From Zingiber officinale (lineage: Eukaryota; Streptophyta; Magnoliopsida; Zingiberales; Zingiberaceae), in the NCBI RefSeq assembly GCF_018446385.1, contig NC_055987.1, positions 11,493,705-11,557,704 on the forward strand: a stretch of DNA of 64,000 bases, in the 5' to 3' direction. Numbering within the stretch: the first letter of the stretch is position 1; the number at the start of each line of letters is the position of its first letter. The translations under genes and the position numbers were made by a program. Shown here piece by piece: positions 1 through 64,000 of the stretch. A model generated the notes under the pieces. It did not search any database. It was not told the DNA's origin and was given only the letters and a program-made list of their open reading frames with translations.

Positions 1-226
1 ACTGTTGTAAAAGAGGCTTCTCCACCTGAAAGAGAATTTAGTGCGATCATCTTCCTTGCATTAACAACCTTCCCGGTTATAACTAAGTAAAACCCTTGTG
101 TCTCTTTTCTTTTAAGTTCAGTCTTTAATTATTTATGTAAGTGTTATCTTAAAAAGTTAGAGAATGATATTTTATTTTGAAGTGCTATTCAACCCTCCGA
201 TAACCGACCACCAACGATCACCAACA
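1..226 (+). mobile_element. 5' LTR (3' part only) of Copia-type remnant B1
   Basis: The first 226 bases match the end of the LTR at 3120-3346, including the shared phrases aaaagaggcttc and gagaatttagtgcgatcatc. The segment ends in ccaaca directly before a primer-binding site, as an LTR ending in CA should. The window start cuts off the rest of this LTR, so its full length and its target-site duplication cannot be seen. Confidence 0.85.
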
Positions 227-243
227 AGTGGTATCAGAGTCAG
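227..243 (+). other. Primer-binding site of B1 (initiator-Met tRNA type)
   Basis: agtggtatcagagtcagg lies directly after the LTR. TGGTATCAGAGC is the usual plant Copia primer site, complementary to the 3' end of initiator methionine tRNA. This copy has one change (T for C at the end of the core). Confidence 0.85.
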
Positions 244-282
244 GACGTCTCAGAAGGACTAACTGCCGACTGAAGCAACGAG

Positions 283-1175
283 ATGGCCGGAGCTAACATC
301 TATCCACCAATGTTCGAGGGGGAGTTCACGTTTTGGAAACGACGAATGGAGGTATTTCTTAAAACAAATTGTGGTATTTTACTAATAATAAAATATGGTT
401 ATGAAGTACCAAAGAATGCGAACGGAGAATAAATTGAAAAACGCCTCTGGAACAAAAAGCAGCGCGACTATTTCATGTCAAACGGTAAGGTTGAATATCA
501 TCTCTTAAGTGTACTACCGGTGGAGGATCTCAACAGAATCGACAACTACCAAAGTGCAAAAGAACTCTAGGAAAGTCTTGAAGCTCCACGAAGAACCGAT
601 TGAAGTCGAATTCAACTCCTTGATGGGCACCGAGTCATCCTTCTGAAGAATCCGAGACCGAAGAACAACCGTTATAGCCGAATTCCTTTCCAAGTACACA
701 GAAAGCTCATCCCAGATGAGCATCGATGAAGGAGGAGAGTCTTCGGAGTAAAGCAGCTTTACAGGGGAAGGATCAGAGATCGACAAGATAAGTCATGTAC
801 GATCTCTACCACCTGACCAAAATGTTTAAATTTGTTAAATTATTAACTAAAGATTGTTGCATGTTAGAAAAAGAAAATAAAAAACTAAAATTAACTTTAG
901 ATAAATCTGGTCTGTCGGGAGATCTTAAAAGATTAGAAGTAGAAAATGATAAATTAAAATTTGAAAATGATAATTTGAAAATACAAGTAGATATTTTGAA
1001 AAATCATGCATGTTCAAATAATCAACATATTAGAAAATTTTATGGATTAAATTGGTACCTTAGATACCATAAGGGACAAATTAGAAATATTTTAAAAAAA
1101 ATATATCCCTAAGAAATATCTAATTAATACAGTTGGCTGGAACTTATATTGGGTTCCTAAGTCTTGTCTTACTTA
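283..1175 (+). pseudogene. Degenerate Copia gag of B1
   Basis: The reading starts MAGANIYPPMFEGEFTFWKR, the N-terminal pattern of plant Copia Gag (UBN2-type) proteins. It is broken by several in-frame stops and frame changes before about 800. From 795 to 1112 a Lys/Glu/Leu-rich coiled-coil segment stays open, then a frame change leads to GWNLYWVPKS at about 1134-1165, a motif also found at the gag ends of the two other Copia elements here. No protease, integrase or reverse transcriptase follows. I read this as the remains of a non-autonomous, gag-only element. Confidence 0.75.
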
Positions 1176-1747
1176 AACGTTAATTTAGACTAAGCACTTT
1201 TAGCAAGAAAATTAAACGTTGAATTTCCTTATGTGGCTTTGTCTAGAAGTGGTTGATGATCCAATAACCAAGAAGGCCTAATGCCTCGCTACAGCCTGGA
1301 AGTCAAATATTGAAATAAAATGTTTAATTGACTAACTGATAAAGCATTAATTTGAAATTAGATAATATTTTAAAAAGTCTTTTCAAACATTTTTTTTGGA
1401 AATTACTCAAATATTTTTTTTGCAAAGTTCTCTAAACTTAGAAATTTCTTTTGCAAAGTTTTTAACTTAGAAATTATTTTCTGCTTGAATTTTACTTAGA
1501 AAAATTTTCTTTCTAAAATTATTGCAAATTCTTTTTTGTGATATCAAAAATAATCTTCGAATTTTTCAAAGTTTTCAAAGTTATAACCCTTAGACTTGTT
1601 GTGATATCCCATTTTTTATGTGATCAAAGGGGGAGAAGGAAAATATTAAGTCTAGGGAGAGGTAGATTAAATTTTTTACACTTTCATGCAAAATTCATTA
1701 CTCTTGATTTATGTTGGTTTACCTTAGCTTAACTTGGATTGCTCAGA
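1176..1747 (+). mobile_element. Non-coding 3' internal region of B1
   Basis: This AT-rich stretch lies between the gag end and the polypurine tract and has no convincing coding potential. Positions 1233-1320 resemble 40275-40370 inside the solo LTR at 37988-40604 (shared phrases ctttgtctag, ataaccaagaagg and acctggaag). Confidence 0.6.
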
Positions 1748-1763
1748 TCAAAAAGGGGGAGAT
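1748..1763 (+). other. Polypurine tract of B1
   Basis: tcaaaaagggggagat sits directly before the 3' LTR start (tgttgg). This is the expected plus-strand primer of reverse transcription and is nearly identical to the tract at 35568-35583. Confidence 0.85.
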
Positions 1764-3346
1764 TGTTGGAACCCCAGATTATTTTGATGTGATCAAACAA
1801 GTTAAGTTAGGTTCTGTGATGTTTTGACCCTGTGTCTAAGTGTGCAGGAACTTAGGAGCACAAGAAGTCGAGCGGAAGGCGCAGCTAGCAAAAAGGACGG
1901 CACGGGAGAGAGCCGACTGGCTCGGCGCGTCTGAGGGACGAGGCGATGCGGAAGAGTACACCGGTAGACGAGAGGAAAACGTGTAGTGTTTTCAAGGGAC
2001 GAGAAGCCGGAGTAGAAGATTACTCAGGAAGCAAGAGACGTAACAGCGAGAAGATCGGCACGAGAGAGAGCCAGGGATGGCAATTTTCCCCGCGGATTTG
2101 GGGCCCGCGGGGAAAACCCGAAATGGGGATGGGGATCCCCGATTTTTCGGGGATGGGGCGGGTTTGGGGCGGGTATGGGAATACTATCCCCATCCCCGAA
2201 CCCGCCCCGAATATTATTATTAATAATATTAATAAATAATAATATGATTTTTTAGAAAAATATTAATAATAGTGTTAACATTAATCTATTGGCTTCAAAT
2301 AGGCAACAAGATCTGTGAGGTCTGTATGTACTTCATGATTTACCTGAGCTATTATTCGGAACCATGTCTTCTGTATTTCCCTGTTTGCCATCCTTGCAGG
2401 AAATCGAGCTGAATAAGACTAGCTAGAATGCACTGTTTGAGCCTTACCTTTTCTTGAGACATACAAAAATTATCTCCAGGTTGACATTGTTGCTGCTGAT
2501 AAATCATGGAGATGGGGCGGGGATGGGGAATCCCCGAACCCGAAAAAATGAAAACGGGACGGGGATGGGAATGGCAAACCCGCCCCCGCCCCGCCCCATT
2601 GCCATCCCTAGAGAGAGCCGACAGGCTCGGTGCATCCGAGGGACGAAGAGCTGCGGATGAGTACGCTGGCGGATGAGATAAGGAAGCACGCGACGATTCC
2701 GAGGGACGAGAAGCCGAAGCGGAAGCTTGCTCAAGATGGCCGAAATTGAGTTCGGGTGAGTCTTATTTCGGTTGGCCGAAATCACCCAAGCAAGCGGAGC
2801 GAAAGATCTGGATCGAGGCGAACAACACCGGATCAGAGGCCCCAGATCGAAAAAAAGTCAACTGTGCTGCCGAACCAGTCTGGGCGCTCGGAGCGATTTT
2901 GAGCGCCCGGAACCCGACTTTTGACCAAATCACGTTTGACCTTGATCCGTTGCGAAGGAGATAAAGTTTTATCCCCTTCCAAGCAATTAGAACCCTCCAG
3001 GCACCCCGACCAAGGCTATAAATACAGCCTTGGTCCAGAAGATTTTCAATTCAACAAGTAATTGTAACAACACTTGTGTGTTTTCTTGTGTTGTTTAGCT
3101 TCCTTCTTTCTGTGCTTACACTACTGTAAAAGAGGCTTCTTCACCTGAAGGAGAATTTAGTGCGATCATCTTCCTTTGATTAACAACCTCCCTGATTGTA
3201 ACCAAGTAAACTCCGGTGTCTCTTTTCTTTTTAGTTCAGTCTTTAATTATTTATGCAAGTGTTATCTTAAAAAGTTCAAGAAGGGTATTTTTATTTTACA
3301 GGGCTATTCAACTCCTCCGACAGCCGGCCACCAACAGTCACCAATA
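1764..3346 (+). mobile_element. 3' LTR of B1, with internal duplication and MITE
   Basis: The LTR begins tgttggaaccccag after a polypurine tract and ends near 3346 with ccaata, apparently a mutated ccaaca. Its last ~220 bp match positions 1-226. A TATA-like tataaata lies at 3017-3024. A block around 1895-2045 (gagagagccgac, ctcggcgcgtc, gagggacgag, gacgagaagccg) recurs around 2050-2072 and 2620-2745, so the LTR carries a tandem duplication of roughly 150 bp. The second copy is split by the MITE at 2073-2609. Confidence 0.8.
2073..2609. mobile_element. hAT-like MITE inside the B1 3' LTR
   Basis: The 537-bp insertion has perfect 12-bp terminal inverted repeats, agggatggcaat and attgccatccct. 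It is flanked by a 10-bp direct repeat, agagagagcc, at 2063-2072 and 2610-2619. GGGATGGCAA-type ends are common in plant hAT-derived MITEs, but hAT target duplications are usually 8 bp. The extra 2 bp may come from the AG-rich target. The interior has GC-rich blocks near each end (ggggatgggg, ccccgcc) that pair with each other, around an AT-rich middle. Confidence 0.75.
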
Positions 3347-3379
3347 GATTGATCAACTATTCTTAACTTATTTCGAATG

Positions 3380-4087
3380 CTTCTAATTATATTTATCTTT
3401 CAGCGTTGGGTTATTTGCATTGGTGTTGCCTAGCATCTACATGTCTTGGCCAAAGAAAATGAGTTGCTAAAACAACAAGCCTCTGTAACAATTTTTACAC
3501 AAAATTCCGAGTGAATAAAGGAATTATCTGCTCAATTAAAAGAAACTTAAGAACTAGCTGAAGCTGAGCATGAGAAAGTGACTCAATGGAAGACCTCCTC
3601 AAAAACTCTCAAGGCTCAACTTCAATCGGAAGCGAACCTTCGGGAAGAAATGAGAATGAAACTGGATGAGCAGATTACTGAGAATAAGCAATTATGCGCT
3701 CAAATGTCTGAATTAAAGTCTACTCACACAATCGAGCTAGCTGCCAAGGAAGCTAAGTTGCTGACTCAAAAGACTGAGCAAGATTCCTTACTCGCTAATC
3801 TACTGATCGCTCAAATGGAAGCAAGAACCACCCAGGTGACGTTGATAACTTATCGGGTGGGAGAGGACGAGCGTTTTGAAGTAAGGAAGACTGCCATTTT
3901 CAACACTCGCGAGTTCAATGTGCCCATTGTTGACTCCTTTTCTAAGGCTCCTTTTCTCGGAGCCAATAGAGCAATGACACAACTAAAAGAGGGTGGATAT
4001 CTAATTACCAATCCTCCAGCCAACTTCTTGGATCATAAGAAGATACTACATGGTGCCTCTTCCGACTTACTTCCTCGCTTTTCTTAA
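3380..4087 (+). pseudogene. C-terminal remnant of a gypsy accessory ORF (coiled coil)
   Basis: From about 3440 an interrupted reading becomes open at 3578-4087 (169 aa). It has a long Lys/Glu/Gln/Leu-rich heptad region (residues ~1-85) followed by a globular tail ending in FLDHKK and LLPRFS. This layout matches the C-terminal part of the accessory ORFs carried by Tat-lineage gypsy elements, and it parallels the end of the copy at 4951-7276. At least two in-frame stops lie upstream (near 3517 and 3549). I infer a fragment of a separate element copy rather than a host gene. Confidence 0.5.
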
Positions 4088-4950
4088 TCTGCCTTTCTTT
4101 TTATGTTCAAGTTGATTGTTAACATCTACTAGACTCTTATTGCCTATTCTAGTATTTGATTAAACTCATTGACCATATTTTAATTTTTATTGTTACTATT
4201 TATTTGTTTATTTTTACAAAACTTCACTGTGCAACCTCCATCGCTCGCTCGGGCAAAAACTTAGGTGAGCTGAGATTATGTCTTTTTGGATTGCTCGCTT
4301 GGGCAAAACGAACTATCACATGTGTCATACATTTGGTTCAGGACATCCATTCATACGATCGACCAAACTTGAGATTTATTTAAACTCACACTAGTTTGAT
4401 TGTATGCCTTAAAAAAAACGAACTAGCCATGCCGCTCATTATTTACTCAAGTAAGTGGATCTGGGATTGATCAAAATTAAACACGTTCACTATAAATTAG
4501 CATGTTCACCTAGTATTTCCTAAACAAGTTTTGAAAACTCGTTCGAGCTTAAGACTGGTAAAGATTAATTATACCCTCACCTTGATAAATTACACAGAAC
4601 ACCTTATTTGCTTCGGTAACTTGCCTCGATAAAAACACTATCACTTCAAATTAAGAGCTCATCAAATCAGTTACTGCATATGACTTTTTATTAGTGACAC
4701 GTGTGGATGCATCACTATAGGTGTACGACTTTTTATTTGCCCATGGCTTTATCCACGACTCACGACCAATCCCACCTTTTTTACTATTATAATCTGACAG
4801 TCTTATTTAGAAAATCTTTTCAAAGAATCTTTATAAACATTCTACGAAAAAATCCTAAGTTTTTTCATCTTCATCTTCATCATTTTCTCTCCTACTTAAT
4901 TTCTGCTCCCTTCTCATTATTGATCCTAATAGTCTTTCTCTTTTTCAAGA
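4088..4950. other. Unassigned AT-rich stretch
   Basis: No gene is supported here. Two partial repeats of gctcgctcgggcaaaa lie at about 4243 and 4297. The sequence just before 4951 (cttcatcttcatcatt) is pyrimidine-rich, as in a plant 5' leader, and may be the leader of the accessory ORF that follows. Confidence 0.4.
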
Positions 4951-7276
4951 ATGGCGGAGAGTGATGAGTGACATGCGCAATGTTCTTTCAACTTCACCCT
5001 TGACGATAAATATGACCTCAATCTCAACCATGATATCCCTTCCTATATGGTCATCCCTACTCCGGAAGACCATCCTCACCATCCTCCGCCATAGAGTATT
5101 GTCATCTTTAGGAAACAAGTTCTGTCAAACTTTCATCTTCCCTTGCATCCCTTTTTTATTGATGTTAGTCGATATTTTAATATTCTATTACACCAACTTA
5201 TTCCCCAATCCCTCAACATATTAAGTGGCGTGGTCGTTATCTTTTGACTACTGAATGCCCCCTTATCTCCTCGCCTATTTTACTATTATTTTTGCCCTCG
5301 CCAAGTGACAAAAGGGTCTATTTAAGTTCCAAGCTCGTGCTAAAGTAATTCTGTTTAACCGAGTTCCAACCCAAGGTAAATAGAGAGATAAATATTTCTT
5401 CATATGTCTCTCACCTTCTCCATCTCACCCTATGGCCTAGCAACAAGATCTTCCTCCACTCCCTAATCTAAGTAACATTTCTGCAGATCCAATTCTACGT
5501 GAAGCCTTAGAAAAGTTAAAGGGTGTAAAGTTCAACTTGCACGCCTTAACCATAGAAGGCCTACTATTAATTTTGGGCTCACTCCGGTTAACTTAGAACT
5601 TAGTGCCACCTTTGGTAAGCAAAATCTTTATCTTCAATGGTAATTCTTCTACCGTTTATTATAGAAACTTCTAACATTCACTTATTTTTATAGTGGAGGT
5701 CATTCTTCCAGTTTTCCTATATAAGAACACTCGACTAATCAGAGTGGTCTGAGCCTTCCTCCAGCTCCTCAGAATCGGATATGCCATTGGTTGTCCTTCG
5801 CAAAAGGCTCCAAGAGGTGGCTTCAGGCCTAGAGCTATTTGAAGAGCATTTCTCCCTATAACCTTCCCTCACTTTGGCTAAGATTCTTTTGCCTGAGGTA
5901 AAGAACTCAGGTCTCAAAAACATAATAGTTCTCATTTTACAGTTGCTATGATGAGATTGGGTCTTTTTGTACCTATGTCTCATGCGATTTCCCCAGTTAT
6001 CTAACCCATTGAGACAATATCAAATCATACAACTACTTCACCTACTTCATTACGAGCCTTAATCATTCCTTCAACTAATTCTCGTGCCAGGTGGACCCCT
6101 TGTAGGAGATCGACTGATCGGGTGTCTGAAAGACTAATATTCGAGCAAAATCCTGAGCTAGCTAGGCAAATATCAACATCTTTACCCGCTCAATCAACTC
6201 TTGATCCCTCGTAATCACCTGAGCTTTCTCTTACTCTTCCTCCAGGGTCTACAACTTCAACTAGCTCTCCATGTCTCTTCAAGCAATCCCATGGGTTACC
6301 ATCCTAACAAGGACTAAATCCTACCTCTTTTTTACCTTATGAGAAGATACTTAAGTTAAAGGGTCCCTTGGCTGAGTCCTAGCTACAAGCGTAGAGACAA
6401 ATGCAAAGGAATGCAATTTCCGAGTGTGCTAATGAACACAACCGCAATGTCATTGCAATAAGTCCTTGATTAAATTTTCTTAGCTTATTGTTGTGAAATA
6501 TAACTTTATTGTTATTTCATCCAGTTCTATGCCTTAAGTTTACATTTGAGTCAACTGGCTATAGACTTGAAAAGAGCCAACAAAGTTTTAAAAGATCGGG
6601 TGGAAGAGCTACAGGTCGTCCCTACTATTCCCAGTGATGAAACAATCCAATTATAGGGAAAAATAGAGGCACAGGTTGAGCTTATCACTGGCATGGAGAA
6701 AATTTAACAAGACTATCGCCAATTACTACAATCTCAAGAGACGGACAAGAAGAATTTAGAGCTCCAGTTACAGAGCAATGAGTCCAAGCTCCAAGTGGAG
6801 AAAGCAATGAAAGAGAAAGCCCTTTCAGATTTAGCTCACAAAACTACTTTGCTAGAAGAGTTAAAAATTAGACATGCATCTTATTCTCTTGAGCTGATTC
6901 AAGAGCTATCTAGTAAGAATTTTGTGCTTCTACAGCAACAGATAGAATTAGAGGCATAAGAAGCTCAGATAGAATCCCTATAAGCCCAGTTGGATACTGT
7001 AAAGACTGAAGCAAATACCGCTTGGGACGAATTATCTATGTACAACGCTGAGGAAGATGAACACATAGATGCAGGGAGGAGAGCTTATTTAGATGCCCTT
7101 GATTTTAAGAGAAAATTAGCTAGGAGATTTTCTGGGACACTTGATTATGCTCTGGGGGGAGTGATTCAACAGTTGCAAGAGAGCGATCATTTATCCTCAG
7201 AACCTTCTCATCAGTCTATAGACCAACATCGACTTCTCAGAGAGCTCCCATGGGATCTCTTGAGCAAGTCCGATTG
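4951..7276 (+). pseudogene. Degenerate Transposase_28-type accessory ORF, antisense to gypsy pol
   Basis: Starting at ATG 4951 the translation, interrupted by many stops and frame changes, contains VIPTPEDHPHHPPP, then FHLPLHPFFIDVSRYFNILL and a later KYFFICLS-like stretch. This succession (proline-rich lead, LHPF..., a conserved W/Y-F-F block) is typical of the plant protein family called putative gypsy-type transposon or Transposase_28. From about 6540 to 7276 a long heptad-rich coiled coil follows, with the last 95 codons open (6990-7277). The gypsy pol to the right is on the minus strand, so this ORF is antisense and lies 3' of pol, as described for Grande/Tat elements. It is clearly non-functional. 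Confidence 0.6.
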
Positions 7277-7567
7277 ACTACAGGGTCATGTAACTATTAA
7301 ATACTAGGCTGTGTATGAGATATTATTAAATACTAATCTATGTATGCAAGCTGTGTATGAAAATCATCATTAAATACTACTAGGTATGAAATATTATTCG
7401 GTATACCTGTTCTCCTTACGTATCATCAGAACCACCAATGTTGCTGATAAGATTATATCTCATGTGTGTTCCTTGTGCAGTATATGTTAATCCATATAAA
7501 ATGCTAAGCACAATCATAACACCAAGTAAGATAGCTTAACTTTCATATATTGCCAAGTAATCTTCAT
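7277..7567. other. Unassigned spacer between accessory ORF and tandem repeats
   Basis: No coding potential is seen. The short phrases attattaaatact and tatgaaatattatt recur at about 7320-7400. Confidence 0.4.
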
Positions 7568-8040
7568 AATGAATTCTCAGATGAAAGAAATAAACCAATT
7601 GAACTTTCAAACTGGATTGTGCAATAAGTTGGGCGAGAATATAAGATCACACTAAATAAACAGGTCGGACATATATAAGCAGATTCTATAAGGAATTCCC
7701 AGATTGAATTATAAGTTGGGCCAAAACACAAGGTCGCGCTAAATAAATAGGCTGAACATATATAAGTAGATTCCATAAGGAATTCCCGGACTGAATTATA
7801 AGCTAGGCAAGAATATAAGGCCATGCGAAATAAACAGGGCCGACATCTATAAGCAATTTCCATAGGGAATTCCTGGACTGACTTATAAGATGGGCGAGAA
7901 TATAAGGACGAGTGAAATAAATAGGTCGAACATCTATAAGCAACTTTCATAAGGAATTCTCAGACTGAATTATAAGCTAGGCGAGAACATAAGGCCGAGC
8001 GAAATAAACAGGCTGGACATACATAAGCCCTTGATATTAG
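7568..8040. repeat. Tandem repeat, 87-bp period, about five copies
   Basis: The anchor aataaaca/ataggYcgg recurs at 7655, 7742, 7829, 7916 and 8003, exactly 87 bp apart. Each unit contains aaggaattcccagactgaattataag. Because 87 is divisible by 3, the minus strand stays open over 7564-7950 as a repeated 29-residue pattern. I regard that as a by-product. The array lies between gypsy pol and the accessory ORF, a place where Tat-lineage elements often carry tandem repeats. Confidence 0.85.
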
Positions 8041-8065
8041 AGTCCGTCTATAATGAATACTTATT

Positions 8066-8430
8066 TATAACCTGAGTTTAAAGTCGTCGTTTGACTGTAT
8101 AGAGTTTAAAGTCACAATTCGACTATGTAGAGTTTAAAGTCGCAGTTCGACTGCCAACTGTGTAGAGTTTAAAGTCGCAGTTCGACTATCGACTGTGTAG
8201 AGTTTAAAGTTACAGTTCGACTATTGACTGTGTAAAGTTTAAAGTCGAGTTCGACTGTATAAAGTTTAAAGTTACAGTTCGACTGTCGACTGTATAGAGT
8301 TTAAAATCAAGTTCGGCTGTATAGAGTTAAAAGTCAAAGTTCGACTATCGACTGTGTAGAGTTTAAAGTCATAGTTTGACTGTTGAATGTGTAGAGTTCA
8401 AAATCGAGTTCAACTGTATAGAATCCACTT
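8066..8430. repeat. Tandem repeat of mixed ~28- and ~38-bp units
   Basis: The phrase gagtttaaagtc is repeated about eleven times, each followed by a variant of gcagttcgactgtcgactgtgta. Long units carry the doubled gact-gtcgactg segment and short units lack it. This is a different array from the 87-bp repeat immediately to the left. Confidence 0.85.
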
Positions 8431-11400
8431 GCATTTTTTATTGAATGTATAAAAGTTGAACAAAATACAGGAGTAAGTTACAAGCATACTTGTTAAGCAC
8501 TATAAGGTTGTAGATGATTAGCACTCTAAGGTCTGTTCAACCTCCGACCCTCAGCATCTTCTAGATAATAAGAACTAGAGCCGAGCTTTTGTACCACCAT
8601 GAATGGTCCTCCCCATTGCAACTCCAGTTTATTAACATCCCCGACTAGCTTAATGCGCTCTAGACCAAATCAACCACTTGAAAAATCTAAGAATAACCCG
8701 TCTATTATAATTCTACCTCATCCTTTGACGGTATGACATAAGACAAGCTACTGTCTTGTCTCGAATTTCTTCTATCAGGTTGAGCTCTATAAGACGTCAG
8801 TTGGCATTATCTTCATCATATAAGCACCTACGATCAGATTCTATCCCTATTTTGACTGGGATTATTACCTCACCACCATACACCAAGTGGAAAGGAGTTA
8901 TTATACCTATCGATTCTTGGGGAGTTGTGTAGTACGCCCATAATACATTGAGTAATTCATTCACCCAACTACCTCCAATATGATCTAATTTAGTCTTGAG
9001 CCCTCTGATAATTTTTTTGTTTGTTAGTTCAGCTTTTCCATTGCTTTATGGATAAATTACATATATGAAGGCCTGTGTAATACCATACCCTAGACATCAT
9101 TCTTTGATCCTTCTGTCTTAGAATTGTCTTCCATTATCGAAAATCAGCTCATGTGGAATACTGAATCTACAGATGATATTTTGTCATAAGAATTTAATAA
9201 TCATGTGCTCAGTTATTTTAGCTAAGGGCTTAACCTCCACCCATTTTGAGAAATAATCTACTGTTACCAGTAAAAACCTCCTCCGAGCAAATGTTAAGGG
9301 CAAATGCCCTACTATATCCATCCCTCATTGATAAAATAGGCAAGAAACTATAAAAGTTTTAAGCAATTCTGTGGGGTGATACGGGATGTTCTAGTGATTC
9401 TGACAAGATAAACAGACCCTTACTAATTGAGATGCATCAGCTTATAGAGTAAGCCAAAAATACCCAGCTAATAATATTTTTCGGACGAGAGAACGACTCC
9501 CTGCATGTCTTCCACAGGAACCTTGATGCATTTCTTGTAAAATATATTGCATATCATTCGGCCCGATGCATTTGAATAAAGGACAGGAAAAGACTCTCTT
9601 ATAAAGATGATTTCCAATCATAGTAAACCAACTAGCCCTTTTCTTGAGTACCCGTGCTTGCTCGTCATTAGTGGGTACAGTACCCTATTGTAAGAATAAG
9701 ATGATTGACATTCTCAGTCACTCTGTAGCTCCAGGTTAGCATGTCGCTCAATGCAGGTGACTAATAATGTTTGCTCCACGGGCTTATCCAAATTCTAGGG
9801 AATTATGGCAGAAGTTAATTTGGCTAACTCATCTGCTATTTGATTATCTGATCAAAAAATCTTTTGTATGGTCACTTCCTGAAATTCAACTTTTAATTTG
9901 TCAAATACTGTTGCATATAACTTAAGCAGCTCATTGTTAATCTCAAAGTTGTCGGACAATTGTTGAGCAGCCAACTAAGAATCAGAGTAGATTAAAATTC
10001 AAGCAACTCCTACATATTGTGCGACCTGTAATCCTGCTATTAATGCTCATATTGTATTTCATTATTGGTTGCTTGGTAATTTAGTCGAATAGATAATTAC
10101 ATTCGATCTTCCCTGGGTATAACATGAATAACTATCTCACTATCCTGCCGAGTAGAGGATCCATCTGCATATATCTTCCATGTTTCCTCAATTTTAGGGC
10201 CTTGTACTTCTGTTATGAAGTCAGCTAAGGCTTAAGTTTTGATGGCTACACGATGTTGGTATTGTATATCACACTCATTGAGTTTGGTTATCCATTTGAT
10301 AAATCTTCAGATACCTCAGGGTTAACGAGCACTCGGCCTAGAGTGTTATTAGTTAATACGATGATTGAATACGACAATAAGTAAGGGCGTAACCTCTGAG
10401 TAGCCAAGACCAATCCATACGCCAATTTCTTGAGTGTAGTGTAGCGGCACTCTTGTCCCTTTAATAAATGGCTCAAAAAGTATACAGGTTGTTGATCTTT
10501 TCCCTCCTACCTCACCAATACTGAACTAATAGCATGTTCATTAGCTGACAAGTAAACCCACAATGTTTCACCCACTATTGGCTTATCTAGGATTGACATA
10601 TCCGATAAAGAATTCTTCAGCTCCTCGAAGGCCTTGTCGCAGTCTGCATCCCACTGGAATTTGGTGTCTCAACCAAGTATCTTGAAGAAAGGTAGACTTC
10701 AATTAGCCGATTGGGAGATGAAGTAAATAGCGTGGTAATTTGGCCAGTCAATTTTTGGGCTTCCTTCAAATTACGTGGGGGAGTCATGTTCTGTAGAGCT
10801 TGTACTTTGCAAGGATTAGTTTTGATCCCTCGCTTAGTGACTATATGACCCAAGAACTTCCGCTTCTAGCCCCAAAGAAGTATTTGCAAGGGTTGAGCTT
10901 GAGCCCGTACTACCTCAGAGTTCTGTAACTTTTTTTTATGTCACCGATCAAATCTACCGGCTAAAGAGACTTGATGAGGATATCATCCATGTAAACTTTC
11001 ATGTTCCGCCCAATAATTGTTTTTGAAAGACTTTGTTCAGAAGTTTTTGATAGGTAGTTCCTGCATTTTTTAGTCCGAACGACATAACATTATAACAATA
11101 AGTACCTCAACAGTTATGAAGCTGACCTTTTCTTGATCCTCCTTGACAAGAGGATCTTGGTGATATCCTTGATAGGCGTCCAGCATACAGATGAATTCGT
11201 AGCTAGAGGTAGAATCAACCACTTGATCGATGCGGGGTAGTGGATAATAATACTTCGAGCAAGCTTTGTGAAGATCTCTGAAGTCAATACAAAACTGTCA
11301 CTTGTTCCCAGGCTTGGAAACCAAGACAACATTAACCAGTTAACTCGGGAGCTACACTTCCCTAATGTAGCCCACCTCCAGTAACTTGTTCACATCTTCT

Positions 11401-11505
11401 TTAATGATTTTATTTTGGTCGGCCCCGAAATCTCACTTTCTTTGTTTGACCAGACGGGCATCAAGATAGACATGGAGCACATGCTCCATGATTGTTGGAG
11501 ATACA
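8431..11505 (-). pseudogene. Tat-lineage Ty3/gypsy pol: RT, RNase H, second RNase H, integrase
   Basis: Read on the minus strand from right to left. Reverse transcriptase (about 11420-10860) has VSKPGNKW, CIDFRDLHKAC and an intact YMDD at 10982-10993. The thumb (about 10850-10740) has GHIVTKRGIK and LKEAQKLTG. The retroviral-type RNase H tract (10476-10290) has YTTLKKLAYGLVLA. A second RNase H-like tract (about 10190-9780) has DSQLAAQQL and DNQIADELAKL. The integrase core (about 9310-9120) has WMDIVGHLPL, VDYFSKWVE and IFDNGRQF. Two RNase H regions in this order are characteristic of the Tat (Ogre/Retand-like) lineage. Numerous stops and frameshifts make it inactive. The Copia element A1 interrupts it between 11505 and 18600. 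Confidence 0.85.
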
Positions 11506-11510
11506 CTCGT
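11506..11510. repeat. Target-site duplication (ctcgt), left, of element A1
   Basis: ctcgt lies directly before the first LTR base at 11511 and is repeated exactly at 18595-18599 after the last LTR base. Removing the element rejoins the minus-strand gypsy reading between the protease/RT linker and RT. Confidence 0.92.
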
Positions 11511-12038
11511 TGTTGGTGCAACCTTAGGTCAAGGTTGACCTGGTTGACCAGATTCGAGTTGACTTGACTCGAGTTGTGTTTTGATGTTTGACGAGTTATG
11601 TTTGACAATGTTTGACGTGAACAAAAAAGTTGTATCTTGATGTTTTACAAGGATACAAGCTTGGGAGATTGTGGGTGCAACCCGTGGTCAAGGTTGACCT
11701 GGTTGACCCGAGGTGAGTTGACCTGACTCGGAAAAGTCCAAGCAGGGAGCTTGGCACGGGAAAAGTCCAAGCAGGGAGCTTGGCATGGTGAAAAGTCCAA
11801 GCAGGGAGTTTGGCATGGTGAAAAGTCCAAGCAGGGAGCTTGGCACGGAGAAGTCCAAGTATGGAGCTTGGCACATGGGAAGTCGGAGAGGGCTCGGTAG
11901 CTCGTTCTCCGGACTGTGGTCAGAGAGGGCTTGGGAGCTCGTTCTCTGGACCGGATGGAAGTCGGAGAGGGTTCGGTAGCTCGTTCCCCGAACTGTGGTC
12001 AGAGAGGGCTCGGTAGCTCGTTCTCTGGACCGGATGTG

Positions 12039-12365
12039 GAAAGTCCTGGTGAGTGAAGCCAGGCAGACGGATAAGTCCTGGTGAGTGAAGCAAGGCAGTG
12101 GGAAAGTCCTGGTGAGTGAAGCCAGGCAGTTGTGAAAACCCTAGCGAGTGAAGCTAGGTGAAAGTCCTGGTGAGTGAAGCCAGGCAGTGGGAAAGTCCTG
12201 GTGAGTGAAGCCAGGCAGTGGGAAAGTCCTGGTGAGTGAAGCCAGGCAGTTGGAAAGTCCTGGTGAGTGAAGCTGGGCAGATTGGAAATCCTGGTGAGTG
12301 AAGCCAGGTGAAAAACCCTAGCGAGTGAAGCTAGGTGAAAGTCCTGGTGAGTGAAGCTGGGCAAG
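12039..12365 (+). repeat. ~30-bp minisatellite in A1 5' LTR, 11 units
   Basis: Units follow the pattern gaaagtcctggtgagtgaag then ccaggcag. Two variants (ccctagcgagtgaagctagg) keep the pairing between the cctgg/ccagg or ccctag/ctagg arms. The 3' LTR has 10 units (17167-17465), so the array has changed length since insertion. The same array, reversed, lies at 50480-50720 in A3, and a decayed version at 32650-32840 in A2. Confidence 0.9.
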
Positions 12366-12613
12366 GAAAAATCCAGATGGATCAAGGGTGATCGGACATC
12401 TGGTGTTGAGAAGGTCAAGTAGGTCAAGGGAGTGACCGGATACTTGACACGAAGAGAAAAGTCCAAGTGGGTCAAAGGGATTGACCGGACACTTGGTGGG
12501 GAGTCTTAGTAGGTCAAGGGAGTGACCGGATGCTAAGCATGATGTACCAACAGGTCAAGGTTGACCGGATGTTGGTTTGGAAGACTTGGGACTTGGTTTG
12601 GGAAAAACCAAGC

Positions 12614-12860
12614 TCTGGATCGATCTGGGGACCGATCCAGCGATACGGCTGATCGGTCTGGTGACCGATCAGTAACCAAACAGAATGCTTCTGTGGATTA
12701 TCTGATCGGTCTGAAGACCGATCAGGAAGCAAACAGAAGAGAAGAAGGAGAAAGGTTGATCGGTCCAGGGACCGATCAGACTCCTGGACCGATCAGCCTG
12801 ATCGGTCCCCAAGACCGATCAGGGACAGTGTGGACCGATCAGGTTGGAGCCTGATCGGTC
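12614..12860 (+). repeat. Palindrome array (tgatcggtc / gaccgatca) upstream of the A1 LTR TATA box
   Basis: At least five inverted pairs of tgatcggtc or ggatcgatc with gaccgatca or gaccgatcc, separated by short spacers, lie about 60-300 bp before tatata at 12917. The 3' LTR has the same array with an extra pair (17710-17995). Position in presumed U3 makes a role in transcription possible, but that is inference. Confidence 0.85.
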
Positions 12861-12916
12861 CAGGCCCTAGCCGTTGCGACACAACGGCTAGTTTATGTGT
12901 CTTCTTCTTCGCAGGT

Positions 12917-12922
12917 TATATA
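12917..12922 (+). promoter_or_regulatory. Putative TATA box of A1 5' LTR
   Basis: ttatatat follows the palindrome array and is conserved in the 3' LTR at 18043-18050. It is the only good TATA-like sequence in the right part of the LTR. Confidence 0.5.
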
Positions 12923-13465
12923 TCGAGATCGAGGGCCTCTACAGGAACAGTTCTTGCTCTTCCTCCTTACTGCGATCTGAGCTTTGCTGAGCTCTTCTTA
13001 GCTGAAGCTTCACGTGAGCTTCCTCGGCTGGGGTCTCCAACAGTTGCTACTGTATTTGGCCCGTGAAGTTGCTGCTTCATCAACAGCCGACGAGAAGGCA
13101 AGATTGTTTATTTTTACATTCATATTGTTGCTTCTTCTTGTGTATTCTTGTACTCCTATTCTTGTCGGTGCAAGAAAGATTGTGGCGAGGTTTCTCCACC
13201 CAGAAGGAGTATATATATTAGCCGGTTCTCCGGGGACTCATCCACCGACGGATTGATAGGCTTCGTCCACCTTATGGACACGCCGAGGAGTAGGAGTATA
13301 TCTCCGAACCTCGTTACATCGACGCGTATTGAGGTTTGATTTCTCCGCTTTCGTTTCTATTATTTTTATTTCCGCTGCGCTAACCCTAATCGTAGGAAGA
13401 AACGCAAAGAATTTGGGGTCGGCTATTCACACCCCCCTCTCTAGCCGCGACCATCGATCCTAACA

Positions 13466-13483
13466 AGTGGTATCAGAGCAAGG
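13466..13483 (+). other. Primer-binding site of A1
   Basis: agtggtatcagagcaagg directly follows the 5' LTR. It carries the full TGGTATCAGAGC core complementary to initiator methionine tRNA. Confidence 0.92.
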
Positions 13484-13527
13484 TCGCTCTTCGTTGGATC
13501 AACACCCGAGGGAGCACGAGCTAGAGA

Positions 13528-14992
13528 ATGGAGTTATTTGGAGAAGATGTCACAATTCCACCTTTCTACGATCGCGACGACTTCGCGTTTTGGAAGGTAA
13601 GAATGAAGTACTTTCTTATGACTAACCTTGAAAATTGGAGTTGTGTTCAATTAGGTTTCAAGCCTCCGATGGACAAGAAAGGAGAAACCCTAGAGAAGAA
13701 GGAGTGGACCAAGGAACAAATCCACCAATCCCTAGTCAACGATGAGGTATTGAAAATTTTTGAATTTTCTTTACCTAATGATGTTTTGTGTAGGATAGGT
13801 GGATATAACGATGCCAAGGAGTTGTGGAACAACTTGACAAAGTTCCATGAGGAGAACTCCACTTCAAGTCATGAAGAGGAGTCAAGTGAGCCAAGTAGCT
13901 CACTTCATGGAGGAATGGATTTAGAAGTTGAGGGCCACTCAACATCTAAAGAAGAAGAGGAGGTCTTCTTCAAGTTCGGAGCAAGAAGAAGAAGCTTCTA
14001 CCTCCGAAAGGGATGAAGGAGAAAGCGTTCATCCATCCTCAACTCTAGGTAACTCAAGTCATTTAGTTTCTAGCAAATTACACATAATGTGCTTTGAGTG
14101 TAGGGAATTTGGACATTACAAGAGTAAATGTCCAAAGAGGGTTAGAAAGACTCCACCGGCGCCAAAGGTCAAGGAAGCCGGAGTCCCAACACGCAAGGGC
14201 AAGGAGCACGTGGTGTGCTTCCAATGCAAGCGAAGGGGACACTATAGGAGTCAATGTCCGAGGGGGAGGCAACCTCACAAGGACAAAAGACCGAGCACGT
14301 CAATAGGGGGAGCGAAGGCAAACCCTAAGGTAACATTTAAGTCTTACTCTTGCAATAAGACACATGCTAGTAGTTTTGTTGCAATTGTTAATAATGATAA
14401 GCATGTTAACTTTAGGAACCAATACATGAGCTTAGGAGCCAAACATGTTAACCTAGATAAGGATAATACTAGAAATGTCAACCCTAGAATTAACCCATCT
14501 AAGGCTAAGGAAAATCTAGGTAGAAATCTCAAATCATCTAGACATATGCCTAGGAATACCTCAAAGAAAAATGAAAAATTAAAAATTGAGGTATTAGAGA
14601 AGGAGAATCAAGTCTTGAGATCAAGACTTGATACTTTGGAAAAGGCTCTTAAGAACTTGGAGAAGTCATCTCTAGGGTTTAAGGGTCAAAAACCAATGTC
14701 CAAGGACAAGAAAGGTTTGGGTCACAAACCTAAGTCCCAAGTGGTCAAGCCCACTTATCATAATGTTCCATTCGATTATGGAACAAAATCTAGGGCAAGG
14801 AAGACCATCACCAAGGTCACAAGGGGAGTCACCCCTAGAGTTGATCTTGACGAGTCCCAAATTACCAAGGCTTCAAAGCCTAGGAGGGGCATTAGAAGGG
14901 TTGCTAGGGAAGTCATCCCTAGTGAATACTTAGTGAACCCAATGAGCTCCAATAGGTATTGGGTTCCTAGGAGCGTGATTCCATCACACTAG
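13528..14992 (+). pseudogene. Copia gag of A1 (one frameshift)
   Basis: The first frame (13528-14016, 162 codons) starts MELFGEDVTIPPFYDRDDFA and has the Gag N-terminal pattern FAFWKVRMKYFL and AKELWNNL. After about 13930 the matching sequence continues in another frame to 14992, so one frameshift separates the halves. The second part has an acidic Ser/Glu linker and two CCHC zinc knuckles, CFECREFGHYKSKCP (about 14092-14136) and CFQCKRRGHYRSQCP (about 14218-14262), then a basic region, a coiled coil (LEKENQVLRSRLDTLEKAL) and the end motif NRYWVPRSVIPSH. Gag forms the particle and binds RNA. No Pol follows. If the frameshift is real, this copy makes only a truncated Gag without zinc knuckles. 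Confidence 0.85.
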
Positions 14993-16609
14993 ATGGTTTA
15001 GGGTGTGCCAACCTTACTTGAATAGGTAGTTAACCTAATCATGGCAAAAGGTGACACCTTAGGAATTTTCAAGGTTTAATCAAGCCTTGAAAATGAAAGT
15101 GAAAATTATTCCTAAGATAATTAGGATGTGCCAACCACATTTTAGGAATTTTTCTAGAGTCAATCTAGTTGGCACATAGTGATCTAAAAGTCTTGAGGAT
15201 ATGATTTTAGGTCTATTACACTTAGGAATATAGAATTTATGGCAAAATGATCAAAACTATCAAAAATGGCAATTAAGGCTAGAATTAGGTATCTTCTATA
15301 CCTTTACATGTTATTTGCCATATATTGTTTGTCATATGCCATGTCATGACATCATATTTAATTTAGTATCATTTGAAATGTCATGATAATGCTTAGGTTA
15401 TTTAGATGTCATGCCTTATTTAAGTTTCATACTTTATGCCATGACATCATGACATTGGCACATGTTTCCATTTATGATACTATTTTATGTCATGTCATCA
15501 TCTCTTGCATGTATAATCAATTAAATTGATTTAAGGACAAAAAACACAATTTGATATGGAGATCAAATTGTTGTTTAGAAAATGCATGAGAACTTAGCCT
15601 AAGATGACCTAAACTCATATCTCACATCAAAATTGACTTGGATGTGTTTGATACACCTTAGATGTGTGTGAGATATTAGGATTATGAGTTAGGATCAAGG
15701 TGCATAGTTCTTGTACCTAGATGAGCCTAATTCTAATTGGGGATCATAGGGAAAGCTTGTGTACAAGTCATGTACAGTTAGCCCTAAGATTGTGGTCCTA
15801 AATTAAAGGGTTTAAAATCATTTTAAAATTGATTTGAAAAACTTTGATGAAGCTTTTCTAGTGATAGCATTCATCATTGAACAAGGTAATACAAAGATGA
15901 GTTAACTTTGAGCTATTTCAAAGACTTGAGAACTTTGTATCAAGATTGAAAAATGGAAGCTATTTTCATAGAAAACTATTTTTCCATGATAGTATATGTT
16001 ATGAGGAATGTATCCTCAAAATTTTACAATTTTTGAAATTTTCTGTGATTTTCTAGAGGTTTCTGAATTTCGGAAGAAGAAAAATTCAGAAATCAGAAAT
16101 CAGAGGTCGTGGACCGATCAGGAGGTTCCCTGATCGGTCACTGGACCGATCCAGAGGGAGCCTGATCGGTCTGGTGACCGATCAGGGCGTGCCAAGTTGC
16201 TGAAATTCGACTGGTTGTCTGAAATTTCAGCTCGGGAGTTGGTATTTTGAAGGTTTGAAACTCTCCAAGACATTGTTGGTGCAATGGTCAAGGGGGAGTT
16301 GACCTTTAGGGGGAATTTTACCTATTAGTCAAGGGGAGTTGACTTTTAGGGGGAGTTTTTACTCCTAAAGACTTGAGTGATATGGGATTATCACTAAGTT
16401 AATTGTTGACCTTAGTATCAAGGGGGAAATTAAGGATTTCAATGAAAGGTATGAGACCTTCATTAGAAAGAAACTCTTGACCTTGATTCACTCTTTTTGA
16501 TGTGTGTCAAAAAGGGGGAGAGTGTAGGTTTGGGGAGAATGTTCAAGGAAGAACATTAGAAAACCTAAGTTTGATTATGAGTTTTGTCAAACATAAAAAA
16601 TGGGGAGAT
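14993..16609 (+). mobile_element. Non-coding 3' internal region of A1 with polypurine tracts
   Basis: This 1.6-kb region has no coding potential and is rich in short phrases such as atgtcatgacat and agggggagttgac. It holds a small palindrome cluster of the LTR type at 16105-16190 (ggaccgatcagg / cctgatcggtc). A purine tract aaaaagggggagagtg lies at 16509-16524, and another, aaaaaatggggaga, directly before the 3' LTR at 16596-16609. The second is in the right place to prime plus-strand synthesis. Confidence 0.8.
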
Positions 16610-18594
16610 TGTTGGTGCAACCTTAGGTCAAGGTTGACCTAGTTGACCAGACTCGAGTTGACTTGACTCGAGTTGTGTTTTGATGTTTGACGAGTTATGT
16701 TTGACAATGTTTGACGTGAACAGAAAAGTTGTATCTTGATGTTTTACAAGGATACAAGCTTGGAAGATTGTGGGTGCAACCCGTGGTCAAGGTTGACCTG
16801 GTTGACCCGAGGTGAGTTGACCTGATTCGGAAAAGTCCAAGCAGGGAGCTTGGCACGGGAAAAGTCCAAGCAGGGAGCTTGGCATGGGAAAAGTCCAAGC
16901 AGGGAGCTTGGCATCGTGAAAAGTCCAAGCAGGGAGTTTGGCATGGTGAAAAGTCCAAGCAGGGAGCTTGGCACGGAGAAGTCCAAGTATGGAAGCTTGG
17001 CACATGTGAAGTCGGAGAGGGCTCGGTAGCTCGTTCTCCGGACCGTGGTCAGAGAGGGCTCAGAAGCTCATTCTCTGGACCGGATGGAAGTCAGAGAGGG
17101 TTCGGTAGCTCGTTCCCCGAACTGTGGTCAGAGAGGGCTCGGTAGCTCGTTCTCTGGACCGGATGTGGAAAGTCCTGGTGAGTGAAGCCAGGCAGACGGA
17201 TAAGTCCTGGTGAGTGAAGCAAGGCAGTGGGAAAGTCCTGGTGAGTGAAGCCAGGCAGTTGTGAAAACCCTAGTGAGTGAAGCTAGGTGAAAGTCCTGGT
17301 GAGTGAAGCCAGGCAGTGGGAAAGTCCTGGTGAGTGAAGCCAGGCAGTTGGAAAGTCCTGGTGAGTGAAGCTGGGCAGATTGGAAATCCTGGTGAGTGAA
17401 GCCAGGTGAAAAACCCTAGCGAGTGAAGCTAGGTGAAAGTCCTGATGAGTGAAGCCGGGCAAGGAAAAATCCAGATGGATCAAGGGTGATCGGACATCTG
17501 GTGTTGAGAAGGTCAAGTAGGTCAAGGGAGTGACCGGATACTTGACAGAAGAGAAAAGTCCAAGTGGGTCAAAGGGATTGACCGGACACTTGGTGGGGAG
17601 TCTTAGCAGGTCAAGGGAGTGACCGGATGCTAAGCATGATGTATCAACAGGTCAAGGTTGACCGGATGTTGGTTTGGAAGGCTTGGGACTTGGTTTGGGA
17701 AAAACCAAGCTCTGGATCGATCTGGGGACCGATCCAGCGATACGGCTGATCGGTCTGGTGACCGATCAGTAACCAAACAGAATGCTTCTGTGGATTATCT
17801 GATCGGTCTGAAGACCGATCAGGAAGCAAACAGAAGAGAAGAAGGAGAAAGGTTGATCGGTCCAGGGACCGATCAGACTCCTCCTGGACCGATCAGGACA
17901 TAGCCTGATCGGTCCAGGCTTAGCCTGATCGGTCCCCAAGACCGATCAGGGACAGTGTGGACCGATCAGGTTGGAGCCTGATCGGTCCAGGCCCTAGCCG
18001 TTGCGACACAACGGCTAGTTTATGTGTCTTCTTCTTCGCAGGTTATATATCGAGATCGAGGGCCTCTACAGGAACAGTTCTTGCTCTTCCTCCTTACTGC
18101 GATCTGAGCTTTGCTGAGCTCTTCTTAGCTGAAGCTTCACGTGAGCTTCCTCGGCTTGGGTCTCCAACAGTTGCTGCTGTATTTGGCCCGTGAAGTTGCT
18201 GCTTCATCAACAGCCGACGAGAAGGCAAGATTGTTTGTTTTTTACATTCATATTGTTGCTTCTTCTTGTGTATTCTTGTACTCCAATTCTTGCCGGTGCA
18301 AGAAAGATTGTGGCGAGGTTTCTCCACCCAGAAGGAGTATATATATTAGCCGGTTCTCCGGGGACTCATCCACCGACGGATTGATAGGCTTCGTCCACCT
18401 TACGGACACGCCGAGGAGTAGGAGTATATCTCCGAACCTCGTTACATCGACGCGTATTGAGGTTTGATTTCTCCGCTTTCGTTTCTATTATTTTTATTTC
18501 CGCTGCGCTAACCCTAATCGTAGGAAGAAACGCGAAGAATTTGGGGTCGGCTATTCACACCCCCCCTCTCTAGCCGCGACCATCGATCCTAACA
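16610..18594 (+). mobile_element. 3' LTR of A1 (1985 bp)
   Basis: It matches the 5' LTR throughout. The visible differences are mostly repeat-number changes: one fewer 30-bp unit, one more palindrome pair with the phrase ctggaccgatcaggacatag, and scattered single bases. It ends aaca directly before the target duplication ctcgt at 18595-18599. Confidence 0.92.
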
Positions 18595-18599
18595 CTCGT

Positions 18600-20750
18600 T
18601 ACTTCTTTAGGCATCTAGGCAAACACTTCACTATTGTGTGTCAAGCACTCCACCAACTCGGCTTTAAGATCAGGAGCTAGGTCAACCGCTATCTGAGTGG
18701 TGGCCTCCAACCGACAGACCTGAATTTTTACCTCTTCCCTTTTTTCATACACTAGGACGATGGGCGACTTTTCTTAGATAGCATTAACCTCCATCCTTTG
18801 CATTTTTTGAGTAACATTGGCTTTCTTCTTCACTATCTCCACGTAGTACTTGCGCGCTACCAGTTGATCACCTTTGACCTCCCCCACTTAGTCGTCCACA
18901 AGAAATTTTATCTTCTGGTAAAAGGTTGAAACGACAGCCCAGAATTTATTTAGGGTCAGTCAATCCAAAATAGCATTGTAGGCAAAAGGTGCGTCCACCA
19001 CTATAAAAATCAATCGACACGTTCTCATCAGAGGCTCCTCTCCTAAGGATATGACCAACTTTATTTGGCCGAGTGGCTGAACCTCATTACCCGTGAACCC
19101 GTATAGAGGAGTTGCCATGGGTTGAATCTCACTTGGGTCGATTTGCAGCTGGTCAAATGCTTATATGAAGATAATGTTAACGAAGCTACTTGTATCAATA
19201 AAAATACGAGAGATATTGTAATTGTCTATAACATCCTTAATTATTAAGGGATCATCATGGGGTATTTCTACTCCCTCTAGATCTCTAGGCCCGAAGCTGA
19301 TTTCGGAACTAGCCGCTCGCTCTATATTACATTCGACTTCATGAATGATGAGACGTCGAGCGTGTAACTTCCTTGCTCAGTTAGAATACCATTAGTTGAT
19401 CCTCCAGCTATCATGTTGATATTACCTCGAGCGACATTACTACGATTTTCTTCTTGCCGAGCGAAAGGTTGTTATTGCTATACTCGGGCGAGCACATGGA
19501 TTTGCTCGACTTAGCATTGTAGGGTTCCCTGTTGCTACTCGGTCGCCCGTTACTAAATCTTAAGCGGGTTATTTTGTTGTGCATACGATCGTCGGTTTGG
19601 GGTTGGTGAACACCGACGATACCTAGGTTGTCATTTCACCAATTCTGTAGAGTGTAACAATCCTCCGTATTGTGAGTGGTTGTCTGATAATACATGCACC
19701 ACTTTCGTGGAGCTTCCCAAGGGACCTCCACGTGTTGTACGGCTTGGGGTTGCGATTCTTGATGACGATATTGAGGACATGTCCGAGGTCCTTTGGGTGG
19801 AGGGGCAGGTAACTCTGGGCGCTCAGTGGCTGGAGTAGGAGCGGGTGTGGTACCCTCCTTCTTTCGAGTAGCCTGAGCTTCTTCAATATTGATAAATTTA
19901 GTTGCCCGCTCGATCATCAGATTAAAGTTGGCCGAAAGTTTTTTTAATCAAATCTCAAAAGAAATCATTATCAATCAATCCCTGAGAAAAGACACTCACT
20001 AAAATCTCCATGGTAGCCATGGAAGCATCAATAGCCACCTGATTAAACCTCTTGATGTAGGCGCAGATGGTTTCTTTGGGCCCATGTTTAAGTGAGAAAA
20101 GGCTCTAAGGGGTTTTGTGATACCACATGTTGCTGGAGAAGTGGTGAAGAAATACCTTGTAGGAGTCCTTGAAATGACGAATAGAATTATCTGACAATCG
20201 TTTGAACCATCGTTGGACTACTCCACCGAATGTGGTGAGAAACATTCAACATTTAACGTCATCCATAAATTGTTGAAGGAGGGCAGCGTTCTCAAACTTG
20301 AGGAGATGGTCTTCCGAGTCGGTTATCCTCGAATACTTTCCTATGTTCAGATTTTGATAATGTTTGGGCAATGGATCAACCGACAACCCCTTTAATTTCC
20401 CTTGCGCTTATCTCGTACAAATGCTTCTCCAGAAGATTCCTGGAGTGCTCTTCCTTGGCACAACTATTCAAATGGTATGTAGAAAAGTGCTCGGGGCACC
20501 AAGTTGGTGAGAGAGGTGCAGGAAGTAACCGAGCAAGGGCTTCCTCTTGAACTCCTCTCTCCCTTTGATGGGTTGTCGTTGACGCTACCAGATTTGGTGG
20601 TGGCAACGTGCCACTAGTGTTGGCCTGTTATTGTTGTTGAAGTAATTTTTGCACTTTGGCGTTGATGACCAACTCCAGATCTTCTTGTGTTAAGGTGACA
20701 GTGTTGAGTTTTCTCGCCTCCTCCGTCTCGTTGCTTCATATTCAAGTGAA
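18600..20750 (-). pseudogene. Gag and protease part of the minus-strand Tat gypsy element
   Basis: Read right to left. A gag region around 20150-19900 has the pattern FKDSYKVFLHHF ... AYIKRFNQVAIDA and then IERATKFINIEEAQATRK. An open stretch at 19917-19636 follows, with a CxxxH-type motif CMYYQTTTHNTEDC. The protease has IDTSSFVNIIF at 19186-19215. The usual active site is D-T-G-S-S, so this copy lacks the glycine. Next come AILDRLTLNKF and a linker leading to EVFAW at about 18610. The reading continues into RT at 11505 once element A1 is removed. Stops and frameshifts are frequent. Confidence 0.8.
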
Positions 20751-20773
20751 GATTCTCACAAACGGTGCCAAAT
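20751..20773 (-). other. Probable primer-binding site of the Tat gypsy element
   Basis: On the minus strand the sequence reads tttggcaccgtttgtgagaa. It resembles TTTGGCGCCGTCTGTGGGGA, the common site of plant gypsy elements, and the site at 62867-62885 in this window. It lies at the correct end of gag. Confidence 0.65.
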
Positions 20774-22470
20774 TTGATCATGTCTAAAGGCTGAGGAGAT
20801 TATGCGCTCACTCAGGTGGATGGTTTGTTGATGAATGGCTCCGATCTGGGATGAAGCTCATCAACGATCTTGCTCATCACTAGACGATCCAACGAAGTAT
20901 TAGTGACCAAAGATCAGGGAAGGGGTTCCTGGCAAGGCCCTCCGACGTTCAAATCAATATAATTTTCTTGCAAGTAGAAGATGAACAGTAGTGGATGTGC
21001 GAATGAAGGTCTCATATGCGAGAATTGTGTACCTTACCAACGGAGAGAACCCCTTTTTATACCACCTCCCACGATCTCCGATTCGTGACCATGAGGTGGC
21101 TTCATGCGTCAGAGTTTGTTAGGTAGTTTTCGAAGAGCTTCCGAGGAATCTTTTTTTTACTTACAAATGTACCTCTTTTGTCGTTTATAACTTAAACCTT
21201 TTCTAAAGTCGTTGGAGAGAGATGTTGTTATAGATGAATCAACAATAAGAAATCAGATAGACTTTAGAGGAGTTTCTAAAGGAATATTCCCTAACAACTA
21301 TACCAGACTGTTAAAATGTTGTCACTTGTTTGTCTGTCGAATATATCTCGACTGGTCTGCAAGGCCAACCATATTGTTTGTCATTGTATTCTATTATAGT
21401 ATCTTGGCATATCCATATTATATTGCTTGTCATTGTATCAATCTGCCCTATCATATGTTAAATACTACAGGGATCTGTTCTAATATAATGCCCACAGTAT
21501 GTCAAAGCTTCATTCAAGAAATCACATGGTAGATTATGTATGTTAGAGCTTTATTTTAGAGACAAGATGACATTAAGTAACTAAAGTCAGTCAACCTGTG
21601 CCTGACCAAGAGGATATGCAGAGTTTTCTAAGGATAATTGTCTTTAAGCTCGCCCGGTCTTTACCCAGCCAGACATATAAGGGAAGCCTTGTGTTCGACC
21701 AATTTTCGTCCAGCCGATCTTATATAAAGAGTTTTCTAATACCACGTGTCTCTAAGTCCATCCGAGCTTTACTTGGCCAATCGTGTGTATATATATATAG
21801 TATCTCTAGGCTCGCCAGGGCTTTACCCGACCGAGTGTTCACAAAGAACTTTTATGTTTGTTCAGCCTCTATCCGGCTGACCATATATTAAAAGATATAT
21901 ATATAGTCAAGTATCTCTGGGCCCGCCCAATCTTTGGTCGGTCGGGTGTTCATAGAGAACCTTAGGTTCGTTCGGCCTTCATCCAACCAATTTTATATTA
22001 AAAGATATATACAAGGTTAAGTATCTCTGGGTCCACCAGAACTTTACTCGGCCAGGTATTTACAGAAAACCTTATGTTCGTTTGGCTTTCATCCGACCGA
22101 TCTTGTATACTATGACCTTTATAAGGCTAAACTTCATTACGTCAGTCCGGTCTTTACCCGGCCAAACGTACACAGAGAGTTTTATGTTCGATCAGCCCTC
22201 GTTCAACCGATTTATATTTTTGTGAGGCTAAGTGTTGCTAAGCCTAGCTGACCCTTTGCCCGACCTGACTTTCCTTAAATTCGGTCGACCATTAACTGGC
22301 TGAACACACAGCCTTTTTATTTTCAGAGTAAAATTTTAAAATCTTTATATTCAATCAAGTTCACACCCGATTGTCTTTATCCGGACGTTCTGCTATGGAG
22401 TCACACGGGCAAGATCCGAGAATTTTGAGGTTTGACGATCAACATAACCAGGTATAAAATGCTCCTATTT
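20774..22470 (-). mobile_element. Probable 5' LTR of the Tat gypsy element
   Basis: The segment begins next to the primer-binding site. Part of it (about 20915-21115: ggaaggggttcc, ttaccaacggagagaaccc, tttttataccacctcc) resembles 37060-37240 in another LTR (E). Its outer end is not clear. It may lie near 22470, where the repeat-like sequence stops. The matching 3' LTR is not recognisable at the left, where other elements have intruded. Confidence 0.5.
21640..22250. repeat. Tandem repeat, ~110-120 bp, about five degenerate copies
   Basis: The phrase agtatctctgggcccgcc (variants gtgtctctaagtcc and gtatctctaggctcgcc) recurs at about 21747, 21800, 21908 and 22020. Each is followed by tttaccYggcc, then ttatgttcgttcggcc and tcatccgaccgat. 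The copies are diverged in length and sequence. The array lies within the presumed gypsy LTR. Confidence 0.7.
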
Positions 22471-23767
22471 TGTCTTTAACCATTATATCACCTTAAATTT
22501 AACTAATACCTCATCTTCTAAATCTATTCATTGTGACCCATATCATCTAGTTGATTTGGAAGCCACTTTACCAGCTTCACTATTGTCTTTATCTTTTTAA
22601 AGTTTTGAGAATCTAAATGTTCATCTCCATTAATCTTGAAAATACATAATCTTCCTCGTGATTAATCAGATCTATAGTTGATATAGTTACTCCTTCATAG
22701 ATTGATTTTGACCCTCACCTCTCTCTATCTCTCCTACATAAATGAGAGAGAGATGGGAATACATCCATCATGAGTCAGATCCATTGTTCCTTCACTTGCA
22801 ATGAAGGCATTCATTGCGGCAACAAGTTGTTCACGCTTGTGCCTATAATAATCGTGTTATTCATGTTATTCATTTTTCTTGTTTCGGTCATCCTCACTCA
22901 CGCACAAGAACAGACCCAATCTAAGGAGGCAAATAAAATTCAAAGAGTCTGAAAATCATAGTCAAATCACATTGGATTTTTCTCCATTCATGATTGGACT
23001 TAATCAAATTGAATGGACTCAATTTATTGGCTAATTGCAATAATTGAACCAGTCCCATCGAGCGATAGCCCCCAAGGTAGCAGGGGCCAGTTGAATTGCT
23101 TGGAAATTGGCAGAATCATAGACACCAGCGGGAGGCAGGATACTTGACAACACCACTGCCTAAACAATCCGTGGAGGCTAGATACTAACCACTTTCATTT
23201 CATGTCTTGGCGTGTGATTTCGAGTGGGAGTTAGCAGGTGCAATCTTATATTAAAAAAAATAGATAATAATAACATCAATAACAATTAAATCTTATCCAC
23301 TAATTAAAAAATAACGGAAAAATTCCACGCGGATGATGGTGGATGTTGACTGTCACAGTTGCATAAGTTTTCCAAGGGGACGGGGAAAAACAAAAAAAAA
23401 AAAAAAATCAGCGTGGGTAATTTTGGCATTTGCGCGGCAGATGCATCGTGGCCGCCGCCGGGCCCGCCTCCTTCTGCTTCCTCAATCCGGAGCGTACGCC
23501 ACGGACGTCGCTAACCGTCCGACGGACACGTAGCACGATCTTGGACGACAATATCTGTGTTTTTTAAGAGGACATGTGGAATTAAATATGAATATACGAA
23601 CTTTACACGCCAAATCGTGCAATCCAAGAAAAGTGTCTCTTCCACACTTATTCCATCACACAACGATTGATAATAATAATAATAATAATAATAATACAAT
23701 TCCACACCTTCGCTCACGTTTGAACATTTTTCTTTTTGTTTTTTTTAACTCTCAAAAATTTAAGATC
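22471..23767. other. Intergenic region 3' of the CRF gene
   Basis: It holds a 60-codon plus-strand ORF at 22770-22952 with one strongly hydrophobic segment (LVPIIIVLFMLFIFLVSVIL) and no recognised relatives. A short minus-strand open stretch lies at about 23035-23170. There is an A-run at 23392-23407 and an (aat)n microsatellite at 23668-23696. The sequence just below 23768 is the probable 3' UTR of the CRF gene. Confidence 0.5.
23035..23170 (-). other. Exon-like open stretch, unrecognised
   Basis: On the minus strand, after a tttag that could be a 3' splice site, 43 codons run open (starting AVVLSSILPPAGVYDSANFQ and ending RWDWFNYCN) before a TAG. I do not recognise the protein. It could be a terminal exon left from a lost gene, or chance. 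No upstream partner exon is seen, because the CRF gene follows immediately. Confidence 0.25.
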
Positions 23768-24592
23768 TTAAGACGAGGGTAGTATCGTCATTTGAGGCGC
23801 TACTAGCTCGGGGAGGAAGTCGCCTGCGTCGAACTCGGCGAATTCCTCGTCCGCCGCCTGATGCTCCCCGACCGGGAGATAGAGCTCGGGAAAGTGGAGT
23901 GGAGGGTCGACGCTGAGGCCGAAGGCGTCGACGTTGCTGAAGCTGAGGAAGTCGAAAGGGGTGGGGTCCGAGCCGTAGCGGAGGACGGAGGTAGGGGAGG
24001 AGAAGGGGTTGTCGGAGGAGTCATCCCGAGCGGAGGAGGAGTTGCTGCTGTCGGTGGAGGAGGGGGGAATTTTGTGGTAGGAGAAGTTGGTGACGGCTTT
24101 GCCGCCTCTGATCTTGACGGCGGCGGCGTCGTACACGGCGGCGGCTTCCTCTGCCGTGTCGAAGGTCCCGAGCCAGAGCCGTTTCCCTCGCGAAGGATCG
24201 CGGATCTCCGCTGCCCACCGGCCCCACGGCCGCTGCCGGACGCCGCGGAACCTCTTCTGTCCGGACTCATCCGTCCCCGCCTCGCGAGGAAGCTCGGGCG
24301 TCGGTGACCGGCGAGGGTGGGGCCGGACGCCCGCCTCGATCGCTATCTCTTGGACGTGCCTCTTAATCCGACGACGGGGAGTAGCCAGGACACTATCCTC
24401 CCCCTCGTCGCTGGAGGAATCGGTGGCGTCTGCGTCGGTGCAGCGTATGCGAACGACCCTCCTCCGGCGTCTACTCCCTCCCACCGCTGGGACTGTCTTC
24501 CTGGTGGAAGTGATGTGCTCGGAGAACTTGACCGGAGCATCACGAGCGGCGGCCGGACTGCCCTTCCAGAGGGCAACAGGCGGCAGATTCAT
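23768..24592 (-). CDS. Cytokinin response factor-type AP2/ERF transcription factor (ERF group VI)
   Basis: Intact single-exon gene of 274 codons. Residues ~21-63 form the CRF region: [27 protein letters not shown]. Residues 113-170 form one AP2/ERF DNA-binding domain, [20 protein letters not shown] ... [12 protein letters not shown] ... GKAVTNF, with the residues that contact GCC-box-like DNA in this family present. SPTSVL at 199-204 is the short C-terminal motif, a possible MAP-kinase site, seen in CRFs. The C terminus is acidic, as in activation domains. CRF proteins act in the nucleus, downstream of cytokinin two-component signalling and in development and stress responses. Which CRF this is cannot be decided here. 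The coding region is GC-rich against AT-rich flanks, as in many monocot ERFs. Two uORFs precede the start codon. Confidence 0.95.
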
Positions 24593-24636
24593 CGCTCAGA
24601 GCCACAGATCTGGCCGCCGAAGACCCGCAATTTCAT
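24589..24636 (-). promoter_or_regulatory. uORF2 of the CRF gene, overlapping the main start codon
   Basis: ATG at 24636-24634 opens a 15-codon frame ([15 protein letters not shown]). Its TGA (24591-24589) overlaps the main ATG (24592-24590) as ATGA. If the leader is transcribed from upstream of 24656, ribosomes would have to terminate and reinitiate, or scan past this ATG. This arrangement would limit CRF translation. The transcription start is not visible, so this is inference. Confidence 0.6.
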
Positions 24637-24656
24637 CAAAGATCTAAAAGATTCAT
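24636..24656 (-). promoter_or_regulatory. uORF1 of the CRF gene, overlapping uORF2
   Basis: ATG at 24656-24654 opens a six-codon frame (MNLLDL). Its TGA (24638-24636) shares one base with the ATG of uORF2 (TGATG). uORF1, uORF2 and the main frame thus form an unbroken chain of overlapping stop and start codons. Confidence 0.6.
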
Positions 24657-24659
24657 GCT

Positions 24660-25017
24660 CCCAATTGAAACAAACAGTAATCTAATTCTCTAATTAGAAC
24701 CGATCAAAGGATCGAGTGAGGTTTTGACTAGGGTTTATACTGAAAATTGGAGAAGGGGAGACACAGAACGCGAAGACGAAGCGAAGAAAATTGACTGGAA
24801 AAAAAGGGACCCAACCAAGGAAGACGAGAAGAAGCCAGTTGTTAAAGGAACCCGAACCCTACATGTCATTTTCCCTTTTCCAATTATCCAAACCACCCCT
24901 TCTCAATTACTTTATTTAGGGTTAGCATGTACTTTTCTTCTTTCATATTTATGAGGGCCTCATGACATAAGTCATTAAGACCTATATCTAAAGTTTATAT
25001 TATATTAGATCCATCAA

Positions 25018-25059
<42 letters not shown>

Positions 25060-26000
25060 AAGTATATATGAAGTTATATATTAAATATTTAAAATTATGA
25101 TTAAATTAAATTTAGTCGAAATTTATTTTAATTGATAATTTTAATTTTTTGGTAGTCAAATTATATTTAGTGTAATTTTAAATTGTTTTATTTAATCAAC
25201 AATTAATAATTTTTAATAGATTAAAGTTTAGATCGTTTTTATTTTTTTATTCTGGTTATATATATATATATAATTAATTTATAAGTATATATGAAGTTAT
25301 ATATTAAATATTTAAAATTATGATTAAATTAAATTTAGTCGAAATTTATTTTAATTGATAATTTTAATTTTTTGGTAGTCAAATTATATTTAGTCAGTAA
25401 TTTTAAATTTTTTTATTTAATCAATAATTAATAATTTTTAATAGATTAAAGTTTAGATCGTTTTTATTTTTTTATTCGTTAAATTTAATTGATAATTTTA
25501 ATTTCTTACCATTAAAATTAGATTTGGTTAATAATTTTTTTTTATTTTTTATTAAAATTTAATTAGTAATTTTTAACTTTTTACTGGTAAAATTTAATTT
25601 ACTAATCAAAATTAAATTTTGTTAATAAATTAAAAATATTTATGAGTTATATTTAATTGATATTTTTTTAATAAAAATTTAATGTTACACTATTATTTTT
25701 TTAAAATTTTTTTTCCTATCTACTCCTACGTTATCAATTTTTTAAAAATTTTATTTTTCTTTTAATTTTTTAATAATTCGCTTTATTAGTTAACTAATTT
25801 TGGTTAAATAAATTTTCTTAATAGTTTATCAAAGTTAAAATTAATAAAAAAAATAGTTTGGTTTATGAAGCTCCTTCCAATACAAATTTCAAGAAAGAAT
25901 CTATTTTAAGTAATTATTATATCTAGTACTCAAACCTATTTCTATATAATGTGAATGCATGTTAGAGCATAGGCGGAATTAGGGAGAAGGAGGGGGCATT
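24660..26000. other. CRF upstream region and AT-rich intergenic DNA
   Basis: 24660-24950 is the presumed leader and promoter of the CRF gene. From 24960 to 26000 the DNA is strongly AT-rich, with no coding potential. It contains the (ta)n runs and the duplication listed separately. Confidence 0.5.
25024..25478. repeat. Tandem duplication of ~223 bp with (ta)n runs
   Basis: The segment at 25053-25246 (aatttataagtatatatgaag ... gatcgtttttattttttta) recurs at 25276-25478 with only a few differences. Each copy is preceded by a (ta)n run, at 25025-25053 and 25257-25272. This looks like a single duplication of a microsatellite-bounded unit. Confidence 0.88.
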
Positions 26001-26029
26001 TTGGGTCCTTTGACACATTAAGGGGTTTA

Positions 26030-27260
26030 GTGCTTATAAAGTGCACTGTTCACACGGGATTGGGGGGTTGGTTCACGTTTTTGGTCCGCCGCCAAGAGGA
26101 CGACCTTCTCCCTCCCTCCTCGTCGGCGCCGACGTTGGCCGCTCCTCTCCTCTACCTCCTTTCCCTCGACCTCTTCACTCCAACGCCGCTACTAGGAAGA
26201 AGGGGCTGGTTCAGGTTGTTTCTACCGTCGGGAGGAAGATCCGTCTTCGTTACCTTCGACGCTAGCCAAGTCCGACGCCGCCAACCCCTTGTCCTCATGA
26301 CATTGTCTCAGGCACGCCAGAGCCGTCTCATACGTCGGCGTTGCCTTCTCCGCAGCGCACCCGCGGCCACCACTCCCCTCCTCCTCGTGCCACCACCACC
26401 GGACGGACTCGGCATCGCCTTCCTCACGTAACGCGCCCTCCAGCACCACCCATGCTCCTCCTTTTCTCTCGGCGGCAGCAACCTCTAGCCGCCACACCCC
26501 TCTTCTCCGAGGCCGACGCCCCCTCCTGTCGCCTCTGACGCCGGCTAGATCTAAGGTCCGCAGTCCTCTTTCGTTCCTCATGCACGCCAGACAGATCTGA
26601 GCCCCTCTTGCCGCCTTCGTCCTGAGCCGGACGCTATCGCATCCAGTGGCATCCATTGGTCGATCCACGACCACCACTGATTTCACAGCTGTGGTCATTC
26701 TCCAATCCACGTCGACGAGTGCTTTTGATACTGTGCTGGCCTGCGAGCCACCGTTATATTTTGGCCTACGCGACGTTGTAGTGTGTTCGGCATGCGTGTC
26801 GATATTATATCCCGACCTGCGTGTCGACGTCATCTCTTGACCGGCGTGCTACTATTATCTCTCAATTGGTCTGTTGTTTGCCGTATCTAGGTCACGCTCG
26901 GCTCCGGCGGGCAGATCTAGCTCCTCAGCTAACACATTCATCTATCCTTCATGGTTGTGACGACTCGATCAACAGTGTGATTAGCTCACCAATCCATCCG
27001 AGGGCGTCCCCCGGGGCCAGGGTACGTCATCGTACTCGTCCTACATTTATTTCATTGTTCTGCTATTATTTGATTGCTTATATATTCGCGGGATCCGCCT
27101 CGAGCATCGGTGTACCAGAGACTGGGGGCAACCCGGTCGCTGGCTGCAGGTAGCGTTGACCGGAGGTCTTCCGATGACTTGGTCAACATAGAAGACAACT
27201 CACCATCCGGATCATAGAGATACGGTCAACATTCCAGACGCGTCATTCTGGTAGATTCGT
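26030..27260. other. GC-rich island of unknown origin
   Basis: About 1.2 kb of GC-rich sequence stands out from AT-rich surroundings. It has open frames on both strands (133 codons at 26030 plus, 203 codons at 26222-26833 minus), but their translations are low-complexity Arg/Ser/Pro-rich and look like by-products of base composition. A TATA-like ttatatattcg lies at 27078. The text at 27150-27230 (gacttggtcaacatag) resembles 31420-31440. I suspect a retroelement leader or captured sequence but cannot identify it. Confidence 0.35.
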
Positions 27261-28532
27261 CTTCTCAGCTTCCCGACAGGAACACTATACATATAATAAT
27301 TTTATTGTTGTGTCGAGACTTTCTTTCCTTAAAGTTAAAATTGATTGATATTTTTTTAAATAGCAATTAAAATACATATTAATAATATTATAATAATTTA
27401 TTACTCATTTCCAAATTAGTTAACATAAATATTTTTTATTTTTTAAATTTTACTAATAAAGAAGTGAAGTTTGACGCGAGAAAATGTTATTGATACGTGA
27501 CATAATTTGTCACTACCTCCAATTATATAAATTATTATTGGCAATATATGAAACTGTTCTTTTAAATTTTATTAATAAAATTAAATATCACCTTGGGACA
27601 TGGTTGAGTTGACTGATGCACAATGGGTAAGGGGTTGAATCTTGATAAAGCTGAGAAAAATATTTTTTCCATAATAGTTAACTACAGTTTCCTAATTTAC
27701 TTTCTCATAGATAATCATAAGATTGGTCGTGTTAAGCTGTTAGGATGATAACTTCTACTTTTTACTATAACTAATAAAATTAAACATCTCTAATAATATT
27801 TATTTTTAAAAAATATTAAAACCTTATGTTTTTTCTGCATAGGATCTCAAGAAGGATTGAGACGGCCCTGATTGTTTATGTGACAGTTTCATTTTTCTTT
27901 TTAGTACACTGGAATTTTGAATATAACTCATACTTAACTGACCTTCGTTAGTATTTTGTTAGTAGTGCAAAAGAAGTAGATATTTATGGTGGTGAAAGTT
28001 TCAGGATAGTTTACCTTCTGGGGTTTTTTTTAATTGACACCCTAAATACAATTTAGATTAATTCTGTGACGACGAAACAGATTATATAAAGAAACTTCAC
28101 TAAAGTGTTCGCGGACCCATATGCCAATGTTCTTAAGTTAAGTGTATATTAAAAAAAATTATCCATTAATTATTAAAATTAAAACTCCATCTTTAGATAT
28201 CTAAAAATTTAAGAAAGTTACCTACTGCTACACTATTGTCTAGTGGGCTATCTTCCTATTGATCTTATGAAGGAAAACAATGAGAGTACCTTTCAGCGTT
28301 CTTATAACATTCATGAAAACAAATTGTTCTTGAATATCACCCCATTTGAGTGACTTCCAATAAATGAGTTTGTATTATATGTCACATGCTCGAGTTTTGA
28401 ATACAGTCTTTTTGCAAAGTAAAATAAGATAGCATATAATAAATCCTTCCCTCATGTCACATTGACGAAAACTTGCACCGGACTGTTTTGTTTTTATATA
28501 ACAACCTTGACATCTTAGAACGAATGTTGAAT
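27261..28532. other. AT-rich intergenic DNA
   Basis: No gene, clear repeat or element end is identified. It is AT-rich throughout, with many short A and T runs, and leads into the 3' end of the broken Ycf54 gene. Confidence 0.4.
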
Positions 28533-28724
28533 CTATTGAGAGTTTTTGCTGGATCCTGGTGGCAAAAAGGGCTCCTTCCATCCGAACTCATATTTCGGAT
28601 ATGGTGCGGTTCACTTCTCAGGCTTGCCGAAATTTAGATCGATCGGGTCATAAGCCAGAGCTTCGTCTAGTGTGTGTGCCTAAAAGCGGTCTGTTAAAAC
28701 TCTGTCCAGCCTCAGTTTCATGGG
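28533..28724 (-). pseudogene. YCF54 (LCAA) pseudogene: Ycf54 pseudogene, last exon
   Basis: On the minus strand, after ccacag (a good 3' splice site), the reading is MKLRLDRVLTDRF, stop, AHTLDEALAYDPIDLNFGKP, EK, stop, TAPYPKYEFGWKEPFLPP, ending at TAG 28535-28533. This is the conserved C-terminal part of plant Ycf54 proteins. Ycf54 works in the plastid with the Mg-protoporphyrin IX monomethyl ester oxidative cyclase in chlorophyll biosynthesis. Two in-frame stops replace residues expected to be Glu (TAG) and Trp (TGA). The order of conserved blocks is otherwise kept. The upstream exons are 6-13 kb to the right on the same strand. Confidence 0.85.
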
Positions 28725-30120
28725 CCTGTGGAAGTCATTGAAATAACTTTTCATTGTTCTTGAAATCTCTTGTTATGTTAAGCTCATAATGCATAGTAAC
28801 AGATATCCAATAAATTGTCCAAAATTCAAAGAATCAATGGTACAAATGTAGTGTTCTTGGAAAATTTTATGTAGATAGAAGAAGCTCTGCTTAAAGAATT
28901 CCAAATCTTAGATAGAAACAGGAGATGGCTCAACACGTTTCCAAAATCTACCTTGTAGGTAAAGATTTTTGACAAAGTCACAAACAGCAGAGTTTCCTGA
29001 GTAATCTCAACAAAAGACACTTTCGCTATCAGTAACTAAAGTAAACTTAATCATACTTCCACTTTTCTGTGACAATCTTTGGGAAGTGGAGGCTTAGGGT
29101 TGAGAATCAAGAGGCCATACACAATGGTTATGAACCAAACGGTTGAATTGATATTTGATAGTACATTGAACAGCTCGTCAAGTCGAACAATTTCTCTTCT
29201 TCTATGCATCCCTCTGATTTTACCTGTAGTAAGCTACAACCAGAAATTTGATTCCTCTCTTCTCTCTCCCTATTCAAGACAACAAAAGTATATAACCATA
29301 AAAACATCAACTTTTTATCGAACCACATAACAAAGTTTCCAAAATACCCATGATCCGACGTAAACATCTTACCACAATGACACAGCGACAGAAATTCACC
29401 CCGAGGATGGTCAGAAATCTCATCACGATGTGGAGACAAAAATTCATCCTAGCATCAAGAACGATGACGTCGAGTAGACCTTTTCCTAGATTTTTTCCCG
29501 TAACATAGAGATTCCATGTGGAGAATAACAAACATCAAAGGGTTCACCGAGAGGCCTGGTGAGACCACTTCGATGCCTAATTATAAGTTAGCATGGAGTT
29601 TCAATAGAGATAAAGCGAAGAAACGATGAGAAAATGTAGTAAAGTAGATGATCATAGAACATATGAGATGATAGTATAATCGAATCCGAGAGCATAATAG
29701 AGCCTCCAAGATAGCACCCTGGAACCCCCCCGACGAGTCTATTGGATATATGTGAATGGAGAAGAGGTGGAAGAGGGAAGAAACTCCATTGTGAATGAGA
29801 CTTTAATCCCACATTGGGAGTTTTAAAATATTTTGGTTGGTTTATATTGATTCACATGCTTTGATGATGTGAACAAATGCATGGGGAGAGACTCTCTCCC
29901 AAGTGTGGGTGCGTAGAGGGGGGCAAATCCAAGGTCTGGATTGCACTGAACTAAGTTGACTCGTCTGCGAGCATGACTTGTGCGCGCCGAAGGTAGGACC
30001 GGTCGGGGCAAAATTTGCCTAAGTGGAACAACCAATATTTTTTCATGTAAACCATTTTGCTGCTTGTGTAAACGTTGGCGTTTGACAGCTGGCGAATAAT
30101 GATCATTAAACGATCATTAG
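28725..30120. other. Former Ycf54 intron or inserted DNA, unassigned
   Basis: Minus-strand frames of 64-103 codons occur but are not recognisable. At about 29800 the phrase ttaatcccacattggga occurs, a wording common at the ends of small plant retroelements. I see no complete element. Confidence 0.35.
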
Positions 30121-30359
30121 CGCTGCGACCACAGGCAAAAGGTCACCTATGTTCCCCTTCTCCTCTGTCGTGCATCTCTTGCTCGACGGAGAGCTCGTGA
30201 TAGCAGTCGGGTACCTCTCAGTTCGCCGTGACCATCAGTGTTTGGTGGGAATCATAATTCACCGTTGTATCCTAGGAAACAGACGACCTGAGGAAACCTC
30301 AAAGCACAGCCGGAGGTGGGGCGAATCTGTTTCAAGAAAACTGCGTTCATCGCGGACCT

Positions 30360-30990
30360 CAGTTCGCTCGGTCGTAAGTCCTCTTGCCCGGCCGCTCATT
30401 CAGTCTACTTGGCTGAAGACTCGCTCGCCCGGGAGGTCTCGTGTCGGGACGTTCACTTCACTCGCCCGCCCGACCACTTCATCCACTTGGGCTGCTAGCT
30501 CGCTCGGTCGCTCGCCCAGTTCGCTTGGTCACTCGCCTAGTTCGCTCGGTCACTCGTTCACTCGTTCGGTCGTTCGACCGCTTGGCCTCAAACTCGATCG
30601 GCTTTTTCATCTGGTCGGCTGCATGCCCGTCCGATCGTTCACTCATTCGGTCGTTCAACTACTTGGTCGCTCGCCTAGTTCGCTCGGTCACTCATTCACT
30701 CGCTCGATCGTTCGACAGCTCGGCCTCTAACTTGGTCGGCCACGTTCGACCGCACGCCCATCCGGCCATTCACTCGCTCTGTCGTTCGACCGCTCGGCCC
30801 TCTGTTCACTCGGCTGCTCCGCCCGTCCAGTCGCAGCTTGCTCGTTCTACTCGCCCGGCAGCTCACTTGGATCACTCGACCTCTCTCCCTTTAGGTCGCC
30901 CTGCCATCCACTGTAAGGCTAACTGCACACTCAACCTGTATACCCGTTCAACCAATCTACTGCTTGCCCGCTCGACCCTTCAGTTCGCTC
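30360..30990. repeat. CTCG-rich degenerate minisatellite
   Basis: Variants of gctcggtcactcgttcactc and ggtcgttcgaccgctcggcc recur over about 600 bp, including a longer period of roughly 130-150 bp (ctcgcctagttcgctcggtc at about 30532 and 30671). It keeps frames open by composition only. The wording resembles the gypsy LTR at 61966-62865, so it may be part of a related LTR. Confidence 0.65.
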
Positions 30991-31040
30991 AAACTTTTTT
31001 GCTTGAAGTCAGAGCTCAGTCTACACTCAACAATTAGCAG

Positions 31041-31600
31041 AAACCAACCTCTGTTGGCCGTCTGAAATTATCTGCTTAGGTCATCTCTACAGAAAAGTTG
31101 AATTTAATTTTGACAAAATCCCAAATATCTCTGGCAGATTGTTTTCTCCAACAGAGTCTCCTCCCCTTATCTTATAGGAAGAAGTCCAAGAGACTCACCC
31201 TTAAAGAGTCATTAAAGAGACATTAAAGGATGTGTTTGCAACCACCCTATCCTTTAATGTTAGTAAATGTCGCATGCTAAAAACTCGGAAGGTCGGTAGT
31301 TCGACGATTCAACTAGCTGGAAGGTCGATCAGTCTGGAGGTCAGGAAGATCAACAACTCAGTGGGTCAGCAAATCGGACAGGCATCCCCGATCTCCGGAG
31401 ATTATTGATATGCTACATGGAGGCTATGTTGACCAAGTCTTAAAGAGCGCCACATGGTCCCTGTATTGACTGAACCTTGACCATGCCACATGACTTCCCT
31501 GTTGACTAGGCCAAGAACCCGCCATATGTTCCCTTACCTCCGTATCAACCCAAATCACGTATCATAGTTTAAAAATTATTAAATCACAAACTCAATTTCA
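31041..31600. mobile_element. Probable gypsy LTR fragment
   Basis: The text (gaaggtcggtagttcgac, ggaaggtcgatcagtctgg, gttgaccaagtcttaaag) resembles the ggtcggtcgg-rich LTR of the gypsy element at 61966. No LTR ends, primer site or coding region are seen, so this is tentative. Confidence 0.35.
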
Positions 31601-31813
31601 TTTTTGTCTTTCCAGTTGACTGTTATAATTGTAGCAGCTGAATGATTTGTGTTAAAAAAATTATTGCTCTCAATATAGTAGGTTAAATTGATATTTAAGG
31701 GAATGAATATAATCAGGAGAACGAACACATAGGATTTGGTTTCATGTCATTCCAAGCTCTCTAGGCCCGAACTGACTAATGATGACCTAGAGAGCTTATA
31801 ATGAATCTAATTA

Positions 31814-32229
31814 GGATTGCAGATGGGCCAACCCAAGCTCAAGCTCGAGAAAATTAAAGAGGCTCAAGCTCAAGCTCGAGTGAGTTTCTGAATTTGAGCT
31901 CGGCTCAGGCTCGAAAATAGTGAATTTAAATGTAAAAACAAGTGCACACAAACCCCATTTGAACCTTCAACCTCTAACAACCATATGAACTACTCTAACC
32001 ACAAACACCTTCTCAACTTATTACTTAACATTAAAGTAGTAATTATTTTAAATATTAAAATATTAAATTAGCCGAGCTCGAACAAGCTCGACGAGCCTTC
32101 GAGCTAGTATTAAATGGGTCCGAGATCGGCTTGAATAGTAAACGACCTGGCTCGAGCTCGGTCAACTCCGTGCTCGAGTCGAGCTTTGATCGAGCTACTC
32201 AAGCGGCTTGACTCATTTACACCCCTATT
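31814..32229. mobile_element. hAT-like MITE rich in gagctcg motifs
   Basis: The left end taggattgcagatgggcc and the reverse complement of the right end taggggtgtaaatgagtc align as imperfect terminal repeats. The arms are full of caagctcgagc and gagctcggctcg variants that can pair. The end taggggtgtaaatgag is common in plant hAT-derived repeats. I cannot see an exact 8-bp target duplication, which fits an old insertion. Confidence 0.55.
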
Positions 32230-32393
32230 ATAAATGCTCTCAAACATCAATTTGACCTACTATATTGAAAGTAGTATTTTTTTATGAATGTGCCTAAAAA
32301 TGTAATTCATGTTAAAAAATCACTGCTCTCATATTTTGGATCAAATTGATGTTTTAGGAATTGGATATAATCATAAGAACTAGACGAATTCAT

Positions 32394-33963
32394 TGTTGGT
32401 GCAATATCCCTAGGTCAAGGTTGACATGGTTGACTAAGCTTGAGTTGACTCAAGCTTGAGTCTTGATGTTTAAGTTTCAATATTTGACAATATGTGGAGA
32501 TTGCATATGCAATCGTCCGATTGGGGAAATTGTTGGAGCAATTCCCCTCTGGTCAAGGTTTGACTAGTTTGATATGAAGAAGAGTCAAGTAGGTCAAAGA
32601 GTTGACCGAATACTTGACTGAGAAAGTCCTAACTGGAGGTTAGGCAAGGGGAAATCCTGGTGAGTGAAGCCAAGTGAAAGACCTAGTGAGTGAAGTTAGG
32701 CCGTGGAAAAATCCTAGTGAGTGAAGATAGGTGAAAGTCCTGGTGAGTGAAGCTAGAAAGATGGAAAGTCCTGGTGAGTGAAGCCAGACAGATGAAAAGT
32801 CCTAGTGAGTGAAGCTAGGCAGATGGAAAGATCTGGTGAGTGAAGCCAGACACATGGAAATCTAGGTGGGTCAAGGTTGACCGAACACATGGTGTTGGGA
32901 AGTCCAAGTAGGTCACGGAGGACCGGACACTTGACACAAGACGATAAGTCCAAGTGGGTCAAGAATGACCGGACATTTGACACGAGGAGTAAAGTCCAAG
33001 TGGGTCAAAGGATTGACTGAACACTTGGTGAAGAAGTCCCAGCAGGTCAAGGTTGACCGGATGCTAGGCATGAGGAGTCCCAACAGATCATAGTTGATCA
33101 GATGTTGGATTTGGGGACCCTTGAGCTTGATGTGAGCAAGTCAAGGGTGGTCAATCGATCAACCAATCGATTGGACCGAAGCCTAATCGATCAGTCAATC
33201 GATTGGGAGAATGCTGCGATAAACAACAGCCCAATCGATCGGTCGATCGATTGGGGGTGTTTTATCGTGCAAACAAAACGATCCCCAATCGATCAGCCGA
33301 TCGATTGGGCACTGCCAATCGATTCGTTGATCGATTGAGATCAGTTTTCTCGTGCAGCTGCAAGAGCACAGAAAAAAGCTGAATCGATCAGCCGATCGAT
33401 TCAGCCTCCCCAATCGATCAGCCGATCGATTGGGATGTGACTGTTGCGCAGGTTAAAGTCGTTGGCGAGCGAGTTCTTCGTTACTTCTTCGCGAGCTCCA
33501 TCTCGATCATTAGGCGTTCTTCTCCACCGAGCTCACACACACACACACACACACCAGATCTTGGAGGCTTAGAGAGGAGTGTTGTTGCACTTCCAAACAA
33601 GTCAAGAGATGTATTCAAGCTAGAAGAAGAGCAAGCTAGGGTTTCTGCATTGTAAATCTTATAAGATTTGCTATTGTATTAGCTTGTATTTCGTTCTTCT
33701 TGTATATCTTATTGTGTGAGTCTTGTACGAGGTTTCTCTACCTCCGGTAGTTACCGAGGAGTGTTTTTATTAGTGAAGTGTGTGTCGCGTGTGGATCCTT
33801 GGATTAGTCACCTCTTTTTGAGGTGGATACCAAGTAAATCTACGTGTTAACATGAGTCTTGTTTCAAGTTTTTTCCGCTGCATCTCAACAACAACGAAGC
33901 AAGCATACGGAGCACAATGAGCTATTCACCCCCCTCCCCCTCTAGCATCAATCGACCCTAACA
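32394..33963 (+). mobile_element. Solo LTR A2, relative of elements A1 and A3
   Basis: The 1570-bp sequence begins tgttggtgcaatatccc and ends atcgaccctaaca, with ttcat directly on both sides (32389-32393 and 33964-33968). No internal region is present, so it is a solo LTR left by recombination between the two LTRs of a full element. It holds decayed 30-bp minisatellite units (32650-32840), a palindrome array of the type aatcgatcagccgatcgatt (33150-33435), a (ca)n run at 33538-33553 and the end cacccccctccccctctagc. Confidence 0.9.
33150..33435 (+). repeat. Palindrome array of A2 (caatcgatc / gatcgattg)
   Basis: Five to six inverted pairs such as ccaatcgatcagccgatcg then attggg occupy the LTR position where A1 has tgatcggtc / gaccgatca and A3 has tggatcgatc / gatcgatcca. 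The arms differ between elements, but the inverted symmetry is kept. Confidence 0.85.
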
Positions 33964-34766
33964 TTCATAAGACTTGGTTTCACGCCATTTCGATATCTCT
34001 AGATCCATCAATCGATTTTGACTGAAAGAACCTAAAGAATTTCAGCCAAAATCGATTAATGAACCTAGAGAACTCAGAATGACATGAAACTAGATCTTAT
34101 GTGTTCTCCTGATTATATCCATGCCCTTAAACATCAATTTGATCCAATATATTAAGAGTAATGATTTTTTGATCACGAATGTGTCCGAAAAATTTAATCA
34201 ATATATTGAGTTAAATTGATATTTAAGAGCATGGATATAATCATAAAAAATATACGAGCTCATACGACCTAGTTTCACGTCATTCCGAGCCCTCTAGGTC
34301 TATCAACCTATTTTGACTAAATAAACTTAAAGACTTTCGGCCAAAATCGGTTGATGGACATAGAGAGCTTGGAATAATGTGAAAGTAGGTCATATGAGCT
34401 TGTCTAGTTCTAATGATTATATTCATGCCCTCAAATATCAATTTGATCATCCATGTTTCGACTAAATCGACTGCTAGACCTAGAAAGCTCGGAATGACAA
34501 TGAAATCAAATTCTATGTGTTCGTCTAATTCTCTTAATTATATCCATATCATCAAACATCATTTGACTCACTATATTGAGAGCAATGTTTTTTTTAATAC
34601 GAATTAGTCATTTTTTAAAAAAAATTAATCTATTCGACTATTATAATTGTAACAATCGACTGAGAAAGTAAAAATAGAATTGAGTACGTGAATTGATAAT
34701 TTAGAAACTAAGTATGTGATTTGATTATTTTAAAAACTTTTTTACATCATCAATAAAAAGATGTAG

Positions 34767-35525
34767 AAACATTCCTATACTGGGACCTTTAACCTTTCTA
34801 AAAGGCAAGCAGATGAGACGTGCAATTATACAAAGATGAATGTAAATGAATAACAGCTAAACCATTGAAAAAGCAAGCATAATTGTCATCCATGGTCCAT
34901 CTGTGGAGACGAGCTACAGCCGGTCGGTTTAGTCGCTTTGTAATGCTAGGAAACTTGTCTAAGAATTTGGGCTCAACAACAAGCCAGAAATCCTGCTCCC
35001 TGCTAAGCTCCCCAAAGTTTCAACTCATCTCAAACAATAACTCTTTGAAATGTTCCTCCTCATCAAGCATGAATTTTGCATTGGCCACTACAAAGTAATA
35101 CTTCCTTGTGTTTCCCCTATAGTTTGATTCTCATCAAAACAAAAAATATATATAAAAAATAATTCTTCTCATTTGCTCATCTGAAATATGTCAGATCTGT
35201 ATATGAAATCCTTTAACAAGCAGTTTCAGATTGCACTATCTGAATGCCATGGGACAGGCATGCACCTTAGTTATGTTCTTCTCATATTATCCAGCTAATA
35301 TAAAATACTTAAATGTTTGTACAAGTAATTATCTTCTAATATTATTCAAGAACCAGAGTTTAACAAGCACATAAAGATTCATCTTTCAACCAAGGGAAAA
35401 AACTGAGGCATCTTGCTTAAAAGCCAGAGCTGTCAACAAATTGCTACAATTGTTGAGATGAACTAAACAATGAAACACGAAAATCTGAAACCTGTCATCT
35501 GCGCATCAACCTTCTCATACTGTTA
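34767..35525 (-). pseudogene. YCF54 (LCAA) pseudogene: Ycf54 pseudogene segment, copy A (central exon and intron)
   Basis: On the minus strand the exon (about 35116-34885), after a ctatag splice-site-like sequence, reads RKYYFVVANAKFMLDEEEHF then KELLFE, a stop, NFGELSREQDFWLVVEPKFL and DKFPSITKRLNRPAVA. This is the conserved core of plant Ycf54. The frame then shifts; the next part (VSTDGPW) is readable one frame over, where intact proteins have a VSTNG-like segment. The stop and frameshift make it non-functional. The rest of the segment, up to 35525, is former intron. The whole ~760-bp block has a second copy to the right (copy B), and the two share the stop codon. Confidence 0.9.
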
Positions 35526-35529
35526 TTTG

Positions 35530-36467
35530 TTTGTAATTCACCCTAATTTAACTCGGGGTTGCTCACATCAAAAAGGGGGAGATTGTTAGTACCCCAAGGT
35601 AGTTTTGATGTGATCAACCAAGTCAGGTTAGGTTATGTTGTGGTTTAACCTTTGTGTCTAAGTGTGCAGGAACTTAAGAGCACAGGAAGTCGAGCGAAAG
35701 ACGCAGCTAGTGAGAAGGATGGCACGGGAGAGAGTCGACGAGCTCGGTGCGTTCGAGGGATGAGGTGCTATGGAAGAGTATGTGGGTGCACGAGAAGGAG
35801 GCGCACGACATTTCCGACGGACGAGAAGCCGGAGCGGAAGGTTACTCGAGAAGGTCAGAAAATGGGTTCAGGTGAGTTCCTATTTCGGATGGCTGAAATC
35901 ATCCAAGTAAGTGGAACTGGAACGAAAGATCCAAACCTAAGCGAGCGGAACTGGAACAGAATTCCTGAACCAAAAAGTCAACTGGAAGTTGACTTTATAG
36001 GTCCGAGTGATCGGAATCAAAACTTCATCATTTCGCAACGTGGTGTGATTCGTTGTGACAGGGATAAAATTCTATGCCCCTTCAGACGCCTGGACCCCTT
36101 CCAGGCGCTTAGACACCTTATAGACGTTCCGACCAGGCCTATAAATACAGTTCTGATCCTAGATGATCAGAACAATAATTGTAATTGATTCCTCTTGAGT
36201 TTTGTTCTATAATTGAATGTTTCAACGGTTATAAGAGATTTTTCCGCCTGAAGGAGATTATTTAGTGAGTTTCAACTTTCTTGAATTAGCAATTCCCTTA
36301 TTGTAAACCAAGTAACCCTTTTGTGTCTCTTCTTTTTCAATCTTTTATCATTGTTTTTTGTATGCAGGTATTAGACTAATAAAGTTGTAAAGTTCGAGAA
36401 GAGCATTTGTTTATTTTTACTGTGCAGGTTATTCACTTCTCTCTAGTCGGTCGCCGAAGGACCATCA
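35530..36467 (+). mobile_element. LTR fragment B2 with polypurine tract, between the two Ycf54 copies
   Basis: About 50 bp of internal sequence and the purine tract tcaaaaagggggagat (35568-35583) precede an LTR (35584-36467) that begins tgttagtacccc and matches the B1 3' LTR at 1764-3346 without its internal duplication and MITE. TATA-like tataaata lies at 36140-36147. An open frame of 178 codons (35652-36188) is incidental. The element is truncated at its 5' side. Confidence 0.85.
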
Positions 36468-36925
36468 TAAACATTCCAACTCTGGGACCTTTAACCTTTC
36501 TAAAAGGCAAAAAGATGAGAAGAGCAATTATGCCAAGATGAATGTAATTGAAATGAATAACAACTAAACCATTAAAAAAGCAAGAATAATTATGTCATCT
36601 AAGTTCCATCTGTGCAGACGAGCTACAACCGGTCGGTTTAGTTGCTCTGTAATGCTAGGAAACTTGTCTAAGAATTTGGGCTCAACAACAATCTAGAAAT
36701 CCTGCTCCCTGCTAAGCTCCCCAAAATTTCAGCTCATTTCAAACAATAACTCTTTGAAATGTCCCTCCTCATCAAGCATGAATTTTTCATTGGCCACTAC
36801 AAAGTAATACTTCCTGGGTTTTCCTACCGTCTGATTCTCATCAAAACAAAAAATATAAAAAAACATAATTCTTCTCATTTACACATCTGAAATTTGTCAG
36901 ATCTGTATATGAAATCCTTTATCAA
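36468..36925 (-). pseudogene. YCF54 (LCAA) pseudogene: Ycf54 pseudogene segment, copy B, exon part
   Basis: It matches copy A base by base with about 10 percent differences. The exon (about 36834-36600, minus) reads RKYYFVVANEKFMLDEEGHF, KELLFE, the same stop as copy A, NFGELSREQDF, a new stop in place of Trp, IVVEPKFLDKFPSIT. The shared first stop suggests the gene was already broken before it was duplicated. The intron part is split by later insertions and resumes at 41150-41290 and 41665-41757. Confidence 0.88.
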
Positions 36926-37419
36926 TCTGACCCGGTCCGAAAATTGAGTATATGAGCGATCGACGAGGAAACGAAAATGTTGACAAAGGAAGGGTCTAGA
37001 GTTGGAAACCACGGACTTGCGCATGTCACAAAAAGAGCAAACAAGAACATCAAGGTGAGAACCGGGGAGGGGATTCTTACACAGACACTCTAACGCTCAA
37101 ATCAGAAGAGTAGTTCCAATGAAAAATGTGGAAAAAGATGAACAATAGAACAATATTGTAGATGTGTGTGCGTCCATACCTGACCAATGGAGAGCATCTT
37201 CTTTTTATACCGCCTCTCATAACCTCCGCAATTATAAGGCGTCAGAAAATGTCCGGTGTCAGAACATGTCGAGTAGTGGAGGATGTACGACAACAATCTT
37301 CTAAGCAAAGGAAGGTTCCATTGTGTGTATATGTCAGAGTAGTAGAATATTTTCTAATGAGTAGTCATTATTCTCTGACAAGTGGTTGTGATTTTTAGAC
37401 AATTCTGTCTCCGAGAGGG

Positions 37420-37987
37420 AGTCCGATCAGCTTGAAGCTGACCGGGTTTAGATTGGGAGTCATGCCCATGTGGGGTGGGGAGCCAAGTCTTGTCGAAGTC
37501 CGATCGGCCTAGGCCAATAGAGTTTATGTTAGGAGTCATGCCCCTTAAAAGTGGGAAGCTGAACCCCGGGGGTTCGACCGACTCTGAGACTGATCGAGAT
37601 TATGCTGGGAGTCATGCCTATGAGAAGTGAGGAGATGAGCCGTGGAGGTTCGACCGACTTTAGGGCCGATCGGGTGTATGCTGAAAGTCATGCCCATGAG
37701 AAGTGGGAAACTGAGCCACAGAGATTCGTCTAGATCTGGAGTCGATCGGGTGTAAACTGGAAACCATGCCCATGAGAAGTGGGGAGCTAAGCCCCGGGAG
37801 TTCAATCAGTTCTAGAGCCGATTAGGTGTATGTTGGGAGTCATGCCTATGAGAAGTGAGAAGTTGAGCACCGGAGGTCCGACCGACTATTGGACCAATTG
37901 GGCGTATGCTAGGAGTCATTCCCACGAGAAGTGGGGAGCTGAGCCCAAGAGTCCGATCGGCTCTGGGGCCGATTGAGCATATGCTCA
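37420..37987. repeat. Tandem repeat, ~76-bp period, seven copies (plus ~2.5 at 40605-40790)
   Basis: ggagtcatgcccatgagaag or variants recur at about 37459, 37531, 37609, 37686, 37763, 37839 and 37914, joined by gaccgactctrgggccgatc. The array resumes at 40605 after solo LTR D, so that LTR inserted into a repeat unit. Confidence 0.88.
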
Positions 37988-40604
37988 TGTTAGAGTGTAT
38001 ACTAAAAATCTAGTTTTTTGTAAATATTTATTTTGAAATAAAGAATCACATTGGTCAAATGTCTACATTTATATGCTAAGTGTAGTTGTTCAATTAGTTT
38101 GTATTGTAGATAACATGGTGTGTGGTGTCATACATAGAAAATCATGTTATCAATTCCTTATAAATTATAAACAGTAGCTCACGACTAAGATGGATAGGAA
38201 CAAACCATTGGAATAGTCGTAGTGTAATTTGGTATTAGTTTATCTTAACTATAAAATTATATTAGTACACTCTGAGTGTATTGAGCAAGACCATTTAAGG
38301 TAAGTTTTTTTTATACTGACTGCATAAAAGAACAAGACCTTTGTTATTATGGAAGTGTGTGCTCTTAATCATGATATAATAACAAGCACATATACTCAAT
38401 ATTCATTTCTTTAATTTATCAAAGGGTGTGATTTAGTTCGATAAATCAATAGACCCGATAAGTTGAGAAATGATATTATTTATATGGTGTGTTGTTGATT
38501 ATAGAATGAAACTGTGCCCTAGTAATGTAGGTTGATGATGTCCCCAAGAGGAGCTTATAAGAATTGTCAGGTAAACCATGCAGGTGGACTTAGTCCGATA
38601 TGACGATAAGGTTGAGTGGTACTGCTCTTGGAGCTATATATTAATTAAGTGAGTTGTCAATAACTCATTTAATTAGTGGACATTCTATATCTTAAACACA
38701 GGGAGATTAACACACTCATGATAAGAAGAAGCTCATATAGTAATATGAAATTTGTGCGGTAGTTTAATAATAACTCTTTAGTGGTATGAGTTATTATTGA
38801 TGAACTCGAGTTGGGTGTTCGGGGCGAACACGGGAAGCTCAAATTCATCGGGAGACCAAAACTAATTCCTCCTCTCAGTCCCTGTCGTAGCCTCTTATTT
38901 ATAAAGTCTTATACCCACCTATACCCACCTTTTTACCCATCCTTAGGTGGCCGGCCAAGCCAAGCTTGGAGCCCAAGCAAGAGCCGACCAATACATGGCT
39001 TGGATGGGTTGAAGTGTGGTCGGCCTAGCTTGAACCCAAGCTTAGGTGGTCGGCCACAATAAATTAAAAGGATTTTATTTTTTAAATTCTTTTCTTATGT
39101 GGAAGCCATGGTTTTAAAAGAGTTTAAAATTTAAATCTTTCCTTTTATAAGTTTTCTACAAAAAATTAAGAGAAAGGTTTGATATCTTTCCTTATTTGTA
39201 GTTAAAAGAAAGATTTTATTTTTTGATAAAACTTTTCTTTTTTTGTAACCATCCTCATGATTTTAAAAGAGAGTTTTAAAATTAAATCTTTCCTTTTATA
39301 GCTTTCTACAAAAGATTAAGAGAAATATTTGATATATTTCCTTATTTGTAGTTAAAAGGAAGATTTTAATTTTAGAGAAAACTTTCCTTTTTGTAAATCA
39401 TCCACATGTTTTAATAGAGAGATTTTAATTTATAAAAGTTTCATTTTATAACCAACCATGAAGGAAATTTTTAAAAGAGAAATTTTTATTTTAAAATTTC
39501 GGGAAACAAATAAGGAAGTTTTAATCTTGTGTTTAAAATTTTCCTTCCTTGGAGGATTTGATATGGCCGACCACATCCATAGAAGAAAATGAAATTTTTT
39601 ATCAATTAAATTTTCCTTTCTATGACAAGGAAAATAAGGAAGTTTTTATTAAAACTTTCCTTATTTGTCAAGACCAAGAAATATAAAAGAGAGGGTAGAG
39701 GTGTCTCACTTTACAACAAGATATCCTCTAGTATTCCTCTCTTCCTTGGTGGTGGTCGACCCTCTCTTCTTCCTCTTCCCCTATTCTTCTTCTTAAGTGG
39801 CCGGCGGCATCCTCTTCTTGGAGAGATCTTGGTGGCCGGATTTTGCTTTGAGAAGAATAAGAGATAGGAGGCATTGTTTCCTAGCATCCCTTGGAGCTTG
39901 GTTGATGGGCGAAGTTCTCCATCTCTAGGAGATTGTTGGTGGTTGAAACTTGCAAGGAGAAGAAGGAGGCTTGGGTGGATTCTCGTCTCGGTAGATCGTC
40001 GTCCACACGACGTCTGAGATAAAAGAGGAATACGATATAAGATCGTGAGGTTTATTAGCTACAAAGAAAGGTATAACTAGTTGTCTTGTTCCCCATCATA
40101 CTAGTTTTCTTTGTATGGATTTTGAAATACCAAACACAAGAGGCTAACGATTATAGGTTTCGAATTTACAATTCGAGTTTGCGTTTCTTTTGTTTTTTCG
40201 ATCTTGTGATTCGATTGTACTTAATGGTTAAACCTAGGGTTACTATAAGGAGATTAAATATTGAATTTCGTTGAAAAGCTTTGTCTAGGAAGTGGTGGAT
40301 GCTCCCATAACCAAGAAGGTCTAGTGTCTCGCCTTGTTTAACCTGGAAGCCGATCTCTGAAATAAATATTTAATCAAATTTGTAACATAGGTGAATTTGG
40401 ATTAATAATGTTAAGTATCGTTTGCGATCCAAGTCTAAACTTTTAAGAACAGATAAATTGAATTTGGAATCAATAATGTTAAGTTCTGTTTGCGATTCCA
40501 AATTTAATTTCTAAATAACACAATTTTTTGTTAGGAATAGTTCAGTACTTGTACAAAATTTTTTTACAGGGGAATCAGTATGATATTCCGAGTAGCAACC
40601 AACA
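37988..40604 (+). mobile_element. Solo LTR D (2617 bp), Copia-like
   Basis: It begins tgttagagtgtatacta and ends agcaaccaaca. The flanks gctca (37983-37987) and gctga (40605-40609) are a 5-bp target duplication with one change, and the interrupted tandem repeat around it supports gctga as the original. A TATA box tataaaa lies at 39682-39688. No gag or pol is present. The tail at 40275-40370 resembles internal DNA of B1 (1233-1320). Confidence 0.8.
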
Positions 40605-40828
40605 GCTGAGACCATGCCCATGAAAAGTAGAGAGCTCGGATCGACTCTGGGGCCAATCAGGTATATTTTGAGCCGGAGTCATGCCCATGAGAAATGAGGA
40701 GCTGAGCCTTAAAGATCCAATTGACTCTAGGGCCAATCGAATGTATATTAGAAGTTATGCTCATGAAGAATGAACCCTAAGGAGCTGAGCCCCGTTAAAA
40801 ATGATCCCTTCAACTATACACATTCTAA

Positions 40829-41053
40829 GGGGGTGTTTGGTTGATGGGTTTGGGAATGAGGGAATGAAATGACAGTAAAAGATTGTGTTTAGATTGTGGA
40901 TTTGAGAATGACATTTTGGGAATGATTACTAGATTTATGGGAATCAACCAAACTCATATAACTTGATGAGTTTCATTTCCATTCCTATTCTCATTTCATC
41001 CTACTATCAAACTCATATCCATAGTCAATTCCATCATTTAACCAAATGCTTCC
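40829..41053. mobile_element. PIF/Harbinger (Tourist-like) MITE
   Basis: The 225-bp element has imperfect terminal repeats gggggtgtttggttgatgg and (right end reversed) ggaagcatttggttaaatg, flanked by taa on both sides (40826-40828 and 41054-41056). A 3-bp TAA/TTA target duplication with GGG..TGTTTGGTT ends is typical of Tourist-like MITEs. Confidence 0.85.
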
Positions 41054-41290
41054 TAATTTTTACTGTCACCTTATCTTAATTTGAATTATCATATTATTTT
41101 AACTACCCATCCTACGTTATCTTTGGACCACCCTCCACGCGCCATATCCAAAGCAGTTTCAGATTGCACTATCTGAATGCCATGGGACAGGCATTCACCT
41201 TGAGTTATGTTCTCATATTATCCAGCTAATCTAATATACTTATGTCGGTCCAAGTAATTATCTTCTAATAGTATTCAGGAACTAGAGTTT

Positions 41291-41664
41291 AAGAGCACCT
41301 ATATTAATTATCCTATTCAAAAATTTTATCATAAATTTTGAATTGGTAACTAAAAAATCTTTACATCAGCTATTTTATCCATTCTCTAAATTTAGATTTG
41401 ATGAATAATGATTCTTTAAATTTAGGAAATGAAATCACTACTTTAAAAATAAAGTAATATTTTTTTAATCTCTCTTCTTCCACTCCATCTCTCTCTTTCC
41501 ACTCATTTTATAAATATAATAATAAAAAAGAAAAGAAAATAATAAAAAATTAAGAATGATAGAAATTTTAAAATAATTGATATAGTGTGTAGTGAAAAAT
41601 GATTATCTAAATTTAATAAAATAAATTATTTATTTTAAATTTTAAATATTGTAATAGAGAAATT
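41291..41664. mobile_element. AT-rich insertion in Ycf54 copy B
   Basis: Copy A has about 70 different bases between gagtttaa and tgtcaacaaattgc where copy B has about 370 bp of very AT-rich DNA. It is probably a small transposon, but I cannot find convincing terminal repeats. Confidence 0.45.
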
Positions 41665-41812
41665 GAGATGTCAACAAATTGCTACAATGTTGAGATGAAG
41701 CTAAAACACGAAAATATGAAACCTGTCATCTGCGCATCAACCTTTTCATACAGTTAAAAAAAAAAAGCTTTGAGACCAATGGTGATTAACCTACCGACAG
41801 AAGTGAAGGAGA

Positions 41813-42105
41813 AGTGTACCTCTTGGAAAGGGTCAGGCGAGCCAGCCTCATCGGAGTCCACGGCCACAGCTCTGACAGCAGGAACATAGGAAAGGCCGCG
41901 CCTTTCTTGGCGAAAGTGGCGACTGCAGTCTCCTCGCCGAGTGTTTTGAGGCGGGCGGAGTTGGGAGGGAGGAGAAGCGGAAGCCGCCGAGGGGATGAGG
42001 GAAGATTGGCCCGTTTGGGATAGTCCACGAGTGTGCCGAAGAGGCTAAGGCCGAGGAAAGGAAGAGGCTGGGGAAGAAACGAGAATTTTTGTAAGTTGAC
42101 GACAT
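41813..42105 (-). pseudogene. YCF54 (LCAA) pseudogene: Probable first exon of the Ycf54 gene (transit peptide)
   Basis: ATG at 42105 opens MSSTYKNSRFFPSLFLSSAL and continues with a Ser/Arg/Pro-rich, acid-poor stretch like a chloroplast transit peptide. Later the frame reading VPAVRAVAVDSDEAGSPDPF, QE and then gtacac (a possible 5' splice site at about 41813) looks like the mature N terminus, but it is in another frame. A frameshift within the exon is therefore likely. Position, strand and role fit the Ycf54 central exon to the left, but an independent gene cannot be excluded. Confidence 0.55.
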
Positions 42106-42153
42106 TTTGGAAATTTAAAAAGTTATAAGGGGGTTTTTTAAACTGATCCATGC

Positions 42154-42162
42154 TCTATATAG
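42154..42162 (+). promoter_or_regulatory. Putative TATA box for the plus-strand coiled-coil gene
   Basis: tctatatag lies about 30 bp before a GC-rich, leader-like sequence that ends in a good 5' splice site at 42402. It is about 50 bp from the presumed Ycf54 start codon on the other strand, so the two genes appear to share a divergent promoter. Confidence 0.4.
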
Positions 42163-42189
42163 CACACATTATGATCTCCTATACCTGGC

Positions 42190-42402
42190 CTCCAGACGCC
42201 CCATTCTGTAGGCTTTTACTCCGGAGGTTTCGATCGCGAGTCGTTTCCTCCCACAGTCGGCCCCTTGCTTTCAGCCCGCACTTCTCTCCGCGATTGCTTC
42301 TGTTGCCCGTTCGCCTGGCCGCCTACTGGCCTGCTCGCCTAGTCGCCCGCACACTTCCGCCCCATAGTAGCTTCTCCGGCCTGCGTTAGGGCTTGATTCC
42401 AG
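42190..42402 (+). other. Probable 5'-UTR exon of the coiled-coil gene
   Basis: This is a GC- and pyrimidine-rich segment without a long frame, ending ttgattccag/gttagt, a good 5' splice site. The first coding exon at 51893 begins with a 3' splice site before the ATG, so a non-coding upstream exon must exist. This is the best candidate. The intron would be 9.5 kb, mostly inserted retroelements. Confidence 0.4.
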
Positions 42403-43724
42403 GTTAGTTTGTTGTTTTTTTTTCCTTCCTTCCTCCGCCTCTTCCTCTTAAGTTTCTTATTCTTATGTTTAATTGATTGTCCTCTGAGGACAGGACGAGT
42501 CGGACGAGCAAAAATTGTATTTCGTATCCATACCCGTGTTGTGTCTTGTTGACGCGGGTATGGAAGGAAGAGCCAAAGAGTAATCACCATCTTAAACGAA
42601 TTAGGCGGACTGTGTCTTGCTTGGTTTTAGAAAAGTTACTTTTTTTCAAGTCACACATAACTCATTTTGGTATTGTAGATTCAATTTGCCATTCTTGCTT
42701 TATACCATGATCGAAGATGGACTGTTTCAAGGATATTCGTACGATTTCTTCCTTTTTTTTCAAGCTAAATATACCATGGGTCACAAGCAACAATAACCAT
42801 TTAAGTCTATTTGATTCAATTTGCCACCCTTCACAAGTCCATGATCTAAGATGCACTACTGCAATGATACTGATATCATATTTACAAAAACAAACCCAGC
42901 ACATTGGAAATGCCATATTTTGGATAAATCGTTCACAAGGAATTGTTATAATTACAAACCTTTCTTAAAACAACTGCTGGAATATGAACTATAGTTTTGT
43001 TGTAGGGAGAGTGAATGAAAGATGAAGCAGAAAAGTTCAACAACAAAATCCAATGAATTTAATTACATTCTCAGGTTTCGTATTATATACAGTTGCACTT
43101 ACATTACCAGCTTTCAATATAACTTGGATTTTCTTAGCTGCTCAACATGTGTTACTAAAAATTGGCATGCACAACTATTTCAACATATGATTTTTTTTAG
43201 AATTAAAAGTTTTGACTGATACAATATATTAGTTTCCACCCGTGGATTCTTTTTTTTGATCTTGATGATCTGTAGAACTAGAAACTTGTATATTAGTTTC
43301 CTATATACAAGCATCAATTTATCATCTTTCTACATCAAAATAAGTATCCTTAATGTATGAACAAACAACTTGATGTTATTTGGTAATTTTAGATGAGAAG
43401 TGACAACATATATTATGCAACCAAACACTATAGTTACAGATCAATATCCTGAAATACTGGATAAAGCTGTACAAAAACTGAATCATTGTTGATATTTTAA
43501 TAGGTGAAAAGCAACAAACCAAAACACTGGTAGAAAAACCTTGTCTATTTGAAGTAAACAATTAAAAACTAAAATCAAATATGAAGCATCAAACAAGCAC
43601 AAACAAATAGTACCAAAGACAACGACATAGCAATTGAACTCGGTAACAAATTTCATCTGCATGACACTACTAGAATCTAATTTGTTTGGATTGCTAAATT
43701 TAGTTTAGAAACACTAAAAGCTAA
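42403..43724. other. Presumed intron DNA, no gene seen
   Basis: This AT-rich, mostly unique-looking sequence has only short chance frames. The phrase gattcaatttgcca occurs twice (about 42678 and 42811). Confidence 0.45.
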
Positions 43725-43889
43725 AGGTCCCAGTGAGGCCGGCTAGAGGTGGCGGGGGTGTGAATAGCCTGCAAATCAAATTACAACTTTCTTTTGCTTT
43801 GTTCTTAGCAAAGACAAATACATATTAGATAGTTCGAAATAAACAACATAAAAAGAAGAGTAAGAGACATGAGCAATTTACTTGGTTAC
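43725..43889 (-). mobile_element. LTR C, left part (split by A3)
   Basis: Read on the minus strand, this ends gctattcacacccccgccac, an LTR end like those of the other Copia LTRs here. It is continuous with 50884 onward once A3 and its duplicated gttac are removed. Confidence 0.6.
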
Positions 43890-45236
43890 TGTTAGGACCA
43901 AAAGTAGCTAGAGGGGGGGGGGGTGGGCGGTGCTTCGTTGCTTGTTTCTTCGAAGTGATGCGCAGCGGAAAACAAAGAAACAAACTACAACAATGCTAAC
44001 AATAGGATTTTACTTGGTATCCACCTCACAAGAGGTGACTAGTCCAAGGATCCACGCACACACACACCTCCACTAATAAACACTCCTTTTCGGTAACTAC
44101 CGAAGGCGGAGAAGCCCTACAAGACTCTCAATACAAGTAGAAGAAAGGGTAGTAAAGAATAAGCAAAAGCTTACAAGAGATGCAGTAAAAACCCTAGCTT
44201 CTTCTTCTTCTCGTTGCAACTCGCCTCTTGACTTGGATGAACCTCCAAGAACCTTCAAGAACTGGCGGTGAGGAGCTTAGAGAGTGCTGGGGAGGAGCTG
44301 TGATGAATCTAGAATGAATTGGTGAAGTTCTACCGCAGCCATCGAACGCCTGCAGCTATAAACGATGTCAACGATCGGATCCCGATCGATTCGAATGTTC
44401 CCAATCGATCGGGGAGGCTTTGGATCGATCCACGGATCGATCCAGAGCGCCTCTGTGCTCTGGAAACGCGCCTGGATCGATCCACGGATCGATCCAGCGC
44501 TTATCGCGCGAAGCAGCCGCGTCCCAATCGGGTTTCCTGATCGAAACCCAGCTTCCCGATCGATTGAGATTGAACTCGATCGATCGACAACTATCGGATC
44601 GATCCACCGATCGATCCAGCACTTGGTTTTGTCCAAAACCAAGTCCTAAACCTCCCAAACCAACATCCGGTCAACCTCGACCTGTTGGTATGTCACGCCT
44701 AGCATCTAGTCACCCTCGACCTGTCAGACTCCCTTACCAAGTGTCCGGTCAATCCTTCGATCCACTTGAACTTTCCTTGTGCAAGTATCCGGTCAACCCT
44801 TCGACCTACTTGGACTTTTCTTTCACGCCAAGTATCCATCAATCCTTTGACCTACTGACTTCTCAACACCGGACGTCCGATCATCCTCGATCCATCTGGA
44901 TTTTCCCGGCTTCACTCATCGTGACTTTCACCTAGCTTTACTCACTAGGGTTTTCATCCGCCTAGCTTCACCACTAGGACTTTCACCGGCTCACTCACCG
45001 GGATTTCCATCCGCCTAGCTTCACCCACTAGACTTCCCCGCTTCACTCACCGGGACTTTTCTTCCGCCTGGCTTCACTCACCAGGACTTTCATTTTGCCT
45101 CACATCCAGGATTCCGATCAAGTATCCAAACAACCTTGACCTACTGACTCTTCTTCAATCAATATCTTATCTCAAACATCTAAACCCAAACCAAGACTCA
45201 CGCTTGGTCAACTTGACCGAGGGATATGCACCAACA
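43890..45236 (-). mobile_element. 3' LTR of A3 (1347 bp)
   Basis: It matches 49405-50878, but from 44690 to 45236 it shows an unusual density of one- to several-base deletions and of CG where its partner has TG or CTGG (for example ccgg against cctgg, ctcgacc against cttgacc). The palindrome array (44380-44635) also differs in unit number and content from that of the other LTR. Confidence 0.88.
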
Positions 45237-47599
45237 ATCTCCCCTTTGATGTTCGACAATACCACAATAACACTTACAATCTCATATGTAGTTAGGCTAA
45301 TCCCATAGCCTCCTTCTTCATGCCACTAGGTAACGAAGCATAAATTAAGCTCTTCATTCTCCCCAAGAGGGCACTCCCTCTAGGTAACGAAAGCCTAACT
45401 TACTCCCTTTCTGAGTCCTTTCATTCTCCCCTATGACCTTCCCATAGTAAAGGACTAAGCTTAACCATACATTCTCCCCCTATTGGCACACATCAACCCA
45501 TCGTTGGACACACATCAACCTATGCTCCAATTCTGGGCACACTTCAACAAATCCATTTGTTGAAGACTCTCCCCCTGAAGAGTTGCTCATCGTTGTTCAC
45601 AACATCACTCGTTGTGATCAACACGATAATGAAGGTCTCATACCCTTCATTTATCCTTAACTTCTCCCTCAATGTAGACAACTACCCAACCTTGAGCATT
45701 ATCTACCACTCGAGTGTCCACTTGAAATAATGAGGGTATCCACTCCCCATTTCAAGTTTAAATGCTCAACCTTGAGCAAGTCCACAATAGAAGGTTAACC
45801 ACCTTCCAAGGTTCATGAAAAATAATTTTCATGTCTTTAAAGAGTCCCTCCCCCTAAAGACATGGTGGTAACTTCTGTCATTGCACCAACAATGACTTGG
45901 AATCCCTAAACCGTTAGGAAACCCAAATTTAGAAGTTTTGAGGTTCAAATATTCAAAATTTGAAACAACCTCAACCTAAACTTCTACTTAGTCTTCGTTA
46001 ACCAATCCATCCTTGTTTTCAACATGAAAACACCCTTTGTATGTATACAAATGTATTTAAGGGGTTTGGAATGGTTACCTAGACTAAAATAGGTTCAAAG
46101 ATGCTGAAATCAGGCCTTCCCAGCAAAATCAGCAACTTGGATCGATTGAGTTGGGTTCCAATCGATTGAACCTTTCTCGAATCGATCCATCGATCGATTC
46201 AGACTCCGATCGATCGGTCGATCGATCCAGTGAGTCCCCGCGAATTGGCTTTCAATCGACCCATGGATCGATTCATGGAACTCCAATCGATCCATGGATC
46301 GATCGAGGACTCGATCGAAATTCCATTTCACCAACTTCGAAACCCTAGAAAATTCTACAAAATCAAAAATTATGAAATTTCGTGTAGACATAATTTAGGC
46401 ATACTTAATCATGGAAAATAGCTTTCATGAAAATACATCATATTTTCAAAGATTGACACAAACTTGAAAACTTGCAAAACTTTAGTGTTTTTCTTCAAGT
46501 TCTGTGTTCAACTATTCAATGGTGATTACTATCAAAAGATAGCCTTCACCAAGGTTTTCCAAAATATTTTAAAAACATTTTCAAAACCAATATCCCATCA
46601 TGTTCCTTGGGCATAATGCACATGACTTGTACATTAGCTTTCCCAATGATGGGAAAACACATAACTATGTGTTTTGATGAATTTAAAACTCAAAAGAATG
46701 CACTAAATCAACATCTTGAGCTTTGTTCATCATCCTAACATCTCACTTGTATATAATATGCACTAAAACACATACAAGTCACCTTAGAGGTCTTTGTGAG
46801 ATGTAAAATTTGGTTTTGCCCTATTCTAGGGATCATGCATATCTATCTAGGCATTTTAGAGATATTAGACATCCACCCAGGATGTCACTTGTCAATAAGT
46901 GTCGTTAGATGCCATTTGTCCTTAATTACAAGGAATTAAACTTAATGCATGATTATGTTATGGCATACATCAAAAGAAAATAATTTTCAAAAGAAAATAT
47001 TCTATTGCTACATGATGTATGAATGTCATGACATGGTATTTTTGGATTTTTCATAATAAAACATGAATGCAAAAATAGACATGATGTCATGGCATATGAT
47101 GGGCAAACAATCATGGCAAGATTTAGCATAAATAAAATATACCTAGATTAACTATCTAAGTATCCTTAAAGTCTTAGCTAAACTTACACCTTAAACCTAG
47201 ATTGCCCTAAAGTGCTTCAAGAAAATGCCAAAGCCTAAGTTTGCATTTCTTATTCCCTTGATTAATTTATGCCAATTAAAATAAACATGTCCTCAAATGT
47301 TGGCATATTCCATTTTTCCTCAAGAGTAGCACTTTTAAATTTAAGGCCCGGATTGCCTTAAATTGCCTAAGAACATACCAAAAACCCAACTTGATAGTTC
47401 TTATTAATTTTCCAATATGTGCCATTTAAGATTAAAATCAATTCTTCCACCATTAGGCACATTTTACTCTTTCAAGGAGTAATCAATAATTCCATTTCAT
47501 TTTCAAAGGTTAACAAAAACCTTGAAAATGCTCCTTGAGTGTCAATTTCCTCAAAGTTGGGTTAACTACCCTTCTAATCGGAGTTGACACTCTCTAACC
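45237..47599 (-). mobile_element. Non-coding 3' internal region of A3
   Basis: No coding potential is found. The purine tract lies at 45237-45249 (atctcccctttg on the plus strand). A palindrome cluster at 46135-46320 uses atcgatccat / atggatcgat, matching the A3 LTR type. Much of the wording (cattttcaaggtt, atgtcatgacat) is the reverse of 15000-16600 in A1. Confidence 0.75.
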
Positions 47600-49329
47600 C
47601 ATCTATGGGGTAGAGAAGATGCTCCTAGGAACCCAACACCTATTGGTGCTCCTTGGATGCTCTAGGTACTCACTAGGGATACCTTCCTAGTGACCTTGTT
47701 GGGCTTCTTAGAGGCCTTGGTCACATTTTCTAGGTCAACTCTAGAGATAGCCTCCCTTGTAACCTTGTTCGTGACTTTCTTAGACTTCTTAGAAGTCTTA
47801 GTCACATTTATTGCAAAAATACTCTTAGGGATGACTTCCCTAGTATTTTTGGCTTGACCACTAGACCTAGGGTTTGTTCCATAACTATATGGAACTCTAT
47901 GGTAAGAGGGCACATCCTTCTTAGCCTTTGGTTTGTATCCCAAACCTCTATGGCCATTGGATGGCTTTTGTACCCCTAAACCTAGGTTATGCTCATTTTG
48001 CCCTAATAGGATATTTTCCATCCTTTTTAGGGTCTTTTCCATTTTATCAAGTCTTGACCTCAAGACTTGATTTTCTCTCACTAAGTCCTTAGTATTTGAC
48101 CCATGAGCATTTTTGTTTCTAGGCTTGTATCTAAAATCCTTAGAGTTTACGCCTAGATTTTTACCTACAATCCTAGCCTTAGGTGTAGTAGTTTTAGCAT
48201 GAAAAGCTATATGTTTTTCTTTAACACTATCATGCTTTCTATTTTCATGGTAAATAGCATTAAAATGATATAAATTTGAACTATCATGCTTTTTACCATA
48301 ATGTAGAGGAGTAGGCTCAATAAATGTTACCTTCTTCTTTACCTTAGAGGCTCCCCCTTGACTAGAGCTTCCTCCATGAGCCTTGACCATCTTCTTCCCC
48401 TTGGGGCATTGACTTCGGTAATGCCCTTTTTGTTGACACAAGAAGCACACAATGTGCTCCTTGCTCTTCTTTGTCCCGGGTGGTTCTCTGCTTCTCCTTG
48501 CCAGGTTATTTGCCAGCCCTTCTAGCGGCCCAACGGTCCTCAGTAGTGCCCACTTTCCCTACACTCAAAACATATTATATGATTTTTATTTTTAATGAAC
48601 CATTTATACCTTCTTGTATAGGGATGGCACTTGCTCCTCCATTTGATATTTCTTGAATTTGGAGGTGGCACCATTTTCTTCTTCTTCACTTGACTGTATA
48701 AGCTTCTCCTTCTTCTTGATCCCGTGTCATTGCTCCCCCTCAATCCAGAGGTGGAGGCTTCATCATCTTGAATACGAAACAAGGAGTACGCTCCCTCCTT
48801 GTTCCCTTCTGCATTCCCTCGAGGACGAAGCTTCGATCTCCTCTTCTTGGAGGTTGAGCATCTCAACCCTGAGTCCTCCTCTTGGTCTCGATCCAACGAG
48901 TCGCCTCTTTGGATTCTCCTTGATTTGATTGGAAGGGATCTCATGAATTCTTGCCAATTTGCTCCAAAGCTCCTTGGCATCTTCAAACTCTCCAATTTGT
49001 TCCAAGATGTTGCTTGGCAATAAATTGACCAAAAGCTTGGTCACTTTGTCATTGGCCTCACATCTTTGAATTTGGTCTTTGCTCCACTTGCTCCTTTTGA
49101 GTACTTTGCCCTTGGAATTTGTGGGAGCTTCAAAACCTTCCATGAGAGCAAACCATTGCTCTATCTCCATCATAAGAAAATTTTCGATTCTTGATTTCCA
49201 AGAATCGAAGCTTGTAGATGAATATGGTGGAGCCACCCTTGTGTCAAATCCAAGTCCATCTTGGAATTGCATCTTGAAGTTGAGCTTGATAAAGTCTTGA
49301 ACTTGAAGAATTTGCTCCAACTTCTTCAC
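47600..49329 (-). pseudogene. Copia gag of A3, broken
   Basis: On the minus strand the first frame (49329-48763) includes DGLGFDTRVAPPYSSTSFDS, WKSRIENFLMM and AKELWSKL, the Gag N-terminal pattern. Frame changes follow. The first zinc knuckle begins CFECRESGHY (about 48575) but its last cysteine is lost at a rearranged junction. The second, CFLCQQKGHYRSQCP (about 48447-48403), is intact. A basic region, a coiled coil (VRENQVLRSRLDKMEKTLKR) and a WVPRS end motif near 47620 follow. No Pol is present. The element is non-autonomous and this Gag cannot be made whole. Confidence 0.8.
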
Positions 49330-49388
49330 CCTCTAGCTTTTCTTGTTATGCTTGACCCTTCCGGCGATGATTCCGGTGAAGAGCGGCC

Positions 49389-49404
49389 TTGCTCTGATAC
49401 CACT
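49389..49404 (-). other. Primer-binding site of A3
   Basis: On the minus strand: aagtggtatcagagc, directly after the 5' LTR end ctaaca. Confidence 0.9.
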
Positions 49405-50878
49405 TGTTAGGCCCAAAAGTAGCTAGAGGGGGGGGTGAATAGCTTCGCGTGTGCTCGTCGTGCTTCGTTGCTTGTTTCTTCAAAGTGATGCGCAGCGGAA
49501 TACAAAGAAACAAACTACAACAATGCTAACAATAGGATTTTACTTGGTATCCACCTCACAAGAGGTGACTAGTCCAAGGATCCACGCACACACACACACC
49601 TCCACTAATAAACACTCCTTTTCGGTAACTACCGAAGGCGGAGAAGCCCTACAAGACTCTCAATACAAGTAGAAGAAAGGGTAGTAAAGAATAAGCAAAA
49701 GCTTACAAGAGATGCAGTAAAAACCCTAGCTTCTTCTTCTTCTCGTTGCAACTCGCCTCTTGACTTGGATGAACCTCCAAGAACCTTCAAGAACTGGCGG
49801 TGAGGAGCTTAGAGAGTGCTGGGGAGGAGCTGTGATGAATCTAGAATGAATTGGTGAAGTTCTACCGCAGCCATCGAACGCCTGCAGCTATAAACGATGT
49901 CAACGGTCGGATCCCGATCGATTCGAATGTTCCCAATCGATCGGGGAGGCTTTGGATCGATCCACGGATCGATCCAGAGCGCCTCTGTGCTCTGGATCGA
50001 TCCAGCGCTTATCGCGCGAAGCAGCCGCGTCCCAATCGATCCACTGATCGATTGGGACCTCTGGATCGATCCACGGATCGATCCAGAAGCTTTCTGTTCG
50101 CTGGGACAGGTCTGGATCGATCCACTGATCGATCCAGAGCTTGGATCGATCCAGAGCTTGGATCGATCCACTGATCGATCCAGCACTTGGTTTTTGTCCA
50201 AAATCAAGTCCTAAACCTCCCAAACCAACATCCGGTCAACCTTGACCTGTTGGTATGTCATGCCTAGCATCTAGTCACTCCCTTGACTTGCTAGGACTCC
50301 CTTACCAAGTGTCCGGTCAATCCCTTTGACCCACTTGGACTTTTCTCTGTGCCAAGTATCCGGTCAATCCCTTTGACCTACTTGGACTTTTCTTTCATGC
50401 CAAGTATCCAGTCAATCCTTTGACCTACTTGGACTTCTCAGCACCAGATGTCCGATCATCCTTGATCCATCTGGATTTTCCCTTGCCTGGCTTCACTCAC
50501 CAGGACTTTCACCTAGCTTTACTCACTAGGGTTTTCATCTGCCTAGCTTCACTCACTAGGACTTTCACCTGGCTTCACTCACCAGGATTTCCATCTGCCT
50601 AGCTTCACTCACTAGGACTTCCTTCTGCCTGGCTTCACTCACCAGGACTTCCTTCTGCCTGGCTTCACTCACCAGGACTTTTCTTCTGCCTGACTTCACT
50701 CACCAGGACTTTCATTTTGCCTAACATCCCAGTTAGGACTTCCCAGTCAAGTATCCAGTCAACCTTGACCTACTTGACTCTTCTTCAATCAATATCTTAT
50801 TGTCAAACATCTAAACCCAAACCAAGACTCAGCTTGGTTACTCAGGTCAACCTTGACCTGAGGGATATTGCACCAACA
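49405..50878 (-). mobile_element. 5' LTR of A3 (1474 bp)
   Basis: On the minus strand it runs from tgttggtgcaatatccc at 50878 to cctaaca at 49405. It contains the 30-bp minisatellite (50480-50720) and a palindrome array tggatcgatccactg / atcgatcca (49915-50190). Confidence 0.9.
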
Positions 50879-50883
50879 GTTAC

Positions 50884-51600
50884 AACCGAGGAGGTTGTTA
50901 ATCCAAGGCGTTGAAAAGCACTAATAAACTCCTTCGATGAAGGCGGAGAAGTCTCTTACAGCAATTAAGCACAAACAGTAAAGAAATAATAGATCTAGAG
51001 AATACGAACAAGTGTTGTTCTAAATGAAGAGGATAAGGGCTCTATTTATAGCTCACTGGTCGAATTTGTCCGTTGGCTGATGTGGCAGCTCCGAGCGCCT
51101 GGAGCAGGTCCAGGTGCCCTAGTGGTGCATCTTATTTGCTTCGCAACGGCTCTTTAAAGGCTTGATGATTAAACTTTATCCTTGCGCGGGCGCCTAGACT
51201 GGCTCGAGCGTCTGGAGTGTTGCTGATGTAGATTCTGAACGTCATCCCCAGCAACGGCTCGCCGAGGCGCCCCTGCTATACTAGGGTGGTCCAGGTGCCA
51301 ATCTTTGACAACATCGGGACTGAACATTAATCCTTGTTATGGAGTCCCCTCAGGGTGGTGCAGTGGTTGAGACATGGGGTGTTGCCACATGAGGTCTTGG
51401 GGTCGAAACTCGGCGCGTCCGAGCATGCCTTCCCCCATGCCTTGGCCACCTGCACTAATGGTTAGTAGCCATCCGTGATTTACCTCCTCCGTATTGGCCT
51501 AGGGATGGATTGGCGGGGGTGTTGGGGGCGAGCGAATCGCTTTTTGCTACATTAATCCTTGTTATGGATATTTTTGGCAGAGAAACATCAGTCCAAAAAC
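50884..51600 (-). mobile_element. LTR C, right part, with TATA box
   Basis: Read on the minus strand, it holds a TATA-like tataaata (51050-51043), then text resembling the B-type LTRs (agagacttctccgcc, aacaacctcctcggttgtaac). The 5' side has paired gcgcctggagc / caggtgcc segments. No gag or pol accompanies it, so it is probably a solo LTR. Its outer end near 51600 is uncertain. A SINE interrupts it at 51344. Confidence 0.6.
51344..51548 (+). mobile_element. tRNA-derived SINE with 20-bp target duplication
   Basis: The ~205-bp element has a perfect A box tggtgcagtgg (51356-51366, TRGYNNARYGG) and a B box ggtcgaaactc (51401-51411), 34 bp apart, as in RNA polymerase III promoters of tRNA-like SINEs. 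It is flanked by an exact 20-bp repeat, acattaatccttgttatgga, at 51324-51343 and 51549-51568. The 3' end is ctttttgct rather than poly(A). The exact duplication indicates a fairly recent insertion. Confidence 0.92.
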
Positions 51601-51892
51601 TTTTGAGCAAAATGAAAAAGACTGAAAGGATGGTGCAATAATTTAATTAAATAAATAAACATATTCTATCGCACAACATTATTTCAGTATTTCAATTGAT
51701 ATGATATAATCTAAACAGGAAGGAGACTCCAATTTTATCAGCCTCGTTATTCTTTCTTAAATCCTCTTGCACATTACTGCTCTTTTGTACTTTTTATAAA
51801 GCTAAAATTGTAGCATGGACATGACTGAAGTAATACAAACAACTACCCTTCATTAACTTATAAGTCCTTAAATGTGTTGCAGAGATACATAG

Positions 51893-52021
51893 TGTCACGA
51901 GAGGATGGATAAATTAGTTGAGTTTGGACGGAGGACTTGGTTTTTGGTGAAAGTCCTATCTGGTTATGAAGAAAGAAGAATCCGAACATATAGATTGCAA
52001 CTTCAGAGGCAACTTGAACAG
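51893..52021 (+). CDS. Coiled-coil protein gene, first coding exon (part of CDS 51905-55895)
   Basis: The exon begins after tgttgcag (3' splice site), with ATG at 51905, and ends ttgaacag/gtatat at 52021 in phase 0. It encodes 39 residues, starting MDKLVEFGRRTWFLVKVLSG and then YEERRIRTYRLQLQRQLEQ, a short amphipathic start followed by a helix rich in Arg, Gln and Leu. I recognise the style of a conserved small plant protein but cannot name a function. Confidence 0.85.
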
Positions 52022-55000
52022 GTATATTACATTTGTTTAATTACACAATATAGTAGGACTGCTGGTAAAGTTTCAGTTTCTTGTGGTTTTAGTTCTGTTA
52101 TAACATAGCTAATTTATCTATTTGAGCAATTCTTTCTAATGCTCACTTAACAGTTTAGGAAAAAAAAATACTTTGATTTCTACCTCAAAGGTTCTGGATG
52201 ACATTTGGCCTTTCTTACCTACACAAGAAAGAAACTAGTAGGGAAAGAAAAAGGTGGGAGTAAACTCATACGGAAATAATTGCAAAATATTTTCCATCCA
52301 ATTATTTCCTTGTATGGAAGGAAAGAGGGAGAAAGACTTAAATTTAAACCATATTTTACCAAAGTCACACCTGTTTCCCAAAATATGCTTTGGCCAATCC
52401 ATTTCATTACCAGCCAAACCATTAATCCACTAAAGTCCAGAATGCCAGCTGAGAAAATGTTATTCAAGTCGATTATGCATCACTTGGCATGAATTTGAGG
52501 CCTTGTCAAACACGTTTAGCTATTAAATTCTTTTCGCCAAAATGTTTTGACTGCAATCACATCTAATGGACTGGAGTCATTTCCAATCTATCCTATAACT
52601 GTCAAGTACTTTGTCTAAAAGCGTATGACGGTGACAGGTCAACTGAAATCACATCACATTCAAAAGTTTGGTGTGCCCTTTGGATATTCTGCTACTTTGG
52701 GTATGCCCTTTGTTGAAACGCTGAATTTTAAAATCATAGAGAGAAATTATAATTGGAGAAAATTTTTGTTGGCTTATTTCAGTTAGAATTGTAAGCTGGT
52801 TTACCGTCCCTGTTTGAAACAACTGCTTGTTAAACCTAAAATAGGGTTATGACTTTGTATAGTTTTATGTAATAGATTAAGAAATGTATTTTTGAAGCTA
52901 TGATTTCCAAATCTCAAGTTGGAACTTCCTTGACTAATTATTCTTTCACATCATGATTCTAACAACTATCTGTAGAAGTGCCATTCAAATGGAAAAATGT
53001 TTTGATGGATGAACAGATAGAGTGGACTATTTTGGAGGAGGAAACAATTTGTTTTATGGATTTGTGACCTTGTTTAAGTTTATATAACTCTTCATGAAAA
53101 AGTTGTACTAAAAAATTCTCATTTTCATTAATCTAGATGATGATTAAGACGTTGGATAACTGTATTAAGGATCTGGAAGAACAAATATAACTTGATCTGT
53201 TAACTTTTTCTCATATGAAACACCGTACTAGAGTTTCTTTGGTAAATTCACTGTAATTTTTAATATTTCTCCTTAATCCTGCCTATAATTTTACCTATTT
53301 CCTTGTCTAGGCACAGGCTAAGAAGGCAGCACTACGAAAGTTACCGGAGCAGATCATATTGTCAGAAGTTCGACAAATGGTTGAGCAAATGCAAGCACTC
53401 AACCAGCAGCTGGAAGAAACAGTAAGTCACAATCTGTTTGATTATCTTATTCACATATGTTTTGCATTTTCTGTTTATCTCAGCATCTGATTTGTGCAAT
53501 TCTATTTTATGCTCGTAAAAAAATGATTTCAAAACTATGTTTGTGTCTTTAGGTTATTTCACATCATACAAAAAAAAAAAACTAGCTAAATATGTAAATT
53601 TAGTGACAGGATGTATATGCACCTTATTATCATCATTTTTTTCCCCTTTAGAAATTCTTTTCCTACCCATTTATTGCTTATCTATTCCTTCTATTGCCTT
53701 TTGATATTAGGTGATGAAAAGTAGGTTAAAAAACAGTTTAAGAGACTTTCACCCTCCAGATTATATACTAGCAGAATAGTAGTGTAGTAGTTATGCATCA
53801 TTTGCAAACAAGCATCACAAGCCCAATTCTTTAAATTATAATTTATATGGAACTCTATACGTTGTTATATTGCTAGTAATGCTTGAATCTTTCAAATCAA
53901 TTCTATTATCTTAAATAGACTCGTCTTTGGTCTTATTTGCCTGCCATATTTTCAATTATAGTGTAACATGTCTAATTGCAGAATGAATCACTTATCTTTG
54001 ACAGGTCAAAAACTTATGCATAATAATTATTGTTAAATATATTAGTGGTTTCATAGTTAATTAGTATATTTAGATTTTTTTTTTTTGTAAATTTCATAGT
54101 TAATTAGTATATCCAAGTAAATAAATAACATTTTTTTGGTTTTCTAATAAATAACAATTTTTTAAATTACTACGAGTAACTATTTTAAAAATCACCAAAT
54201 ATTATGCAAGGGCATAATATTTTGTCTATCTGATTGATAAGATTTTAAGAAAAATATTGTACATGGATAGAGTTTCAACAACAACAACCAAGCTTTTTCC
54301 TACTAGGTGGGGTCGGCTCATGGATAGAGTTTGACATTGCAAAATCTTTTTCTAATGGCTAATTAGCTACTGAACCAATGAAAAAAAATTAATTCACTTG
54401 TGTCAGCCCAAAAATTAATGATGCTCAATTTGGTTCTGATCAAATGATGGAAATGTCAAAATAGCAATGCAGCATTTTTTTTTTAAACAAATCCATCATT
54501 CTGCTAAGCTGGACTCAATTGTTAAAGGTTCGTTATGATGAGAAGAGATGAGATATGACAAAAGGGTAGGAGAAAAGGAAGTATCATAACATGTTTGATT
54601 ATTAGTTGAGAAGACAGTGCTTCTTCTTGTCCAAATGGATTTCATCAAATATACAAGCAAGGAATGTTTTTTACACATGCTTGCATTCAGAGACGGAGCC
54701 GGAAAAATTATATGAGGGGGGCAAAATTTTTTTTAGACAATCAATTATAAAAAAATAATCATTGATCTAAATATATGAAATAATAATGGTTTCTATTTAG
54801 ACACATATATTCTAATTTTTAATAAAAAATAATGATAATTTAACTTACTACAATGAAAAATATTAAAATAAAACTGTAATGTAAAACAACTTCTACAAAA
54901 ATAGATTAGCACGTACCATTCCAAAATAAAGTTGTAATTTAAAATAACTTACACAAAAGAGGAGCAAGATGTACAATTTCAAAATTTCAAAGCAATAAAA

Positions 55001-55895
55001 CCTGCAAAAATGACAAAAAAAAAACTACTTTAATCATTATAATATAATTAGTAAGATAAAAAAATAGATATAAAAATTATTACTTCAGGCGAAGCTTCAA
55101 TCGAAAAAAATAGATACAAAAACTTGATTTAGGGTTTCCAATTTTTTTCCCTCACCCTTTTGGACAAAGCTTCAATCGCCACTTGGGCTTCGGTGTTTTG
55201 GACAAAGCTTCAATCGAAGGCTTGGGGCTTCGGCGTTTTGGACGAAGGCTTGGGGCTTCGGCATTTCAGACGAAGCTTCAAAGTTTAATTGCCGCTGGCG
55301 CTTAGGGCTTCGGCGTTGGATGGGTTGGCGTTTCCAACTTCGGTTCAGTCTCATCCTTTGCCTCCATCTCTGCTTGCATTATCAGTGCATACTCAGGCTT
55401 TCTGAAAGCAACCTTTGAAATGAATGAAAAATAGTGGTGCTAAGTGGCACTTTTTCCTATAACTTATGGATACTATCATCTAACCATTGTGATTGTAAGA
55501 TGTCAAAAAATAAACCTGTAGGCAATTTAATTTCGAGGCTTAGCTTCTTTTGGGTTAAACAGAGTACTGACTGAAGTGAATTTGAAAGAACAGTCTATGC
55601 TGATTGCTTCAGTTTGTTCAGTAATGAATGTTTTTATCCTTGTAAATTGTGATACATGTAGGAAGCTGCAATAGAAGAGTACTTCAAACCAATTGATAAA
55701 GGTGCCGAGCTCTTAATGAGTATGCAGCTTGAGAAAGAAGAAAAACATGCCAAAGAAATGGTAAAGGTGATGCGCGAGAATGCGATGCTACATAGAGAAA
55801 TGGCACAGAAGAAATTTGAAGCTAACCGCTCTGACATAGGCCATCCTGCTTCAGAAAAGGAATCAGTCCTTCCAAACCAAGAGCAGAGTAACTGA
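51905..55895 (+). CDS. Small coiled-coil protein of unknown function, three coding exons
   Basis: CDS join(51905-52021, 53311-53421, 55662-55895), 153 residues. All junctions are GT-AG and in phase 0, and no internal stop occurs. Exon 2 starts AQAKKAALRKLPEQIILSEV and ends NQQLEET; exon 3 starts EAAIEEYFKPIDKGAELLMS. The protein is almost wholly helical, with heptads from residue ~25 to ~135, high Glu/Lys/Gln/Met, and a loose polar tail (SEKESVLPNQEQSN). It has no signal peptide and no clear membrane span. The gene looks intact despite about 8 kb of insertions in its presumed first intron and further inserted DNA in the last intron. I do not assign a function. Confidence 0.85.
52022..53310 (+). 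other. Intron of the coiled-coil gene
   Basis: It starts gtatat and ends ccttgtctag. It is AT-rich and has no sign of another gene. Confidence 0.8.
53422..55661 (+). other. Last intron of the coiled-coil gene, with inserted repeats
   Basis: It starts gtaagt and ends tacatgtag. At 54271-54325 the phrase caacaacaaccaagcttttt then ctaggtggggtcggct occurs; this wording is widespread at ends of small plant retroelements. From about 54690 to 55400 there is an AT-rich block beginning agacggagccgg and containing repeats of gaagcttcaatcg and gcttggggcttcgg (55080-55330). Confidence 0.65.
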
Positions 55896-57429
55896 TTTTT
55901 TTTTTGGCACTAAATCTGATCAATATCACTGGCATGTTTGGCGTTGCTGTTTGGTTGATTCATAAAATGTTTGTACATTGAAAAATGGCACGTAACTATA
56001 TTTTCCTGCTATTCTATCCGCTTAGATTTTTCTCTCTCTTACCCCCTGATGTTGAGAGTTGATATAAGCCTAGTGAATTATAGCTGATCACTGGTGGAAA
56101 CCAAGAGCTCATCTATCTGAAGTAGGACTCAGGCCTGATTTCTGGATGAGATGTAGAGCTAAACTTGATGTACAATTTGATGAATATTGATGGCAATTGT
56201 CAAGCTTCAAGCATTCACTTTGCAGTTTATGGAATGAAATAAGACTGACTCTGACAAATGTCAGAAAATTATACCATGGTTCATTAATGTTTCTTTTTCT
56301 TGGATGTGAATGTGTGAAATTCCTTTTAGCATCATATTTATACCTAATTTGTGTCTAAAGAGCAGATTGCAGATGATGCGGCCGGCCTGACCTATCAATA
56401 GCATCAGAGAGCAAATTCATTGATTCAATTACTGCAGTCAGGTTCCCTCTATTTGTTGCCTTATGCAACCAGGAAGACACTCAATCCATCACTCTGTGCA
56501 GTTCAACAATAATTGTCTTTGTTTCTTCAACTCCACTTCTCTCGGCAACACTCAATGAGTCAAATTTTATGGCTGTAAAGTCGAGAAAAGCAACAATTTT
56601 ATGATGTCTTTATTCCATTATAAGTTAGTCTAAGTGGCCACCAAATGCTCCAACATTAATTTAATTATTATGGAAAGGTTATTTTTATCTGAATTAAACT
56701 AATGTGGCAAAAAGATAAAATCGCTCGCTCCCAGTCCCCCGCTGTACTCGACTCCAGCCCATCACGAGGGAGGTAAATCATGACAGTCGAAAGGATAAAT
56801 GATGATGAGATGAGTTATACAGAGTCTAGAGATTTATGCTCCGATAGTCCTCATCCGAATTTAAACTAAGCAAGCTCTGGTGGTGGTCCATTTCAGTGAG
56901 GCTGCACGGCAGGGTAAAAGAAATAAGAATATATTTTTTTTCAATATGCCAATGAGCAAAACAATCCAGGGAGATGATATTTATTATATTTTAAATAAAT
57001 ATTATTTGATTTTAATGGACTTTTATACATAGTAAAAGCTTGCTTCTTCACGGTATAGAAATTAGTAGGATTTCATATCATTTTAATTTTATTTTTAAAA
57101 TAATAATTTAATTAAAATAATATTTTAACAAAAAAATTGATAGTGATTCTGACAATTATTACATTTTAAATGAATATTATTTGATGATGATTTTTTATGT
57201 AAAAATTAGTATATAGCTTTTATGTATTGTAAAAAAGATATATATATATTATATTAACGACTTTTTTTTAGTACCGATTCTACAAATATGAAGAAAGATA
57301 CATATAAATATACAAACGTATGTTTGATGAAATAAATCCAACGTCTCAGAACGTTTACATATTGTAAAAATTAGTACGTAGAACTAGCTACCAATTGCTC
57401 CACAGAACATATATGCTAACTTTTACACG
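55896..57429. other. Intergenic region, including the coiled-coil gene 3' UTR
   Basis: The first few hundred bases are likely 3' UTR (aataaaat-like signals at about 55960). The rest is AT-rich, with no recognised gene or element. Confidence 0.45.
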
Positions 57430-57438
57430 GTTAAAATA

Positions 57439-58057
57439 TGGGTAATTTTGCATGCAGTCCCTATTGACAAACAAATCTTTGCATGCAGTCCCCACCCATT
57501 AAAATCTTTGTTTTCACTCCCCAGTTAAGCATCTTTACCAAATTGCCCATGATATTTTTAGGTACAAAAAGTCTAAAAATCAGTATAAATCCTCTTAAAT
57601 TGAGTATATTAACGTAGAATCTAGTATATTTTCTATCAAATTGAGTACGATTCTAAACCCTAAACCCTAAACCCTAAACTCTAAACCCTAAACCCTAAAC
57701 CCTAAACCCTAACCCTAAACCCTAAACCCTAAACCCTAACCCTAAACCCTAAACCCTAACCCTAAACCCTAAACCCTAAACCCTAAAAAATAAGAGGAAC
57801 AATTTTGATAGAAAATATACTCGATTTTTAATATAAAGTACTGACTTTAAGAAGAATTATACTCATTTTTGGACTTTTTGTACTCAATTTTGAAATTTTT
57901 GTACTAAAAAATCTGAGGGGCAATTTAAGTATCGATATTTGCATGAGGGAGTTGAAACAAGTAATACTTTGCATGCAGGGAGTGGAAACAAAGTTTTTGG
58001 ACATGGGGATTGCATGTAAAGTTAACATTATGATTGGGGATTTTTCTCTAATTTACC
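57439..58057. mobile_element. Foldback element with telomere-like core
   Basis: The two halves are inverted copies of each other: gcatgcagtcccc, ctttgttttcactccc, aaattgccc, gtacaaaaagtc and gtatattttctatcaaa on the left all reappear reversed on the right. Flanking 9-bp repeats gttaaaata (57430-57438) and gttaaaatt (58058-58066) differ at one base and look like a target duplication, of Mutator-like length. The plant telomere repeat block at 57653-57787 sits near the centre of symmetry. It has no coding capacity. Confidence 0.75.
57653..57787 (+). repeat. Interstitial telomere-type repeat (ccctaaa)n with ccctaa variants
   Basis: About 19 units of ccctaaa, the plant telomere repeat, are interrupted in the second half by single 6-bp ccctaa units in a regular two-long-one-short rhythm. 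Single-copy and gene sequence lies on both sides, so this is not a chromosome end. Confidence 0.95.
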
Positions 58058-58272
58058 GTTAAAATTAAAATATCAAATAATCGTAAGAATATTTTAAGTG
58101 GGTCCTGTTATAAAATAGGACATCCATATGATTTTATAAATTATGGATGCTCTTTTAATTTTTGTTTTAAAAAAAATTAGTATCTTTTTTGTTTTTTTGG
58201 GAAAAAAACCTTTGAAGATATGTTTGGCCTTTTCTTTCCCATGGAAAATGAGTCAATTATGCCAACAGACTG

Positions 58273-58386
58273 ATGCAATTTGCAAATAAACTCGCGATCC
58301 AAACCCTACCTGGGAACCTGCTCCTGATTCCACCCAATCTACTCTTCTACCTCGCCCGCCGCCGTCCCCCAGCTCCGGCCATAAGG
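58273..58386 (+). other. In-frame N-terminal extension of dephospho-CoA kinase
   Basis: ATG at 58273 is in frame with 58387 and adds 38 residues (starting [20 protein letters not shown] and containing [12 protein letters not shown]) without a stop. The extension is free of acidic residues and contains arginines, as in organelle targeting sequences. Which ATG is used cannot be told from sequence. Confidence 0.45.
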
Positions 58387-60760
58387 ATGAGGATGGTTGG
58401 TTTGACTGGCGGCATTGCATGCGGGAAGAGCACCATCTCCAATCTCTTCAAATCCGAAGGCCTCCCCGTTGTTGATGCCGACGTCGTTGCCCGGGTAATC
58501 TCCCCCTTCCTCCTTGTTATGTCTTACTTCAAAGAGTTTGGAACAACTTCTCTGTTACCAAAATGGTATCGCATCCGCCGAAGTTCTATTCTTCGATCGT
58601 ATTTGAATTCATTTGTCGAGTAGTTTCATCGCGTGAAATAATCCAAATCTGTTTCGTCATAGGCAATTCTAGTTCTTTTGATCACTCTGACTGGAAATTC
58701 TATGATATAATTTCTGGCTCGTCTTCTTATGTTCTTTCCCCCTGCTAATTCTTGGTTCTTGGTGATTTAATATGAAGGATGTAGTGAGGAAAGGTACTGG
58801 AGGTTGGAAGAAAGTTGTAAAGGCATTTGGGAATGATATCTTACTAGAGAATGGGGAAATTGATAGAGCACGCTTGGGTCAAATTGTATTCACAGATCCA
58901 ACAAAACGCCAGCTTTTGAATCGGTAAATCCTTGTGTATTTTTTCTAATGAATTTCAGGATACCCCTTGCATTGCACTAGCTAGAATCTCTTCAGATTTT
59001 GGAATTTGCATGTATGACCTTTATACATCCCGTAAAAGAAAGTGAATCATAGGGATTGAATGCAGTTTATCTAAATATCGCATTTTTATTTTATTGAAAA
59101 ATTTATCTCTACTATCATTAGAGACAAACCATAGCAGTTTGCAAATAAACTTAGAGATGACAAGTTGGATCGATATTAGAAAACAGGAGAGCATCTTTAA
59201 TGGGCATCAGAATTAGCAGTAGGCAAGATACGCAAATGGCCTTGAACTAGTTTTATTTGACCGGGATGGAAATGTAATAGCACCATCAAATGATCAACTC
59301 TTTTTGCTGAGTGGCTTGTCCAAAAGATGGCTTCTTGTAACTTCGAAAGGTGGATTAATATTAGAGACTCTTGAGAGCATCTGTTATGAGCAATAAAATC
59401 AGGAGTTAACAAATTACCTCGATTCCTTGAACTAGTTTTAATGTGACTGGGATTGACAGTTATTATGAATTACCAAATCATTCACTCTCATTGCTGAGTG
59501 GCATGCTAAAGATGGTTTAGTATAAATTTTAAACCTAGTAATTTCTGGACGAAGATAACACATTCTATAGTTTGGGGGTTGCTCATGTAACATTTTTTTT
59601 TTTTGCGTCTTCATATTGTGCAATATTTAGTTTTGTTAAGTCAATTATGTAAATTTGATGGCCCTTTTAGCTAGTTATTACCAAACCACCACCTCTAGCT
59701 TTTCATCAAATACTGCCTCTCACTGTTTTTCTTCTTCTTTTACTCTGCAATTTCAAAAAACCCTCCAAAATTTTCTCTTGTTAAATTAACTCGTGGTATG
59801 AATTTCACTCAAAAATCCACTTGTTTGAGTTCCTTTGCACCTAAAATCTTTATTTTGCACTTTGAACTCTATATAATGTGTTGTTCAAATCCATAAGTTG
59901 ATTTCAAAATCACCTTTACGATTTTCACTCAAAGTTGTTTGTTATTGCACTTAAAATGATCTTTGGGAGTTCTTGCTTTTGATTGGTACAGAATGACAAT
60001 GGATGTGGGGCATGATTTTCACTGATAAGTGATTTGTTTGAGTTCTTTTGTACCTCCTAAGATCATTTTTGAGTTTCACACCGGAAGAAAATTATTGAGG
60101 GGCACTATTCGACAAAAATCAATTAATGGAGCATGATTAGATTAAAAACAATATCAATAGGGGTGTATATTGGTAGATTCCCCTATAAGCTTTCTTTGTT
60201 TGAATTGCCCTGGAATGATCAAATTCCAGTTCCTAGTACTTTTTCTGATGATAAAATCACAAAGGAACCACTGATAAAACCCATCCAAAACTGACATGTT
60301 TTATTTCCTTCCTATTTTCAGTCTATTGGCTCCATATATATCCTTTGGCATCTTTTGGGAAGTACTGAAGCTATGGATAAAGGGCTCGAAGGTTATAATC
60401 CTTGACATCCCATTGTTGTTTGAGGCTAAGATGGATCGAAGAACATCTCCAATCATCGTCGTATGGGTTGATCCTGAAACCCAGGTGTCTCGCCTCACGG
60501 CAAGAGACGGTATATCCGTAGAAGAAGCAAGAAACAAAATAAATGCACAAATGGCACTGGATTTGAAGAGAAAAAAGGCGGATATAACCATTGATAATTC
60601 TGGTACAATCGAAGAAACAAGATTGCAGTTCCAAAAGGTTCTGAGCCAAATCAATGGACCTTTAACTTGGAAAGAGTATGCCCTATCAAGAGATGGCTTC
60701 CTTTGGATTCTTGCTTCTGCAATTGTAGGTGCTTTGGCAGTGCACAAAAGTTTGACATGA
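58387..60760 (+). CDS. COAE: Dephospho-CoA kinase, three exons
   Basis: CDS join(58387-58494, 58778-58923, 60322-60760), 230 residues, all GT-AG junctions and no stops. The enzyme phosphorylates the ribose 3' hydroxyl of dephospho-CoA with ATP, the last step of coenzyme A synthesis. Residues 5-16 are the P-loop [12 protein letters not shown], followed by VVDADVVAR (28-36), the family's Asp-containing segment. Exon 2 gives [18 protein letters not shown] ... [13 protein letters not shown]. Exon 3 has [25 protein letters not shown] and [13 protein letters not shown]. The C-terminal ~20 residues ([20 protein letters not shown]) are hydrophobic and could anchor the protein in a membrane. Length and architecture fit plant family members. 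A possible in-frame upstream start is listed separately. Confidence 0.95.
58924..60321 (+). other. Second intron of dephospho-CoA kinase
   Basis: It starts gtaaat and ends ctattttcag. It is AT-rich. Two loosely similar blocks (gaactagttttatttgaccgg at 59245 and gaactagttttaatgtgactgg at 59429, with gctgagtggc in each) look like a local duplication. Confidence 0.7.
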
Positions 60761-61965
60761 TATTGATCCATGCTTGTCCTGGCCAAAAGACTTGATATTC
60801 TGCTTGAAGAATAATTTTTTAGTAAAATTATTAAAAGCAGTATAATTAGTTTCATACAACAAACCAGCAAAGGAGTTATATAAAATTATCCAATTATTGT
60901 CTTACTAAATTCATTAGATTATTTGATAAACAAAAGATTGAATTCTGGCTAACCACCTCTCAACTCAACCATAGAATTTTTGTTTATTGGCATATATAGT
61001 GGGGCATGCAATGGGCCTCTATCCTTTAATAAAATTCCTAAAAACATAGTTGTAAATAGTTAATTTGAAATGGTATAATTTACCATAACTGCAGCCTGAA
61101 CTCAACTAATTGAGAGGGGTAGGTAAATTACTGGATAATTATTCAAGTTGTAAAATCTTAAGCGCATAAATTCTAAAAACTGAATAAACATGGATTTTAT
61201 TTTAACGAAAATATGGCATAACAATATGAAGCATAAACAAATAGTGATAAAAAAGCTGCTTGAAAAGTCAAAGATAACAAATAGTGATAAAAAGGCTGCT
61301 TGAAAAGTCAAAATCTTTCATGGGGATTAGGGTTAATGACGCTGAACCCTTTTCGTCAATAGGAAAGATATCTTAAACTCTTGGGACTAATTCCTTATAT
61401 AAGTAATTTGATTTATTATCTGTCTATAAATAATAATAAATTAGATTAAAAAAATCTACATATTAAATTCACATCTTAATAATCTAAAATCTAATAACCA
61501 TAACTTAGATTACTTAAATGAATTTGATTCTTATTCATATGCCCAAGTTACAAATAAATCTACTAATAGGATTATATCCAACACATAATTTAACTGAATT
61601 TTTAACAATGCTAAGTATTTGTCAGAATATTTCTTTCTCCTTTATTCTCCCTGCAATGTCAAAACGCCACAAGACGTTTATATATAGATTGATTTGCTCA
61701 ACCGCAATTTGGTGAACAAAAATTAATTTCTAAGTTTTTTTTTGAGTTGCTGATTAATTAATTAAGAGCTCTGTTAGCTTTGGCGCTTTTTTATTCTTTC
61801 ATTTTTGTTTGGAGTTCTTAACTCTAATTATGTGGAGTGGAGTGCCATTGAAACTACCTTTATTTTAATTCAAGCATGTGATTGCTAACATGCTTTCCAA
61901 GCAATCTCGAATATTTAATGTATAGTGATGCAGCGATTGAGGAGGCCCATCCGGTATGGGTCAAC
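60761..61965. other. Intergenic region
   Basis: The 3' UTR of the kinase gene, then AT-rich DNA. A 36-bp direct repeat, aacaaatagtgataaaaa then gctgcttgaaaagtcaaa, occurs twice at 61237-61309. No gene is seen. Confidence 0.55.
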
Positions 61966-62865
61966 TGTTAAAGTGAAGGTCAAAGTTAAGGTGGTCAATG
62001 TCAAGGTGGCAAAAAGTTCGCCTATAGTGACAAGTAGAGGATGGCTACAATAGTCGGTCGGAGCAATCAGGGTCCGATCGGCAAGAGACTACAAAGGTCG
62101 GTCGGGTAATAAGTGTCCGGGCGGACCAACCGTCTAACTCGGATAACATGGTAAGACAACCAAACGTTCGGTGTGGAGCAGCAAAACGCTAAGGAGATCG
62201 GAGAGCTTGTCCGAACGAGAGGAGCACGCTACTACACAGTCACCACAGGAAGAGCAACTTAGGTCAACAGAGCGGAAGGATCCCGGCCGAGCGGCTACCT
62301 TGCTCGACTAAGCAGTGGGACCCTTGTCATCTCTCTGAAGCCGATAGAGTAGAGGAGTCCCGGTCGAGCGGCTATCTCGCTCGGCCAAGCAGCAGGACCA
62401 CGGTCGTATCTCACGATATCCTTTTAGAAGATAGTGCCGCTGACATGAGGCATGGTCGACAGGCGGATCGTACAGCGGAAGCTTCTACTGTATTGTCAGG
62501 GATATGCATGCTCTGTTAAGGTATGGTGTCAGAGGTACTTTCTTGACAGATCCCTTCATAGGACATATTGGAGAGCGTGTCTACTCCTCGAGGAGCGTGC
62601 ACGTTGTCCACTAGAGCTCTATATAAAGAGGGGTCCATTATCGGCAGAGGTATGCGTTATTATTGTTTGTGCTTGCGTTACTGTTGTTCCGCTTCCTTCT
62701 ACACTTCCGATGATTGACTTGAGCGTCAGAGGGTCAACGTCGGGGACCTCTTCCCTGACTCGGCACTAACGTTACTTGTTTTGCAGAGCGGAGCGCATTT
62801 TACAGCCAGTTAGCGTAATAGCCACATCCCCAACTTTGCATCCTCCCGTTTTTCGGACAGAATCA
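61966..62865 (+). mobile_element. 5' LTR of a gypsy element
   Basis: About 900 bp begin tgttaaagtgaaggtc and end ggacagaatca directly before a gypsy-type primer site. A TATA box tatataaa lies at 62630-62637. The LTR is rich in ggtcggtcgg and cggccgagcgg phrases. The left boundary is inferred from the TG start, and a target duplication cannot be checked because the other end is outside the window. Confidence 0.7.
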
Positions 62866-62866
62866 T

Positions 62867-62885
62867 TTTGACACCGTCTGTGGGG
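62867..62885 (+). other. Primer-binding site of the gypsy element
   Basis: tttgacaccgtctgtgggg closely resembles TTTGGCGCCGTCTGTGGGGA, common in plant Ty3/gypsy elements, and lies directly after the LTR. Confidence 0.8.
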
Positions 62886-63269
62886 AGGTAGTCTGCATTC
62901 TAAACGAGAAGATGGAAGACGTTGACGACTCATCACGGTAATTACATTGATAAAGGCGGAGCTCGATATGCTTATACAAGTCTGAGCGACAAGGATAGTG
63001 GAGTAGCAATAGCAATAAGCACTGACCGAGCGCCAAGCGCATGAGCCCGCAACATCAGCGACGGGGCATCAAGCAGGATATGGAGACCGAGTGGATCACG
63101 TATCTGTTCGGGGACAATACAGGAAGCCGACCGGCACATATGGGGAGGTACCCAATGCACCGATCCCGTTTCATCAAGCGTTGTTCTGGACTCCATAAGA
63201 GGAACGGGGTCGAGCAGACAAGGATCAGGGGTCTTCCTCGAATAACGCACCCATTCGGGACGCGCGAAA

Positions 63270-64000
63270 AGGAAAGGCACCAAGAGAAGATGATTCGCCC
63301 GAGTGGATCAACCAATAATTCTCGCAGGGGATTCTAGACAACCCTCTGCTGAGGCACTACATCCCGCTGGTGGTCAGGGAATACAAAAAAACTACCGATC
63401 TGGACAACCACTTGGCCAAGTTTGACAACGTGACCATACTTCATCAGTACACCGATGGGGTGAAGTGTCGGGTCTTCTTCACCACTTTATCCGGATTAGC
63501 ACAACGGTGGTTCAAGAGATTGTCGAACGAATCAATCCACAGTTTTAAGGACTTTCGAGTGGCGTTTCTATACCATTTCGCCAATAGTCGCCGTCACCAG
63601 AAGACCAGCGTCAATTTGTTCTCCTTAAAACAAGGGTCTAAGGAGGCACTGAGGGCCTACATCTAGCGCTTCAACTAGGTAGCCATGGGCATTCCCTCAA
63701 TCTCCGCAGAAGTATTGGTGAATGCCTTTACCTAGGGCCTCATCGAAGGGGAGTTCTTCTGATCACTCATCCGAAAGTCATCAAGGGACTTCGACCATCT
63801 GCTCAGGAGGGCCACAGAATATATAAACATGGAAGAAGTCTAAGTGACCAGAAGAAAGGAGGCAGCTGTCGAGCCCCAGCAGCGCTCGAGCGGCGACCAT
63901 CGAGTAGCCATCAACCACTAAAGGGGCCATGATCGGGAGGAGCCCAGCAACACCAGGAGTCAAGGACACATGCCGTGTAGCATGTAGTGGTTGATCGCCC
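63270..64000 (+). pseudogene. Gypsy gag, interrupted, cut by the window end
   Basis: The translation has the plant gypsy Gag core: IPLVVREYKKTTDLDNHLAK, then FDNVTILH, CRVFFTTLSGLAQRWFKRL, FKDFRVAFLYHFANSRR and LFSLKQGSKEALRAYI. Several TAG stops follow (near 63663, 63676 and 63733), then EYINMEE. The gag cannot yield a full protein. Any protease and pol lie beyond 64000. Confidence 0.85.

What the first reader, a model, noticed from the sequence alone, without database searches (positions are those of the whole stretch)
28533..42105. A Ycf54 chlorophyll-biosynthesis gene pulled apart over 13.6 kb by nested insertions
Three recognisable blocks of one protein lie on the minus strand in the correct order. 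They are a transit-peptide-like first exon (41.8-42.1 kb), the central exon (KYYFVVANAKFML ... EQDFWLVVEPKFLDK) and the last exon (MKLRLDRVL ... PYPKYEFGW). Between them lie a B-type LTR, a gypsy LTR, two solo LTRs and MITEs. In-frame stops and frameshifts are present in the central and last exons. Ycf54 is needed for the oxidative cyclase step, so an intact copy should exist elsewhere.
Basis: partly seen in the sequence, partly recalled or inferred. Interest (0 to 1): 0.75.

Follow-up and report, generated by a model that had tools for sequence, protein, structure and literature searches.

The report
Decayed chlorophyll-gene copy in ginger relative
The window holds a broken copy of Ycf54, a gene that plants need to make chlorophyll, apparently still in its ancestral place; it was probably dead before one of its exons was duplicated and before mobile DNA stretched it out, and whether the plant keeps a working copy elsewhere could not be checked.

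Summary
Confirmed: minus-strand pieces of one Ycf54 gene (PF10674) lie in order between 42.1 and 28.5 kb, with stops, frameshifts and retained introns. It is an unprocessed pseudogene in a Zingiberales plant, near Zingiber and Curcuma.

Corrections and additions. (1) Exon 2 is present twice (36.6-36.8 and 34.9-35.1 kb): a tandem copy of part of intron 1, exon 2 and part of intron 2. Both copies share a stop and a 2-bp frame lesion, so the gene was probably dead before the duplication. Copy B lacks the 4.2-kb insertion that splits intron 1 of copy A, so that insertion came later still. (2) An intact AP2/PTI6-like gene lies next downstream on the same strand. A banana gene model fuses Ycf54 and this AP2 gene in the same order, and in 11 of 22 species matched by eye both share a contig. 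The pseudogene therefore appears to sit at the ancestral locus. (3) Two protein searches (best 120 rows each) listed no named ginger-family Ycf54, although Zingiber, Curcuma and host AP2 proteins are in that database.

The genome search for an intact copy did not complete. Most likely a working copy exists elsewhere; replacement or loss in this lineage is not excluded.

The parts
41820..42083 (-). Ycf54 exon 1 remnant (transit-peptide region, ending AVDSDEAGSPDPFQE); two frameshifts in the aligned part; donor GT kept after GAG at 41820; 5' limit inferred by eye
   Evidence: 39 of 70 aligned columns identical to Canna P0001 over 42026-41820
36593..36821 (-). Ycf54 exon 2, copy A: three in-frame stops and one frame lesion in the aligned part
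   Evidence: (56 of 77 identical to Canna), Pfam Ycf54 2.6e-16
34878..35106 (-). Ycf54 exon 2, copy B: one stop and one frame lesion, both shared with copy A; own extra base near the acceptor and no GT at the expected donor (last two by eye)
   Evidence: (65 of 77); Pfam 1.3e-19
28536..28721 (-). Ycf54 exon 3: two in-frame stops
   Evidence: 51 of 62 identical to Canna
34767..35525 (-). duplicated segment, copy B: part of intron 1, exon 2B, part of intron 2
   Evidence: alignments to 41756-41665, 41301-41151 and 36925-36469
36469..36925 (-). segment of copy A matching copy B (end of intron 1, exon 2A, start of intron 2)
   Evidence: 413 of 460 columns identical
36928..41150 (-). 4.2-kb insertion in intron 1 of copy A (TG...CA ends, nested); copy B is contiguous across this point
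   Evidence: flanks GCTT / GATTG against GCTTG in copy B; target-site duplication imperfect
37988..40604 (-). 2617-bp TG...CA LTR-like element inside the 76-bp repeat array, flanks TCAGC / TGAGC (4 of 5)
35530..36467 (+). truncated retroelement-like piece at the junction of the two exon-2 copies (polypurine-tract-like stretch plus LTR-like sequence; limits and copia-like label by eye)
32394..33963 (-). solo LTR in intron 2, TGTTAGG...CCAACA, perfect 5-bp target-site duplication ATGAA
   Evidence: parts of it are 72-76% like the LTRs at 49.4-50.9 kb
23768..24595 (-). intact AP2/PTI6-like gene next downstream; synteny anchor and host marker

Best explanation
[quoted passage not shown] Proposed order: (1) small lesions killed the coding sequence (shared TGA and 2-bp frame lesion in exon 2; read from the comparison of the copies); (2) a segment with exon 2 was copied in tandem, with a retroelement piece at the junction (copies shown; mechanism inferred); (3) LTR- and MITE-like elements inserted into the introns and stretched the remains over 13.6 kb; for the 4.2-kb intron-1 insertion copy B shows that it came after the duplication, for the others the time is not known. 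It makes no Ycf54 protein; the host presumably uses another copy (inferred, not found).
For: Alignments and stops. Introns kept. Three exons as reported for barley Ycf54 (PMC13221752, figure legend). Shared and private lesions. Uninterrupted site in copy B. The pseudogene falls in the Zingiberales clade (97/97) with an end branch of 0.15. At positions conserved in at least 95% of 157 plant proteins, copy A changed 11 of 47, copy B 3 of 47 (the frame-lesion position counted in both) and exon 3 2 of 26, against 0 of 73 in 7 of 8 monocot controls, which are themselves among the 157; the eighth, the fused model P0242, has 4 of 73.
Against: No intact copy was seen in the host: 20 genome-search requests did not complete (last one), and no named ginger-family Ycf54 is among the best 120 rows. 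Over codons 84-158 copy B has no amino-acid-changing codon since the split while copy A has 10 (p = 0.002), which simple neutral decay of both copies does not predict. The same-contig match fails in 11 of 22 species. Assembly error or haplotype mixing at the duplicated exon cannot be excluded from one sequence.
Confidence: 0.9

Rival explanations
1. The ginger lineage no longer uses a classical Ycf54: the ancestral gene died without an intact copy elsewhere, and its cyclase is Ycf54-independent or uses another helper.
For: Pseudogene at the conserved locus; no named Zingiberaceae Ycf54 among 120 of 513 or 120 of 428 listed hits, with candidate lengths of about 80-252 and 160-509 residues by the tool's length rule, although Zingiber officinale, Curcuma longa and host AP2 proteins are in the same database.
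Against: Frameshift ycf54 barley is yellow and lethal (PMC13221752 abstract), and plant and algal cyclases showed an absolute requirement for Ycf54 when expressed in bacteria (PMC7319587 abstract). Absence from a capped listing can be missing annotation; rows below the best 120 and unnamed rows could not be assigned, and only one control gene was looked up. The copies split about 8.8 million years ago by a rough rate, far below the age of the family, so one loss shared by the whole family at this locus is unlikely.
Confidence: 0.12
2. A duplicate (from whole-genome or segmental duplication) stays intact elsewhere, and this is the ordinary loss of one of two copies.
For: Musa carries at least two distinct Ycf54 proteins (P0005/P0262 and P0242), so duplicates arise in the order; Ycf54 is essential in barley.
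Against: No such intact ginger-family copy was listed; a large-scale duplication in Musa is placed after the Musa-Zingiber split (PMC2270835 passages), so Musa's second copy need not be shared.
Confidence: 0.75
3. The two exon-2 copies are an assembly or haplotype artefact: two alleles of one pseudogene placed in tandem.
For: Only one sequence is available; copy A carries insertions that copy B lacks.
Against: Copy B begins sharply inside intron 1 next to a truncated retroelement-like piece, and the copies differ by about 8% (K80 0.079), high for alleles.
Confidence: 0.1
4. A mobile element captured and moved the gene fragments here.
For: Repeat sequence surrounds and interrupts the exons.
Against: All three exons plus intron remains are in order, upstream of the same AP2 gene and on the same strand as in the banana model.
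Confidence: 0.04

Closest known systems
Ycf54 / LCAA / YGL19 (Pfam PF10674), cyclase auxiliary subunit
   Same: Sequence family, three-exon layout as reported for barley, AP2 neighbour as in the banana model
   Different: Stops, frameshifts and altered splice borders; second copy of exon 2; introns with inserted repeats
Unprocessed (duplicated or unitary) plant pseudogenes with nested LTR insertions (general class, from knowledge)
   Same: Introns retained, solo LTR with target-site duplication, changes at conserved codons
   Different: The gene is essential in barley and the dead copy sits at what appears to be the ancestral locus; whether it is unitary is not known

Membership tests
Ycf54 (PF10674) | Profile match above the Pfam gathering score | tested here: met
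   Copies A and B (X at stops) score 60.1 and 70.6 bits, cutoff 25; exon 3 alone gives no hit
Ycf54 (PF10674) | Intact coding frame able to make the protein | tested here: not met
   Frameshifts in exon 1, stops and a frame lesion in both exon 2 copies, two stops in exon 3; so a pseudogene of the family, not a working member
Unprocessed pseudogene | Introns retained, exons in order | tested here: met
Unprocessed pseudogene | Relaxed constraint at conserved codons | tested here: met
   11 of 47 (copy A), 3 of 47 (copy B), 2 of 26 (exon 3) changed, against 0 of 73 in 7 of 8 controls and 4 of 73 in the eighth; strong for copy A, weak for copy B
Unitary pseudogene (no working copy left) | No intact copy in the genome | tested here: inconclusive
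   20 genome-search requests unanswered; best 120 rows hold no named ginger-family copy
Ancestral-locus orthologue | Conserved neighbour, order and strand | tested here: met
   AP2 gene 23.8-24.6 kb; fused banana model in the same order; equal contig length in 11 of 22 species by eye, not in the other 11
Solo LTR (32394-33963) | TG...CA ends with 5-bp target-site duplication | tested here: met
   ATGAA on both sides
Expression / splicing of the remnant | No functional transcript | not testable with these tools
   no RNA data

The most novel reading that the evidence does not exclude
The ginger family makes chlorophyll without a classical Ycf54: the gene died at its ancestral locus in this species, none is annotated in Zingiber or Curcuma, and the cyclase or another protein has taken over. 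That would be an exception to the rule that oxygenic phototrophs need Ycf54.
Probability: 0.1. Interest if true: 0.9.

Novelty: new member of a known kind. Interest (0 to 1): 0.45.

Why it matters
As a pseudogene it is ordinary. It matters because Ycf54 is described as required in oxygenic phototrophs (PMC7319587 abstract; PMC13297055 passages), this dead copy appears to occupy the ancestral locus, and no named ginger-family Ycf54 turned up in the best rows of two searches of a large protein database. One tblastn of public ginger genomes would show either a relocated gene or a natural Ycf54-free plant. The locus also records event order, because the second exon copy preserves an uninterrupted site.

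Tried and rejected
Insertions as the cause of death: disfavoured, because lesions are shared by both exon copies and the large intron-1 insertion is absent from copy B. Gene conversion from A to B as the source of the shared lesions: disfavoured, because A/B differences flank and lie among the lesion sites. Copy B as a working exon after the duplication (suggested by 10 versus 0 changed codons): rejected, because copy B shares the stop and frame lesion and has its own extra base near the acceptor and no GT at the expected donor (by eye); the asymmetry stays unexplained. A base-composition check for faster mutation in copy A showed no consistent direction over the four intron stretches; in the exon 10 sites pointed one way and 5 the other. 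Unnamed rows (lgn, jgi, eukprot) as hidden ginger sequences: none listed exceeds 74% to the pseudogene query or 82% to Canna, against 89% for Musa, but their species is unknown; the four AP2 rows of 75% or more are the window's own, two of Zingiber and one of Curcuma, none from those sources, so those sources say little about ginger. RNA genes: no tRNA, no Rfam match at gathering score. Papers: no held paper has both Ycf54 and Zingiber; 3 hold Ycf54 and ginger, the 2 listed being on a green alga and on chromerids (listing only); the capped listings (20 of 1,067; 20 of 246; 20 of 141; 10 of 6,020) showed no title on Ycf54 loss in this order.
Full report
Observation. An intact Ycf54 from Canna indica (P0001, best database hit, 83% identity to the read-through query) matches four blocks on the minus strand in gene order: exon 1, exon 2 twice, exon 3. 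Frame-aware alignments score 133 to 338, against at most 44 for 30 shuffled proteins per block. Intron remains are kept and the layout fits the three exons reported for barley Ycf54 (PMC13221752, figure legend seen). So the finding is real: an unprocessed Ycf54 pseudogene.

Host. The AP2/PTI6-like gene at 23768-24595 is open for 275 codons from stop to stop and gives a 274-residue protein. Apart from the window's own copy (on a 194-Mb contig) its best hits are Zingiber officinale (82% and 81%) and Curcuma longa (76%), then Canna (65%) and bananas. The host is therefore close to Zingiber and Curcuma but probably neither; its species is not known, and the sister family Costaceae is not excluded.

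Locus. A gene model from a Musa hybrid (P0242, 505 residues) carries Ycf54 at its N-terminus (81% to Canna) and the AP2 protein at its C-terminus (60% to the window's AP2), the same order and orientation as in the window. In Canna the two genes are Cni_G25127 and Cni_G25119, on contigs of the same length. The dead copy is thus most simply the ancestral gene in place, not a transposed fragment.

Duplicated exon and order of events. A segment of part of intron 1, exon 2 and part of intron 2 exists twice: 36925-36469 matches 35219-34767 (413 of 460 columns identical), and intron-1 pieces beside exon 1 (41756-41665 and 41301-41151) match 35525-35427 and 35373-35218. A truncated retroelement-like piece lies at the junction, 36467-35530. 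Both exon copies share the TGA at Canna codon 112, the change at 117 and a 2-bp frame lesion at codon 149, so the lesions most simply predate the duplication. Copy A is split in intron 1 by a 4.2-kb insertion (41150-36928) that copy B lacks; its target-site duplication is imperfect. Divergence of the copies is K80 0.079 over 691 sites. With the Zingiberales rate of 4.5 per 10^9 years (PMC2270835, passages) that is about 8.8 million years, well below the 65 million years given for the Zingiberaceae crown (PMC10648771, passages). The rate is a rough published average; with the other two rates tried the figure is 6.1 or 3.1 million years. The solo LTR in intron 2 has a perfect ATGAA target-site duplication.

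Strength of decay. At positions conserved in at least 95% of 157 plant Ycf54 proteins, copy A has changed 11 of 47, copy B 3 of 47 (the frame-lesion position is counted in both) and exon 3 2 of 26; 7 of 8 monocot controls, themselves among the 157, changed 0 of 73 and the fused model P0242 4 of 73. Over codons 84-158, 10 codons changed amino acid in copy A and 0 in copy B since the split, with 3 synonymous differences (binomial p = 0.002). Copy B is nevertheless broken: it shares the stop and frame lesion, has one base too many near its acceptor and no GT at the expected donor (the last two by eye). I have no good account of this imbalance.

Is there a working copy? The direct test, PF10674 in the window's own genome, could not be run: 20 requests to search that genome did not complete (first, last; the first three used a DNA pattern). 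The indirect test is odd. Searches (120 of 513 rows listed; 120 of 428) show no named Zingiberaceae Ycf54, although Zingiber, Curcuma and host AP2 proteins are in the same database. A working ginger copy would be expected to rank near Canna and Musa. Missing annotation, rows below the best 120 and unnamed rows remain possible, and there was no protein search left for a second control gene. Against a real loss stand the lethal barley knock-out (PMC13221752, abstract) and the absolute requirement for Ycf54 in recombinant plant and algal cyclases (PMC7319587, abstract). I rate an intact copy elsewhere at about 0.75 and a Ycf54-free ginger lineage at about 0.1.

Verdict. The core is an ordinary pseudogene, now better resolved. 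The unusual part is its place at the apparent ancestral locus together with the unexplained absence of named ginger-family Ycf54 from the listed hits, which one public tblastn would settle.

Noticed in passing
window 60278-60760 (+): Stop-to-stop ORF with a strong match to dephospho-CoA kinase (CoaE, Pfam E 3.2e-21), probably one exon of a host gene.
   Followed up: no
window 11510-18594: LTR retroelement with 2-kb LTRs 94% identical by BLAST, K80 0.013 without gaps, ORF with a zinc-knuckle match: a young insertion.
   Followed up: partly
window 43890-50878: Related element in the other orientation, LTRs 84% identical by BLAST, K80 0.038 without gaps; zinc-knuckle ORF and a copia-type gag match just below Pfam's cutoff (25.2 against 27 bits). 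Parts of the solo LTR in Ycf54 intron 2 are 72-76% like its LTRs.
   Followed up: partly
window 36593-36821 versus 34878-35106: 10 amino-acid-changing codons in exon-2 copy A and none in copy B since their split over codons 84-158, although both are broken.
   Followed up: partly
window 37438-37985 and 40675-40766: 76-bp tandem repeat array split by a nested 2617-bp LTR-like element.
   Followed up: partly
proteins P0126 and P0143: Canna and Musa balbisiana models fuse an AP2 protein with a thioredoxin domain, hinting at a thioredoxin gene beside AP2; tblastn of both models against the window matched only the AP2 gene at E up to 0.01.
   Followed up: partly
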